A program made the position numbers and the translations under genes. Positions 1-50,649 of a stretch of DNA of 50,649 nt are shown here, one piece after another (position 1 is the stretch's first letter; every line of letters begins with the position of its first letter). The DNA is from Bacteroidales bacterium (GTDB lineage Bacteria; Bacteroidota; Bacteroidia; Bacteroidales; UBA7960), in contig JAAYLH010000035.1 of the NCBI GenBank assembly GCA_012521995.1, positions 1 to 50,649 on the forward strand, given 5' to 3'. The notes below the pieces were generated by a model, which saw only the letters and a program-made list of their open reading frames with translations, ran no database searches and had not been told where the DNA came from.

Positions 1-72
1 AAGTTGAGAAGTTGAGAAGTTGAGAAGTTGAGGAGTTGAGAAGTTGATAAGTTGAGAAGTTGAGGAGTTGAA
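1..72. repeat. 8-bp tandem repeat, nine copies
   Basis: Nine consecutive octamers close to aagttgag fill the first 72 bases; variants are gagttgag, aagttgat and gagttgaa. The array may extend beyond the left edge. There are no spacers, so it is not a CRISPR array. It belongs to a style of short-period, purine-rich intergenic repeat that also appears at 9685-9716 in this window. Confidence 0.9.
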
Positions 73-233
73 TGAATGTCAGGGTTCTTCTGGTGGTTAG
101 GGTTATAATAGTTGTCAGGGTTTTGAATGGGCTTTCCCGATTTTTTCGTAATATTGCTGTTGAGCTTGCCTTGACGGGATTTTCCCGAAAGGGGGCTGCA
201 AATGAAATTTTGACTGATTCAAATTTTGCATCC

Positions 234-425
234 ATGGGAAAAGCCATCGTGAAGTGCAACATTGCCACCTATGCCGAGGATGAATATATTGTGGAAGTGC
301 CCTGCAAACCGGACGACATCGACGAGGTCATCATCGCCCGCGCCTGGAAGAAACTAAAGGAAACCGAAGAAGCCCTCCCCTACGGGAACCGCACGGCCGT
401 CATCCTCAAGCGAACCGACGATTGA
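234..425 (+). CDS. small hypothetical protein (63 aa)
   Basis: I do not recognise the family. The reading frame is open back to position 72, but its first part is low-complexity sequence running out of the tandem repeat (V/R/I-rich), so I take the ATG at 234, which begins MGKAIVKCNIATY. The product is acidic, lacks a signal peptide or membrane segment, and ends in a basic-acidic tail. Its TGA stop is followed directly by the ATG of the MmcQ/YjbR gene, so the two are very probably translated together. The tight junction and normal codon use support a real gene; the exact start is uncertain. Confidence 0.6.
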   Translation: MGKAIVKCNIATYAEDEYIVEVPCKPDDIDEVIIARAWKKLKETEEALPYGNRTAVILKRTDD

Positions 426-776
426 ATGGATATCGAGACCTTCCGCGACTACTGCCTGGCCAAAAAGGGAGTCACCGAAGGCTTCCCCTTCGACCAGGAG
501 ACCCTGGTGTTTAAGGTCATGGGCAAGATGTTTGCCCTGACCGATGTGGATACCTTCCCCGCCATCAGCCTTAAATGCGACCCTGAAAAAGCCCTGGAAC
601 TGCGCGAACGCTACCCCGCCGTTCAGCCCGCCTGGCATTTCAACAAGAAATACTGGAACATGGTGATCCTCGATGGCTCGGTTTCCGATGCCTTGCTGCT
701 CAAATGGATCGACCACTCCTACGACCAGGTGGTCGCCGGCCTGCCCCGGAAACTCAGGCTGGAGCTTGAGCCGTAA
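426..776 (+). CDS. MmcQ/YjbR family protein
   Basis: This 116-residue protein matches the MmcQ/YjbR family, small cytosolic proteins with a CyaY-like fold described as DNA-binding. Seen here: an N-terminal MDIETFRDYCLAKKGVTEGFPF segment, the central KVMGKMFAL strand pair, SLKCDPEKALELRERYP, and the WN(M)VILDG segment with a closing helix that are typical of the family. Length is normal (about 115-120). It starts on the base after the stop of the upstream small gene. The biochemical role of the family is not well defined. No terminator is obvious after its stop; the gap downstream holds an 11-bp phased repeat. Confidence 0.85.
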   Translation: MDIETFRDYCLAKKGVTEGFPFDQETLVFKVMGKMFALTDVDTFPAISLKCDPEKALELRERYPAVQPAWHFNKKYWNMVILDGSVSDALLLKWIDHSYDQVVAGLPRKLRLELEP

Positions 777-970
777 ACCTGCCGGCCGCATCGCCTTCCA
801 GTGACCACCTGAGGCCCCTGTCTCCGGGACTCCCCAGGGAGAAATCCTTTTAACCCACCCCTTTGTTTAGGTATTGCCGGAGGTAAGCTTTGGCACAATG
901 CTACCTTCACCCTTTTTTTCCAATTCCACCAGGCTGGTTTTGGCCTTCCACCGGCTGACAGTTGCCATGG

Positions 971-1091
971 ATCAGAGCCCTACTTAAGACGTACCTTAGA
1001 CGTACTTAAGACGTACCTTAGACGTACCTTAGACGTACAAAATACGTTTAAAGTACGTTTCAGATACGTTTTATCTCCGGATGATCTCCGT
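971..1091. repeat. 11-bp phased intergenic repeat, locus A
   Basis: Ten units spaced exactly 11 bp apart. ACGT tetramers start at 989, 1000, 1011, 1022, 1033, 1044, 1055 and 1066; the next two units keep the phase with CCGG at 1077 and CCGT at 1088. A looser unit, atcagagccct, precedes them. Common unit forms are accttagacgt and acttaagacgt, and the last one is atgatctccgt, which resembles units of the loci at 39461 and 48524. It lies between the converging YjbR and AOR genes. Confidence 0.85.
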
Positions 1092-1218
1092 TTCTGGTTC
1101 CTTCATGGCATGCCTTTGCCTTGGCCTAAAACCTTGGCAGAACCCTTACGGATTTTTCTGATGATGAATAGAGGGGGTCAGGAATGGGGGAGGAGCTCTT
1201 TTCCAGGGGGGAAAAGAA

Positions 1219-1249
1219 AGGGCTGTCTCCGCTTTTCTGAGACAGCCCT
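1219..1249 (-). terminator. Rho-independent terminator of the AOR gene
   Basis: A perfect 11-bp stem (agggctgtctc at 1219-1229 with gagacagccct at 1239-1249) encloses a 9-base loop. Read on the minus strand it is followed by a T-rich run (plus-strand gaaaagaa at 1211-1218). It lies 25 bases past the stop of the AOR gene. Confidence 0.85.
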
Positions 1250-1274
1250 GTTATGATGGTTCGCTGGTCAGGCC

Positions 1275-3434
1275 TTATGCCAGGTGGGGCTTGACAACCT
1301 CGAGCAGCTCGGGCAGATCCATGCCCAGGTCTTTAAGATGCTCAAGGGTGGGGACGCCATTTTTGGTCCAACCCCTGCGCTTATAGACAGCATCAAGAAG
1401 TTTCTCATACTGGGCTTCGCGGTGCTTGCGCAATACGGCCATTTTTTCCTGTGTGCTTTTGCCCTCAGGATCATAGCCCAGGATTTCCTTGAGTTGTTTG
1501 TCGTAACGCTCGGCTCTTGATTCGTATTCTTCCACCGTAACGGGACCTGCAGCGCGGTAGGGTTGGGCGTCGTGCTTGCGCAGGCCAAAACCACGCCTGA
1601 TGTTAAAGATGCGCTGGAAATTATAAACCCTTTCGCTCATGCGGATCATTTCTTCCTTATCGAAAGGTTTGCCCGTAACGGCCTGGTAAATAGCCACGTA
1701 GTTATCCACATGCTCGGGGATCTTATGGGGTTCTTCAGCCTCGGCGTTGCTTTCGGGCACTACGTCGTTCCAGCATAGCTTGCAGAGGCCCATCAGGCCA
1801 AACCAGGTGCGGAACATAGGGAAGTAGTGGAGGGCTTCAGCCTTGTCATCGAAGCTGGGGATCTGGTTGTTGACCATATCCATGAAGATCAGCCAGGCTT
1901 CATCGTGCTGCGGGCCCTTGTTGGTCATGGCATAACCGCCCTGCTGTGCCAGCGATTCCTTTGAAACGTACTGGCTGTATTCAAGGCCTTTGTTCTCCAT
2001 GCCAATGTCCTGAAGGAATTTCGGGTCACCCCAGCCTTTTTCAATGAACATTTCCTTCATTTTCTTTACGCCCATTCCTGCTACCAGTCCAAAGCCCTCT
2101 CCGCGAGCTAATTGGTGCATCACCTCCATGGAGTTTTCCCAGTCGCCAAAGTTAAGCTCCAGGCCACCGGTGCGTTCCTTATTGAGAATTCCGTTTTCGT
2201 AGCATTCCATTACGAAAGCCATCAGCGTACCCCAGGTAATGGTGCAGATGCCATAGGTGTCACAATAGAAGTTGGCTTCGATGATGGCTTCAGGATCAAA
2301 GACGCCGAGGTTGGAACCCAGGCCTGCAGCGTTCTCGTATTCGGGGCCATCGACAATAACCTTATCCCCTGCGTAGGGCCCGGTCTTCAGTTTAAAATCA
2401 TCCACTGCCTTGGCACAAGACATGTTGCAGCCGATCCAGCAGCCATCGGGCATATTCTGGGTGAAGTATTTGTCGCGGAAAATGTTGCTGTGAATTTTTT
2501 CACCATCGGGCAGGCTGCCGTACTTGAAGTTGTGGGTGGGCAGCAAGTCATAATCCTGCATTACATTGACAATGTTGGCCGTACCCTTTTTGCGCATCTG
2601 GCACTGGTGATCGTCCAGTTCGCGCATCTCGCGATTGAATCGGCGGCCGCGTTCCTTGATGGTTTCCAGGTCGGCCACATGGTTCAGGTCGCCTGATACG
2701 CCCGTGATGCGCGAAACGATGGCCTTGATCTTTTTGTCGCGGAAAACAGTGCCGATACCACCGCGTCCGGCCTGCTTCAGGCGGATCTTCTTGCGCTTCA
2801 CATCATAGAAGGTGAAGTTGAGCATCCCGATCAGGGAGTGTTCAGCAGCAGCTCCCGAGGAGACAATGCCTATGTTGCGGTAGTCCTTTTCATCGTGGGC
2901 AAACATCTCGGTAAGTTCATCGGCCAGGATATGCGAGTCAGCACTCAGTCCCGGATCTTCAAAGACCTCGATGGTATGGTTTACCCCATCGATATAAATG
3001 ATTACGTCTTTTTCGGCTTTGCCCTGCAATTCGAGGGCATCGTAACCCGAGAACTTCAGGAAGGGCCCGAAGAAACCACCCACGTTGGAGTCCATCACCG
3101 AATCGGTTTGAGGTGAGAGGCTTACAATAAGCGACTTCCCTGAGCCTGAATACTGGGTAATTCCTCCCACGGGACCCGAAGAGATGATGATCTCGTTCTC
3201 GGGGTCATTCCATCGGGTGTCGGGTTTGGTGGCATCCCACAAAAGGCGCAGGCCATAGCCCTTTCCTCCGATGAATTTTTCCTTCATAACCGGCGGCACG
3301 TCCTTCTCGCGGATTTCATGGCTGCCAACGTTGATGTACAGAATTTTGTCAGTGTAGCCCCTGAGCAGTTCCTTGTGCTGGTAGTTAACCTTGTTAAGGA
3401 CTTTGCGGGCTCCCTTTAATTCGGCAATGTTCAT
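1275..3434 (-). CDS. aldehyde:ferredoxin oxidoreductase family protein (tungsten/molybdenum pterin)
   Basis: This 719-residue protein belongs to the AOR family, which oxidises aldehydes (or related substrates) to acids with ferredoxin, using a tungsto-bispterin and one [4Fe-4S] cluster in the cytosol. Seen: the N-terminal pterin-binding domain with KFIGGKGYGLRLLWD and IISSGPVGG, the AGRGGIGTVFRDKKIKAI segment, a cysteine cluster C-x3-C-x3-C at about residues 332-340, a further pair in GLCKLCW near 551-554, and a typical C-terminal end, RRGWTKNGVPTLEHLKDLG. The family norm for the cluster is C-x2-C-x3-C, so the spacing is odd. It is longer than archaeal AOR (about 605). A TTG lies 6 bases upstream in frame, but the ATG at 3434 has a clear GGAG ribosome site 8 bases away and is preferred. 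No ferredoxin or cofactor gene is adjacent, so the substrate cannot be assigned. Confidence 0.93.
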   Translation of the reverse strand: MNIAELKGARKVLNKVNYQHKELLRGYTDKILYINVGSHEIREKDVPPVMKEKFIGGKGYGLRLLWDATKPDTRWNDPENEIIISSGPVGGITQYSGSGKSLIVSLSPQTDSVMDSNVGGFFGPFLKFSGYDALELQGKAEKDVIIYIDGVNHTIEVFEDPGLSADSHILADELTEMFAHDEKDYRNIGIVSSGAAAEHSLIGMLNFTFYDVKRKKIRLKQAGRGGIGTVFRDKKIKAIVSRITGVSGDLNHVADLETIKERGRRFNREMRELDDHQCQMRKKGTANIVNVMQDYDLLPTHNFKYGSLPDGEKIHSNIFRDKYFTQNMPDGCWIGCNMSCAKAVDDFKLKTGPYAGDKVIVDGPEYENAAGLGSNLGVFDPEAIIEANFYCDTYGICTITWGTLMAFVMECYENGILNKERTGGLELNFGDWENSMEVMHQLARGEGFGLVAGMGVKKMKEMFIEKGWGDPKFLQDIGMENKGLEYSQYVSKESLAQQGGYAMTNKGPQHDEAWLIFMDMVNNQIPSFDDKAEALHYFPMFRTWFGLMGLCKLCWNDVVPESNAEAEEPHKIPEHVDNYVAIYQAVTGKPFDKEEMIRMSERVYNFQRIFNIRRGFGLRKHDAQPYRAAGPVTVEEYESRAERYDKQLKEILGYDPEGKSTQEKMAVLRKHREAQYEKLLDAVYKRRGWTKNGVPTLEHLKDLGMDLPELLEVVKPHLA

Positions 3435-3474
3435 ATACAAAATCTCCTTTAAAAGTGTTTATTTTAACCGTTTA

Positions 3475-3482
3475 CAAAACTA
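3475..3482 (-). promoter_or_regulatory. candidate promoter -7 box of the AOR gene
   Basis: TAGTTTTG on the minus strand matches the Bacteroidota -7 consensus TAnnTTTG. It would give a leader of about 30-35 bases before the ATG at 3434. A CTTG about 18 bases further upstream is only a weak -33 candidate. Confidence 0.5.
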
Positions 3483-3697
3483 CAAAATTTAAGTAATGGC
3501 CAAGCTTTTCAGTGGGAAAATAGCGATTGGCAAGGGATGCATAACGCTCGTCGGGCGAATGTTGTCGTTAATATGCGTTTCGGTTTTGTTGGAATAAATT
3601 TTGTTTTTTGAATAACAACCTTTTACTTAATTGTTTTATTTTTGTGAAAATTTGCACAACTCTTGAATTGCCTTAATTGACAAGGGTTATCAAATAA

Positions 3698-3720
3698 AAC
3701 GATAGCATTATCGTTGCTAT
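3698..3720. promoter_or_regulatory. nested dyads, possible operator
   Basis: Two overlapping perfect inverted repeats: aacgata (3698-3704) with tatcgtt (3709-3715), and atagca (3702-3707) with tgctat (3715-3720). They lie in the 404-base divergent gap between the AOR and lytic transglycosylase genes. The rest of this gap is AT-rich and shows no small gene; a TATTTTTG box at 3637-3644 could be a plus-strand promoter but has no well-placed partner. Confidence 0.35.
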
Positions 3721-3838
3721 TTAGAACGAGTTAAAATTAGCTTCTTTGTTCGGAAATAGTAGCAAACCCTGAAGAATAAGTTATCAAAGCGTTGTGCTCG
3801 AACCTGTTTTTTTTGATTGTGTAAACCTTCTTACCCCT

Positions 3839-4750
3839 ATGTTTAAACGACTGAATATTTCCTTATTTTTGTCAGTACTGGCTTTTGCCACTGTTGCTTT
3901 GTTTGTTTTCTGGACGGAAGCTGAAACAGACGAAGATTATTATGGTGACTCCTTTCGCAACCATTATGGTATTTATGCACTTCCCCTGCCTGATAGGATC
4001 AGTTTTGCAGGAGAGGTGGTTGAGCTCGATGCCTGGGATCTGCGGGAGCGGTACGACCGCGAATTGTTGGTGAACACCTACTGGCAAAGCAATACCCTGT
4101 TGTATTTCAAGCGTGCCAATCGTTGGTTTCCTGTTATAGAGCCCATCCTGGCCGCACACGGGGTGCCCGATGACTTCAAATACCTGGCCCTCATTGAGAG
4201 TGGACTGATGAATGTGGTGTCGCCTGCTGGAGCTGCGGGCTACTGGCAGCTGCTTCAGCAAACAGCCAGGGATCTTGGCCTTGAGGTAAACAACCAGGTT
4301 GATGAGCGCTACCACCTGGAGAAGGCTACGGCAGCCGCCTGTAAATATCTCCTGGATGCCCGCAATCGTTTTGGAAACTGGACCCTGGCCGCTGCAGCCT
4401 ATAATATGGGTAATGCTGGCGTGAGCAGGCAACTGGCGAATCAGAAGGTAAGCGAATACTATGACCTGCATCTGAACGAGGAAACCTCGAGATATATGTT
4501 CCGCATCCTGGCCGTAAAAGCCATTTTTAGTGATCCCCAGGCCAGTGGTTTTCATTTTCGCCAGGAAGACCTGTATCCACCGCTTGAGTTTCAGACCCTG
4601 ACTGTCGACACAACAATTACCGACCTGCCCTCCTTTGCCCTTCAGCAGGGTGCCAATTATAAAGAACTGCGTCTGCTCAACCCCTGGATCCGCTCAACGG
4701 AGTTGCCCAACCGCTCAAGGAAGGTTTATGAGATCAAACTGCCGAAGTAG
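3839..4750 (+). CDS. lytic transglycosylase (SLT/MltD-like)
   Basis: This 303-residue protein cleaves peptidoglycan glycan strands in the periplasm. An N-terminal hydrophobic segment (about residues 4-24) acts as signal anchor. The SLT domain follows, with the catalytic glutamate in ALIESGL (near residue 120), then GAAGYWQLLQQTAR and AAAAYNMG, all hallmark motifs of the family. The C-terminal part (TDLPSFALQQGANYKELRLLNPWI) resembles one degenerate LysM-like unit, so wall binding may be weak compared with MltD, which has full LysM repeats. An in-frame GTG at 3794 exists, but the ATG at 3839 starts right before the membrane segment and is preferred. It stands alone; the gene downstream is a tRNA on the other strand. 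Confidence 0.9.
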   Translation: MFKRLNISLFLSVLAFATVALFVFWTEAETDEDYYGDSFRNHYGIYALPLPDRISFAGEVVELDAWDLRERYDRELLVNTYWQSNTLLYFKRANRWFPVIEPILAAHGVPDDFKYLALIESGLMNVVSPAGAAGYWQLLQQTARDLGLEVNNQVDERYHLEKATAAACKYLLDARNRFGNWTLAAAAYNMGNAGVSRQLANQKVSEYYDLHLNEETSRYMFRILAVKAIFSDPQASGFHFRQEDLYPPLEFQTLTVDTTITDLPSFALQQGANYKELRLLNPWIRSTELPNRSRKVYEIKLPK

Positions 4751-4751
4751 C

Positions 4752-4806
4752 TTTTAAGTTTGGGGTTCAAGGTTCCAGATTCCAAGTTCCAGGTTGGGGG
4801 TTGACT
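4752..4806. repeat. degenerate 7-bp tandem repeat
   Basis: About eight heptamers in phase: ttttaag, tttgggg, ttcaagg, ttccaga, ttccaag, ttccagg, ttggggg, ttgactc. It begins right after the stop of the lytic transglycosylase. A related heptamer array (gtttaag, gcttaag, gtttaag, gttgggg) lies at 4862-4889. Confidence 0.7.
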
Positions 4807-4855
4807 CCCCCTTTGGAGAGCTTGTCTGCTTGCCTGCGGAGGGCTGGGGAAGGTC
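4803..4855. repeat. dispersed intergenic element (tccccctttggag type)
   Basis: The stretch gactccccctttggagag ... ggagggctggggaaggtc resembles a GC-rich imperfect palindrome that I recall as frequent between genes in Bacteroidota genomes. Only one copy is present here, so the assignment rests on memory of the motif. Confidence 0.4.
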
Positions 4856-4861
4856 ATTCTG

Positions 4862-4889
4862 GTTTAAGGCTTAAGGTTTAAGGTTGGGG
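4862..4889. repeat. degenerate 7-bp tandem repeat
   Basis: Four heptamers in phase: gtttaag, gcttaag, gtttaag, gttgggg. The last unit is identical to one in the array at 4752-4806. Confidence 0.65.
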
Positions 4890-4988
4890 CCGCTACTGAT
4901 TGCTCTATTCTCTTAAATCTATTTAGTCACTGAAGTCACTAAATTCCCTTTATTCTTAAAAGCCTCCAAATTCCCTTGTTTCCGAAAG

Positions 4989-5018
4989 AAAAGCCACGGA
5001 TAAGATCCATGGCTTTTT
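4989..5018 (-). terminator. terminator after tRNA-Pro
   Basis: Stem aaagccacggat / atccatggcttt (one mismatch) with loop aag. On the minus strand it follows the tRNA by two bases and ends in a T-rich run. Confidence 0.75.
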
Positions 5019-5019
5019 G

Positions 5020-5094
5020 TCGGGGTGAGAGGATTCGAACCTCCGGCCTCGTCGTCCCGAACGACGCGCGCTAACCGGGCTGCGCTACACCCCG
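5020..5094 (-). tRNA. tRNA-Pro (anticodon CGG)
   Basis: Read on the minus strand, a 75-base cloverleaf: acceptor CGGGGTG pairs with CACCCCG, the anticodon loop is TTCGGGA on a GCGTCG/CGACG-type stem, and the T arm is GGAGG-TTCGAAT-CCTCT. The anticodon CGG reads the proline codon CCG. The discriminator base is A and no CCA is encoded, so the end must be added by tRNA nucleotidyltransferase. Confidence 0.95.
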
Positions 5095-5106
5095 AGAATA
5101 CCGGGG

Positions 5107-5114
5107 CAAAGGTA
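5107..5114 (-). promoter_or_regulatory. promoter -7 box of tRNA-Pro
   Basis: TACCTTTG on the minus strand fits the Bacteroidota -7 consensus TAnnTTTG and sits 13 bases upstream of the tRNA. No good TTTG is seen at the -33 spacing. Confidence 0.6.
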
Positions 5115-5258
5115 AACATTTTTTAGTTTTTTGTAAATGCCTTCCTGATATTTTCGTTTTCCCATTCTCCCTTGAGTCTGATCTTATTGGTTTTCACGAA
5201 CAAATTCATTGCATTTAGTGTTTTTTCTTTTGCTGTTTCAAACAATACCTTATTGGTG

Positions 5259-6407
5259 ATGAAAGAATCGGAGAAGCCCTCCCTGTCCAAACTTTTCTTA
5301 GAGTTCTTCAAATTAGGATTTATTGCCTTTGGCGGGCCTGCGGCTCATGTTGCCTTGATGGAGCGAGAGATCGTGTATCGGCGGGGATGGATATCCCAGC
5401 AGTTGTTTCTTGACTTCATGGGCTCGGTAAACCTGATCCCTGGCCCCAATTCTACGCAGATGACCATGCTTGCCGGCTATAAGTTAAGGGGTTTTCGGGG
5501 AATGCTGGCAACAGGTTTTGGGTTTATTATTCCCGCTGTAGTGCTTACGGGCATGCTTGCCTGGTTATACGTCAGCCTGGGGCATTTGCCTTCTATCGAG
5601 GCATTCTTTTTTGGGCTGAAGCCGGCGGTGATTGCAGTCATTACGGGAGCCATCATCCAACTGGGGCGTAAAGCAATTAAGAATTCTTGGTTGGCATTGC
5701 TGGCTGCTGGAGTGCTTGCAGCCACCCTGCTGGGACTGGGAGAGATTGCTGCCATCCTGGGGGCAGGAGTTCTTGGGATGGCCGTTTACGGAATTCACAA
5801 GGGCTTTCGCGGAAGCGATAACCTGAAAAGCCTTGCGCCTTTTTTGCTGCTTCAGGCAGGAGGTGCTGCAGCGAGCCAATTAACGACCCTGAAGTTGTTC
5901 CTGGTCTTTGTGAAGATCGGGGCGGTGTTGTTTGGATCAGGCTATGTGCTTGTGGCCTATATTGACGGGGAATTGGTGCAGAAACTGGAATGGCTAAGCC
6001 ATCAGCAGTTGCTCGACGCCATTGCCATAGGGCAGTTTACCCCGGGCCCCGTGCTTACGGCAGCAACCTTTGTGGGTTATGTTTTACAAGGATGGACGGG
6101 CGCGCTGGCGGCTACCCTTGGGATCTTCCTTCCGAGCTTCTTGTTTATTGTCATTCTCTACCCCATCATCCCCAGGCTGAGGAAATCACCCTATACTGAA
6201 GCCTTTCTCGATTCGGTAAATGCTGCCGCTGTGGCCGTGATGATCAGCGTGACCATCCTGATGACCATTGATGTGACGTCGGACTGGCGTGCTGCAGCAA
6301 TCCTTGTGGTGGCTCTAGTGGTAGTGATGACTTTCAAAAAGATCAGCAGTTTGTGGGTTATCCTGGGGGGTGCCGCCCTTGGGTTCTTGCTTAAGACAGT
6401 AGCATAG
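5259..6407 (+). CDS. chrA: chromate transporter family protein (ChrA)
   Basis: This 382-residue inner-membrane protein belongs to the CHR family, whose characterised members export chromate in exchange or with protons. Two homologous halves are visible. The first starts FFKLGFIAFGGPAAHVALMERE and contains NLIPGPNSTQM; the second repeats this as FVKIGAVLFGSGYVLVAYIDGELV and AIGQFTPGPVLTAATFVGY. Each half has about five to six hydrophobic segments. Length is normal for the two-domain form. The frame is open from a TTG at 5172, but the ATG at 5259 (MKESEKPSLSK) starts where the family normally does. No regulator or chromate reductase is adjacent, so chromate as true substrate is inferred only from family. 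Confidence 0.92.
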   Translation: MKESEKPSLSKLFLEFFKLGFIAFGGPAAHVALMEREIVYRRGWISQQLFLDFMGSVNLIPGPNSTQMTMLAGYKLRGFRGMLATGFGFIIPAVVLTGMLAWLYVSLGHLPSIEAFFFGLKPAVIAVITGAIIQLGRKAIKNSWLALLAAGVLAATLLGLGEIAAILGAGVLGMAVYGIHKGFRGSDNLKSLAPFLLLQAGGAAASQLTTLKLFLVFVKIGAVLFGSGYVLVAYIDGELVQKLEWLSHQQLLDAIAIGQFTPGPVLTAATFVGYVLQGWTGALAATLGIFLPSFLFIVILYPIIPRLRKSPYTEAFLDSVNAAAVAVMISVTILMTIDVTSDWRAAAILVVALVVVMTFKKISSLWVILGGAALGFLLKTVA

Positions 6408-6554
6408 GGCAGGGAGAAGCAGCTCTTGAGTAAACAAAACAATTTAGCCTCCGGATGAACCCTTTTCAATGGGCCCGGCAGTGTTAGTCCTTATGCTAGA
6501 ACGGAAAGGAATCCGTAAGGAGGAAAAATACCTGCAGGTTTGGGTCTTTCCTTG

Positions 6555-6761
6555 TTATTCCTTCTTGGGAAGTTTGCAGATCATCGTCCCAAGGAAAAGG
6601 AATATGCCCAGGACGACGAACATACTTCCAGGATAGAAGTAATTCATCCAATGGTGGTTCAGAAAGATCCCGCCAGCAAATACTGAGATCACACCCAGGA
6701 GCATCATAATAAGCCCGATTACTCCACTTATCCAGCCAGAAACCCGTAATAGATTCTTCAT
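6555..6761 (-). CDS. small two-helix membrane protein, unknown function
   Basis: A 68-residue protein starting MKNLLRVSGWISG. Two hydrophobic helices are visible (about residues 8-28 and 38-58), separated by a short loop with NHHWMNYF, and the tail is basic (KLPKKE). I do not recognise a named family. The frame extends 11 codons further up, but the ATG at 6761 is the natural start. It converges with the chromate transporter gene across 147 bases in which I see only a weak dyad (around 6493-6522) and no gene. Confidence 0.65.
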   Translation of the reverse strand: MKNLLRVSGWISGVIGLIMMLLGVISVFAGGIFLNHHWMNYFYPGSMFVVLGIFLFLGTMICKLPKKE

Positions 6762-6834
6762 ACTTCTGAGATTTAGTGGTTTAAAGGATGTCAAAAATAT
6801 TCGAATGGTAAATATACAAAATTATTTTAAATAT

Positions 6835-6876
6835 GGTAAGGGGTATAGGGTTTGGAATTAGGGGTTCAGGGTCATG
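6835..6876. repeat. degenerate 7-bp tandem repeat
   Basis: Six heptamers in phase: ggtaagg, ggtatag, ggtttgg, aattagg, ggttcag, ggtcatg. The phase matches the style of the arrays at 4752 and 4862. It lies between two minus-strand genes. Confidence 0.6.
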
Positions 6877-6980
6877 AATAAAAGACAATCTTCTTGCTTT
6901 TTACTTTCTGCTTCCTGCTGTAATCCTCCAAACGTTTAGTCCTCTATTTCTCTAAAGTCTTTTAATTTGCTGGAGTCTCT

Positions 6981-7952
6981 CTAGATTTCTCTGTCAAACA
7001 GGTTTTTTGCCAGTGCGTAGAGGTTTTCCTTGTTGGATTCTGGGACCTTGATTTTTGCGAGGTGGCTAAAGGCTTGTCCGTAATATTCTTCCATCTGTTT
7101 TATTACGAGGTGGTCGATTTCAAGGTTAAGATAGATGTCCTTCACTGTGCGGATCTTTTCTTCGGGGTCAGTGATTTTGTTGGCAAAGGCGCCCAGCAGG
7201 GTTTTTCGTTGAGGTGCATTCGACAGGTCAAGAGCTTTGGTAAAAAGCCAGGTCTTTTTGTTGGCCAGGATATCGCCCCCGTTTTTCTTACCGAACTTGG
7301 ATTCGTCGCTGAACAGATCCAGCCAATCATCCTTTAATTGGAATGCCAGGCCAATGTATTCTCCAAAGTGATAAATGTGTTCCTTGTCATCCTTGCCAGC
7401 ACCTGCAACAATGGCCCCCACCTTAAGGCAGGCTGCAGGCAACACGGCCGTCTTAAGGCGTATCATTTCAACGTATTCAGGGAGGCTGACTTTAGCGCGT
7501 TTCTCGAAGTTCATATCGAGTTGCTGTCCGTCACACACCTCTATTACGGTTTTGTGGTAGGTCTCCATTACCTCTCGAAGGTGGTCATTTTCAACCCCCA
7601 TCATAAATTTCCCGGCAAGGGCAAACATCACATCGCCCGAAAGGATGGCTGTATTGGCATTCCATTTGGTATGCACGGCGGGTTTTCCCCTTCTGATTGG
7701 CGCATTGTCCATGATGTCATCGTGCATCAGGGTGAAGTTGTGGAACAGTTCCAGTCCTATGGCAGGGTTCATGGCTTTTTCCATATCGCCTCCAAACATT
7801 TGGCATGCCAGCAAGGTCATGGCCGGGCGCATTCGCTTTCCCCCGTTTTTCAGGCAATAGTCAACGGGCTCATAAAGTTCGCGCGGCTCACGGATAAGAT
7901 CGAGCGTTTCTATCCTTTCATTGATGTTTTTAAATATGTTTTCAAGGGTCAT
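6981..7952 (-). CDS. polyprenyl synthetase (farnesyl/geranylgeranyl diphosphate synthase type)
   Basis: This 323-residue cytosolic enzyme condenses isopentenyl diphosphate with allylic diphosphates to make C15-C20 or longer prenyl chains. Seen: GGKRMRPAM for substrate phosphate binding (about 37-45), the first aspartate-rich motif DDIMD (78-82) followed by RRGKP, the lysine/threonine region RLKTA, and the second motif DDWLD (208-212). Chain length cannot be told safely from sequence; residues before the first motif (LFHNFTLMH) have bulky side chains, which in this family favours shorter products. It starts 9 bases after the epimerase gene and is probably co-transcribed with it. Its last codons lie within a short-period repeat tract (6937-6990). 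Confidence 0.92.
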   Translation of the reverse strand: MTLENIFKNINERIETLDLIREPRELYEPVDYCLKNGGKRMRPAMTLLACQMFGGDMEKAMNPAIGLELFHNFTLMHDDIMDNAPIRRGKPAVHTKWNANTAILSGDVMFALAGKFMMGVENDHLREVMETYHKTVIEVCDGQQLDMNFEKRAKVSLPEYVEMIRLKTAVLPAACLKVGAIVAGAGKDDKEHIYHFGEYIGLAFQLKDDWLDLFSDESKFGKKNGGDILANKKTWLFTKALDLSNAPQRKTLLGAFANKITDPEEKIRTVKDIYLNLEIDHLVIKQMEEYYGQAFSHLAKIKVPESNKENLYALAKNLFDREI

Positions 7953-7961
7953 GGCAAAGGG

Positions 7962-8927
7962 TTATTGCTGGTCGTAGCCGTTCATGATAAAATCAAGGTT
8001 ATCGAGGATGCTGCGGATTCCATCCTCTATAGGCATCAGTGGACGGCTGAGCAGCTGCATCATTTTGGTAGTGTCGGGAAGGCGGCGGTTCATATCCCCC
8101 TCCTCCAGGGGGGGGCGGTGAACGATTTTACTGCCCGAGCCCGTAATTTCGATCACCTTTTGGGCCAGCCCCTTGATAGGGATTTCAAAATGGGAGCCAA
8201 TGTTCACCACATCATTGACAAAGGCATTGTTATACAGGGCGTTGGTGCAGGCTTCCACATTGTCGTCCACAAAACAGAAGGTACGTGTCTGGGTGCCATC
8301 GCCGTAAAGGGGGATGTCCTCGTTTTTGAGGGCATGGCGGATAAACTTCGACATGACAAAGTCTGTCGATTGTTTAGGTCCGTAGGTGTTGAAGAAGCGG
8401 AAAATAGTAAAGTCAAGTCCAAATTCCTTTTTGTATGAGCGAAGAAATGCCTCACCCACGTTTTTTACTACCGCGTAAGGCAGTCGCGAGTTCAGAGGTG
8501 TGGTTTCTTCGTTTTGGGGCAGGTTCACAGGCTCGCCATATACCTCTGATGAGGAGGCGAAAAACAGCCGCCTCACGTTGGTGTTCTTGCTCAGGTCGCA
8601 GATGTGCCTGATGCCATTCAGGTCGGCAAGCACCTTATAAGGGTTCTCTTGGGTGCGGCGCACACCAACCATAGCTGCATAATGAAAGACGTAATCGACC
8701 TTGTTGCCCAGCATCACCTCGGCAATATCGCGGTAGTTGTTTACGTCGCATTTCACAAACCGCCAATTGCCATTGGGTTGCAGGGGTAGTTTCTTGAGGC
8801 TCCCGGTGGACAGGTCATCCGCAAGGATTACAAAGTTTTCAGGATCTGCAATCAGGCGCTCGGCCAAGCTACTGCCGATAAAGCCTGCTCCGCCTGTGAT
8901 AAGGATCCTTCGCTTGAAAGACATCAT
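7962..8927 (-). CDS. NAD-dependent epimerase/dehydratase (nucleotide-sugar type)
   Basis: A 321-residue extended short-chain dehydrogenase acting on nucleotide sugars (UDP-glucose epimerase or UDP-glucuronate decarboxylase relatives). Seen: the NAD-binding GGAGFIG motif near residues 11-17, DDLSTG after the second strand, the active-site SSSEVYG, and the catalytic YAVVK pair, followed by FRFFNTYGP. The frame runs upstream to 8999, but that part is a hydrophobic out-of-place extension; ATG at 8927 gives the normal start MMSFKRRILITGG (8924 is equally possible). It is the first gene of a two-gene run with the polyprenyl synthetase, which suggests use on a lipid-linked glycan, an inference only. 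Confidence 0.88.
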   Translation of the reverse strand: MMSFKRRILITGGAGFIGSSLAERLIADPENFVILADDLSTGSLKKLPLQPNGNWRFVKCDVNNYRDIAEVMLGNKVDYVFHYAAMVGVRRTQENPYKVLADLNGIRHICDLSKNTNVRRLFFASSSEVYGEPVNLPQNEETTPLNSRLPYAVVKNVGEAFLRSYKKEFGLDFTIFRFFNTYGPKQSTDFVMSKFIRHALKNEDIPLYGDGTQTRTFCFVDDNVEACTNALYNNAFVNDVVNIGSHFEIPIKGLAQKVIEITGSGSKIVHRPPLEEGDMNRRLPDTTKMMQLLSRPLMPIEDGIRSILDNLDFIMNGYDQQ

Positions 8928-9130
8928 TAATTGCGTTAAATCTTGGTGGTGTAAATGTAAAAAGAAAAGGCAAACCCTAAATGGGAAAGTTTTGAACAAA
9001 AAGGAAAAGTTTTTAGGTTAAGAGTTTTGAGTTCGGGCTTGGATGATACAAACAATTGGTAATAAAAAGCAAGAAATATTGGCCTCATGTCCCAACCAAC
9101 CCCTCCAATCCCTAAATTTCTCAAAGTGCT

Positions 9131-9159
9131 TGTCATACTGAGCGTAGCGAAGTATCTCA
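9131..9159. repeat. dispersed GTCATNCTGAGCG-type element, copy 1
   Basis: The stretch tgtcatactgagcgtagcga followed by agtatctca matches a motif I recall as scattered between genes in many bacteria. A second degenerate copy lies inverted at 30022-30053. It creates a spurious reading frame beginning MRYFATLSMTS on the minus strand. Confidence 0.55.
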
Positions 9160-9201
9160 TAATTTTAACCGGACACTAACGTTTTCAAATAAAAAAATGC
9201 T

Positions 9202-9570
9202 TCACTTTAAATTTTTTGTTTTTAGAAATTTCAGCCAGCCAAAGATCTTTCTGTTTTCCAAGTATTTCAAATCGTATTCATTTTCGTAGGCCTCCCGCTC
9301 AAAACTAATGGACCGATAGGCATTGCTTGGGTTAGTGAAGAGTCGAACAAGCCATTCGGTGACGTATAAGATATGAAAAAAGACGATGAATAGCTCAAGC
9401 TGCTGTTGCCAATGAATCTTTTCGTGATTCAGGGTTACGGGATTGGGCTGCTCATACATATCCTCACGAAAAAAAATACCAAAAGGCGCAAGGGTAATTC
9501 CTGCTATGTGTCTGGAGGTGAGCAGTCTAAGCAGCCAGTTCTTTTTCTTTATCGTGGGGGAAAGGTTCAA
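9202..9570 (-). CDS. small HExxH putative metallopeptidase-like membrane protein
   Basis: A 122-residue protein I cannot assign to a named family. It carries a zinc-protease motif NHEKIHWQQQ (histidines at about 49 and 53, glutamate at 50), then a hydrophobic stretch ELFIVFFHILYVTEWLV (about 58-74), and a downstream acidic motif SFEREAYENE (about 89-98) that looks like the third-ligand E-x-E-A pattern of glutamate zincins such as M48 peptidases. The N-terminal part, HIAGITLAPFGIFF, is also hydrophobic. If catalytic it would be one of the smallest of its type. The start is a TTG at 9570; an in-frame TGA lies just upstream and no ATG precedes the motif. The gene follows uvrA on the same strand by 245 bases. 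Confidence 0.7.
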   Translation of the reverse strand: MNLSPTIKKKNWLLRLLTSRHIAGITLAPFGIFFREDMYEQPNPVTLNHEKIHWQQQLELFIVFFHILYVTEWLVRLFTNPSNAYRSISFEREAYENEYDLKYLENRKIFGWLKFLKTKNLK

Positions 9571-9684
9571 GAGTCAGGATTTAAGAAATGCGAATTTACT
9601 GCGATTTATAGCTAATATATGCAAAAAAATAGCCTTCCATGATGCACGCAGATGAACGTACTGATATTCTGAGGTTAGAAGATG

Positions 9685-9716
9685 GATAAGTGGATTTGTA
9701 GATCGGTAGATTGGTT
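9685..9716. repeat. degenerate 8-bp tandem repeat
   Basis: Four octamers in phase: gataagtg, gatttgta, gatcggta, gattggtt. It lies in the 245-base gap between uvrA and the HExxH gene, in which I see no gene or clear terminator. Confidence 0.5.
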
Positions 9717-9815
9717 TTCTTACTTTTTACTTATCACTTCCTGTTGCTAACTGCCTGATAACTAATGCCATCATCCGTGTTATCTCCTTTTGATATCAAA
9801 TTTTCTCATCTTCTC

Positions 9816-12680
9816 TCAAGTCTCTTGTGTTGCTGAAGTCTTCAGCGCTTCTTTTAAAAACTGTGCGGTAAAACCAACATTTCCATTTGCTACCTCTTTT
9901 GGGCTGCCTTCGGCGATGATGCGTCCGCCGCGGTATCCACCCTCGGGGCCCAAGTCGATGATGTGGTCGGCGACCTTGATGACGTCGAGGTTGTGCTCAA
10001 TAACCAATACTGTATTGCCGCGGTCCACAAGTCGCTGTAACACATCCATCAGTACCCTCACGTCCTCGAAGTGGAGGCCCGTGGTAGGTTCATCCAGGAT
10101 GTAAAAAGTTTTTCCTGTGTCGCGGCGTGCAAGCTCTGAAGCCAGTTTTACCCGCTGGGCCTCGCCTCCTGAAAGAGTAGTGCTTTGTTGACCCAGGGTG
10201 ATATAGCCCAGGCCCACCTCTTTGAGCGTGCGTATCTTTTGTATGATGCTGGGAATATTTTCGAAGAACTCCACAGCCTGGTTGATTGTAAGGTTCAGCA
10301 CGTCGTTGATGTTCTTGCCCTTGTAGCGCACCTCCAGTGTCTCGCGGTTGTAGCGCTTGCCCTGACAGCTCTCACATTCGACGTATACGTCGGGCAGGAA
10401 GTTCATCTCGATGACGCGCACTCCACCGCCCTGACAGGTCTCGCAGCGACCTCCCTTCAGGTTAAACGAGAAGCGCCCGGGGGCATAGCCACGCACCTGT
10501 GATTCAGGCAGGCTTGCAAACAGCTTACGTATCTCGTCGAACACCTTGGTGTAGGTGGCAGGATTGGATCGCGGTGTGCGCCCGATGGGGCTCTGGTCAA
10601 TTTCTATGACCTTGTCAATGTTTCTGATGCCTTCAATGGCTTCGTAAGACAGGGGTTGGGCCTCGCTGCGGAAGAAATGATGGCTTAGTATTGGGTAAAG
10701 TGTCTCGTTGATCAGCGATGATTTGCCACTGCCTGAAACGCCCGTGACGCAAATTAGCTTTCCTAGGGGCAGCGTCAGGTTGACCCGTTGAAGATTATGT
10801 CCCGTGGCTCCTTTTAGGACGAGTTGTTTGCCGTTTCCCGGGCGTACGACGGAGGGTACTTCAATCTCTCGCCGCCCACTGAGGTAATCTGCAGTCATGG
10901 TGTTTTGTTGCATGAGCTGCAAGGGTGTTCCCTGGGCAACGATACGTCCACCGTGTATGCCAGCCCCAGGGCCGATGTCTACCACGTGGTCGGCTGCCAG
11001 GATCATATCGCGGTCGTGTTCTACCACAATAACAGTATTTCCGATGTTACGTAACTCTTTTAGGGCATCAATGAGGCGGTGGTTGTCGCGCTGGTGCAGT
11101 CCAATGCTTGGTTCGTCCAGGATATACAACACCCCCGTGAGTTGTGATCCTATCTGAGTAGCCAGTCGAATGCGCTGGCTTTCACCTCCAGAAAGGCTTC
11201 GGGCGGGGCGATTCAGCGCCAAGTAGTCGAGCCCCACATCGAGCAGGAATCCCAGTCGCAGGCTTAACTCGCGCAACACTTCGCCTGCGATGCGGCGGCG
11301 ACGCTCATCGAGACGAGTGGCCAGGGAGTCCATCTCCTGCTGCAAGGAGCGTAAGTCCATATCCGCCAGTTCGGCAATGCTGCGCCCCTCGATGAGAAAG
11401 TGCAGCGACTCCTTTTTCAGGCGATTACCGTGGCATTCTGGGCAGTCCTTTTGCTGCATGAAGCCCGAAGCCCAACGACGGATTGTTCCGGAAGAGCTTT
11501 CTTCATACTGGTTGCTAATGAAGTTGACGATGCCCTCGAAGTTCAGGGAATAGGTGTCGGTGACGCCCAAACTCTCGTGCTTCACGCGAAACACCTCATC
11601 TGAGCCGTACAAAATAGTGTTAATTGCTTCTTCGTCGAGTTCCTCCAGGGGGGTGTCGAGGGTAAAACCATGCTTCATACCAATGGCTTCCAGCTGGCGA
11701 AAGATCCAGCCGCCCCTGCTGTTTGCGATGGGGGCAATGCCGCCCTTGCGGATGGAGAGCTTGCGGTTTGGGATGATCTTATCCACGTCCATCACACTTA
11801 CTGTGCCTAGCCCGCTGCAGTGGGGGCAGGCCCCATAGGGCGAGTTGAATGAAAACGTGTTGGGCTCGGGATCTTCATAGGCGATGCCAGTACTGGGACA
11901 CATCAGATGGCGGCTGTAATGAAAGGCCTTACCGTCGCTTTCGCGGTTGACCACCAGCATGCCCTTGCCCTGCTTTAAGGCAGTCTGCAGGGTGGAGGAG
12001 AGGCGCCGGCGTTCCTTGAGGCTCACCTGCAGGCGGTCAATCACTACCTCAATGTCGTGTACTTTGTAGCGGTCTGTTTTCATGTTGGGGGTGAGCTCAC
12101 GAAGTTGTCCATCCACCCGCACCCGCAGGAAGCCCTGCTTGCGCACCTGTTCGAACAACTCGCGGTAGTGTCCCTTGCGGCCCTTCACAAGTGGTGCAAG
12201 CACCTGGATGTTTTCCCCATGGAACGTTTTGAGCAGCAAGTCCATGATCTGCTCATCAGTATAGCGCACCATTTTTTCGCCCGTGACGTATGAGTGTGCT
12301 TCGCCGATACGTGCAAAGAGCAACCTCAGGAAGTCGTAAATTTCGGTGATGGTTCCCACCGTAGACCGTGGGTTGCGGTTGGTGCTTTTCTGTTCGATAC
12401 TGATTACAGGACTCAGGCCTGTGATCTTGTCCACATCGGGACGCTCGAGTGAGCCAAGGAACTGTCGGGCATAAGCCGAAAAAGTCTCAATATAGCGGCG
12501 CTGCCCTTCTGCGTATATGGTATCGAAGGCGAGCGATGACTTGCCGCTGCCGCTCAAACCCGTGACCACAACCAGCGCATTGCGGGGAAGCATCACATCA
12601 ATATCGCGCAGGTTGTGCTCCCGCGCACCATACACCTCAAGCTGTTCTTTCGTCGAGGGAAATATTTGGGATTCAGGCAT
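9816..12680 (-). CDS. uvrA: excinuclease ABC subunit A
   Basis: This 954-residue ATPase is the damage-recognition subunit of nucleotide excision repair and loads UvrB on DNA. Seen: two ABC ATPase units with Walker A motifs [14 protein letters not shown] near the N-terminus and [14 protein letters not shown] in the second half; signature motifs [15 protein letters not shown] and [15 protein letters not shown]; and Walker B motifs ending in LDEPSIGLH and LDEPTTGLH. The C-terminal zinc finger is complete (CETC ... CESC), while the first finger shows CPST in place of its first CxxC. The frame runs to a TTG at 12698, but the ATG at 12680 ([13 protein letters not shown]) fits the promoter box just upstream. 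It is a single gene; uvrB and uvrC are not in the window. Confidence 0.98.
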
Positions 12681-12702
12681 TTTTTCAAAAAAAATCAACC
12701 TG

Positions 12703-12710
12703 CAAAGGTA
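12703..12710 (-). promoter_or_regulatory. promoter -7 box of uvrA
   Basis: TACCTTTG on the minus strand, an exact TAnnTTTG. Transcription would begin near 12696-12698, about 16 bases before the ATG at 12680, which argues against the upstream TTG start. No SOS box is recognisable. Confidence 0.6.
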
Positions 12711-12891
12711 AGAAGAAAAGGGAGAAGAGAGAGCCTTAAGAGATTTAAAAGTCTTAAGAGGAATGTGATAATTAGATAATACAGATTGGCGTGGATTTCA
12801 AGGCTTTTTGAAAGCAGACTGGTTAAATTTCTTCCATACAGTCACCGTTATAGGGCTTGGCCCCAGGCCCCACGCCCGGTGAACCATCTAT

Positions 12892-13683
12892 CTAGTTTAA
12901 ATAGAAATTCATTGCTTCTTCGATGATCCACATATCGCTGCTGATGTCAAGTTGGTAAAATTGCAGACGTTTGCTGTTGTTCCAGGGCTCCATCACTGCG
13001 ATGATGCCCGGCTCAAAGGGGATGACGGCCAAGCGGTTCTCTGGCAGCTGCAACACATAGTCCTCGGCGAAGGTCCAGTTGCCTTCTGTGTGGAGGTAAT
13101 ACAATCCCAGTTTGTTGTCGCTCACAATGGCAATTGTCATGTTGCCCATCGAGAAGTAGTCCTCAATGCCTTGGGGTAGGATAAAGGTGGCTGTCTCATC
13201 CTGTAGCCACAAACCCTGCTCTTCATCGAAATAGTAAAACTGAATGCGACCATCAAACTCCATGGCCACATATGCCAGCTCCCATTCCTGTTTTACCGTG
13301 AAGATCCGCCGGTATCCGCGTGGTAGTTCAAGGTTGTAACGTTCGTCTTGTGTCCATTTTCCGCCCTGGTCCTGGATGTAGAGGTGCAGGGCTCCGTTGC
13401 TGACCACTCCGATGCTGCCAAGGCCCATACCCAGCAAGCCATCGTTCTTCTCGGGGATGGCAAAGGGATGCACATTGTCAACCTCCCAAGTATAGCTGCG
13501 GGTGAAGTAAAACATATGCACTTCCTGATCCTGGATGATGCCCAGCCAGCCAAGGCCAGGAGAGAGGATGTGGTGGGCCGACTCGTTGTGAGCCATTTCA
13601 AGGTTGATGCTTGAGGTGGACCGCCCGCAGGAAACCGCAAAGCCTGCCAAAAGTAAGGAAAAGATGATGTGCTTGGTTTTCAT
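12892..13683 (-). CDS. hypothetical lipoprotein (263 aa)
   Basis: The ATG at 13683 starts a clear lipoprotein signal, MKTKHIIFSLLLAGFAVSCG, with the lipidated cysteine at residue 20. The mature part is built of repeated short beta stretches with a recurring pattern of the type 'LYYL/FYYF ... W ... Y.LQLP' (for example LHLYIQDQGGKW, IQFYYFDEEQGLW, LGLYYLHTEGNW, LQFYQLDISSDMW), about 45-50 residues apart. This suggests a beta-propeller-like or similar repeat fold on the outer membrane or periplasmic side. I do not know a named family. It follows uvrA's promoter region by about 180 bases and has its own unit. Confidence 0.7.
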   Translation of the reverse strand: MKTKHIIFSLLLAGFAVSCGRSTSSINLEMAHNESAHHILSPGLGWLGIIQDQEVHMFYFTRSYTWEVDNVHPFAIPEKNDGLLGMGLGSIGVVSNGALHLYIQDQGGKWTQDERYNLELPRGYRRIFTVKQEWELAYVAMEFDGRIQFYYFDEEQGLWLQDETATFILPQGIEDYFSMGNMTIAIVSDNKLGLYYLHTEGNWTFAEDYVLQLPENRLAVIPFEPGIIAVMEPWNNSKRLQFYQLDISSDMWIIEEAMNFYLN

Positions 13684-13987
13684 TTTAGTAACCATAGGAT
13701 AATTCAAGGCTTAAAAGTAGGAAAAATAAGTGATATGAGGTAGGGGTTATGTTTTGTGAAATAATGGGGAAAGGAATTTGGTAAATGAAATGGAAAATGA
13801 AAAATCAAGAAAATGAATTAAGATCTCATGAATTTTAACGGGTTAATTAGATGGTTTTTTTGGGCTGTTTGCTTCCCGAACTAAAGCTCTTGAAAAATTG
13901 CCAAGAAGAAATTTTCCGAAGAAGGTTTTCTCACAAACCATTCAAATTAGCAAAGTTTAAAAAAAATTGGGAAAATGGTTCTAACCC

Positions 13988-14026
13988 GTGAATCATAATT
14001 GAATAAAAATTAACTGACTGATTCAC
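13988..14026. promoter_or_regulatory. inverted repeat in a 465-base gene-free gap
   Basis: gtgaatca (13988-13995) and tgattcac (14019-14026) form a perfect 8-bp dyad with a 23-base AT-rich spacer. The whole gap 13684-14148 is AT-rich and shows no reading frame of note; no strong terminator for the upstream T9SS gene is evident. Confidence 0.3.
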
Positions 14027-14148
14027 ACCATGAATTAAACCTAATAAAGATGTTTGGAAAGCTGATCTGATTTTCAGTTTTTTTCATATCGTTGCCCCCC
14101 AAAAACAGTAGGAAAAAACTTTTCTCCAATTTTTAAGTTTTCATTTTT

Positions 14149-16134
14149 TTACCTGGCAACCGTAAACTTCCTTGTCAGGGTTGCATTGCCTTGATGGAAT
14201 TGGAGGAGGTAAAGGCCGTTGTCGAGGTTTGAGATGTCAATGCGCTGGCCCGGGTCGAGGTTGGGGATCTCGAGGAGCATGTTTCCTGTGATGGAGAAGA
14301 TGCGCACGGTGTTCCGTCCATTTTGTCCGGAGTAGTTCACCTCGATGTGGTCTTTGGCTGGATTGGGATAGACGTGAAGGGTGCGACCGCTGAGAAGAGG
14401 CGATTCCAATGAAGTGGCAGGTTCTAGTTCGACGACGAGAGTGAGGTCATCGTTTTTGGCCACCACACTACCCTCAAAGGGTTTGTAACCACTGCGTTCA
14501 ATGAGGTAGTCGTATGTGCCTGGTGCCAGTTCTTCAAAGACATAAGTTCCCGGCTCGTAGGCTTCACCATTGAAGAGAATGGTGGCGTTGGGCAGGGGCT
14601 GTCCGCTAGCCAGGACTTCGAAGGTCAGGGTAGGCAGGCTGACTTCAATATTTTCGATATAGACCAGGTAAGTGCGGTCGGGGCCCTCAAAGGGGGTCAC
14701 GGTATAAGGTACAGGCATGCTGAAATCCATGGCCTGTCCAGTGAGGGGCAGGATTTGTGCATAGGCTGAAGGGGTGATGGTAGGCACCAGGTAGTTGATG
14801 CGGGTGCCGACAGGAACTTGAACCAGAATTGTGTTGTCATTGTGATCGATGATGCCACGCAGGGGAGCATCAAGAATTTCGTTGTGTTCAGGTTCGAAGG
14901 CGAAAGCTTCGATGTAGTCGCCGGGAGTCCAGAAAGCATCCAGCTTTACCTCCCCCAGGCTGGGGTTGTCGTTTTTGCCGATAACATAGGTTGAGGCCTC
15001 TGCGGGGTCGTCAGTGCCCCAGAAGTTGAATTGCGCCTGTATGTCGTTTGGTGTATTGTTGTAAAGGCCGTAGATGGTATTTGTATTCCCATTACCTTCA
15101 ATGATGTTGTATCCGCTGCGTATGGGGCCTTGTCCGCGTTGGGGGCTGCCCAGGTTGGGGTGGGCGTTGCCCTGTATTGTGACGCCCCAGAGGTTGCCCC
15201 GAATGATGTTATTGAGCACTAGGGCTTGATTTGTATTGAGCGTGCCGTAGAAGTTCAAGCCACTGCCCCCTTGCTGTGGGTCGTTCTGGATGTTGTTGTT
15301 GAGGAGGTGGTTGCCCTTGACAATTGAACTTATATTGTTGCCCATCTGGGCATACCCGTAACGATTGTCATAAATGCGGTTGTCTTGAACCAGAGCACGA
15401 GTCTGGCCAACCCCTAGGAGGTTGGATATTGCGATGCCACCTGCCATGGGGTAGAGGCCTTCTATAGTATTTCCCACGATACGCAGGGTGTCTTCGGCAC
15501 CTGGACCCATATTGATTTGGGGGCGGTTGGTGTTGGCCGTGACGTTGTGTGTCAAGTGGTTAAAGAGAATCTGGGGAGAACATGTGGTGCTGGCGCCGCT
15601 GGCAATGGCTGAACCCGCATTCTCCACAAAACGGTTATAGCGAATAATTGGGCTGGAATTCGAGAGGTTGATGGCTGCGCTGTTCTGTTCCATGGTGTTG
15701 TAACGGAAGACGCAGTCCTCAATGAGCATTTGGGTCTCGGTGAGCTGCACCCCTCCACTGTATTCCACAATGGTGTTGCGCAGAATGGAGGCTGAGGACC
15801 GGATGAAATGGAAGCCTAGGAAGGGCCTGTCGGGGTCCTGGGCGGTAAAAATTGCCTCAATGGGAGGGTTGCTTTCGAAGGTTCCACGGAAGGTGAGCAT
15901 GCGGCCTCCTGCCACTTTGACGGTTAGGTCGGTGGTGATGACCAGCTTGTCGGTATTCGAAATAGTCAGGTTATGGTTGACCAGGTAAATCCCGTTCTCG
16001 CGTGTGACCACGCCTTCGCTGAGGCTAACCAAATCATCGAAGGTATAGGTGGCCCCTGTGCCAGGACTCACATATTGCCCATAGGACAGCAGAGAGAAGG
16101 TCAGTAAGCTCAGTATCGTAAAAATTCGATTCAT
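14149..16134 (-). CDS. T9SS-secreted right-handed beta-helix surface protein
   Basis: A 661-residue secreted protein. A Sec signal peptide (MNRIFTILSLLTFSLLSYGQ) is followed by a parallel beta-helix region (about 50-400) with repeated N-x-I/F-x-x-N turns such as NRIYDNRYG, NNIIRGNLWG and FNFWGTDDP. Next comes an Ig-like segment, VQVPVGTRINYLVPTITPSA (DUF5018-like), then a PEGA/carboxypeptidase-regulatory-like domain (QPLPNATILFNGE ... PGTYDYLIERSGY), and finally a type A T9SS sorting domain: LHVYPNPAKDHIEVNY ... GNMLLEI ... GLYLLQFHQGNATLTRKFTVAR. It should be exported through the outer membrane and anchored or released. Ligand unknown; beta-helix domains often act on or bind polysaccharide. 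No catalytic motif is evident. Confidence 0.88.
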   Translation of the reverse strand: MNRIFTILSLLTFSLLSYGQYVSPGTGATYTFDDLVSLSEGVVTRENGIYLVNHNLTISNTDKLVITTDLTVKVAGGRMLTFRGTFESNPPIEAIFTAQDPDRPFLGFHFIRSSASILRNTIVEYSGGVQLTETQMLIEDCVFRYNTMEQNSAAINLSNSSPIIRYNRFVENAGSAIASGASTTCSPQILFNHLTHNVTANTNRPQINMGPGAEDTLRIVGNTIEGLYPMAGGIAISNLLGVGQTRALVQDNRIYDNRYGYAQMGNNISSIVKGNHLLNNNIQNDPQQGGSGLNFYGTLNTNQALVLNNIIRGNLWGVTIQGNAHPNLGSPQRGQGPIRSGYNIIEGNGNTNTIYGLYNNTPNDIQAQFNFWGTDDPAEASTYVIGKNDNPSLGEVKLDAFWTPGDYIEAFAFEPEHNEILDAPLRGIIDHNDNTILVQVPVGTRINYLVPTITPSAYAQILPLTGQAMDFSMPVPYTVTPFEGPDRTYLVYIENIEVSLPTLTFEVLASGQPLPNATILFNGEAYEPGTYVFEELAPGTYDYLIERSGYKPFEGSVVAKNDDLTLVVELEPATSLESPLLSGRTLHVYPNPAKDHIEVNYSGQNGRNTVRIFSITGNMLLEIPNLDPGQRIDISNLDNGLYLLQFHQGNATLTRKFTVAR

Positions 16135-16205
16135 ATTGTGTATTTTGGTTCATAAAAGTCCGGAGTACAGTGTTTAATGTATATGGATTTAGGGGCCTGA
16201 TAAAT

Positions 16206-16213
16206 CAAAAATA
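16206..16213 (-). promoter_or_regulatory. candidate -7 box of the beta-helix gene
   Basis: TATTTTTG on the minus strand, about 72 bases upstream of the ATG at 16134, fits TAnnTTTG. A -33 partner is not clear. Confidence 0.4.
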
Positions 16214-16312
16214 AATAAACCGTAAATCCTTAATTTGAAATTAAAAAGCTTTCCTTTCTCTTTGTTCTCAAACCTTCATTTTTCATTCTTCTTTTTAATT
16301 TATTATACGCAA

Positions 16313-17569
16313 TTACCAATCCACGGGTTTCCTGCTAACGGGCATGGTCATACAGCGTGCACCACCGCCCCCGCGAGGCAATTCGGAGCCGTCAATAGTA
16401 ATGACGTATTTCTGGTAGTCATCGACCTTGATCTTGCATTTCACCAGGTCATTGGCCTTGAATATCTCGTAGCCATTGTTGTTGAGGGCTTCGAGGGTCT
16501 TGGTGTTACGGGCGTATCCGATAATCTTTCCTGGGGCTACTGCGAAGAAGTTGGCTCCACTATGCCACTGCTCGCGTTCCTGTTGCCAGCGGTCGTCGGG
16601 ACCGCCGCATAACACAGGCTTAAGGTCCATGCCCAACTTCCTTAGTGCCTGGGGCAGGTTCTCTTCCTCGCGGATAAACTTCACTTGTCCTCCTTCGAGG
16701 TAGATATGGACAGTAAGGTATTTGTTCATCTTCATGATCACAGGCTCATAGATCATGCACTGGTCGCGGTCGAGTAAGGTAAACACCATGTCGAGGTGTA
16801 TAAACGACTCAGGGGTAAGTGGAATCTCTTGCACGATGATATGTTGTTTTTCTTTTTTGTTTTTTAGTTGCTGTATGATGAAGTCGATTCCCTGGCTGGA
16901 AGTCCTAGACCCGATGCCACACAAAAGGATGTCGTCACGGGCGATGAGCACATCCCCGCCTTCGATAGCAATGCCCTGCATGCTACTGTTGTGAGGGTTG
17001 ATGGTTTTGGTGCTGAAGGCAGGGTGAAAGTCAAAGATGGCTTCCATGATAAAAGACTCGCGCAAGCGGATAGGGGAGGCCATGCTGCCCACCAAAACAT
17101 TGTCGTATATGGAGATGGCGGCATCACGGGTGAAAAAAAAGTTGTGCAAAGGCCGCAGCGAGAAGCGTTCTTTACTGAGGAAGTTGGTGAGGCTGTCATT
17201 GATGAGGGGTACGCCTTCAATGAAGGCAGATGTCAGGTTGTTTTCATCCATTGTCATCAAGTGCTCGCCGATGCAGCCAGAAGTCTCGTTACGGCAGACT
17301 TTATTCACCAGACTTTCTTTGACTTTCTCATTGCGCAGGATCTCGCGCAACAGGTCCTTAACTTCAAACACCTGGGTATGAAGCTTCAGTACGCTCTTAA
17401 ACTGGTTATACTCTTTGGTGGCCACGCCCAGGTTGAGGATGTCGCTATACAGCGCCCGTTCCGCGTTCTCCGGGGTCATGTTCTCAACTTCAGGACCAGG
17501 GGTGTGAATCACCACTCCTTCAAGGACTCCAATCTCTGAGTTGATCTGGATGGGTAAATTAACCTGCAT
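16313..17569 (-). CDS. arcA: arginine deiminase
   Basis: This 418-residue cytosolic enzyme hydrolyses arginine to citrulline and ammonia. All catalytic elements of the family are visible in order: FTRDA with the substrate-binding aspartate, EGGDV, the HLDMVFT segment with catalytic histidine and aspartate, and the C-terminal GGGGARCMTMP with the nucleophilic cysteine. Length is typical (405-420). There is no signal peptide, unlike the exported peptidylarginine deiminase of Porphyromonas. No carbamate kinase, ornithine carbamoyltransferase or arginine-ornithine antiporter gene is nearby, so the full ADI energy pathway is not shown here. It sits between two T9SS surface protein genes with its own promoter. 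Confidence 0.96.
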   Translation of the reverse strand: MQVNLPIQINSEIGVLEGVVIHTPGPEVENMTPENAERALYSDILNLGVATKEYNQFKSVLKLHTQVFEVKDLLREILRNEKVKESLVNKVCRNETSGCIGEHLMTMDENNLTSAFIEGVPLINDSLTNFLSKERFSLRPLHNFFFTRDAAISIYDNVLVGSMASPIRLRESFIMEAIFDFHPAFSTKTINPHNSSMQGIAIEGGDVLIARDDILLCGIGSRTSSQGIDFIIQQLKNKKEKQHIIVQEIPLTPESFIHLDMVFTLLDRDQCMIYEPVIMKMNKYLTVHIYLEGGQVKFIREEENLPQALRKLGMDLKPVLCGGPDDRWQQEREQWHSGANFFAVAPGKIIGYARNTKTLEALNNNGYEIFKANDLVKCKIKVDDYQKYVITIDGSELPRGGGGARCMTMPVSRKPVDW

Positions 17570-17606
17570 GACTTTGATTTTTTTAACGCATTGATTATTA
17601 CGGGTG

Positions 17607-17614
17607 CAAAATTA
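17607..17614 (-). promoter_or_regulatory. promoter -7 box of the arginine deiminase gene
   Basis: TAATTTTG on the minus strand (TAnnTTTG) in the 56-base gap after the giant PKD gene, 37 bases before the ATG at 17569. It suggests that arcA is transcribed separately from the giant genes upstream. Confidence 0.5.
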
Positions 17615-17625
17615 GCAATTTAATC

Positions 17626-20600
17626 CTAGCGAACCAGCGTGACGTCACCGACCAGGTTAAGTGGGGTGCCATTGGGGCATACCCCAGAGAATTTCCAGAC
17701 GAAGACGTCTGTGGTTCCAAGGCGGCCGCGATAGTAACCATCCCATCCGGTATAGGGGTCGGTGCTGCGGAAGATAAGCTCTCCCCAACGGGTGAATATT
17801 TCGAGTTCATACCGTTTCATCTCACCCATAGTGGGGTCCATCTTGGGGTAAAACACCTCGAAGGTTGTGTAGTCCAGGTCGTAGGGGTCGCAAGCCCCTC
17901 CATGAGGCCCCGATACCTGTGGGGTGAAGGCATTGGGAAACACCACGGTGCAGGCAGTTTGGACCAACACCCCGTTTTCGAGCTTCAGGGTGTCGAAGCA
18001 TTGCGGCTGGGTGTCGGTGGCCACGGCTAGGGTAATGGTATAGGTGTTGGGGTACTGATACAAATGTTCGGGTTCAAATTCCACACTTGTGTTGCCATCG
18101 CCAAAGTCCCAGTGGTAGAAGTCAGCACCCTGTGATTCGTTGATAACCTGCAGGAGTTCATATGGGATCTCTATTAGGGGCTGGACAAGTGAGAAGGCTG
18201 CCACAGGATTGGCATGGACGGTAACATACTGGTTAGTGGTGTCGCTGCCACCGTCACCGAAGGCAACGAGCTGCACTTCATAGAAGCCGGGGTCCATGAA
18301 CAGGTGGTGTGGGTTTTCGTCTATGCTAAAGGAACCATCTCCAAAGGTCCAGAGGTAGCTGTGAGCGTGTTGTGAGAGGTTATAGAACTGCACGTCGAAA
18401 GGTGCGCATCCCTGGGCTGATGGAGAAAATTGTGCTTGCGGTACAGGGGAGGTGATGGTAACCTGCTGGCTATAGCTGCTGGTGCAGCCCTGATTTTCGA
18501 CTTCCAGGTCGATGTTGAAAGTGCGGGTGCTCAGGTCACTGATATCCCATTCTCCATAAGTATAATCGAAGGTGTCGGGCGAATTGGTCTGTTGGCCGTT
18601 GCCATCGCCATAGCTCCAGTGGTAGTTCCAAAAACCTGGCTTGCTTAGGTTGTCAATGGTGATGGTGCGCGAAGGATACACCTGTACCTTGGGCGTGGCA
18701 TCAAATTTGGCCACAGGGCTGGGGAAAACGGTTATATCAAGCCAGGTGGTGTCCGTACAGCCAAAGAGGCTGATGCCTGACATCTGTACGGTGAAAATGG
18801 CATTATCAGGACCTTCGTTGGTAAAGGAGTGCCAGGGGTTGGCGCCAGCGGTGGTATTTTCATCGCCAAAATCCCAGACGTATTCCTGGGTGAGCTGCGA
18901 CTGGTTGACAAACTGTACCTCAAAGGGAGAACATCCTTCCAAGACGCCGTCAGAGGTGGTGAAGTCGGCCTGCACCTCGGGGTAAACGGTGATGGATTGG
19001 GTGCTGTGGTCGATGCAGCCAAATTCGTTCTCAACGCTGAGCCAGAGGCTGTAGTTGAGGGGTGCATCGGTAGTGTTGGTCCATGTGTTGCTGAAAGCAG
19101 GCTCATCACCATCGAAGGTGTTGTTGCCCAAGTCCCAGTCAAAGGTGATGGCTCCTTCTGAGAGGTTGAATATCTCAGTAGAAAAGGGGGAACATCCGCT
19201 GCGGCTCAGTAAATCGAAGTTCGACAGGGGCAGGGGACGAACTGTGATGGTATCGGTTGTCAGGTCGGAGCAGCCCCAGTCGTTTTCTGAGTATAGGGTC
19301 ACCACGAAGGATTGCGAGTCGGTATAGCTGTGATTGAGGAAGAGGTGGTTGGGGTTGAGTTGTTGTGAGTTGTTCCCCTCCCCAAAGTTCCAAAAGGTGT
19401 ATGTGGCGCCCACCGACTGGTTGTCAAATTCAACAGCCAAGGGATGGCAGCCCTCGGTTTCAGAAGAAAAGTCAGCTTGAACCTCGGGGTAAATGGTCAC
19501 GATCTGGTCGTAAGAGCGGGTGCATCCAATGTCATTGGTTCCAGAGAGGCTGATGGTATACTGTGCCGGTGCGTTGCCTGCGGGGTTGTGATAGTCGTGA
19601 AGGATCTGGATGTCACTGCTGGTCAGTGGAGGGGTTCCATCACCAAAATTCCACACATAAACGGTTCCGCCCTGTGAGGCATTTTCCAGGACAATATCGT
19701 GGGGCGAGCAACCGACGGGTTCAGAAATGTTAAAGTTGGTCAGGGGGGCTGGCTGAACGGTGATATTCAGTGTGTGAACGTCTGAGCAGGCGTTGGCATT
19801 CATTGCCTGCAGCTCGACGGTATAGGTCACGGGATCGGTATAGCTCTGGTTGAGGAAGGTATGGCTGTGCTGACCTTGGGCTGTATTACTTTCAAAGCCG
19901 TCGCCATAGTTCCAGAAATAGTTGGCGTATGCGGTGGCACCTTCCGAGAGGTTGTTGAACTCCACGGTAAGGGGGTGGCAACCATCGAGGACTGAGGCCT
20001 CGAAGGTCGAGACGATTTGCGGGTAGAGGCTGAGTTGATGCGTGAGCGAATCAGCACATCCGTAGTCATTGCTTACAAAAAGCTGAATATCGATGACCTG
20101 CATGTCGTTGTCCGGTTCCAGGGTATAAGTGTGGGTGAGGGGGGTAAGGCTTTCGCTTGAGAATGTCCCGTCGCCAAAGCTCCAGTGATGGGTGGTCGCG
20201 CCTTCAGACTGATTGGTGATCTCTAATTCGAAAGGTGTGCATCCAGCCAAATCAGAGAGAGCAAAACTGGGATCAGGAACAGGGTGGACAGTAATGGTTT
20301 CTTCGGTTTGGTCATAGCAGCCATAAATGGATTCGGCTCTCAGCCTTACAAAGTAATCCAGGTTTTGAGTGTGGCTGCTGTTTGTAAAGGTGTAGGAGGG
20401 GTTGTTGATGGCCGAATAGCCTTCGCTGCCAAACTCCCAGCTAAAATAATGTGCCGTGGTGCTGCTGGTGTTGGAAAAGTTTACCGTCAGGGGGTGGCAT
20501 CCCTCGCTAACAAAGATAAATGCTGCTTCCACCTCGGGGTAAACGATGATGGTCCTGGTAAGCGTATCGAGGCAGCCAAAGGCACTTTCTACGATCAAGG

Positions 20601-23600
20601 TAATTTCGTGCTCAAGGGGTTGCCCGGTAGTGTTGGTATAGGTGTGGGTCAGGCTAGGCCCACCATCATTGGAGGGGTCACTGCCGTCCCCGAAGGTCCA
20701 GGCAAAGAGGCTGGCGCCTTTGGAGGCGTGCGTGATGTTCACCGTGAAAGGGCTGCAGCCCTTAGCGGTATCGAGGGTGAAAAGGGCTTCCACAGCAGGG
20801 TTAAGCTCTATCTCAAGGGTCTTGGTGTCACTGCACATGTAGGATGACTCGGCATACAGGCTGACAGTATAGGCTTGGGTCGTGCTGTAGTTTTGATTTT
20901 GGAAGATGTGCTGCGGGTTTTCCTGAGAGGAAGAGCCACTATCGCCAAACTCCCATAGGTAGGTATGGGCGTTGGCGGACAAATTAGAAAAGTCAATGGT
21001 GAGAGGCTGGCAGCCACTGGATTCATTTGCAGTGAAGTCGGCAGTCACCTCAGGATTTACCGTTACAGGCAATTCTTTGCGGTTAACACAGCCCTGCTCA
21101 TTGCCCACTTCCAATGAAAGAATGTACTGCATGGGGTCGGGCCCTGAGTTTTGAAAAACATGGTCAAACTGGGGCGTTGAGCCCATGTGAGTAATGTCCC
21201 CGTTGGCAGCCAACGACCAGCTCCAGCTATTAATATTGCCAGTAGAAGTATTGGTGATGTTAGTCTGGTGGGGGGCGCATACCACAGCGGGTTCGAAGTT
21301 AAAACCTGCCTTTACCTCAGGGTGGACAACGACTTCCACGAAAGTGGTGTCATAACAGAAATTGTCGTTTGAAGTAATCTGCATCACTGAATAGAAAATT
21401 GTCTGGTCCGTCTTGTTTTCGAAAGTGTGAATAGGGTTTCTTTGGTCAGAAGTTCCCCCGTCATCAAAATCGTAGAAAAAGTTGTAGGCCGCGCCGACCG
21501 ACTCATCGGTGAAGGTCACCGTGAGTGGAGCACAACCTTCTTCGATGCTGGCTTTGAAGCCGGATTTGAGGAAGGGGTAAACGTCAATTTCCACTTGCAT
21601 TGAGTCGGCACAGCCTTGGGGGTTTGTCACGACCTGCGAGATGGTGTAGGTTAAGGGATCTGCAGTGTTATTGTCAAAAGTGTGTTGCAGAACGGGGTCA
21701 CCTGAGGTGAAGCCGGGGGTCCCATCCCCAAAACTCCAGGTCTGGGTAATGTTGAGTCCCAGAGCGTTGTTGAATATTTCTGCATCATAGGGGCTGCAAG
21801 CGGTCACAGGCATCAGCCCGAAGCCAGCCTCCAAAAATGGCCTGACGGTTACTTCAATGGTGTCGCGGCTAAGACACATAAAATTGCCTGACATTGCCGA
21901 AAGCACTACTGTATAAGTAATGTTTTCGTCGGTGAAGTTTTGGAAAAAGTGTTGGGGGTCGGACTGGGTGGAAAAACTGCCGTCGCCAAAATCCCAAAGA
22001 TAAAATGCTACAGGCCCAATGGTTTGGTTGGTAAACTTCAAAGGGTAGGGAGCACAACCGATCAGGTCCTGGTCTATGACGCTGAACCTGGCCTCTGTGG
22101 GTGGGATTACCTCGATGTTTCGTGTGCGTATATCTTCACATCCATTGGTTGAATTGGTAGCCGTAAGTGTCACAGGGATTATCTGCGTAATCACGGGGAT
22201 TGTGAAACTATATTGGAATGGTTCTGTGGGGTTGCTGATGGGCGCTTCTGTGCCAATCTGCCAGCTGAAGTTATCGGTGTTTTCCGATAGGTTAAGGAAG
22301 GTGACTTCATTCATTTCGCAGAAGTCTTGCTGGGCATAGAACTTGGCCTGCGGCCTGGGATAAACCTGCAGGTATTGTGACTTTGTGCTGCGACAGTTTC
22401 CATCGACTACTGTATAGCTGATGGTATGGAATCCTTCCCCCAGTTCCAGGGGGTTCACACTGGTGATATTATGTTCGTTCAGGGTAGGTAGGGAGAAATA
22501 TCCTCCAGCAGGTGAAGCTCCGCTAAGTTGGTAATAGGTCTCATTTCCGCAAACAGGGTCGAAAGGTTCAAGGGTTACAACGGGCAAGGGGGTAACGTTT
22601 ACGGTGACATAATTGGTAACGGGCTTTGCATTGGGATAGGCCGCATCGAGGACTTGTACCTGGTATGTGGTGGTGGTAGTGGGCGTGTGCCAGAAAGAAA
22701 GAGAGTCGGACAAATGCTGGGGAGGAATGACGGAAAAGTCATACCAGTTAATGATATAGTCTCCTGTACCTCCTGTGGGAAGCACAAAGAGGTTAATTGA
22801 GTCCTGCTGACAGATAGTAGTTTCGCTAGCTTGGGCATGCACAACGCCAAGTTGCCCACCATTTACAAAAACCGCTACCTGGTCGGTGCTCTGGCATCCT
22901 GTAGCAGGGTTGGTTGCAGTCAGGGTGAATAGTTGTGATTGTGTCAGCGGTGTAGTGCTGGTGTTGGGCTGGCTTGGGTTCATAACAAAGGCCGGAGGGC
23001 TCCAGGAGTATTGGAAAAGGCCTGGATTAGCCCCCAATGCATTGAGGGGAGCGCTGGTGTTTTGAGGAATGTTAAGGTCATTCCCTGCATTTACAGGAGG
23101 CAGGGGGTCGACAAACACTTGTGCAAAGGCATCGGCAGAGCACCCTTCTGGGGTAGTATAATGGTAGGTGATATCGAAGGATCCTGGCCCGCTCAGGTCA
23201 GTATCGAAAAAGTTGGCGCTGACAAAGGTGCCGAAGTAATCGCCACCTGTGGGAAAGCCACTACTGGGAGATACCAGTCCAGAGCCGTCACAGAAGGTCA
23301 TGTCGTTTACACTCACCGTGGGGGTCTGGTTGACGGTGATGGTCTGTGAGGCTGTAGCAGCGCAGGTTGCACCTGGCCCGCCATACACATAGGTCACTTC
23401 ATAGTTCCCTGGGCCAACGGTGCCGGGTTCTAGCCAGAATGACTGGGTCCCATCAATGTAATAGGCTCCTCCACTAGGGTATCCTCCTGTGAGATAAATC
23501 ATGCTGTCGGCGGTACATGCCAGATCGAAGGGCTCCAGAGTAACGTTGGGGGTATAGTTCTGTGCGCTGAGGTGTCCCAGGAAAGAAGCGGAGGTAGTGG

Positions 23601-24027
23601 CGGTTCTGCAGAAAGTGATGGTATGCGGGCCGGGGCCATCCAAGCAGATAGTCACAGGGTCATTTTCATAAACAGGCCCGAAATTCATGCAATCGACGTA
23701 ATAATTGACCTGGCCCCAGGATCCGCCCTGACGCATTAGGTTAATTACCACTGCATTGGATTCGGGATGCAGCGTTACTTCATAGCTAAAACAATTCGTT
23801 CCTGCCGGGACACCACAACACTGGCCTGAAGGAGAAAAGTATTCAGGGTTGGCCCAGCTTGCTGTTGGACTGGAAGTCAGATCGACAGGAAAACCTGTGC
23901 AATCCTGGCTTAAGGCATGCCCCGGCGTTAAAAGCCACCCAGCCAGGATCGCCATAAAAGCTAATGACTTCCTCACCTTACCGGTGAGGGGGTGGAAGAT
24001 TCTTTTTATTGCAGTCAACAATTGCAT
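17626..24027 (-). CDS. giant PKD-repeat surface protein with type B T9SS sorting domain
   Basis: A 2133-residue exported protein with signal peptide (MQLLTAIKRIFHPLTGKVRK, hydrophobic core SLAFMAILAGWLLTPGHALSQ). Domains in order: a cysteine-rich N-terminal region, Ig-like GG-x-Y-type modules (about 170-560), a PKD-like module, then 13 modules of about 85 residues (about 650-1765), each with a start GCxP, a middle W-x-FGDG and an end C-x-D, and three further PKD-like modules. The end is a gliding-motility-type (type B) sorting domain: VVFPNAFTP ... YELEIFTRWGELIF ... GWDGYYRGR ... GDVTLVR. Two cysteines per module suggest one disulfide each. PKD arrays act as stalks or adhesins at the cell surface; adhesion or gliding is an inference. 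It starts 26 bases after the 1839-residue gene, with GGAG 7 bases before its ATG. Confidence 0.92.
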   Translation of the reverse strand: MQLLTAIKRIFHPLTGKVRKSLAFMAILAGWLLTPGHALSQDCTGFPVDLTSSPTASWANPEYFSPSGQCCGVPAGTNCFSYEVTLHPESNAVVINLMRQGGSWGQVNYYVDCMNFGPVYENDPVTICLDGPGPHTITFCRTATTSASFLGHLSAQNYTPNVTLEPFDLACTADSMIYLTGGYPSGGAYYIDGTQSFWLEPGTVGPGNYEVTYVYGGPGATCAATASQTITVNQTPTVSVNDMTFCDGSGLVSPSSGFPTGGDYFGTFVSANFFDTDLSGPGSFDITYHYTTPEGCSADAFAQVFVDPLPPVNAGNDLNIPQNTSAPLNALGANPGLFQYSWSPPAFVMNPSQPNTSTTPLTQSQLFTLTATNPATGCQSTDQVAVFVNGGQLGVVHAQASETTICQQDSINLFVLPTGGTGDYIINWYDFSVIPPQHLSDSLSFWHTPTTTTTYQVQVLDAAYPNAKPVTNYVTVNVTPLPVVTLEPFDPVCGNETYYQLSGASPAGGYFSLPTLNEHNITSVNPLELGEGFHTISYTVVDGNCRSTKSQYLQVYPRPQAKFYAQQDFCEMNEVTFLNLSENTDNFSWQIGTEAPISNPTEPFQYSFTIPVITQIIPVTLTATNSTNGCEDIRTRNIEVIPPTEARFSVIDQDLIGCAPYPLKFTNQTIGPVAFYLWDFGDGSFSTQSDPQHFFQNFTDENITYTVVLSAMSGNFMCLSRDTIEVTVRPFLEAGFGLMPVTACSPYDAEIFNNALGLNITQTWSFGDGTPGFTSGDPVLQHTFDNNTADPLTYTISQVVTNPQGCADSMQVEIDVYPFLKSGFKASIEEGCAPLTVTFTDESVGAAYNFFYDFDDGGTSDQRNPIHTFENKTDQTIFYSVMQITSNDNFCYDTTFVEVVVHPEVKAGFNFEPAVVCAPHQTNITNTSTGNINSWSWSLAANGDITHMGSTPQFDHVFQNSGPDPMQYILSLEVGNEQGCVNRKELPVTVNPEVTADFTANESSGCQPLTIDFSNLSANAHTYLWEFGDSGSSSQENPQHIFQNQNYSTTQAYTVSLYAESSYMCSDTKTLEIELNPAVEALFTLDTAKGCSPFTVNITHASKGASLFAWTFGDGSDPSNDGGPSLTHTYTNTTGQPLEHEITLIVESAFGCLDTLTRTIIVYPEVEAAFIFVSEGCHPLTVNFSNTSSTTAHYFSWEFGSEGYSAINNPSYTFTNSSHTQNLDYFVRLRAESIYGCYDQTEETITVHPVPDPSFALSDLAGCTPFELEITNQSEGATTHHWSFGDGTFSSESLTPLTHTYTLEPDNDMQVIDIQLFVSNDYGCADSLTHQLSLYPQIVSTFEASVLDGCHPLTVEFNNLSEGATAYANYFWNYGDGFESNTAQGQHSHTFLNQSYTDPVTYTVELQAMNANACSDVHTLNITVQPAPLTNFNISEPVGCSPHDIVLENASQGGTVYVWNFGDGTPPLTSSDIQILHDYHNPAGNAPAQYTISLSGTNDIGCTRSYDQIVTIYPEVQADFSSETEGCHPLAVEFDNQSVGATYTFWNFGEGNNSQQLNPNHLFLNHSYTDSQSFVVTLYSENDWGCSDLTTDTITVRPLPLSNFDLLSRSGCSPFSTEIFNLSEGAITFDWDLGNNTFDGDEPAFSNTWTNTTDAPLNYSLWLSVENEFGCIDHSTQSITVYPEVQADFTTSDGVLEGCSPFEVQFVNQSQLTQEYVWDFGDENTTAGANPWHSFTNEGPDNAIFTVQMSGISLFGCTDTTWLDITVFPSPVAKFDATPKVQVYPSRTITIDNLSKPGFWNYHWSYGDGNGQQTNSPDTFDYTYGEWDISDLSTRTFNIDLEVENQGCTSSYSQQVTITSPVPQAQFSPSAQGCAPFDVQFYNLSQHAHSYLWTFGDGSFSIDENPHHLFMDPGFYEVQLVAFGDGGSDTTNQYVTVHANPVAAFSLVQPLIEIPYELLQVINESQGADFYHWDFGDGNTSVEFEPEHLYQYPNTYTITLAVATDTQPQCFDTLKLENGVLVQTACTVVFPNAFTPQVSGPHGGACDPYDLDYTTFEVFYPKMDPTMGEMKRYELEIFTRWGELIFRSTDPYTGWDGYYRGRLGTTDVFVWKFSGVCPNGTPLNLVGDVTLVR

Positions 24028-24053
24028 AATGATTCTCCGGTTTCCCTGTTATT

Positions 24054-27000
24054 TTAGCGGGGATTTGTTACGATCAGTTTTCGGGTGATGACACCTTCTT
24101 TTCCGCTAAGCCTTATGTAATAAAGACCTGGTTGCAGAATGCCTGTATTGATCCTCTCCTCAAGAAGTCCCATCATCTCCAAATCCCTGGCTATGATGAG
24201 TTTTCCTGTGAGGCTAAGCAATTCCAACCGCAGCGCTTCCATGCTTTCCTGGGCAATTCGCACAGTCACTTCCTCGTGGGCGGGGTTGGGAAATACCGTC
24301 ACCTCAGTGCCCGGGATACCGATCTGGGGAACACCAGTACTCTCACCTACATAGAGGGTGTCGCCATTTTGGCAGCCGTAATGGTCAGTAACCATTACAT
24401 AGTGCCAGCCATATTCATAAACGTTGAATAACTGGTTTGTGTTACCATCCTGCCACAAATAACTTGTAAAACCTGGTCCTGCATCTAGGATTACCGTATC
24501 TGGTTGCAGTGTGTAAATATCGCTTCCCAGCTCAACAAAGGGGATACCAGGGGCTTCTACCAGGTTGATGAAGTTGTCGTTTGCCGAATCCACGTCGGGC
24601 TCATCGATAAACACATTCAATTCAAAGGGCCCTGTGTCGCTCAGGTTGGCTCCCTGAGAGAAGGCAAAGGTGCGCATCTGACCAGGGCCCAGGCTTGAAT
24701 TTAGAGTGAAGTCCTGAATGGTGGCAGGGTTTTGGTTGACGCTGTAACCTATTCGGAATTTCCTCCCGGATTGGAACGTGTCGGGGCCGTTGTTGCGCAT
24801 CACAAATACAATTTGTTCGCTGGCCGTAAGGGTACAATTGCTAAGGGGCGACAGCAGATCGTAAACTTCCAGATCCCAGGCCACTACCATCACCGAGTCG
24901 GTGTTGGCACAGCCCTGGGTGTCAGTAACCGTTACATGGTACCATTGCGAATAGGGTGATGTGATGACATACTCGGCCCCGATTGAACCATCGTTCCAGT
25001 AGTAGGATTCGTAAGTCTCCGTCAGGTGTAACACATGGCCAACGGGGTCGGCGTTAAATATGGTATCCCCAAGGTAGGGTTGCGGAAGTGGATGGACACT
25101 AACAATGCTTTCCAGGGCATCGTTGTCTGTGTTTTCATCAGCAGGGTGATCTAGCCAGAGCTCCATAGAGACCTGTGTCAGTTTACCTAGAGTAAGTGTC
25201 TGGGCAAAGGTAAATTCATGGGACTGCCCGGGTGCAAGGCTATGCAGGGTGGTAATCTGTTCGGTTGCCATGGGAGTGCTGTTGACACTGTAATGAATAG
25301 TCAACTGTTCGCCCTGAGGAATGGCCACGTTACCAGCATTCACAATACTGATCACCACAGGGGCGTCGACAAATTCGTTCTCGCAGCCGTCGGCGGGGCT
25401 TACAAGGGCCTGCATGCCTAAATCCATAAACTCAGGGGTGACAAGGATGCTTCCTGTAGCCTCGCAGCCAAAATCATTGCTTACTGTGATCTGGTAGGTT
25501 CCCCAGGTTTCAATGGCAATGGTTTGAGAGCTTTCGCCCGTACTCCAGGAATAGGCGGTATGGCCAGGGCCCGCATCAAGGATAACGCTGTCAGGCTCAT
25601 TGGTTACAACCATTGTGGGTATATCTAGGATGGGATATCCATGGATAATCAGATTCTTTTCCAGGTAGTCATTGGCCGGATTGGCGTCTTTTGAGGTGAT
25701 CTCGGCGGCAATGGTATAGCTTCCTTCTTCCTGTAAGTTCAGGGTGTGTTGTAATGTGTAGTTCATGCTTTGTCCCGCTGGCCACCCTGATTCCAGCGTA
25801 AGAGTTTCCTCCGCTTCAAGGATGCCATCCAGATAAAGTTTGAGGCTAAAGGTTTTTCCTGCCTCAAAAGAATCCACCCCATTATTGCGGAGGTTTAGTG
25901 TAACAGGTTCGTTCTCATCAAGAGCGCATGCGTCAGCAGGGCTTTCGATACCAGTTATGCCTGCATCGAAGGTTGCCACCACTAGTTCGGCTGTGGCACT
26001 GCAAGCCTGGTTGTCGTAAACGGTAACCCAATAGGTCTGGGTGTAGGGACTGGTGACCTGGTAGGTCTGATTTGTGGAGCCATCCTGCCATTGATATGCG
26101 GCATAACCCTGACCTGGGTCGAGTAAAACAGTATCGGGCATCAGGGTATAGATGCTGTCGCCCAGGGTGACAACGGGGTAACCCAGAGAGCTAACCAGGA
26201 TATGAATGCTGTCGTTGACCGGATTGGCGTCGGGCAAATGATGCACTGCATCCACCTGGTAATCGCCTTCCGCCGAAAGGTTTATTATGCTTTCAAAAGT
26301 GGCAACTGTCGATTGCCCGGGGTTCAGGGCCTGGGTTAATGACCAGGTTTTGTCCTCTAGCCACTGGTTCTGAAAGTACAGGCTAAGAGGAATCTCAGTT
26401 CCTGTTTCAAAGGCGTCGGGACCAGCATTGGTTATCTCTACCTTGACTTGCTCCCCTTCGGGAGCCTGGCAGCCGTTCAGAGGGGCCGTGATGGCGGTGA
26501 GAGCCAGGTCATAGGTGATTACGCGGATGCTGTCGGTCGCAGTGCAAGCGTTGTCATCACCCACCGTGACCCAATAAGTTTGTGTGTTTGGGCTGGTTAC
26601 CTGGTAGGTTTGATTGTTTGAACCATCCTGCCAGAGGTAGGAAGTATGTCCGGGGCCTGCATCCAGCAATACACTCAGGGGCTGTGTGGTGTAGATATCT
26701 TCTCCCAAGTCGACAAAAGGTGTGCCATATACTTCTATGGTTACAGCAAGGGTGTCGTTGAAGATTCCGGGGCTGAAAAAGTCGTCATCGCCTTCAAGCA
26801 GGGTATATGCAGTCAGTTGGTAGGTTCCTGTGGCTGACATATTGAATGACTGGGAAAAAGTGAAGAGGGCATGTTGCCCGGGTGCAAGGCTTTCTTCCAG
26901 TATCAGGGTCTCCAAAAGGCTTACGCCTTCGTTATGGGAGTCGAGCCCCACAGGGATATGGGTTCCGGCAGCAATGGTGTTTATGCCCAGGTTTTCGACC

Positions 27001-29573
27001 GCAACGGTGACATCCTGAGTTTCGCTGAGGCTGCAACTGGTAATGGGCTGCATGAAGGCCGTCACGCCCACATCATGTTGTGCCCCATATACGCTAACCA
27101 TATCAAAACCAACCCCTTCAAAATTGAGGGCTACGGCTTGGGAGGCAAAGATAAGCCTGAACCTTACTGAGCTTTGATTGCCTAGCTCTTCAGGTAATAT
27201 GATGCGGGCGTTGAGCCATCCATTGCTTAGGCCGCTCCAACCCCTGCCGTTACCGGTCTTGCTGGCCAAAGCTGAAATGTTGTTGTGGTTGTACCAGTAC
27301 CAGGCAAGGTTGGGGTTTCGGGGCTCCAGACGTGACCAGGTCAGCCCACCGTCAACAGTATATTCAATGGCAGCGCCGTCCAAACCATTTGGGGTGTGAT
27401 AATTAATAAAGAAATCGAGCACAGGGTTCGGGATACCACTGAAGTCAAAGCAAGGGCTTTCGACCCAGGAGAGTTCGTCAGCGTTATACACACCAAAGGG
27501 ATTGGTGACCCATGAGAAGCTGCCTGAAGCTGCACTATCTATTATACTTCCTACTGGAGATCCTAGGATAAGTGAGCTGTTCTCACCATATGGAGCCCAG
27601 AAGTGATCACCCTCCTGAAAGTCCTCAGAATAGGCTGGGGTAAACACGGGCAGGGAGAAAATACTGGTTTGTAAAAGGTTGTTGGTTTCATCCTGATCAT
27701 CCTGGAGTTCGGTTTTGAGCAGGATACTTTCATACAGTCCAGGGGTTGAAAAGTCGGCCGTTGGTCCGAAGGTAAAGTTGCGGCTTTCCCCAACAGGGAT
27801 TGAGGTCTTAAGGGTATCTCGGTGCCAGGTCTGCCCGTTGTCTATGGAGTACGCCAAGGGGATTAAGGAGGGTGTTGCACTTGCTCCAAAGTTGGTCACG
27901 CTAACCGTCACAGGCTCTTCGTTTGTGAGGTTGCAGGTATTAAAGGGCGCAATGAGGGCGCTGATGCCCACATCCCTTGTGACATACGTTCCTGTTACTA
28001 CCAGGTTGTCGAGGTGCCATCCGCTCTGTAGGTTGGTTCCACCGGTTTCTCCCAGTGTAAAGCGGAAACGAACAGACTGTTGACGGTTGGCCCGAGGTAC
28101 CACATAAGAAATCTGGGTCCAGGTGGAGGTGTTCTGAACCTGCTGGTTGTCCCAGATGGTGGTCCAGGTGTTTCCATTATCGGTACTGATGTCAATACTG
28201 GCGAAATCGAAGAGGTGAACATTGAGCCAGCGCTGGAAACTCAGCCTGACGTCGGCATAGAAGTCTGTGCTGAACTCTGGAGTAGTGGCTACATAGGCCA
28301 GGGAAGGGAGTGTGGGCTCGTAATTGCCTGGGTAGGCCCCTAGTCCTGTGATGTCTGTTCCCATGATCTTGGTGCCGCTCACGGCATAGTCGGGGCCTGC
28401 AGGCCCTGATGTGTTCGACTGGTCGGGCTGGTGTCCGCCAAGACCTTGTGGCACCTCACGCTGCCATTCTCCTGTTAGCATCCAGCCTTTGTCCTGCTCA
28501 AAATCATCGTAGAAAATTGTCTCGTAAATTTTGCGGCTTCCGGTGGGGTCCTGTTCCTCTGAGGGATGCTGTTGGCCGTTTACTGTTATTCCATTTGCAG
28601 GGAGCTTTACATCAATATTGTTGCCGGGCTGGGCATCATTTGCAACATCCAGTGTCACCCATAAATAGGAATAGCCTGTGGGGAGGTCGTGACTCAATTG
28701 GTTGAAAATTACCTGCCCGTTTGAGAAATTCTTGGCGCTACCTAGTTGCTGTGCGTTTGTAAAGTTCTCACTGCTTGTATACCACAATTTTACTCCCAGG
28801 TCAGGTATGTCGACATCACTGGTGTTGAGCGAGGAAACCTTAAAGCTTTCGAGGGTGAGGGTGCCTGTGTTGCCAATGACCCTTAATTCGGTCTTCAGTA
28901 CTTCATTGTTTTTTGAGCCGGTATGCACCAGGAAGGTGGTGGGCTGGTAACTGCTGACAGCAGATAACTCGCGAGGCAGGCTGCCAGTTTCTACAATGTT
29001 TATTTCGTCCACACAAACGCTTCCTCCCAGACCTTGTCCTGAGTGCCCTTCAAAAGCTACATAAAGGGTCTTCGTGCTGCCGGGTAGCTGTAATACCCGC
29101 TCCACCCATTGGTTTACGGGATTCTGATAGCTGGCTATGAGGGTCCAGGGGCCCGTGGAGCTGGTGGCGATATAAACTCCAAGCTTAGCATTGGACCCAT
29201 CGCGGGGCACTTGTGCATGCCAGAAACTCAGCTCTGGGTTTACAGCAAACTCCAGGTCTATGGGAGGAGTTATCAAACGGCTGATGTAAGGGTTAAAGGA
29301 AGGAACCCTGAAAAATGCATTGCGCTGGCCGAAAGCAGCAGTGTCGGGTAAACCCACCTGTCCTGAAGGGAAAGGCCCTGCCCCCAGGCCGATCTTCCAG
29401 CTTTCGTTGCCAACAACCATGGCATTGACCCAACCCGTGGGCAGGTTGTCTCCATTGTCTTCAAAGCCTTCGTAGAAAAAGCTGGTGCCTTGCGCTGATG
29501 CGCTGAATTGAAGTATCAGCAAGAGAAATAATGCTGAAACGCTCCCGTTAAGAAATCGTAAAATTTGCCCCAT
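24054..29573 (-). CDS. giant T9SS type A surface protein with CARDB-like repeats
   Basis: An 1839-residue exported protein. Signal peptide after the ATG at 29573 (MGQILRFLNGSVSALFLLLI ... SASAQG). The N-terminal 200 residues resemble a MAM/jelly-roll domain (FFYEGFEDNGDNLPTGW ... ELSFWHAQ); a second such domain follows near 370-530 (FYDDFEQDKGW) and a third near 640-830. Then come five tandem units of about 180 residues (DNA about 27070-24340). Each has a CARDB-like half (DLALTAI..P..GC ... V.ITNAGPDAFETG ... LNPGQ) and an Ig-like half (VILDAGPGHTSYLWQDGS..QTYQV ... YWVTV.D..GC). The end is a type A sorting domain, TVFPNPAHEEVTVRI ... GLYYIRLSGKEGVITRKLIV. The frame continues to 29624, but that extension precedes the signal peptide. 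Probably co-transcribed with the 2133-residue gene. Confidence 0.92.
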   Translation of the reverse strand: MGQILRFLNGSVSALFLLLILQFSASAQGTSFFYEGFEDNGDNLPTGWVNAMVVGNESWKIGLGAGPFPSGQVGLPDTAAFGQRNAFFRVPSFNPYISRLITPPIDLEFAVNPELSFWHAQVPRDGSNAKLGVYIATSSTGPWTLIASYQNPVNQWVERVLQLPGSTKTLYVAFEGHSGQGLGGSVCVDEINIVETGSLPRELSAVSSYQPTTFLVHTGSKNNEVLKTELRVIGNTGTLTLESFKVSSLNTSDVDIPDLGVKLWYTSSENFTNAQQLGSAKNFSNGQVIFNQLSHDLPTGYSYLWVTLDVANDAQPGNNIDVKLPANGITVNGQQHPSEEQDPTGSRKIYETIFYDDFEQDKGWMLTGEWQREVPQGLGGHQPDQSNTSGPAGPDYAVSGTKIMGTDITGLGAYPGNYEPTLPSLAYVATTPEFSTDFYADVRLSFQRWLNVHLFDFASIDISTDNGNTWTTIWDNQQVQNTSTWTQISYVVPRANRQQSVRFRFTLGETGGTNLQSGWHLDNLVVTGTYVTRDVGISALIAPFNTCNLTNEEPVTVSVTNFGASATPSLIPLAYSIDNGQTWHRDTLKTSIPVGESRNFTFGPTADFSTPGLYESILLKTELQDDQDETNNLLQTSIFSLPVFTPAYSEDFQEGDHFWAPYGENSSLILGSPVGSIIDSAASGSFSWVTNPFGVYNADELSWVESPCFDFSGIPNPVLDFFINYHTPNGLDGAAIEYTVDGGLTWSRLEPRNPNLAWYWYNHNNISALASKTGNGRGWSGLSNGWLNARIILPEELGNQSSVRFRLIFASQAVALNFEGVGFDMVSVYGAQHDVGVTAFMQPITSCSLSETQDVTVAVENLGINTIAAGTHIPVGLDSHNEGVSLLETLILEESLAPGQHALFTFSQSFNMSATGTYQLTAYTLLEGDDDFFSPGIFNDTLAVTIEVYGTPFVDLGEDIYTTQPLSVLLDAGPGHTSYLWQDGSNNQTYQVTSPNTQTYWVTVGDDNACTATDSIRVITYDLALTAITAPLNGCQAPEGEQVKVEITNAGPDAFETGTEIPLSLYFQNQWLEDKTWSLTQALNPGQSTVATFESIINLSAEGDYQVDAVHHLPDANPVNDSIHILVSSLGYPVVTLGDSIYTLMPDTVLLDPGQGYAAYQWQDGSTNQTYQVTSPYTQTYWVTVYDNQACSATAELVVATFDAGITGIESPADACALDENEPVTLNLRNNGVDSFEAGKTFSLKLYLDGILEAEETLTLESGWPAGQSMNYTLQHTLNLQEEGSYTIAAEITSKDANPANDYLEKNLIIHGYPILDIPTMVVTNEPDSVILDAGPGHTAYSWSTGESSQTIAIETWGTYQITVSNDFGCEATGSILVTPEFMDLGMQALVSPADGCENEFVDAPVVISIVNAGNVAIPQGEQLTIHYSVNSTPMATEQITTLHSLAPGQSHEFTFAQTLTLGKLTQVSMELWLDHPADENTDNDALESIVSVHPLPQPYLGDTIFNADPVGHVLHLTETYESYYWNDGSIGAEYVITSPYSQWYHVTVTDTQGCANTDSVMVVAWDLEVYDLLSPLSNCTLTASEQIVFVMRNNGPDTFQSGRKFRIGYSVNQNPATIQDFTLNSSLGPGQMRTFAFSQGANLSDTGPFELNVFIDEPDVDSANDNFINLVEAPGIPFVELGSDIYTLQPDTVILDAGPGFTSYLWQDGNTNQLFNVYEYGWHYVMVTDHYGCQNGDTLYVGESTGVPQIGIPGTEVTVFPNPAHEEVTVRIAQESMEALRLELLSLTGKLIIARDLEMMGLLEERINTGILQPGLYYIRLSGKEGVITRKLIVTNPR

Positions 29574-30021
29574 GTTGTATCCTTTTTGATGTTTTTTTCT
29601 GCCTGCCACGACTTCACATGACACGACCCATCAATTTTATGTAAAATTATTTGTTGTAACCGCCCGTGGCGTCAGCGTTTTGTGTATTTTCCCCAAGGCA
29701 AAAACAGGGGATATGGACCGGTAGAAAACTACGGGTATTTTCCCCGCTCAGAAATGTCAGGAAAAGGGCAGAAGAATGCCTGGTCTGTTCGAAGGAATGT
29801 CAGAAAAAATTATCCAAATTTGTATTTTTTTTGCAGGCTGTTTTTCTTTACAGTATTTTTTGATCCAGCTGAGGATAGTTAAGAAACAAACCTTTTGCTG
29901 AATTTTGGGTTTTGTTTTCAGTAAGTGAACCGCCTGTGCATTCATTGAATTCTTTTGTGGCATAGAATGTTTGTGCTACCTTGCCCTCAATTTGACTATG
30001 TGCTATGCTTGAATGGCATGA

Positions 30022-30053
30022 TAGAGGGCTCCGCTTCTTCAGGATGACAGGGC
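30022..30053. repeat. dispersed GTCATCCTGA-type element, copy 2
   Basis: Read on the minus strand, ctgtcatcctgaagaagcgg followed by agccct is a degenerate relative of the element at 9131-9159. It lies in the 569-base divergent gap 29574-30142, in which I see no small gene. Other features of the gap are two copies of gtattttcccc (29683-29693 and 29729-29739). Confidence 0.5.
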
Positions 30054-30142
30054 TCAAAAAAACGGACCTTGGGATTCAGGCCGGAAAAAGAAGCGTTGAA
30101 GGTTTTTATCATTTTTTTGAAGTTTCTCATTAGGTATTGAAA

Positions 30143-32212
30143 ATGAAAGAATTATTAAAAGAGCAGAATAGTGACCATGGGTTTGTCAACCCTTTGCTGA
30201 AGGAGTTTAAAACTCCTTTTGGAACGCCTCCTTTCGGGGAGATTAGGATAGAACATTTCACTCCAGCCTTTAGGGAAGGGATTGAAAAAGGATTGCAGGA
30301 TATTGAAAGGATTGTTAGCAATCAAGATACTCCTGATTTTGAGAACACCATTGCTGCGTTATCACTTGGCGGTAGGATACTGAGCCGGGTGAGCAATGTG
30401 TTTTATCCGCTGAACGATGCCGAGACCAGTGCGGAGATGCAGGCCATCGCCAGAGAGGTGGCTCCCCTTCTGGCAGATTACTCTAATGACATTCTGTTCC
30501 ACGAGGCCCTTTTCAGGCGAGTGAAGGCAGTATTTGATAAACGGGAAAGCCTTGATCTGGACGTGGAGCAATCAACCTTGCTTGAAAAGACCTATAAGAT
30601 GTTTACCCGTAACGGTGCAGGGCTGGATGCAGGTAAAAAAGCAAGACTGCGTGAGATCTCCAGGCAGTTGAGTGAGTTGTCGCTGAAATTTGACGACAAT
30701 ATCCTGGGGGAGACTAATGAATGGTTTCTGCACCTGGAGCAAGCTGAAGACGTGGCAGGACTGCCCGATTCACAACTGGAGGCCGCTGCAGAGGAAGCTA
30801 AAAAGCGCAAACTGAAAGGCTGGGTGATTACTTTAAAGGGTCCAAGCTATTGGCAGTTCCTGCAATATGCCGATCGCCGTGATCTGCGTGAAAAGGTGTT
30901 CAGAGCCTTTAATAGCCGCGGGTATCAGGGAAACCATTATGACAATCGTGAGATAGTCCGTCAGATCGCCAATTTGAGGCTTGAACGGGCACGCTTGTTG
31001 GGGTATGAAACCCATGCTCACTTTGTCCTTGAAGAACGCATGGCGGGATCTCCAGAGGCTGTTCAGGACTTTCTGAAGCAACTGCTGGACGCAGCAAAGC
31101 CAAAAGCCCTCGCAGACCTGGAGGAGGTGCAACAACTGGCGCTCCAGCTAGGGGCTGGGCACCCGCTGGAATACTGGGACTGGTATTATTTTGCCGAGAA
31201 AATGCGGAAGGCACGCTTCGACTTTGACCAGGAACTACTAAGGCCTTATTTCGAACTCGAGCAGGTCAAGCTAGGAGTCTTTGAGCTGGCAAGGCGGTTG
31301 TGGGGCTTTCGTTTCGTCCCCAGTAATGTTATTCCTGTTTATCATCCCGAAGTTACTGCCTATGAGGTGTATGATGATAACGATGACTTCTTGGCAATCC
31401 TTTTCCTCGATTTTTTCCCGCGCGAAGGGAAAAGTGCTGGTGCCTGGATGACGGGATTCAGGGAGCAGGAACGCCTGGACGGAACAGATTATCGCCCTCA
31501 CATTTCCCTGGTATGCAATTTTACCCGGCCTACGGCTACCAAACCCTCTCTGCTGACTCACGGGGAGTTCAACACCTTTCTTCACGAGTTTGGTCATGCC
31601 CTTCACGGCATGTGCTCAAAAGTGTCTTATGCAGATTTATCAGGGACCAACGTTTATCGAGACTTTGTGGAGCTTCCTTCACAGATAATGGAAAACTGGG
31701 CGGTGGAAAAAGACTATCTTGACTTGTTTGCCAGACATTACCAAACAGGGGAAAAAATTCCTGCAGAACTGGTGGATAAAATCGTGGCCACCAAGAATTT
31801 CCACGCGGCTTTTGCTGCCATGCGTCAACTGGGGTTCGGCCTGAACGATATGGCCTGGCACACCATCACCAATGCGGTAGAGGGACCGCTTCAAGACTTT
31901 GAGGCGGCTGCCATGGAGCCCGCCAGGCTGTTCCCTCCCGTATCCGATACCCTGATCAGCAGCGCCTTTGCACATATCTTCGCGGGGGGGTATGCAGCTG
32001 GATATTATGGGTATAAATGGGCTGAGGTACTCGATGCCGATGCCTTCAAACTATTTAAGCAAAGAGGAATCTTTGACAGGGAGACTGCAAAGGCTTTTCG
32101 CGAGCACATCCTCTCCAGGGGAGGGAGCGAGCATCCTATGGTGCTTTACAAACGATTCAGGGGCAGGGAACCCGGTCTCCATGCCCTGCTGGAAAGGGAA
32201 GGCCTTAGCTAG
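30143..32212 (+). CDS. M3 family metallopeptidase (oligopeptidase A / Dcp type)
   Basis: This 689-residue cytosolic zinc peptidase degrades short peptides. The thimet-type active site HEFGHALHG lies near residue 480, with the third ligand glutamate about 25 residues later in DFVELPSQIMENW. Other family marks are the N-terminal NPLLKEFKTPFGTPPF and HFTPAFREGIEKG, and GGYAAGYYGYKWAEVLDADAF near the C-terminus. Length fits (about 680-710). No signal peptide is seen, which favours a cytosolic role. The TTG at 30137 is in frame but ATG at 30143 is preferred. It precedes purD by 56 bases, but purD has its own promoter box. Confidence 0.95.
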   Translation: MKELLKEQNSDHGFVNPLLKEFKTPFGTPPFGEIRIEHFTPAFREGIEKGLQDIERIVSNQDTPDFENTIAALSLGGRILSRVSNVFYPLNDAETSAEMQAIAREVAPLLADYSNDILFHEALFRRVKAVFDKRESLDLDVEQSTLLEKTYKMFTRNGAGLDAGKKARLREISRQLSELSLKFDDNILGETNEWFLHLEQAEDVAGLPDSQLEAAAEEAKKRKLKGWVITLKGPSYWQFLQYADRRDLREKVFRAFNSRGYQGNHYDNREIVRQIANLRLERARLLGYETHAHFVLEERMAGSPEAVQDFLKQLLDAAKPKALADLEEVQQLALQLGAGHPLEYWDWYYFAEKMRKARFDFDQELLRPYFELEQVKLGVFELARRLWGFRFVPSNVIPVYHPEVTAYEVYDDNDDFLAILFLDFFPREGKSAGAWMTGFREQERLDGTDYRPHISLVCNFTRPTATKPSLLTHGEFNTFLHEFGHALHGMCSKVSYADLSGTNVYRDFVELPSQIMENWAVEKDYLDLFARHYQTGEKIPAELVDKIVATKNFHAAFAAMRQLGFGLNDMAWHTITNAVEGPLQDFEAAAMEPARLFPPVSDTLISSAFAHIFAGGYAAGYYGYKWAEVLDADAFKLFKQRGIFDRETAKAFREHILSRGGSEHPMVLYKRFRGREPGLHALLEREGLS

Positions 32213-32223
32213 TAATTTTGTTG

Positions 32224-32231
32224 TATTTTTG
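32224..32231 (+). promoter_or_regulatory. promoter -7 box of purD
   Basis: TATTTTTG (TAnnTTTG) just after the M3 peptidase stop. Transcription would begin near 32237, leaving only about five bases before the ATG at 32242, so the ATG at 32269 is the more likely purD start. No purine riboswitch is recognisable. Confidence 0.5.
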
Positions 32232-32268
32232 AAGTCATAACATGATTGAAGCCAAAAACAACACACCG

Positions 32269-33552
32269 ATGATGCAGATCCTGATCCTGGGCTCGGGCGG
32301 GCGCGAGCATGCCCTTGCCTGGAAGATAGCTCAAAGTCCACGTTGCAGCAGGTTGTTTATTGCCCCGGGAAATGCAGGAACATCTCTGGTGGGCGAAAAT
32401 ATCGACCTCCAGATCCATGACTTTGAATCCGTTGGTGAATTCGTTCAGAAACACCGTATCGATATGATTGTAGTGGGTCCGGAAGAACCTTTGGTAAATG
32501 GTATTGCAGATTTTTTTGCGGATAATCCCGACTTACGTCACGTGCTGATGGTGGGTCCACGGAAAACCGGGGCAGCCCTTGAGGGAAGCAAGGCCTTTGC
32601 AAAGGAATTTATGGCTAGAAACGGAATCCCTACGGCCCGTTATCGCTCCTTTTCAAAGGAAACCCTGAATGAAGGGAAGACTTTCCTTGAAACCCTCCCT
32701 GCGCCCTATGTGCTGAAGGCAGATGGACTGGCTGCAGGGAAAGGGGTGGTCATCTCCTCAACCCTTGAAGAGGCTAAGCAAACCCTGGATGATATGCTAG
32801 TGAAGGAAGCCTTCGGCAAGGCTTCTGCCACCGTTGTGGTGGAGGAGTTCTTGCAGGGCATTGAGTTGTCAGTATTTGCCATCGCAGATGGAAAAAGCTA
32901 TCATCTGCTGCCCTCCGCCAAGGACTATAAGCGGGTGGGGGAAAAGGACACAGGACCCAATACAGGCGGGATGGGGGCGATTTCACCCGTCCCTTTTGCC
33001 AACAAGGACTTCATGGATAAGGTGGAACATCGGGTCGTGAAACCTACAATCGAAGGCCTGAAAAAGGAGGGAATCCACTATTGCGGGTTTTTGTTCTTCG
33101 GGCTGATGAATGTTAAGGGTGACCCTTATGTGATCGAATACAATGTTCGCTTGGGCGATCCCGAAACGGAGGCCATATTGCCCCGCATTGGCTCTGACTT
33201 GGTGAGCCTGCTGGAGGCCGCTGCCAGGGGGACTTTACATTCCCTGAAGGTGGATATTTTGCCTGATTATGCTGCAACGGTGGTGCTGGTGTCAGGGGGT
33301 TACCCGGGGGCCTATGAAAAAGGATTCGCGGTCACAGGTATTGAGGATGTTAAGGATAGCATGCTGTTTTTTGCAGGGCTTAAAGGGGAGGGAAAACACC
33401 CCCTGACCAGCGGGGGGAGAGTTATGGCCATCACCTCCCTTGCTCCCGAGCTTTTTGAGGCCCTTAGGCGCTCCTATGAGAATGCCGGATTGGTGGACTA
33501 TATGGGAAAATACTATCGCAGGGATATTGGAAAAGACCTGATGGGTCATTAA
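32269..33552 (+). CDS. purD: phosphoribosylamine--glycine ligase
   Basis: A 427-residue ATP-grasp enzyme that joins glycine to phosphoribosylamine, the second step of purine synthesis. Seen: ILILGSGGREHALAWKI at the start, VVGPEEPLVNGIAD, the ATP-grasp loop LKADGLAAGKGVV, a catalytic core SPVPFANKDF and GDPETEAILPRI, and a C-terminal domain with VVLVSGGYPG. Length is normal (420-430). In-frame starts at 32242, 32269 and 32272 exist; I choose 32269 because homologues begin right before the ILGSGG motif and because of the promoter position. The next gene begins 10 bases after its stop, so they form an operon. Confidence 0.96.
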   Translation: MMQILILGSGGREHALAWKIAQSPRCSRLFIAPGNAGTSLVGENIDLQIHDFESVGEFVQKHRIDMIVVGPEEPLVNGIADFFADNPDLRHVLMVGPRKTGAALEGSKAFAKEFMARNGIPTARYRSFSKETLNEGKTFLETLPAPYVLKADGLAAGKGVVISSTLEEAKQTLDDMLVKEAFGKASATVVVEEFLQGIELSVFAIADGKSYHLLPSAKDYKRVGEKDTGPNTGGMGAISPVPFANKDFMDKVEHRVVKPTIEGLKKEGIHYCGFLFFGLMNVKGDPYVIEYNVRLGDPETEAILPRIGSDLVSLLEAAARGTLHSLKVDILPDYAATVVLVSGGYPGAYEKGFAVTGIEDVKDSMLFFAGLKGEGKHPLTSGGRVMAITSLAPELFEALRRSYENAGLVDYMGKYYRRDIGKDLMGH

Positions 33553-33562
33553 TCGGAATTTT

Positions 33563-34555
33563 ATGCTGATCCGCATATTTAAACGCAATGCACCCCTGAT
33601 TCCTGCCCTGATTCTGGTGATCGGATTACTTCTGTGGGGAGATGGCTTTTTCTTCGCTCAGGAATTGGAATCACCCATTCAGGATGCAGGCCCTCTTTTC
33701 GGACTGATCGAAGGTTTTTTGTTGGCATATCCGCTCGCTTCCAGGATTCTGGCCTTCCTTTTATTGCTCCTTCAGGTTTTCTACCTGAACAACATTGTGC
33801 ACACAATCAGCCTCCTGGGAAGGCCTTCCTGGCTGCCTGGCTTTATCTATCTCTTGATGATGAGCAGCCATCCTGAATTTCTGCAGTTTCACCCGGTTCT
33901 ATTGGCTAACTTGTTCCTTATGATGGCTTTGTCGCGAACCCTGGTATCCTTTTCAGAGGTGGAACCAATGGTGGAAGTCTTCAATGTTGGCTTCCTGATA
34001 GCGATGGCCGGACTCTTCTATTACCCGGCCCTGTTGTTCGCAGTTTGGCTGATCCTGAGCATGACAGTGTTTTTCCTGTTTAGTATCAGGGGGCTCGCTG
34101 CTGGACTTATGGGCCTGCTTTGTCCATTCTTTTTCCTTTTCTCTTTCTATTACCTCAGCGATCAGTTTGAGGTCAGGTTTGCCCTGATGGCCGAGCAGTT
34201 TGATTTCCTGATGATTCTTGAACACTCATTCACACTCTATTCAGCCCTGCTTGTGCTTTTCCTGGCTTTTCTGTCCCTGTTCTCATTCCTGAAGGTCTCC
34301 ATTGCTAATGTCCACGACAAGCCCATCCGGATCAGGAAACGCTTCAGGGTGTTGTGGTACCTTTTCCTGGTGGCACTTCTGTCCTTCCTTTTTGTAAAAG
34401 AAAATTTCGAGCTTCATCTGGCCATTGTCATGATTCCCTTGGGTGTGGTATCGGCCCTTTTTCTGATGGAAATGAAAAAGAAAAGGCTGGCCGAGCTGAT
34501 TCTTTATGGATTCCTGATTCTGATCATTGTAGGGAAGGTGTTATTTCGGAGCTAG
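33563..34555 (+). CDS. multi-pass membrane protein, DUF6427-like
   Basis: A 330-residue protein with about nine to ten hydrophobic segments spread over its length, beginning MLIRIFKRNAPLIPALILVI. The pattern (R-x-F/N-x-x-P near the start, NNIVHTISLLGRPSWLPGFIYLL, then FNVGFLIAMAGLFYYPALLF) resembles the DUF6427 membrane proteins of Bacteroidota, which have no known function. It begins 10 bases after purD and precedes purQ by 114 bases, so it is embedded between two purine genes. A transporter or membrane-assembly role is possible but not shown. Confidence 0.75.
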   Translation: MLIRIFKRNAPLIPALILVIGLLLWGDGFFFAQELESPIQDAGPLFGLIEGFLLAYPLASRILAFLLLLLQVFYLNNIVHTISLLGRPSWLPGFIYLLMMSSHPEFLQFHPVLLANLFLMMALSRTLVSFSEVEPMVEVFNVGFLIAMAGLFYYPALLFAVWLILSMTVFFLFSIRGLAAGLMGLLCPFFFLFSFYYLSDQFEVRFALMAEQFDFLMILEHSFTLYSALLVLFLAFLSLFSFLKVSIANVHDKPIRIRKRFRVLWYLFLVALLSFLFVKENFELHLAIVMIPLGVVSALFLMEMKKKRLAELILYGFLILIIVGKVLFRS

Positions 34556-34641
34556 GGAGATCCTTTTGATCCTTTTTGTTTTTTCCCCTTGCTTATCTCT
34601 TTCGGGCTCCATACTTCAATGCTCCGTTTTTAATTTTTGCC

Positions 34642-34649
34642 TACCTTTG
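34642..34649 (+). promoter_or_regulatory. promoter -7 box of purQ
   Basis: TACCTTTG, an exact TAnnTTTG, 20 bases before the ATG at 34670, implying a leader of about 15 bases. It places the upstream in-frame start at 34637 outside the transcript. Confidence 0.6.
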
Positions 34650-34669
34650 GCGGGAAAAAACCGTACATT

Positions 34670-35365
34670 ATGAAATTTGGCGTGGTGGTATTTCCCGGCT
34701 CAAACTGCGATCATGACATGATCTACGTTTTGAAGAAGTTATTAAAACAGGAGGTGGTGGCTTTATGGCATAAAGACCATGACCTGCAAGGATGCGATTT
34801 CATCGTTTTGCCCGGAGGCTTTTCCTATGGCGACTATCTTCGCTCAGGCGCCATTGCCCGTTTTTCGCCCATTATGGAACAGGTGATCGCCTTTGCCAAA
34901 AATGGCGGCTTTGTGATGGGTATCTGCAATGGTTTCCAGATCCTTTGTGAGGCTCATCTATTGCCCGGGGCTCTCCTCCACAATACCAGCCACCAGTTTA
35001 TCTGCAGAAATGCCTTCATCCGCACCGAAACCAGCCAATCCCTGATTACTTCTGGGGTGACCAAAGGCCGGGTGCTGAAAATTCCAATCGCCCACGGTGA
35101 GGGCAGGTTCTTTGCCTCTGATGAAACCCTGAAACAACTGAATGATAACGATCAGATCCTTTTCCGTTACTGCGATGAAAAGGGAGAAGTGACGGAAGAG
35201 GCCAACCCCAATGGCTCGCTCCAGAATATCGCCGGCATCTGCAACGAGACCCGCAATGTGTTTGGCATGATGCCCCACCCGGAACGGGCCGCAAATGAAG
35301 AACTTGGTAATACGGACGGGCGATTGCTTTTTGATTCCATCCTGGCCACGCTGGCAAAAACCTGA
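34670..35365 (+). CDS. purQ: phosphoribosylformylglycinamidine synthase, glutaminase subunit
   Basis: A 231-residue class I glutamine amidotransferase that supplies ammonia for FGAM synthesis, step four of the purine pathway. Seen: [16 protein letters not shown] at the start, [17 protein letters not shown], the nucleophile cysteine in GICNGFQIL, and the HPE of MMPHPERA. A separate small PurQ implies a PurS-PurQ-PurL type enzyme rather than the single large PurL of many Bacteroidales; purS and purL are not in the window. The ATG at 34670 is the conserved start and has its own promoter box. Confidence 0.96.
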
Positions 35366-35395
35366 TAGTTTCACCAGCCGGTTAATTTCTTGCCT

Positions 35396-36484
35396 ATGGC
35401 TAAAAGAAAGATATTGTTTTTGGTCGCGCATCGCCCTGGAAGGTCCCCGGGGCAGCGGTTTCGTTTTGAGCAGTATCTTGATTACCTTCAAGCCAACGGC
35501 TATGATTACAAGATCTCTTACCTGATCAGCGAAAAAGAGGATTCAGCGTTCTACGCCCCGGGTAAATTCCTGGCCAAAGCCCGGATCGTTTGCAAGAGCT
35601 TTTGGCAGCGCTGGCGTGACCTTAAGAAAGTCCCTGGTTTCGACCTGGTTTTCATCTACAGGGAAGCCCATATGCTTGGATTTACCTGGTTTGAAAAACG
35701 CCTCAGGAAAATGGGCGCCCGGTTGATCCTCGACTTTGATGACAGCATCTGGCTCAATGATACTTCCGATGGCAACCGTCAGCTCGCCTGGCTTAAACGG
35801 CCATCGAAAACCGCCGAGATCCTGGCTTTGTGCGATATGGCCCTGGTTGGGAATGAGTTCCTGGCTTCTTATGCAAGAAAGTTTAACCGGATGGTGAATG
35901 TTGTTCCCACCACCATCGACACGTCCCGTTACCTTCCCGGAAAAAAGCTGGAAAGTTCTTCGGTCTGCATTGGCTGGACCGGCTCTTCCACCACCCTGAA
36001 ACATCTCAGGGAAGCCTTGCCGGTATTTATGGAAATCCGCCGGAAATATGGGACGAAGGTCTCCTTCCGGGTAATCTCAAACAAACCGCTGGAAGTAGAC
36101 CTGCCTGGCCTGAAAAATGTGATCTGGCGTAAGGAAACCGAAGTCAGCGATCTCTATCCCCTCGACATTGGCATTATGCCCCTGCCCGACGACGAATGGG
36201 CCCGCGGCAAGTGTGGCTTCAAGGGGCTCCAGTATATGGCCCTGGAGATCCCTACGATTATGTCGCCCGTCGGCGTAAATACGGAGATCATCACCGACGG
36301 GGAGAATGGCTTTCTGGCCAAAGATCACCAGCAATGGATCGACAAGCTTTCCCTGTTGATTGAATCGCCTGAATTGCGGCAGAAGCTGGGGAAAGCAGGC
36401 CGCCAAACCGTCATGGAACGTTATTCCTTTGAGTCGCAGAAAGACCGCTATCTGCAATTATTCAACAGCCTATGCGAACGCTGA
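35396..36484 (+). CDS. glycosyltransferase, GT4-like
   Basis: A 362-residue glycosyltransferase of GT-B fold. The start MAKRKILFLVAHRPGRSPGQ with RFRFEQYLDYL is typical of bacterial GT4 enzymes. The donor-binding half contains IGWTGSSTTLKHL, the acidic PLPDDEWARGKCGFKGLQYMALEIPTI segment (the E-x7-E-type region is modified to K-x6-Y-MALE), and VGVNTEIITDGENGFL. The acceptor and sugar cannot be told. ATG at 35396 is preferred over a TTG at 35390. It follows purQ by 30 bases and overlaps the start of rnhB by 13 bases, which indicates co-translation with rnhB. Confidence 0.87.
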   Translation: MAKRKILFLVAHRPGRSPGQRFRFEQYLDYLQANGYDYKISYLISEKEDSAFYAPGKFLAKARIVCKSFWQRWRDLKKVPGFDLVFIYREAHMLGFTWFEKRLRKMGARLILDFDDSIWLNDTSDGNRQLAWLKRPSKTAEILALCDMALVGNEFLASYARKFNRMVNVVPTTIDTSRYLPGKKLESSSVCIGWTGSSTTLKHLREALPVFMEIRRKYGTKVSFRVISNKPLEVDLPGLKNVIWRKETEVSDLYPLDIGIMPLPDDEWARGKCGFKGLQYMALEIPTIMSPVGVNTEIITDGENGFLAKDHQQWIDKLSLLIESPELRQKLGKAGRQTVMERYSFESQKDRYLQLFNSLCER

Positions 36485-37098
36485 AGCACCAACCCCTGCT
36501 GGAGAAATTCTCAAATGTAAAGTGGGAAGCCGGATGCGATGAGGCGGGGCGTGGTTGTCTTGCCGGACCGGTTTTTGCGGCGGCTGTGATATTGCCCGAT
36601 CAAGCTTCGGAAGATTTAATGAACTTGCTTGATGATTCAAAAAAGACTGGCATTGCCCTGCGCAATAAGTTGCGGCGAATGATTGAACAGGAAGCCGTGG
36701 CGTTTGCTGTTTCTATGGTGAGCCCGGAAGAGATCGACCGGATCAATATCCTGAATGCCAGCATCCTGGCCATGCACAGGGCCCTTGAAGATCTTTCCCT
36801 GAAACCAGGGTTCATCGTGGTGGATGGCAACCGCTTTAAGCCTTTCGGCGATGTCCCCCATCAATGCATCATCAAGGGGGATGGAAAATATCTTTCGGTG
36901 GCAGCGGCCTCCATTCTGGCCAAGACCTGGCGCGATGAGCATATGCTTGAACTGCACGCCGAATTTCCTGCTTACCACTGGGACCAAAACAAGGGCTACC
37001 CAACGGCGGCCCATCTCAAGGCCTTGGAGACCGAAGGCCCCTGCAAATACCATCGCCTCTCCTACGGGCCGGTCCGCCAGCTGAAACTTTCCTTCTGA
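36472..37098 (+). CDS. rnhB: ribonuclease HII
   Basis: A 208-residue enzyme that cuts the RNA strand of RNA-DNA hybrids, including single misincorporated ribonucleotides. Seen: the CDEAGRGCLAGPVFAAAVIL block with the D-E-G catalytic motif, LDDSKK, IVVDGNRF with a catalytic aspartate, and IIKGDGKYLSVAAASILAKTWRD. Length is normal (about 200). Its ATG lies inside the last codons of the glycosyltransferase gene. Confidence 0.96.
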   Translation: MRTLKHQPLLEKFSNVKWEAGCDEAGRGCLAGPVFAAAVILPDQASEDLMNLLDDSKKTGIALRNKLRRMIEQEAVAFAVSMVSPEEIDRINILNASILAMHRALEDLSLKPGFIVVDGNRFKPFGDVPHQCIIKGDGKYLSVAAASILAKTWRDEHMLELHAEFPAYHWDQNKGYPTAAHLKALETEGPCKYHRLSYGPVRQLKLSF

Positions 37099-37120
37099 AA
37101 GCAGGAAATTTTTAACTTTG
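37088..37120 (+). promoter_or_regulatory. candidate promoter of tex
   Basis: TAACTTTG at 37113-37120 fits TAnnTTTG and is preceded at 21 bases by TTTC (37088-37091), one mismatch from the -33 TTTG. It overlaps the end of rnhB and lies 51 bases before the tex ATG. Confidence 0.5.
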
Positions 37121-37171
37121 CTCCCCTTGCCCTTGCCGGGGCCGTTCCATCATGAAAAAAAAACCATTACA

Positions 37172-39313
37172 ATGATTCCTGAGCATCATATTATCCAGAT
37201 TGCCAACGAGTTAAACCTTTTAACCAGGCAGGTAAGCCGTACGGCTGAGTTGCTGAAAGAAGGCGCTACCGTGCCTTTCATCTCGCGCTACCGCAAAGAG
37301 ATGACCGGCTCACTCGACGAGGTCCAGGTCAGCCAGATCCGCGACCGGATGAACCAGCTCGGGGAACTGGACAAGCGCCGCGAGGCCATCCTGGCTTCCA
37401 TCCGCGAGCAGGAGAAGCTGACCCCCGAGCTGGAGAAAGCCATTCTGGCTGCGGCCACGATGACCGAACTGGAAGACCTTTACCTGCCATACCGCCCCAA
37501 GCGAAAAACCAGGGCCACGATGGCCATGGCCAAAGGCCTGGAGCCCCTGGCAAAATTGCTTTTCTCGCAAGGGAACTTCGACCCTGAAGAAAAAGCCCTT
37601 GCCTTTATCAGCGATGAGAAAGGGGTGGAGTCGGTAGAGGAAGCCCTTGCCGGTGCCCGCGACATCATTGCCGAATGGGTCAACGAAGATGCTTCCGCCC
37701 GGGCCCGGATGCGCCGCCTTTTTGAACGCGAGGCGGCGATCACCAGCCGCGTGGCAAAAGGAAAAGAAGCGGATGGACAGAAATACGAAGCCTGGTTTGA
37801 ATGGACCGAAACCATCCGCAAGGCCCCCTCACACCGCATCCTGGCGATGTTTCGCGGGGAGAACGAGGGCTTTCTGAAACTGGAGATCGCCCCTGAGAAA
37901 GAGATGGCCCTCGATTTGCTCAACCGGCAGTTCGTCAAAGGCCGCACACCCGCCAGCGCGCAGGTGGAAATGGCCGTTGAGGATTCCTACAAGCGCCTGC
38001 TGGGCCCCTCGATGGAAACCGAGATCCGCAACCTGCTCAAGGAAAAAGCCGACCAGGAAGCAATCCGGGTGTTTGCCGACAACCTGAAGCAGCTGCTGCT
38101 GGCCCCGCCCCTGGGGCAGAAACGCATCCTGGCCATTGACCCCGGCTTCCGTACCGGCTGCAAACTGGTCTGCCTCGATCGCGAAGGAAAACTCCTGCAC
38201 AACGAAACCATTTATCCCCACCCCCCCGCGGGGCAGTGGAAGCAGGCTGCGGCCAAGATCTTTAGCCTTGTAAACGCCTACCAGGTGGAAGCCATTGCCG
38301 TGGGCAACGGAACTGCTGGCCGCGAAACAGAACAATTGGTCCGTGGCATTCGCTTCGACAGGCCTGTGCTGGCCGTGATGGTCAATGAAAGCGGCGCTTC
38401 CGTATATTCTGCATCATCCGTAGCCCGTGAAGAATTTCCCGATTATGATGTGACCGTCCGGGGAGCCGTCAGCATTGGCCGCAGGCTTGCCGATCCGCTG
38501 GCTGAACTGGTTAAAATCGATGCAAAAAGCATTGGGGTCGGGCAATACCAGCACGATGTGGATCAAAAGCTCTTGAAGAACAGTTTGGATGATGTGGTGG
38601 TGAGTGCTGTGAATGGGGTGGGGGTCGAGCTTAACACCGCCAGCAAGGAACTCCTTACTTATGTTTCAGGCGTGGGCCCTTCACTGGCCGCTGCCATCGT
38701 GAAGCACCGCAATGAGAACGGGCCTTTTGCTTCAAGGCAAGCCCTGAAAAAAGTAGCCCGCTTTGGCGAAAAAGCCTTTGAACAATCAGCCGGTTTCATC
38801 AGGGTTAACCAGTCGGTTAATCCCCTGGATCGTACTGCTGTGCATCCAGAAAGCTATCCCGTGGTTCAGAAAATGGCCAAAAAACTGGGGGTAGACATCC
38901 AGACGCTTATGCAGGATTCCACACTGCAAAAACAGATCCGTTTGGAAGATTTTGTGGATGATAAAACCGGCTTGCCAACCCTGAAGGACATCATGCAGGA
39001 ACTGGCCCGCCCGGGCCGTGACCCCCGCCAGAAGTTTGATGTTTTTGAGTTTGACAGCACCGTCAACAGCATCAAGGATTTGCGCGAAGGGATGATCCTC
39101 CCGGGAATCGTGACCAACATTACTGCCTTTGGCGCCTTTGTTGATGTGGGCGTTCATCAGGACGGGCTGGTACACATCAGCCAGATTGCCAATGCATTTG
39201 TCAGCAACCCCCACGATGTGGTGAAGCTCAACCAGAAAGTCAAAGTCAAGGTCCTCCAGGTCGATGTGGATCGCAAACGCATCACCCTCTCAATTAAAGA
39301 AGCGGCAGAATAG
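37172..39313 (+). CDS. tex: Tex family transcription accessory protein
   Basis: A 713-residue nucleic-acid-binding protein. Tex helps transcription and RNA turnover through contacts with RNA polymerase and RNA. Domains seen: N-terminal helical region with VPFISRYRKEMTGSLDE, a YqgF/RNase H-like domain (ILAIDPGFRTGCKLVCLDREGKLL), a helix-hairpin-helix region (NTASKELLTYVSGVGPSLA), and a C-terminal S1 domain (GMILPGIVTNITAFGAFVDVG ... GLVHISQIA). Length is close to the family norm (about 710-780). The frame is open from 37118, but ATG at 37172 (MIPEHHIIQIANELNL) is the normal start. Confidence 0.95.
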   Translation: MIPEHHIIQIANELNLLTRQVSRTAELLKEGATVPFISRYRKEMTGSLDEVQVSQIRDRMNQLGELDKRREAILASIREQEKLTPELEKAILAAATMTELEDLYLPYRPKRKTRATMAMAKGLEPLAKLLFSQGNFDPEEKALAFISDEKGVESVEEALAGARDIIAEWVNEDASARARMRRLFEREAAITSRVAKGKEADGQKYEAWFEWTETIRKAPSHRILAMFRGENEGFLKLEIAPEKEMALDLLNRQFVKGRTPASAQVEMAVEDSYKRLLGPSMETEIRNLLKEKADQEAIRVFADNLKQLLLAPPLGQKRILAIDPGFRTGCKLVCLDREGKLLHNETIYPHPPAGQWKQAAAKIFSLVNAYQVEAIAVGNGTAGRETEQLVRGIRFDRPVLAVMVNESGASVYSASSVAREEFPDYDVTVRGAVSIGRRLADPLAELVKIDAKSIGVGQYQHDVDQKLLKNSLDDVVVSAVNGVGVELNTASKELLTYVSGVGPSLAAAIVKHRNENGPFASRQALKKVARFGEKAFEQSAGFIRVNQSVNPLDRTAVHPESYPVVQKMAKKLGVDIQTLMQDSTLQKQIRLEDFVDDKTGLPTLKDIMQELARPGRDPRQKFDVFEFDSTVNSIKDLREGMILPGIVTNITAFGAFVDVGVHQDGLVHISQIANAFVSNPHDVVKLNQKVKVKVLQVDVDRKRITLSIKEAAE

Positions 39314-39460
39314 CTGTCGGGATCCGGCATTCTGGCTTTCCTCCCCTGAACAAAAGAATGAAGCGCTTTGTCCATAAGCCCGGCACTTCCCTGATCCATC
39401 CTTTTGCCTTGGGCTGATCCTGAGAAGGACCTGCCTGAACGGGATTTGGATATTGTTTTA

Positions 39461-39510
39461 AGCGGTAAAAAGCGGCTAAACTACGGAGATGGTATGGGCG
39501 AGGTAGGGCT
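39461..39510. repeat. 11-bp phased intergenic repeat, locus C
   Basis: Read on the minus strand the units are acctcgcccat, accatctccgt, agtttagccgc and tttttaccgct, in 11-bp phase (plus-strand blocks 39494-39504, 39483-39493, 39472-39482, 39461-39471). Three of the four closely match consecutive units at 48557-48589. The locus lies in the 331-base convergent gap between tex and the acyl-CoA synthetase. Confidence 0.8.
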
Positions 39511-39587
39511 TTGAAAGGGATATTTCCTGCCTGGAAAGGATAAAGAAAAATGATCTTAACTGAATCACGAACCGTAAAAATGAAAAA

Positions 39588-39616
39588 GCCGTGCCCGGTC
39601 AAACACCAGGCACGGC
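39588..39616 (-). terminator. terminator of the acyl-CoA synthetase gene
   Basis: Stem gccgtgcccgg (39588-39598) / ccaggcacggc (39606-39616), one mismatch. On the minus strand it is followed by a T-rich run (plus-strand aaaaatgaaaaa). Confidence 0.8.
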
Positions 39617-39644
39617 CAAAGGATATGCTTTAAAAAACCTTGCT

Positions 39645-41435
39645 TTAAGCTTTTGAATCGTTTCCGCCAAAGATCTTGCTGATCAGGTCGGCATAGACTT
39701 CTGTGAGGTGGCCGCGGCGGACCTTCAGGGTTGCACTTAGGTGCCCGCCTTCCACGGTCCAGTCATGGTCAATCAGTTCAAATTTGATGATCCGTTCCCA
39801 GTCGCCGAATGATTCATTGTAATGCTTCACTTCCTTTTCAAAGCGCTTGCGGATGCGGGGTATGGCGATCATCTCGGCATTGGTGGTATAGGGTATGCCC
39901 TTGATCTGGCACCACGACTTGAGGTGGGCAAAGTCGGGAACGATCAGGGCCCCTGCAAACTTCTGGTTCTCGCCGATCACCATGATCTGATCGATAAAGG
40001 AAGACTCCTTGAATTTATTCTCGATCATCTGGGGGGCGATGTATTTTCCGAAGGAGGTCTTAAAGATCATTTTTTTGCGGTCGGTGATGCGCAACTGGCC
40101 CTCTGGCTCAATTTTCCCGATGTCACCTGTATGGAACCAGCCCTCTTCGTCAATCACCTCGGCGGTCATTTCGGGGTCTTTGTAATATCCCAGCATCACG
40201 CCCGGGCCTTTGACCAGGATCTCCCTGTCTTCTGCGATCTTTACCGTGACATTCTTCAGCGGAGGGCCTACGGTTCCGAATTTCAAGCCGTCTGGCTCGA
40301 AATTTTCAACCGCAATAACAGGAGAAGTCTCCGTAAGGCCATAACCCTCGATAACCCTTATGCCTACAGCCCAGAATACCCTCGCCAGGCGGGGTTGAAG
40401 GGCTGCCCCTCCTGATACTACGATATCCAGGTTTTTGCCCAGGGCTTCCTTCCATTTGTTGAGTACCAGCTTGCGGGCAAGCTTCAGTTCCAGGCCATAA
40501 ATGGGGTTTTTCTTTTCTTTGTCAAATTCATACTTTAGACCCACATTGTTGGCCCAGAAAAAGATCGATTTCTTGATGCTGCTAAGGGCACGTCCCTTGG
40601 CAATGATCTTGTCGTACACCTTCTCCAACAGGCGCGGAACTGTAGAAAATACGTGCGGGTTGATTTCCTTGAGGCTGTCGCTGATAAAACCCATATTGGC
40701 CAGATAATACATGCTAAGCCCCTTGTAGAGGAAGGTGTAATTCAGCATGCGCTCGTAGATGTGACAAATGGGAAGGAAGCTGAGGGCGCGGTGTTCGGGG
40801 CCGTAGGGCGGGATGTCGCGAACCCCGATCACATTGCTCATGATGTTGTCGTGCGAAAGCATCACCCCCTTGGGCACTCCTGTAGTGCCTGAGGTGTAAA
40901 TGATGGTCACCATATCGTTGGGCCTGATGCTATCCTTGATGGTCTGAAGGGCTTCCGGCTTCTGGTTGTTTTTTCCGAGCTCAATAAGCTCGTTCAGATG
41001 GGGTACCTTAGAAATGTGTTTGAATGTATAAATGCCCTTGATGGAAGGCCTTTTTTCAACAATGTGCCCTATCCTTCTCAGGAGGTCTTCTCCCGCCACA
41101 AATACGTAGCTCACCTCGGCATGCTCAAGGATGTACTCGTAGTCTTTATCGCTGATGGTTGGGTAAATGGGGATGTGGATGGCTCCAAGCTGTTGTACCC
41201 CCATGTCGAGGAAGTTCCATTCCGGCCGGTTGGTAGTGATGGATGCTATCTTGTCCCCTTTCTTCACGCCAAGCTTCATCAGGCCGTAGCTAATGTAATT
41301 GCTGTTATTCACATACTCCTCTGTAGAGTAGGTCCTCCACCCTCCCTTGTCTTCGCGGCCTGCAAGGGCGTCGGTTTTCCCCGGGCATAGTTGGGCATAC
41401 CTGGCGGGAATGTCAAATAGTCGGGTTACTTCCAT
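39645..41435 (-). CDS. long-chain fatty acid--CoA ligase (AMP-binding)
   Basis: A 596-residue AMP-forming synthetase that activates fatty acids to acyl-CoA. Seen: the ATP/AMP-binding loop YTSGTTGVPKGVMLSH (near residue 180), GYGLTETSP (near 370), the adenylate-binding DGWFHTGD-type segment present as EEGWFHTGDIG, and RKKMIFKTSFGKYIAPQMIE in the C-terminal lid. Length and motifs fit the FadD15/ACSL-like group. No membrane segment or signal peptide is seen. It stands alone with its own terminator; the next upstream gene on the strand is 194 bases away. Chain-length preference is not visible. Confidence 0.93.
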   Translation of the reverse strand: MEVTRLFDIPARYAQLCPGKTDALAGREDKGGWRTYSTEEYVNNSNYISYGLMKLGVKKGDKIASITTNRPEWNFLDMGVQQLGAIHIPIYPTISDKDYEYILEHAEVSYVFVAGEDLLRRIGHIVEKRPSIKGIYTFKHISKVPHLNELIELGKNNQKPEALQTIKDSIRPNDMVTIIYTSGTTGVPKGVMLSHDNIMSNVIGVRDIPPYGPEHRALSFLPICHIYERMLNYTFLYKGLSMYYLANMGFISDSLKEINPHVFSTVPRLLEKVYDKIIAKGRALSSIKKSIFFWANNVGLKYEFDKEKKNPIYGLELKLARKLVLNKWKEALGKNLDIVVSGGAALQPRLARVFWAVGIRVIEGYGLTETSPVIAVENFEPDGLKFGTVGPPLKNVTVKIAEDREILVKGPGVMLGYYKDPEMTAEVIDEEGWFHTGDIGKIEPEGQLRITDRKKMIFKTSFGKYIAPQMIENKFKESSFIDQIMVIGENQKFAGALIVPDFAHLKSWCQIKGIPYTTNAEMIAIPRIRKRFEKEVKHYNESFGDWERIIKFELIDHDWTVEGGHLSATLKVRRGHLTEVYADLISKIFGGNDSKA

Positions 41436-41569
41436 GTTCTTGTTTTTATTATTACTCTGGTCAGCTTGTCCGGTTATTCGCTAGTGCCCACCGGGCTTAT
41501 ACGTACGTTTAACAGGAGAGTGCGAAAATAACTAAAATTTATAAAAAGATTTATATAGAAATGAAAAAA

Positions 41570-41608
41570 GCAGGCAGTCAAAGATTTTAGCATCAATGAT
41601 CTGCCTGC
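41570..41608 (-). terminator. terminator of the M20 dipeptidase gene
   Basis: Stem gcaggcag (41570-41577) / ctgcctgc (41601-41608). On the minus strand it begins 21 bases after the stop and is followed by TTTTTTC. Confidence 0.75.
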
Positions 41609-41629
41609 TGAATAGGCCTGTTTAGCGGA

Positions 41630-43000
41630 TTACTTCTTCATTTCCGCGTAATATTTATAAAAATAGGGAATTGTTTCTATGCCTTTGTAGAATTGCTGCA
41701 GGGGGTAGTTTTCGTTGGGTCCATGGATGGCATCCGACTCAAGGCCAAAGCCCATCAGGATAGATTTCACACCCAGCACCTTCTCAAAGAGGGAAATGAT
41801 GGGAATACTTCCCCCGCTGCGCACGGGGATGGGCTTCTTGCCGAAGGATGTTTCATAGGCCTTGCTGGCCGCCTGATATTCAACCGTATCGGTGGGTGAA
41901 ACATACCCTTCACCGCCGTGCAGGTAGTTAACCTTAACCTTTACGGTTTTGGGCGCAATCGATTCAAAATGAGCCTTGAATAATTCGGCTATTTTCTTTG
42001 AATCCTGGTGGGGCACCAGGCGCATGCTGATTTTTGCATAAGCCTTGGAGGGAAGAATTGTCTTGGCTCCCTTTTCGGTATAACCGCCCCAGATGCCGTT
42101 CACGTCGAGGCTTGGCCTGATCCCTGTACGTTCATTGGTGCTATAACCTTTTTCTCCGCCTACCTCAGCGACATCGATTTCTTTTTTATAGTGGTCGAGG
42201 TTAAAGGGGGCACGGGCCATTTCTTTGCGTTCTTCATCCGAAAGTTCTTCCACATCGTCATAGAATCCTTTTACTGTGATCCTTCCGTTTTCATCGGTGA
42301 GCGAGGCAATCATTTTTGCCATCACATTCACGGGATTGGCCACGGCGCCACCATACAGCCCGCTGTGCAGGTCGCGGTTGGGGCCTGTAACTTCCACCTC
42401 AACGTAAGTCAGTCCGCGCAAGCCCGTGGTGATGCTGGGGATGTCGGGGCTTATCATGCTGGTGTCGCTCACCAGGATCACATCACTGGCCAGCATTTTC
42501 TTGTTTTGCTCACAGAATTTTCCCAAACTGGGTGAGCCGATTTCCTCTTCCCCTTCAATCATAAATTTGACATTGCAGGGGAGTTGGCCGGTTTTGACCA
42601 TATATTCGAAGGCCTTGAAGTGCATGAAAGACTGCCCTTTATCGTCATCGGCGCCACGGGCGAATATCTTGCCTTCGCGCACTTCGGGCTCAAATGCAGG
42701 ACTCTTCCAGAGATCCAAGGGCTCGGCTGGCTGAACGTCGTAGTGCCCATATACCAGGACGGTGGGCAGGCTTTTGTCAATGATTTTCTCTCCGTATACC
42801 ACGGGATGGCCATCGGTCTTAAACACCTCAGCCTTGTCTGCCCCGTCGGCAACCAGCTTTTCTGCAATCCACTGGGCGGCCCGGTACATGTCATCCTTGT
42901 GCGACTCCTGTGCACTTACAGAAGGGATGCGGATCAGTTCGAACAGCTCCGACAGGAAGCGGTCCTTGTTCTGCTCAACATAGTTTTTCAGGTCTTTCAT
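41630..43000 (-). CDS. M20 family dipeptidase
   Basis: A 456-residue zinc aminoacyl-dipeptidase of the M20A/carnosinase type, probably cytosolic since no signal peptide is seen. Metal-site motifs in order: VYGHYDVQPAEPLDLW (ligand histidine and catalytic aspartate), FARGADDDKGQ (bridging aspartate), MIEGEEEIGS (catalytic glutamate and ligand) and VSDTSM. The dimerisation or lid domain carries RDLHSGLYGGAVANP. The C-terminal HGPNENYPLQQFYKGIETI holds the last ligand. Length fits (450-470). It has its own promoter and terminator. Confidence 0.93.
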   Translation of the reverse strand: MKDLKNYVEQNKDRFLSELFELIRIPSVSAQESHKDDMYRAAQWIAEKLVADGADKAEVFKTDGHPVVYGEKIIDKSLPTVLVYGHYDVQPAEPLDLWKSPAFEPEVREGKIFARGADDDKGQSFMHFKAFEYMVKTGQLPCNVKFMIEGEEEIGSPSLGKFCEQNKKMLASDVILVSDTSMISPDIPSITTGLRGLTYVEVEVTGPNRDLHSGLYGGAVANPVNVMAKMIASLTDENGRITVKGFYDDVEELSDEERKEMARAPFNLDHYKKEIDVAEVGGEKGYSTNERTGIRPSLDVNGIWGGYTEKGAKTILPSKAYAKISMRLVPHQDSKKIAELFKAHFESIAPKTVKVKVNYLHGGEGYVSPTDTVEYQAASKAYETSFGKKPIPVRSGGSIPIISLFEKVLGVKSILMGFGLESDAIHGPNENYPLQQFYKGIETIPYFYKYYAEMKK

Positions 43001-43055
43001 AAAACTAACTTTTTAAATGAATATATGGTTTTGATAAATTTAATTTGCAAGGAAA

Positions 43056-43090
43056 CAAATGTATTAAAAATCAGGAAAAAATCCCTCAAA
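43056..43090 (-). promoter_or_regulatory. promoter of the M20 dipeptidase gene
   Basis: On the minus strand TTTG (43087-43090), 23 bases, then TACATTTG (43056-43063), fitting the Bacteroidota -33/-7 pattern with a slightly long spacer. The ATG is at 43000. Confidence 0.55.
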
Positions 43091-43195
43091 ATTCCGCCTT
43101 CTCCAGGCGGTTTGGCCCAGGTTTAAGAATTTTTAATAAGATAAGTGCTTTATTTATCCCCTGAAATCATGCTGACTTGAAATCGCTTTTTATAG

Positions 43196-43203
43196 TATAT
43201 TTG
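43196..43203 (+). promoter_or_regulatory. promoter -7 box of the histidine kinase gene
   Basis: TATATTTG fits TAnnTTTG and lies 49 bases before the ATG at 43252. A TTG at 43177 is a weak -33 candidate at 16 bases. Confidence 0.45.
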
Positions 43204-43251
43204 TTTATTGCTGTCTGCTCATTCTCTCTTTTGTTCATTAGCCCCTGACCC

Positions 43252-45378
43252 ATGAAACTCCCCAGTTTCCTGAATCTTTCACCTGCTTACAGGATTACAG
43301 GCATTTATCTCCTGCTGGGCTTGCTCTGGATTCTGTTCTCCGATATGCTGCTGGCCTGGTTTATTAAGGACATGGAGAAGATGCGGATCATGCAGACCTT
43401 CAAGGGTTGGTTTTATGTTTTGGTTACTGCTGTGTTGTTTTTTTTGCTGATACACAAATCTTTTAAACGCCTGGACAAAGCCCGTGCGTCTCTGCGCGAG
43501 GCAGTCAGCCATTACAGCCACCTCTTTCTCAACAATCCCCATCCCATGTGGGTTTTCGACTGCCAGTCGAAAAGAATAACAGAGGTCAACGAAGCAGCCC
43601 TTAAGAACTATGGCTATTCTGAACAGGAGTTCCTGGGTTTAAGCCTGGAACAGCTTCATGATCCTTCTGACCTGGAGGATGTTAAAGGAGTGCTGGCCTG
43701 CGGGTCGCCTGAATTCAACCGCAGCAGCGGATTCAGACACAGGAGGAAGGATGGCAGCATGATTGACGTTGAACTGATTACCCACCGCCTTCCCACCGAT
43801 GACAACAAGCCCGTGCGCCTGGTGTCTGCCCTCGACATTACGGGTCGCAGGCAGGCTTTTGAAGCCATGAAAGCCAGTGAACAAGCCCTGGCTGAATCTG
43901 AACGGCAGCTTTCAACCCTGATGGCAAACCTCCCCGGGATGGCTTACCGCTGCCTCAACGACGAAAACTGGACCATGCTGTTTGTTAGCAAGGGCTGCCT
44001 TGAACTTACAGGCTATCCTGCATCTGTTATCGAGAAAAATGCAGTCATCTCCTTTGGAGAGATCATTCACCCAGGCGACAGGCAAAGGGTTTGGGATGAA
44101 GTGGAGCATAAACTTCTTACTAAGGCGCCCTATCCTTTAACCTACCGTATCATTACGGCCAATGGAGCAATAAAATGGGTATGGGAACAGGCCATCGGAA
44201 TCTTTAATGAGCAGGGTGAACTGGCATTTGTGGAAGGTTTTATTACCGATATTACCGAGCAAAAAAAGGCTGAAAAAGCCCTGAAAGATAAAAATGAACT
44301 GCTGCGTACAATCCTTGATAACATGCCGTTTCCTATGTTTTACAAGGACCTCCTGGGACGGGTATTGGGATGTAATAAGGCTTTTTGTGATTACCTGGGA
44401 AAACCCTTTGAGATGATCGTCGGCCGTACGGCTTGGGAGCTGATCCCCTCGATGAAAGCCCTGTTCATTGAAGAGGTGGATAAGCAGGTTTTATCCACTC
44501 TGAGCGACTTCCGCAAGGAAGAGCAACTGGTGTTTCCCGATGGAAGGGTCATCGATACTGTTTACCAGAAATCGCTCTTCTTTGATGCCGATGCCATCCC
44601 TCAAGGATATATTGGTTTGTATTTCGATATCACCGAAAGAATCAAGGCTGAAAAGATCATCAAAAAGCAAGTGGAGGATCTTGAACGTATCAATGCCGAG
44701 CTGGAACAGTTTACCTATACTGTCTCCCACGATTTGCGCAGCCCCCTGGTTACCATCAAGGGCTCGTTAAACCTGCTCCGCGACGACATCAAAGTCCAGG
44801 ATGACGGCCAGATCGAAGAAGGCCTGTCGCGCATCGCTGCGGCTACCAAACGCATGCATCACTTATTGGAAGACCTCCTTCAGCTGTCGCGCATCGGACG
44901 TATCGGAAATCCCTTTACCCGGTTCTCGCTCAATGAATTGCTGGACGAGGTTAAAAACTATCTCCACGGTATTTTGTCGGAAAGTGGCGCTACCATTCAA
45001 ATCCAGCCTGATCTTCCAGAGGTCTTTGGCGACAGGACCCGCATCAGCGAAGTCTTTCAGAACCTTATGGAGAATGCCGTGAAATTCAGGGAAAAGGAAC
45101 GCGACCTCTTGATCAGTATCGGGTGTGACAGGGAAAAAGGACAAAATGTTTTCTTTGTTCAAGATAACGGAAGGGGAATTCATCCCGACCAACTTGAAGA
45201 CATTTTTGGACTTTTCAGGAAAATAGATCCTGGGCAGGAAGGTACAGGCATTGGTCTAACCCTGGTGAAACGCATCGTGGAATATCACGGCGGGAAAGTC
45301 TGGGCAGAATCGGCAGGAAAAGGAAAAGGATCCTCTTTTTTCTTTACCCTTCAGGACCTGCCCGCAGAGGACAATTAA
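43252..45378 (+). CDS. PAS-domain sensor histidine kinase
   Basis: A 708-residue membrane sensor kinase. Two membrane helices near the N-terminus (GIYLLLGLLWILFSDMLLAWF and WFYVLVTAVLFFLLI) leave only a short external loop, so sensing is probably through the PAS domains. Three PAS domains are visible, starting near HLFLNNPHPMWVFD, NLPGMAYRCLND (PAS with a PAC-like end ITDITEQKKAEK) and ILDNMPFPMFYKDLLGR. A short coiled coil leads to the phospho-acceptor motif TYTVSHDLRSPL (histidine near residue 493) and the ATPase domain with ENAVKF, DNGRGIHPD and GTGIGLTLVKR. No response regulator is adjacent, so it is an orphan kinase. Its stop overlaps that of the opposite gene by 4 bases. Confidence 0.93.
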   Translation: MKLPSFLNLSPAYRITGIYLLLGLLWILFSDMLLAWFIKDMEKMRIMQTFKGWFYVLVTAVLFFLLIHKSFKRLDKARASLREAVSHYSHLFLNNPHPMWVFDCQSKRITEVNEAALKNYGYSEQEFLGLSLEQLHDPSDLEDVKGVLACGSPEFNRSSGFRHRRKDGSMIDVELITHRLPTDDNKPVRLVSALDITGRRQAFEAMKASEQALAESERQLSTLMANLPGMAYRCLNDENWTMLFVSKGCLELTGYPASVIEKNAVISFGEIIHPGDRQRVWDEVEHKLLTKAPYPLTYRIITANGAIKWVWEQAIGIFNEQGELAFVEGFITDITEQKKAEKALKDKNELLRTILDNMPFPMFYKDLLGRVLGCNKAFCDYLGKPFEMIVGRTAWELIPSMKALFIEEVDKQVLSTLSDFRKEEQLVFPDGRVIDTVYQKSLFFDADAIPQGYIGLYFDITERIKAEKIIKKQVEDLERINAELEQFTYTVSHDLRSPLVTIKGSLNLLRDDIKVQDDGQIEEGLSRIAAATKRMHHLLEDLLQLSRIGRIGNPFTRFSLNELLDEVKNYLHGILSESGATIQIQPDLPEVFGDRTRISEVFQNLMENAVKFREKERDLLISIGCDREKGQNVFFVQDNGRGIHPDQLEDIFGLFRKIDPGQEGTGIGLTLVKRIVEYHGGKVWAESAGKGKGSSFFFTLQDLPAEDN

Positions 45379-45758
45379 TCCCATCCAAGCCAATTGTCCA
45401 TATCCCTTCGTTCTTTCTTGGTGGGACGCCCTGCGCCCCGCAGTCGCCTGAAAGGTTGTTGTTTGATCAGTTCCAGCTTGTCGTATTCCTCCTGGGGGGT
45501 CAGGTCTTGGAGGTATTCATTTACCAATTTGGCGCCCACACGGTTGTGGAGCAATTCCAGAACCTTAACGGTCTTTGCCATGGGGCCTGTTTGAATGCTG
45601 ATTACCATTTCGCGCTTCACCTCTCGTGATGGTTTAACCGGTTGGTTATTTATCCTGACCTTGCCTGCCTTGCAAGCCTGAGTGGCCATGCTGCGCGTCT
45701 TGAAAATCCGAACCGCCCACAGCCATTTATCAATCCGTGGTGCTTCCCCGCTTTCCAT
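45375..45758 (-). CDS. S4-domain RNA-binding protein (Hsp15/HslR type)
   Basis: A 127-residue protein with an N-terminal S4 domain: RIDKWLWAVRIFKTRSMATQACKAGKVRINNQPVKPSREV. E. coli Hsp15 binds free 50S subunits carrying nascent chains and helps to recycle them. The C-terminal tail is charged and basic (RRLRGAGRPTKKERRDMDNW), as in the family. It starts 8 bases after the stop of der, so it ends an era-der-S4 run. Its TAA shares the bases 45375-45378 (ttaa) with the stop of the converging histidine kinase gene. Confidence 0.88.
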   Translation of the reverse strand: MESGEAPRIDKWLWAVRIFKTRSMATQACKAGKVRINNQPVKPSREVKREMVISIQTGPMAKTVKVLELLHNRVGAKLVNEYLQDLTPQEEYDKLELIKQQPFRRLRGAGRPTKKERRDMDNWLGWD

Positions 45759-45766
45759 CCAGGTGT

Positions 45767-47074
45767 TTATTTTTTACGAAAGTATATCTTAATAGGCACC
45801 CCGGTGAAATCCCAGTGCTCCCTGATCTTGTTTTCAAGGAATCGGTAATAGGCTTCTCTGACATACTGTGGCAAGTTGCAGAAAAAGGCAAAGGAGGGAT
45901 AATGCGTGGGCAGTTGGGTAATATACTTGATGCGGATGTATTTCCCCTTGAGGGAAGGGGGAGGCGTATTCTCAATAATGGGCAGCAACACCTCGTTGAG
46001 TTTACTGGTGGTGATTTTCCGCGTGCGGTTCCTGTAAACCTCCACCGCCATCTCCATTGCCTTCAGGATGCGCTGTTTGTTGATGACCGAAGTAAAGATG
46101 ATGGGCACATCCTTGAAAGGTGCAATGGCTTCGTGTATTCTGGCTTCAAATTCCTTGGATGTTTTGTGGTCTTTTTCTACCAGGTCCCATTTGTTTACCA
46201 GGATCACCACCCCTTTGTTGTTACGGGTTGCTAGGCCAAAGATGTTTTGATCCTGCGCCTGAAATCCCTCGGTGGCATCCACCAGCAACAGACAAACATC
46301 GGCGCTCTCGATGGCTCTTACCGAACGCATAACCGAGTAAAACTCTATATCTTCGGTTACTTTGCCTTTTTTGCGCAACCCTGCAGTGTCCACCAGGTAG
46401 AAGTCGAAGCCAAAACTTTGGTAGCGGGTAAAGATGGAGTCGCGCGTGGTGCCGGGAATATTCGTTACGATATTCCGTTCTTCACCGATCAGCGCATTGA
46501 TCAGGGATGATTTTCCCACATTGGGCCGCCCCACTACCGCAAACTTTGGAAGGTCTTCTTCCGGTACTTCTTCGATTGTTTTTTCAAGGGCATTTACCAC
46601 GGCATCGAGTAATTCCCCCGTGCCGCTTCCGCTGATCGACGAGATGTTGAACACCTCACCCATACCCAGCTGGTAAAAAATGGCGGCCTCAGAATGATGC
46701 TTGCTGCTGTCGACTTTGTTGGCCACCAACAGCACCTTTTTGTTTGAACGCCGTAAAATATCGGCTACTTCCTGGTCCATCGGCGTCAGGCTTTCGTGGG
46801 TATCCACCAGGAACAGGATCACTGAGGCTTCCTCAACGGCAATGGCCACCTGGCGCCTGATCTGCTCTTCAAAAACATCGTCAGAGCCTACCACATATCC
46901 CCCGGTGTCGATCACCGAAAACTCCATCCCGTTCCAGTCGCTCTTGCCGTAATGACGATCGCGCGTCACTCCTGCCGTTGCGTCAACAATGGCGTTCCGG
47001 CTCTGAGTCAGGCGATTAAAAAGGGTTGATTTACCTACATTGGGGCGGCCAACCAGTGCTACAATATTTGCCAT
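45767..47074 (-). CDS. der: ribosome biogenesis GTPase Der
   Basis: A 435-residue protein with two GTPase domains in tandem, needed for 50S ribosomal subunit assembly. P-loops [14 protein letters not shown] (about 8-21) and [14 protein letters not shown] (about 180-193); switch motifs DTGGYV and [11 protein letters not shown]; base-recognition motifs NKVD and NKWD. A KH-like C-terminal domain follows ([26 protein letters not shown]). Length is typical (435-490). It lies between era and an S4-domain gene, all three on the minus strand. Confidence 0.97.
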
Positions 47075-47127
47075 ATTCTGTTTTATTTAAATGGGAGGGT
47101 CAGTACTTTGGTTAATGATGCTGTGGC

Positions 47128-48006
47128 CTACATGTCGGAGTAACCAAAGCGCCTGAGTTGGGTGTCGCTTTCCCGCCAGTTCTTGTTTACCTTCACGTGG
47201 AGTTCAAGGAAAGTTTTCTTTTCAAGGAACTTCTCAATGTCAACGCGGGCCTCAGTGCCAACTTTTTTTAGCATGCTTCCCTTGTGGCCAATGATGATGC
47301 CTTTTTGCGAATCGCGACTGACATAAATGATGCTGCGGATTCGCACTACCCCTCCTTCTTCTTTAAATGATTCAACTGATACCTCCACCGAATAGGGTAT
47401 TTCCTTCTGGTAGTTCATCAGGATCTTTTCGCGGATGATCTCGGCCACAATGAAGCGTTCCGAGCGATCGGTCAGCTCATCTTTTGGGAAGTAGGGGGGT
47501 GAAAACGGCAAGAGCTCAATGATCTTATGAAGCACCTGGTCGAGGTTGAAGTTTTCGAGGGCAGAAATGGGCAGCACCAGCCATTCCGGGAAGCGTTGTT
47601 TCCACTCCTCCGCTTTGGCAACCACCTTATCCTGATCAGAGAGGTCTATTTTATTGATCAATAAAAGAACGGGCACGCCTGCTTCCCTGATCTGACCAAG
47701 GAGTCCAAGGTGGTTGAAGTCCTCGCTGATGTCAGTCATCACGATGAAAATATCGGCATCCATCATGGTGCTTTTCACCGCCCTCATCATGTATTCCTGC
47801 ATCTTATAGCCAGGTTTCAATACTCCGGGTGTATCCGAGAAAACAATCTGGTAGTCGTTACCATTGGCCAGCCCCAGGATCCGGTGACGCGTGGTCTGTG
47901 CCTTTGGGGTAATGATGGAAAGCTTCTCGCCCAGCAGGGCGTTCATCAGGGTCGACTTCCCTACGTTGGGGTTGCCTATGATATTTACAAATCCGGCTTT
48001 GTGCAT
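47128..48006 (-). CDS. era: GTPase Era
   Basis: A 292-residue GTPase that binds 16S rRNA and acts in 30S subunit maturation. G1 motif [19 protein letters not shown], switch region TPKAQTTRHRILG, G3 DTPGVLK, G4 NKID, followed by the C-terminal KH RNA-binding domain with the signature QKGIIIGHKGSMLKKVG. Length is normal (290-305). It is the first gene of the era-der-S4 run; der starts 53 bases after its stop. Confidence 0.97.
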   Translation of the reverse strand: MHKAGFVNIIGNPNVGKSTLMNALLGEKLSIITPKAQTTRHRILGLANGNDYQIVFSDTPGVLKPGYKMQEYMMRAVKSTMMDADIFIVMTDISEDFNHLGLLGQIREAGVPVLLLINKIDLSDQDKVVAKAEEWKQRFPEWLVLPISALENFNLDQVLHKIIELLPFSPPYFPKDELTDRSERFIVAEIIREKILMNYQKEIPYSVEVSVESFKEEGGVVRIRSIIYVSRDSQKGIIIGHKGSMLKKVGTEARVDIEKFLEKKTFLELHVKVNKNWRESDTQLRRFGYSDM

Positions 48007-48095
48007 TTTTCCTGGATCATACAGGTTAAGCTGATGAAACGGCCTTATGCCCGTTCTTTTATTGCTTTTTCTCCTGTTTTTTTATGAATTGTGTG

Positions 48096-48103
48096 CAAAG
48101 GTA
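48096..48103 (-). promoter_or_regulatory. promoter -7 box of era
   Basis: TACCTTTG on the minus strand, an exact TAnnTTTG, about 90 bases before the era ATG. It lies back to back with the initiator tRNA promoter at 48135-48166. Confidence 0.55.
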
Positions 48104-48134
48104 GTGCTTTTTTAGCAAAAAATCTTTTTAAACA

Positions 48135-48166
48135 TTTGGTAAGACGCTTGAAATTGCTTATTTTTG
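48135..48166 (+). promoter_or_regulatory. promoter of initiator tRNA-Met
   Basis: TTTG (48135-48138), 20 bases, then TATTTTTG (48159-48166): the clearest full Bacteroidota -33/-7 promoter in the window. The tRNA begins 19 bases after the -7 box. Confidence 0.75.
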
Positions 48167-48185
48167 CACCCTGAATAAAACATAC

Positions 48186-48257
<72 letters not shown>

Positions 48258-48264
48258 CTACCAG

Positions 48265-48298
48265 AAAAGCCTGTCATTCTTTTGGCAGGCTTTTTTTA
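48265..48298 (+). terminator. terminator after initiator tRNA
   Basis: Stem aaaagcctgtca / tggcaggctttt with a short T-rich loop, followed by a T run. It begins 8 bases after the tRNA. Confidence 0.8.
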
Positions 48299-48523
48299 TT
48301 CCCTTTCTTCTTAACCTTTTTCAAAAATTCCTTGTCCAGCTAACGGGCGGGGAAACCCGCTTTCCTGGCTGGTACATGAATTTAGCCGCGGAAAACCGCT
48401 TTGAATTCTGATTGGTTCGGGATAACCGATTTTTGAAAAGCTGAAAACTTTGGCCGGACTTTTTGGAATGGATTTTATTAAATTTTTGTGATTTTTTTCA
48501 TCAAAGATTTAACCGCCCCGGGG

Positions 48524-48628
48524 ACCATCTCCCTGCCATCTCCGTACCATCTCCCTACCATGTCCGTAGTTTAACCGTTTTTAACCGGCCATGGTACGAC
48601 GGAGGAGGGGACATGGAACGGACAAGGA
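48524..48628. repeat. 11-bp phased intergenic repeat, locus B, with inverted second array
   Basis: Forward units in 11-bp phase: accatctccct (48524), gccatctccgt (48535), accatctccct (48546), accatgtccgt (48557), agtttaaccgt (48568) and ttttaaccggc (48579). An oppositely oriented array follows at 48585-48628; on the minus strand its units are tccttgtccgt, tccatgtcccc, tcctccgtcgt and accatggccgg, again 11 bp apart. It lies in the 499-base gap between the terminator of tRNA-Met and the converging DUF4168 gene; the rest of the gap shows no gene. Confidence 0.85.
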
Positions 48629-48740
48629 TCAGGAGGGCTGAGGCCGTAATTTTACCGGGTTGGCCGGGATGTTGACCGTTCAGGTAAACAAGGACTTTAT
48701 TGATTCGGGGTTTCAGGCCGTTTTAAGGCCTTCCGGGAAC

Positions 48741-48772
48741 AAAAAAGGCTTGCCCCATACTCGGGGCAAGCC
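48741..48772 (-). terminator. terminator of the DUF4168 gene
   Basis: Perfect 10-bp stem ggcttgcccc / ggggcaagcc with a 6-base loop; on the minus strand it is followed by TTTTTT. It begins 25 bases after the stop. Confidence 0.9.
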
Positions 48773-48797
48773 AGTAACAATATTAAGCCTGGAGGGC

Positions 48798-49253
48798 TTA
48801 TTCCGCCAGGGCGTGTATCTTTTCCTGGAGTTTGGCATCGGCCTGGTAATCGGCCAGGATGGACTCATAGCGTTCTAAGGTCATCCCCTTGGCTACCACA
48901 GCCTTAGTCAGGTCGTCGATCATTCTTTCCTGGATGCCATTCAGGGCATCGGCTACTACTTTAAAGGCTTCCTTTTCCACCTTGGTACCTTCAACTTTAT
49001 CTTCACCCTTTTCCTGGGCCTGTCCCATCATTTCATTGAAGCGGGGGATGCTCAGGTTGTTTTCCTGGATAATGGCGATCATTTCGCGCTGGGTGTTCTG
49101 CTGGATGGTGATGACTTCCACCAGGACCTTACCAAAATTAATCAGCTCGGTGTCGGTATAATCGTAATCCTGGGCTTTCAGGGGCTGGCTGAGCAACAGG
49201 ACAAAAAGCAATGCAAGACTTGAAAACAGGGTTTTCTTTTCGAACAAACGCAT
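48798..49253 (-). CDS. DUF4168-like exported protein
   Basis: A 151-residue protein with a Sec signal peptide (MRLFEKKTLFSSLALLFVLL ... PLKAQ), so it acts in the periplasm or outside. The mature part is helical and acidic: ELINFGKVLVEVITIQQNTQREM, a lysine/glutamate-rich middle, and the closing pattern GMTLERYESILADYQADAKLQEKI that is typical of DUF4168 proteins (a final helix with 'y..I...a..d..l...i'). Function of the family is unknown. It has its own terminator, and another terminator separates it from the lipoprotein gene upstream. Confidence 0.82.
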   Translation of the reverse strand: MRLFEKKTLFSSLALLFVLLLSQPLKAQDYDYTDTELINFGKVLVEVITIQQNTQREMIAIIQENNLSIPRFNEMMGQAQEKGEDKVEGTKVEKEAFKVVADALNGIQERMIDDLTKAVVAKGMTLERYESILADYQADAKLQEKIHALAE

Positions 49254-49320
49254 AATAAATATTTTATAATTAGGACTTTATTTGGTTGCCGCAAAAATAG
49301 GCCTTCGAGCCCTTAAAAAC

Positions 49321-49351
49321 AAAAAAAGCTGCCAGGGAGGCAGCTTTTTTT
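49321..49351 (-). terminator. terminator of the C-terminal lipoprotein gene
   Basis: aaaaaaagctgcc / ggcagcttttttt with a 5-base loop. The stem is flanked by A and T runs, so it could work in both directions; on the minus strand it begins 32 bases after the stop at 49384. Confidence 0.85.
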
Positions 49352-49383
49352 AACAAAGTTTAAGGGTTGGATTAACCAAATGG

Positions 49384-50322
49384 TTATTCCGGGCACTCTA
49401 CCTTCACCAGGGCATCCAGGTGAACGGCATAGTAAGGGAAGTTGCCAACGGAAATGTTCTCGGTGGCTGAACCCTTGTATGTTTTAAAGAGTCCTGCAGC
49501 AGGCCTGCGGGTTGGGATCGTAGTGTAAGCCTGGATTTTAACGGGCTCGCTCACGTCCAGGAGGGCAAGGTTTTCACCCAGATTGATTGTAAGCAGTCCT
49601 TCAGCAATGGTTACGGAAGCCCCTTCAATCAATTGCTGTCCGGCATAAAGCGGGTAAGTACCTTCCGCTTGGGTGTCGATATAATACCACCAGGCAGGTC
49701 CGCCGCCAGCCACATTTCCAGCCCATGCGGTCTCTTCTGCCCAGCATTCTTCTTCCTCGGGGCAATCCACTGCGTAGAGGCAGAACGAAAGGTTGCTGAG
49801 GCCTGCGGGGCCTCCGCTGGCATTGACAGGAGCCGAAAGGCCGGTGTCGGACAGGGTGCCATCAGCATAGTAATATACATTGGCATCGTTGCCGCCTTTC
49901 ACAATGACTGCGCCAACGATATAGCACATGCCCTCAATTCGGATGGTTCCGTCCACCGTAAAGGAAACATAGGTGCCGTCGGTTGTAACCGTCAGCCCTT
50001 CGGGCCACTCATTGTCGAATACGCCATCCTCATAATTATACTGGCCGACGCTGAGGTCAAAGGAGGTTTTGAAAGCTTCGGCCACCTCACCGCAGGTTCG
50101 GTTGCCACCGCCGTTCTCGCCGTCAATAATCTGGGGGGTAACGCCGGATCCTGAAACAGGTGTGGACATCACCACGATGTTGTCTTGCTTATCTATTGTT
50201 GCCTGGTCTTTCTGGCAGGCAGTAATAATGACCGCGCTAAGGGTCAAAAGACCGAAAAGGGAAAAGAGTCTTTTTTTTATTTTCAAGTTTAAGTTATTGG
50301 TTAATATTTTAAAACCCTGCAT
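49384..50322 (-). CDS. hypothetical secreted lipoprotein with SD-repeat-type domain
   Basis: A 312-residue protein. The signal region (KKRLFSLFGLLTLSAVIITAC) ends in a lipobox with the cysteine near residue 36, preceded by a somewhat long N-terminus. The middle, GAVIVKGGNDANVYYYADGT followed by DTGLSAPVNASGGPAGLSNLSFC, resembles a domain I recall in many secreted bacterial proteins of the SD-repeat/choice-of-anchor kind, in which a glycine-rich loop leads to SNLSFCLY. The C-terminal part is beta-rich (TYPLYAGQQLIEGASVTI ... VHLDALVKVECPE). No enzyme motif is seen. Several cysteines suggest disulfides. A surface or extracellular role is likely; exact function unknown. Confidence 0.75.
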   Translation of the reverse strand: MQGFKILTNNLNLKIKKRLFSLFGLLTLSAVIITACQKDQATIDKQDNIVVMSTPVSGSGVTPQIIDGENGGGNRTCGEVAEAFKTSFDLSVGQYNYEDGVFDNEWPEGLTVTTDGTYVSFTVDGTIRIEGMCYIVGAVIVKGGNDANVYYYADGTLSDTGLSAPVNASGGPAGLSNLSFCLYAVDCPEEEECWAEETAWAGNVAGGGPAWWYYIDTQAEGTYPLYAGQQLIEGASVTIAEGLLTINLGENLALLDVSEPVKIQAYTTIPTRRPAAGLFKTYKGSATENISVGNFPYYAVHLDALVKVECPE

Positions 50323-50499
50323 ATGCCAGGGTGGTTCAAAATTATTGCGAATTAATTAAACTTTTTATAAGGGAAGTTCCCGGTCAAGATACCCGTACTA
50401 TTACGTGTATTTTTTTATGATGATTAATTAAAATCTTATTTGTATGATTTTTTTAATCGTTTGTATATCAGGGTTTATTTAAGGTAGTTAAATAAAAAA

Positions 50500-50523
50500 G
50501 CCGTCCCGCATAAGCGGGACGGC
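50500..50523 (-). terminator. terminator-like hairpin at the right edge
   Basis: Perfect 10-bp stem gccgtcccgc / gcgggacggc, loop ataa, followed on the minus strand by TTTTTT. The 126 bases to its right contain no convincing coding sequence (a stop interrupts the minus frame), so its gene, if any, ends beyond the window edge. The gap 50323-50649 holds nothing else that I can identify. Confidence 0.7.
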
Positions 50524-50649
50524 CGGAGTGAAAAGGGGAGTGTTAAGGAATTCTCGTTTTATAGGGCCATAGCCCTGATTTAGTTTGTTGTGCAAAATTT
50601 TGCGTATGCGGCTATATAAAATATGTCTCCGAAATCAAGCTGGTTAAAA

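Follow-up and report, generated by a model that had tools for sequence, protein, structure and literature searches.

Layout of locus A and of the other arrays of the window

The window, that is, the whole 50,649-nucleotide stretch of Bacteroidales DNA that was analysed, carries near its left end a YjbR-family gene (426..776, plus strand; PF04237, 4.3e-32) and an aldehyde ferredoxin oxidoreductase gene (1275..3440, minus strand; PF01314 and PF02730), which converge on an intergenic array here called locus A. Between 989 and 1091, ten xCGx units follow one another at an exact step of 11 bp, with ACGT at 989, 1000, 1011, 1022, 1033, 1044, 1055 and 1066, CCGG at 1077 and CCGT at 1088, confirming the slip-free phasing described in an earlier note on this DNA. 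When the whole window was compared with itself at lag 11 in 55-bp windows, the match peaked at 981 (45/55), the runner-up being at 48523 (38/55).

The earlier note overlooked that the array is an inverted, dispersed and multicopy element. The copy at locus A spans 981..1099 and lies, in canonical orientation, on the minus strand, as given by its row in an alignment of 39 copies; the model built on that alignment matches 982-1095 on the same strand with 100.5 bits, a score obtained by construction, the copy being part of the model. The 39-copy phase profile and the sequence place a conserved arm of five TACGTnTnAnn sites, running outward from the centre, at 982..1036 (minus strand). The two arms are separated by a centre assigned to 1037..1043, where the minus strand reads ATTTTGT, and an opposed, degenerate arm occupies 1044..1091 on the plus strand, with the ACGT cores at 1044, 1055 and 1066, the CCGG at 1077 and the CCGT at 1088. 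By composition, the left flank (777..972) is pyrimidine-rich with C over G (purine fraction 0.39) and the right flank (1093..1274) has a purine fraction of 0.51. An intrinsic-terminator-like hairpin with a T-run, recognized by eye at 1212..1248 (minus strand), would serve the 1275-3440 gene, and the array is located beyond it as seen from that gene.

Two further loci of the window had been linked to locus A. The second array (48518..48620) was detected at lag 11 and is made of units of another family (TACGGAGATGG-like), with an opposed right-hand arm visible by eye, while the locus at 39455..39500 is a short, degenerate relative of that array with two or three units, which falls below the lag-11 threshold and was added by hand to the inspections of flank composition, flank matches and terminators. 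The proposed sequence link was only partly borne out: the locus A model matches neither of them, the design (11-bp units in opposed arms, by eye) is alike at 48524 with a different unit, and the likeness at 39461 is limited to its few degenerate units. As the earlier note stated, all three loci lie in convergent gaps, the neighbours being Tex (+) and AMP-binding (-) genes at 39461 and tRNA-Met (+) and DUF4168 (-) genes at 48524.

Elsewhere in the window, the contig end (1-71) has nine copies of AAGTTGAG, and two adjacent, very long reading frames (17626-24027 and 24054-29624) encode 2133 and 1856 aa.

A dispersed element with two opposed arms

To describe the array at the scale of the genome (3.26 Mb in 140 contigs), patterns, a lag statistic and the alignment model were used. 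Four ACGT at 11 bp with at most two mismatches gave 278 matches per strand against three in the reversed control, and five ACGT with one mismatch gave 155 against none, many of these matches being overlapping hits inside one array. The model search located the ~119-bp element at no fewer than 46 places, a row count that is a lower bound because 77 of the 408 own-genome candidates were scored. Dispersal of the element is thus established, and so is its fixed architecture: in every one of the 39 own-genome copies, aligned in a single orientation over 119 positions, five 11-bp sites are followed by a short centre and by a second arm running the other way, with six (16 copies) or seven (23 copies) bases between the inner cores and looser outer sites in the second arm. 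The same genome also has an array (L204:6814-6904) whose ACCGTATCTCG units are direct, not inverted. Among the titles listed by literature searches of open-licence papers, none describes the two-armed element.

A sample of 1.00 Mb, made of the window and 80 own-genome pieces, of which 13 consisted entirely of N and were dropped, was then scanned for periodicity. Its 445 intergenic sequences contained 24 lag-11 regions, where 20 first-order Markov resamples predict 0.05, no region at lags 10 and 13, and 23 at lag 7 (0.05 expected). Hence, the 11-bp spacing stands far above the resamples and above lags 10 and 13, but it is not more frequent than every other spacing, lag 7 being about as common. 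The period-7 arrays have another make-up (GGTTTAA, TTTTTCA), for instance at L183:7990-8154 and L176:2906-3003.

The alignment showed phase-specific conservation: 44 of its columns do not vary, and some of these are T and A positions that the ACGT search pattern did not cover. The stronger arm repeats the site TACGTnTnAnn: across units 2-4, seven of the 11 positions (T0, A1, C2, G3, T4, T6 and A8) were invariant in 39/39 copies, position 5 varied in 10-31% of the copies and positions 7, 9 and 10 in 31-56%, and in the innermost unit T0 varied in 33%, A1 in 5% and T4 in 10%. The drift attributed to all seven bases between the cores is therefore real at some positions and absent at others. The motif and its direction are preserved in the weaker arm as well, in reverse complement, with a relaxed A1 (10-46% varying) and a looser outermost unit, which indicates that the ACGT palindrome is not the whole signal. 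Because ACGT patterns, the lag-11 statistic or resemblance to locus A served to collect the copies, the conservation of the core is partly ascertained; the patterns fixed ACGT only, so that they do not explain the invariance of T0, T6 and A8.

Array pairs common to two congeners (G044 and G046) gave a second view of this conservation. Over seven pairs, changes amounted to 8/253 in cores, 33/444 in spacers and 114/1719 in flanks, making the core slower than the spacer (Fisher p 0.028) and the flank (p 0.035), with few pairs and weak p values, and with a flank rate inflated by the poor flank identity of L320/L330. The pair L324/L335 was left out of this count, its alignment having ended before the array. 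With cores defined in one sequence, and with an eighth pair counted where aligned, the figures were 5/216, 33/492 and 119/1724. In these two genomes and in one from another genus (G041), arrays of the same layout are built on other cores, among them CCGT and TCGT. Taken together, the phase-specific conservation and the slower orthologous cores support the earlier reading of the array as a site whose spacing is kept while its sequence drifts, rather than as a slippage repeat.

A functionless minisatellite born of slippage would account for the tandem units and for the gain or loss of one 11-bp unit that separates G044 from G046. We find it very improbable, given that the two-arm layout recurs in 39 copies with conservation specific to the phase, that arrays at lags 10 and 13 are absent and that the sole length change inside the seven orthologous arrays (L279/L281) is of 11 bases, exactly one unit.

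The opposed arms also raise the question of an RNA hairpin, in which transcripts reading through the array would form an extended stem and thereby be terminated or stabilised. Predicted RNA folds are strong (z -4.66 and -4.44 for locus A, -11.5 for L271), and many copies lie downstream of gene ends; the direct array L204 of the same genome, conversely, gave a z of 0.0. However, Watson-Crick pairing within a copy did not exceed pairing across copies of the same subfamily in 5/5 unit pairs (p 0.115-0.89), and one of 15 covariation tests reached p 0.045 (unit 1, G-U counted, uncorrected); L257, cut one unit off by the centre rule, was out of register in this test. A hairpin maintained by pairing found no support, for want of co-variation between the arms within a copy, which weakens the hairpin reading as a whole. 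In addition, the terminators of the genes lie, by eye, nearer to the genes, and Rfam gave seven matches, all under every cut-off and six of them to microRNA models. We hold the hairpin to be improbable. The flanks were also considered as outer arms of a giant hairpin, and this was discarded because own pairs scored 11.08 and crossed pairs 11.15.

Placement between genes and comparison with known systems

None of the 26 sampled arrays above threshold was inside a called gene, which establishes their placement in gaps: 11 were in convergent, 10 in tandem and 3 in divergent gaps, and 2 were near contig ends. Relative to the gaps of at least 40 bases, these numbers correspond to 11/57 convergent, 10/334 tandem and 3/93 divergent gaps. 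Convergent gaps were enriched as the earlier note had anticipated (odds ratio 7.6, p 1.8e-5), also among long gaps, defined as at least 250 bases after subtracting 120 for the array (odds ratio 4.7, p 0.0016), and the divergent deficit was not significant in the sample. They are not the rule, since 13 of the 24 sampled gap arrays are tandem or divergent. Gene calls came from our own hexamer script, which accepts short frames, and not from a standard caller; with genes of at least 100 aa only, the arrays split into 10 convergent, 11 tandem and 3 divergent, with odds ratios of 5.8 (p 0.0002) and, for long gaps, 3.7 (p 0.01). Leaving out genes below 120 aa gave 9 convergent, 10 tandem and 4 divergent, the window array then having no left neighbour. 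Further own copies, gathered non-randomly by similarity in 24 pieces, were in tandem (13) and convergent (9) gaps, and seven more pieces fetched in the same way added four tandem and three convergent; a looser threshold added one unrelated divergent region.

Inside their gaps the arrays sit near the middle, with medians of 210.5 and 223 bases to the flanking genes and a relative position of 0.476 (sd 0.124, against 0.289 for a uniform spread). Flanks read toward the array are pyrimidine-rich in 35/39 cases on each side; in a separate count by context, this held for 32/33 flanks downstream of a gene end and for 10/15 facing a gene start. The halves of arrayless long gaps are near 0.5 when pooled. 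Loading of Rho was considered because of these pyrimidine-rich reads; the skew seems weaker, by eye, in the relatives. Judged likewise by eye, gene terminators are nearer to the genes than the arrays are. Those of the L190, L178, L193 and L226 gaps appear to have in common a hairpin like GGCTGYCTC..GAGRCAGCC.

Arrays with the same period and core were found outside the genome, too. When 84,980 species genomes were scanned, at least 111 stretches showed an exact ACGT five times in a row at 11-bp steps, rumen Bacteroidales supplying many of them. From the listed stretches, 79 of the 111 were chosen, covering Bacteroidota and Ignavibacteriales though not every such stretch, and these contained 80 arrays, none in a called gene, 61 with both neighbours and 19 at edges. 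Unlike the element, the rumen arrays are, in the stretches as listed, direct and not opposed, and they are biased to divergent gaps: the 61 comprise 29 divergent, 26 tandem and 6 convergent arrays, against 59 divergent, 164 tandem and 28 convergent gaps. This preference means that placement does not support one role. No function common to the array neighbours emerged at the loci of the window or at ten rumen loci, and the idea of a regulon at the rumen arrays, for phosphate or otherwise, was rejected after 20 flanking proteins of those ten loci showed no common function. In two genomes of rumen Paludibacteraceae, an ACGTANNATAT array (L039:7041-7088 and L053:4992-5039) has near-identical flanks and distances to both genes, and differs in the two middle bases.

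Among known systems, operators of the OmpR/PhoB type resemble the element within each arm, where 11-bp direct repeats are found. The Streptomyces PhoP protein is described as binding 11-nt direct repeat units, four core and two ancillary ones at pitH2 (PMC7866108), and Mycobacterium tuberculosis PhoP as binding 7-bp motifs in tandem with a strict 4-bp spacer, also three or four in a row (PMC4832192). These operators are direct repeats at regulon promoters, whereas the element has two opposed arms and lies mostly in convergent or tandem gaps; its location (11 convergent, 10 tandem and 3 divergent, mid-gap) was the reason not to file it as such an operator. The TAACTGA repeats of Beggiatoaceae, for which a post-transcriptional role has been proposed, are likewise abundant, intergenic, phased and short (PMC4679880), but their units are of seven bases and nearly all direct.

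REP and BIME sequences are, like the element, dispersed, intergenic and palindromic, and REPs are reported mainly between unidirectional or convergent genes (PMC3733652). The same source describes them as palindromes of 20-40 bp with a GTAG or CGTC tag, the CGTC REPs being apparently devoid of a Y1 transposase. The element differs in its length of ~119 bp and in its ten 11-bp phased sites in place of an end tag. A REP mobilized by a Y1 transposase was rejected, as no adjacency was seen and none of the 12 Y1_Tnp loci in the four congeners had a lag-11 array in its piece; the copies seen thus lack the RAYT (Y1) neighbour, which is not decisive for the CGTC kind. The arrayless congener G045 has three Y1_Tnp loci.

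Spread among relatives and possible meaning

Model matches (E ≤0.001, strict filters) numbered 16 in G044, 13 in G046, none in the congener G045 and four in G041, of another genus; under the same filters, the other 42 of the 47 genomes of the family gave none. Since G045 lacks a match, any function that the element may have can be dispensed with in the genus. An order-wide scan of 393 genomes found six with a match, the own genome being one, against two in the reversed control.

Copies within the genome share sequence to different extents. Over 94 bp, 97% of the letters agree between locus A and the C20 copy, with no match between their flanks. C70 and C40 also have both flanks in common (414 bp at 75%) and are neighboured by genes with dissimilar-looking protein starts. 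In C11 the left flank and the array are well shared, the right flank to a smaller extent, and C89 has mainly the array in common, with the left flank at 64-65%. A four-copy alignment did not fix the ends of the unit. The L190 gap and the 39313-39645 gap of the window are both short in G046, where both neighbours are in place without array or flanks, reflecting either a gain in the window's genome or a loss in G046. Unlike contexts and empty sites are thus both found, as in MITEs. G044 and G046 have arrays at the same places, but position is not conserved for the three window loci, a feature that the earlier note would have counted as support: their matching gene ends carry no array in the congeners examined, which for locus A and 48524 refers to G045 and G046, inspected by eye and at lag 11 with one neighbour matched.

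These features could be those of a purely selfish miniature element, whose phased sites bind its own unseen transposase or recombinase and from which the host gains nothing. The flank-free identity of locus A and C20, the flanks that C70 and C40 share, the patchy distribution (46, 16, 13 and 0 places in four congeners, four in the other genus, 0 in 42 genomes) and the two empty syntenic gaps of G046 all fit such an element. A candidate partner would be a tyrosine recombinase of 374 aa, whose gene is intact downstream of an array in G046 (L329:1791-2915), decayed beside an array in L330 of the same genome and present beside an array at two cut G044 loci (L319 and L320); its best match in the own genome covers residues 101-372 at 41%. 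Against this stand the homologous tyrosine recombinase loci, of which one in 20 has an array besides the decayed L330 copy, and the Y1 transposase loci, of which 0/12 have one. The array was accordingly rejected as a recombination site (att or attC) of the G046 recombinase, 19 of the 20 homologue pieces being arrayless. Moreover, old orthologous copies keep their cores, which would be needless for a dead selfish copy. We regard the selfish element as possible, on the unlikely side.

The reading that we put at about even chances is that locus A is one copy of a spreading, non-autonomous intergenic element that serves as a platform on which proteins bind at phased sites. The simplest account of a phase that is fixed, of letters that are invariant once per turn and free in between, and of the absence of a pairing constraint is a row of proteins on the DNA; we infer a binding protein, its kind and a role as clamp or roadblock. 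The element would offer ten putative protein sites at 11 bp, five per arm on opposite strands and directed outward, with the motif TnCGTnTnAnn. The protein would most likely bind head to tail on one face of the helix, in the manner of OmpR/PhoB-type proteins on 11-bp repeats, and the bound proteins would form two runs diverging from the centre. Such an element may spread among gaps and be retained in mid-gap, away from the genes and, where this was seen by eye, beyond their terminators. There, the proteins bound in a row could serve as an architectural clamp, or else as a roadblock to read-through from both sides, so that the architectural binding or insulation guessed at in the earlier note may be its role.

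A broader proposal, which we advance with reserve and consider rather unlikely, is that in some Bacteroidales phased two-way protein platforms insulate transcription units or organise the nucleoid throughout the chromosome, as mobile sites in which phase matters more than sequence. If the element is selfish, it would be an unusual miniature element, in which the helical phase is fixed while part of the sequence changes. If a protein reads the arrays, one genome would hold dozens of natural ten-site platforms of known phase, on which one-face binding, cooperativity and two-way insulation would be directly testable.
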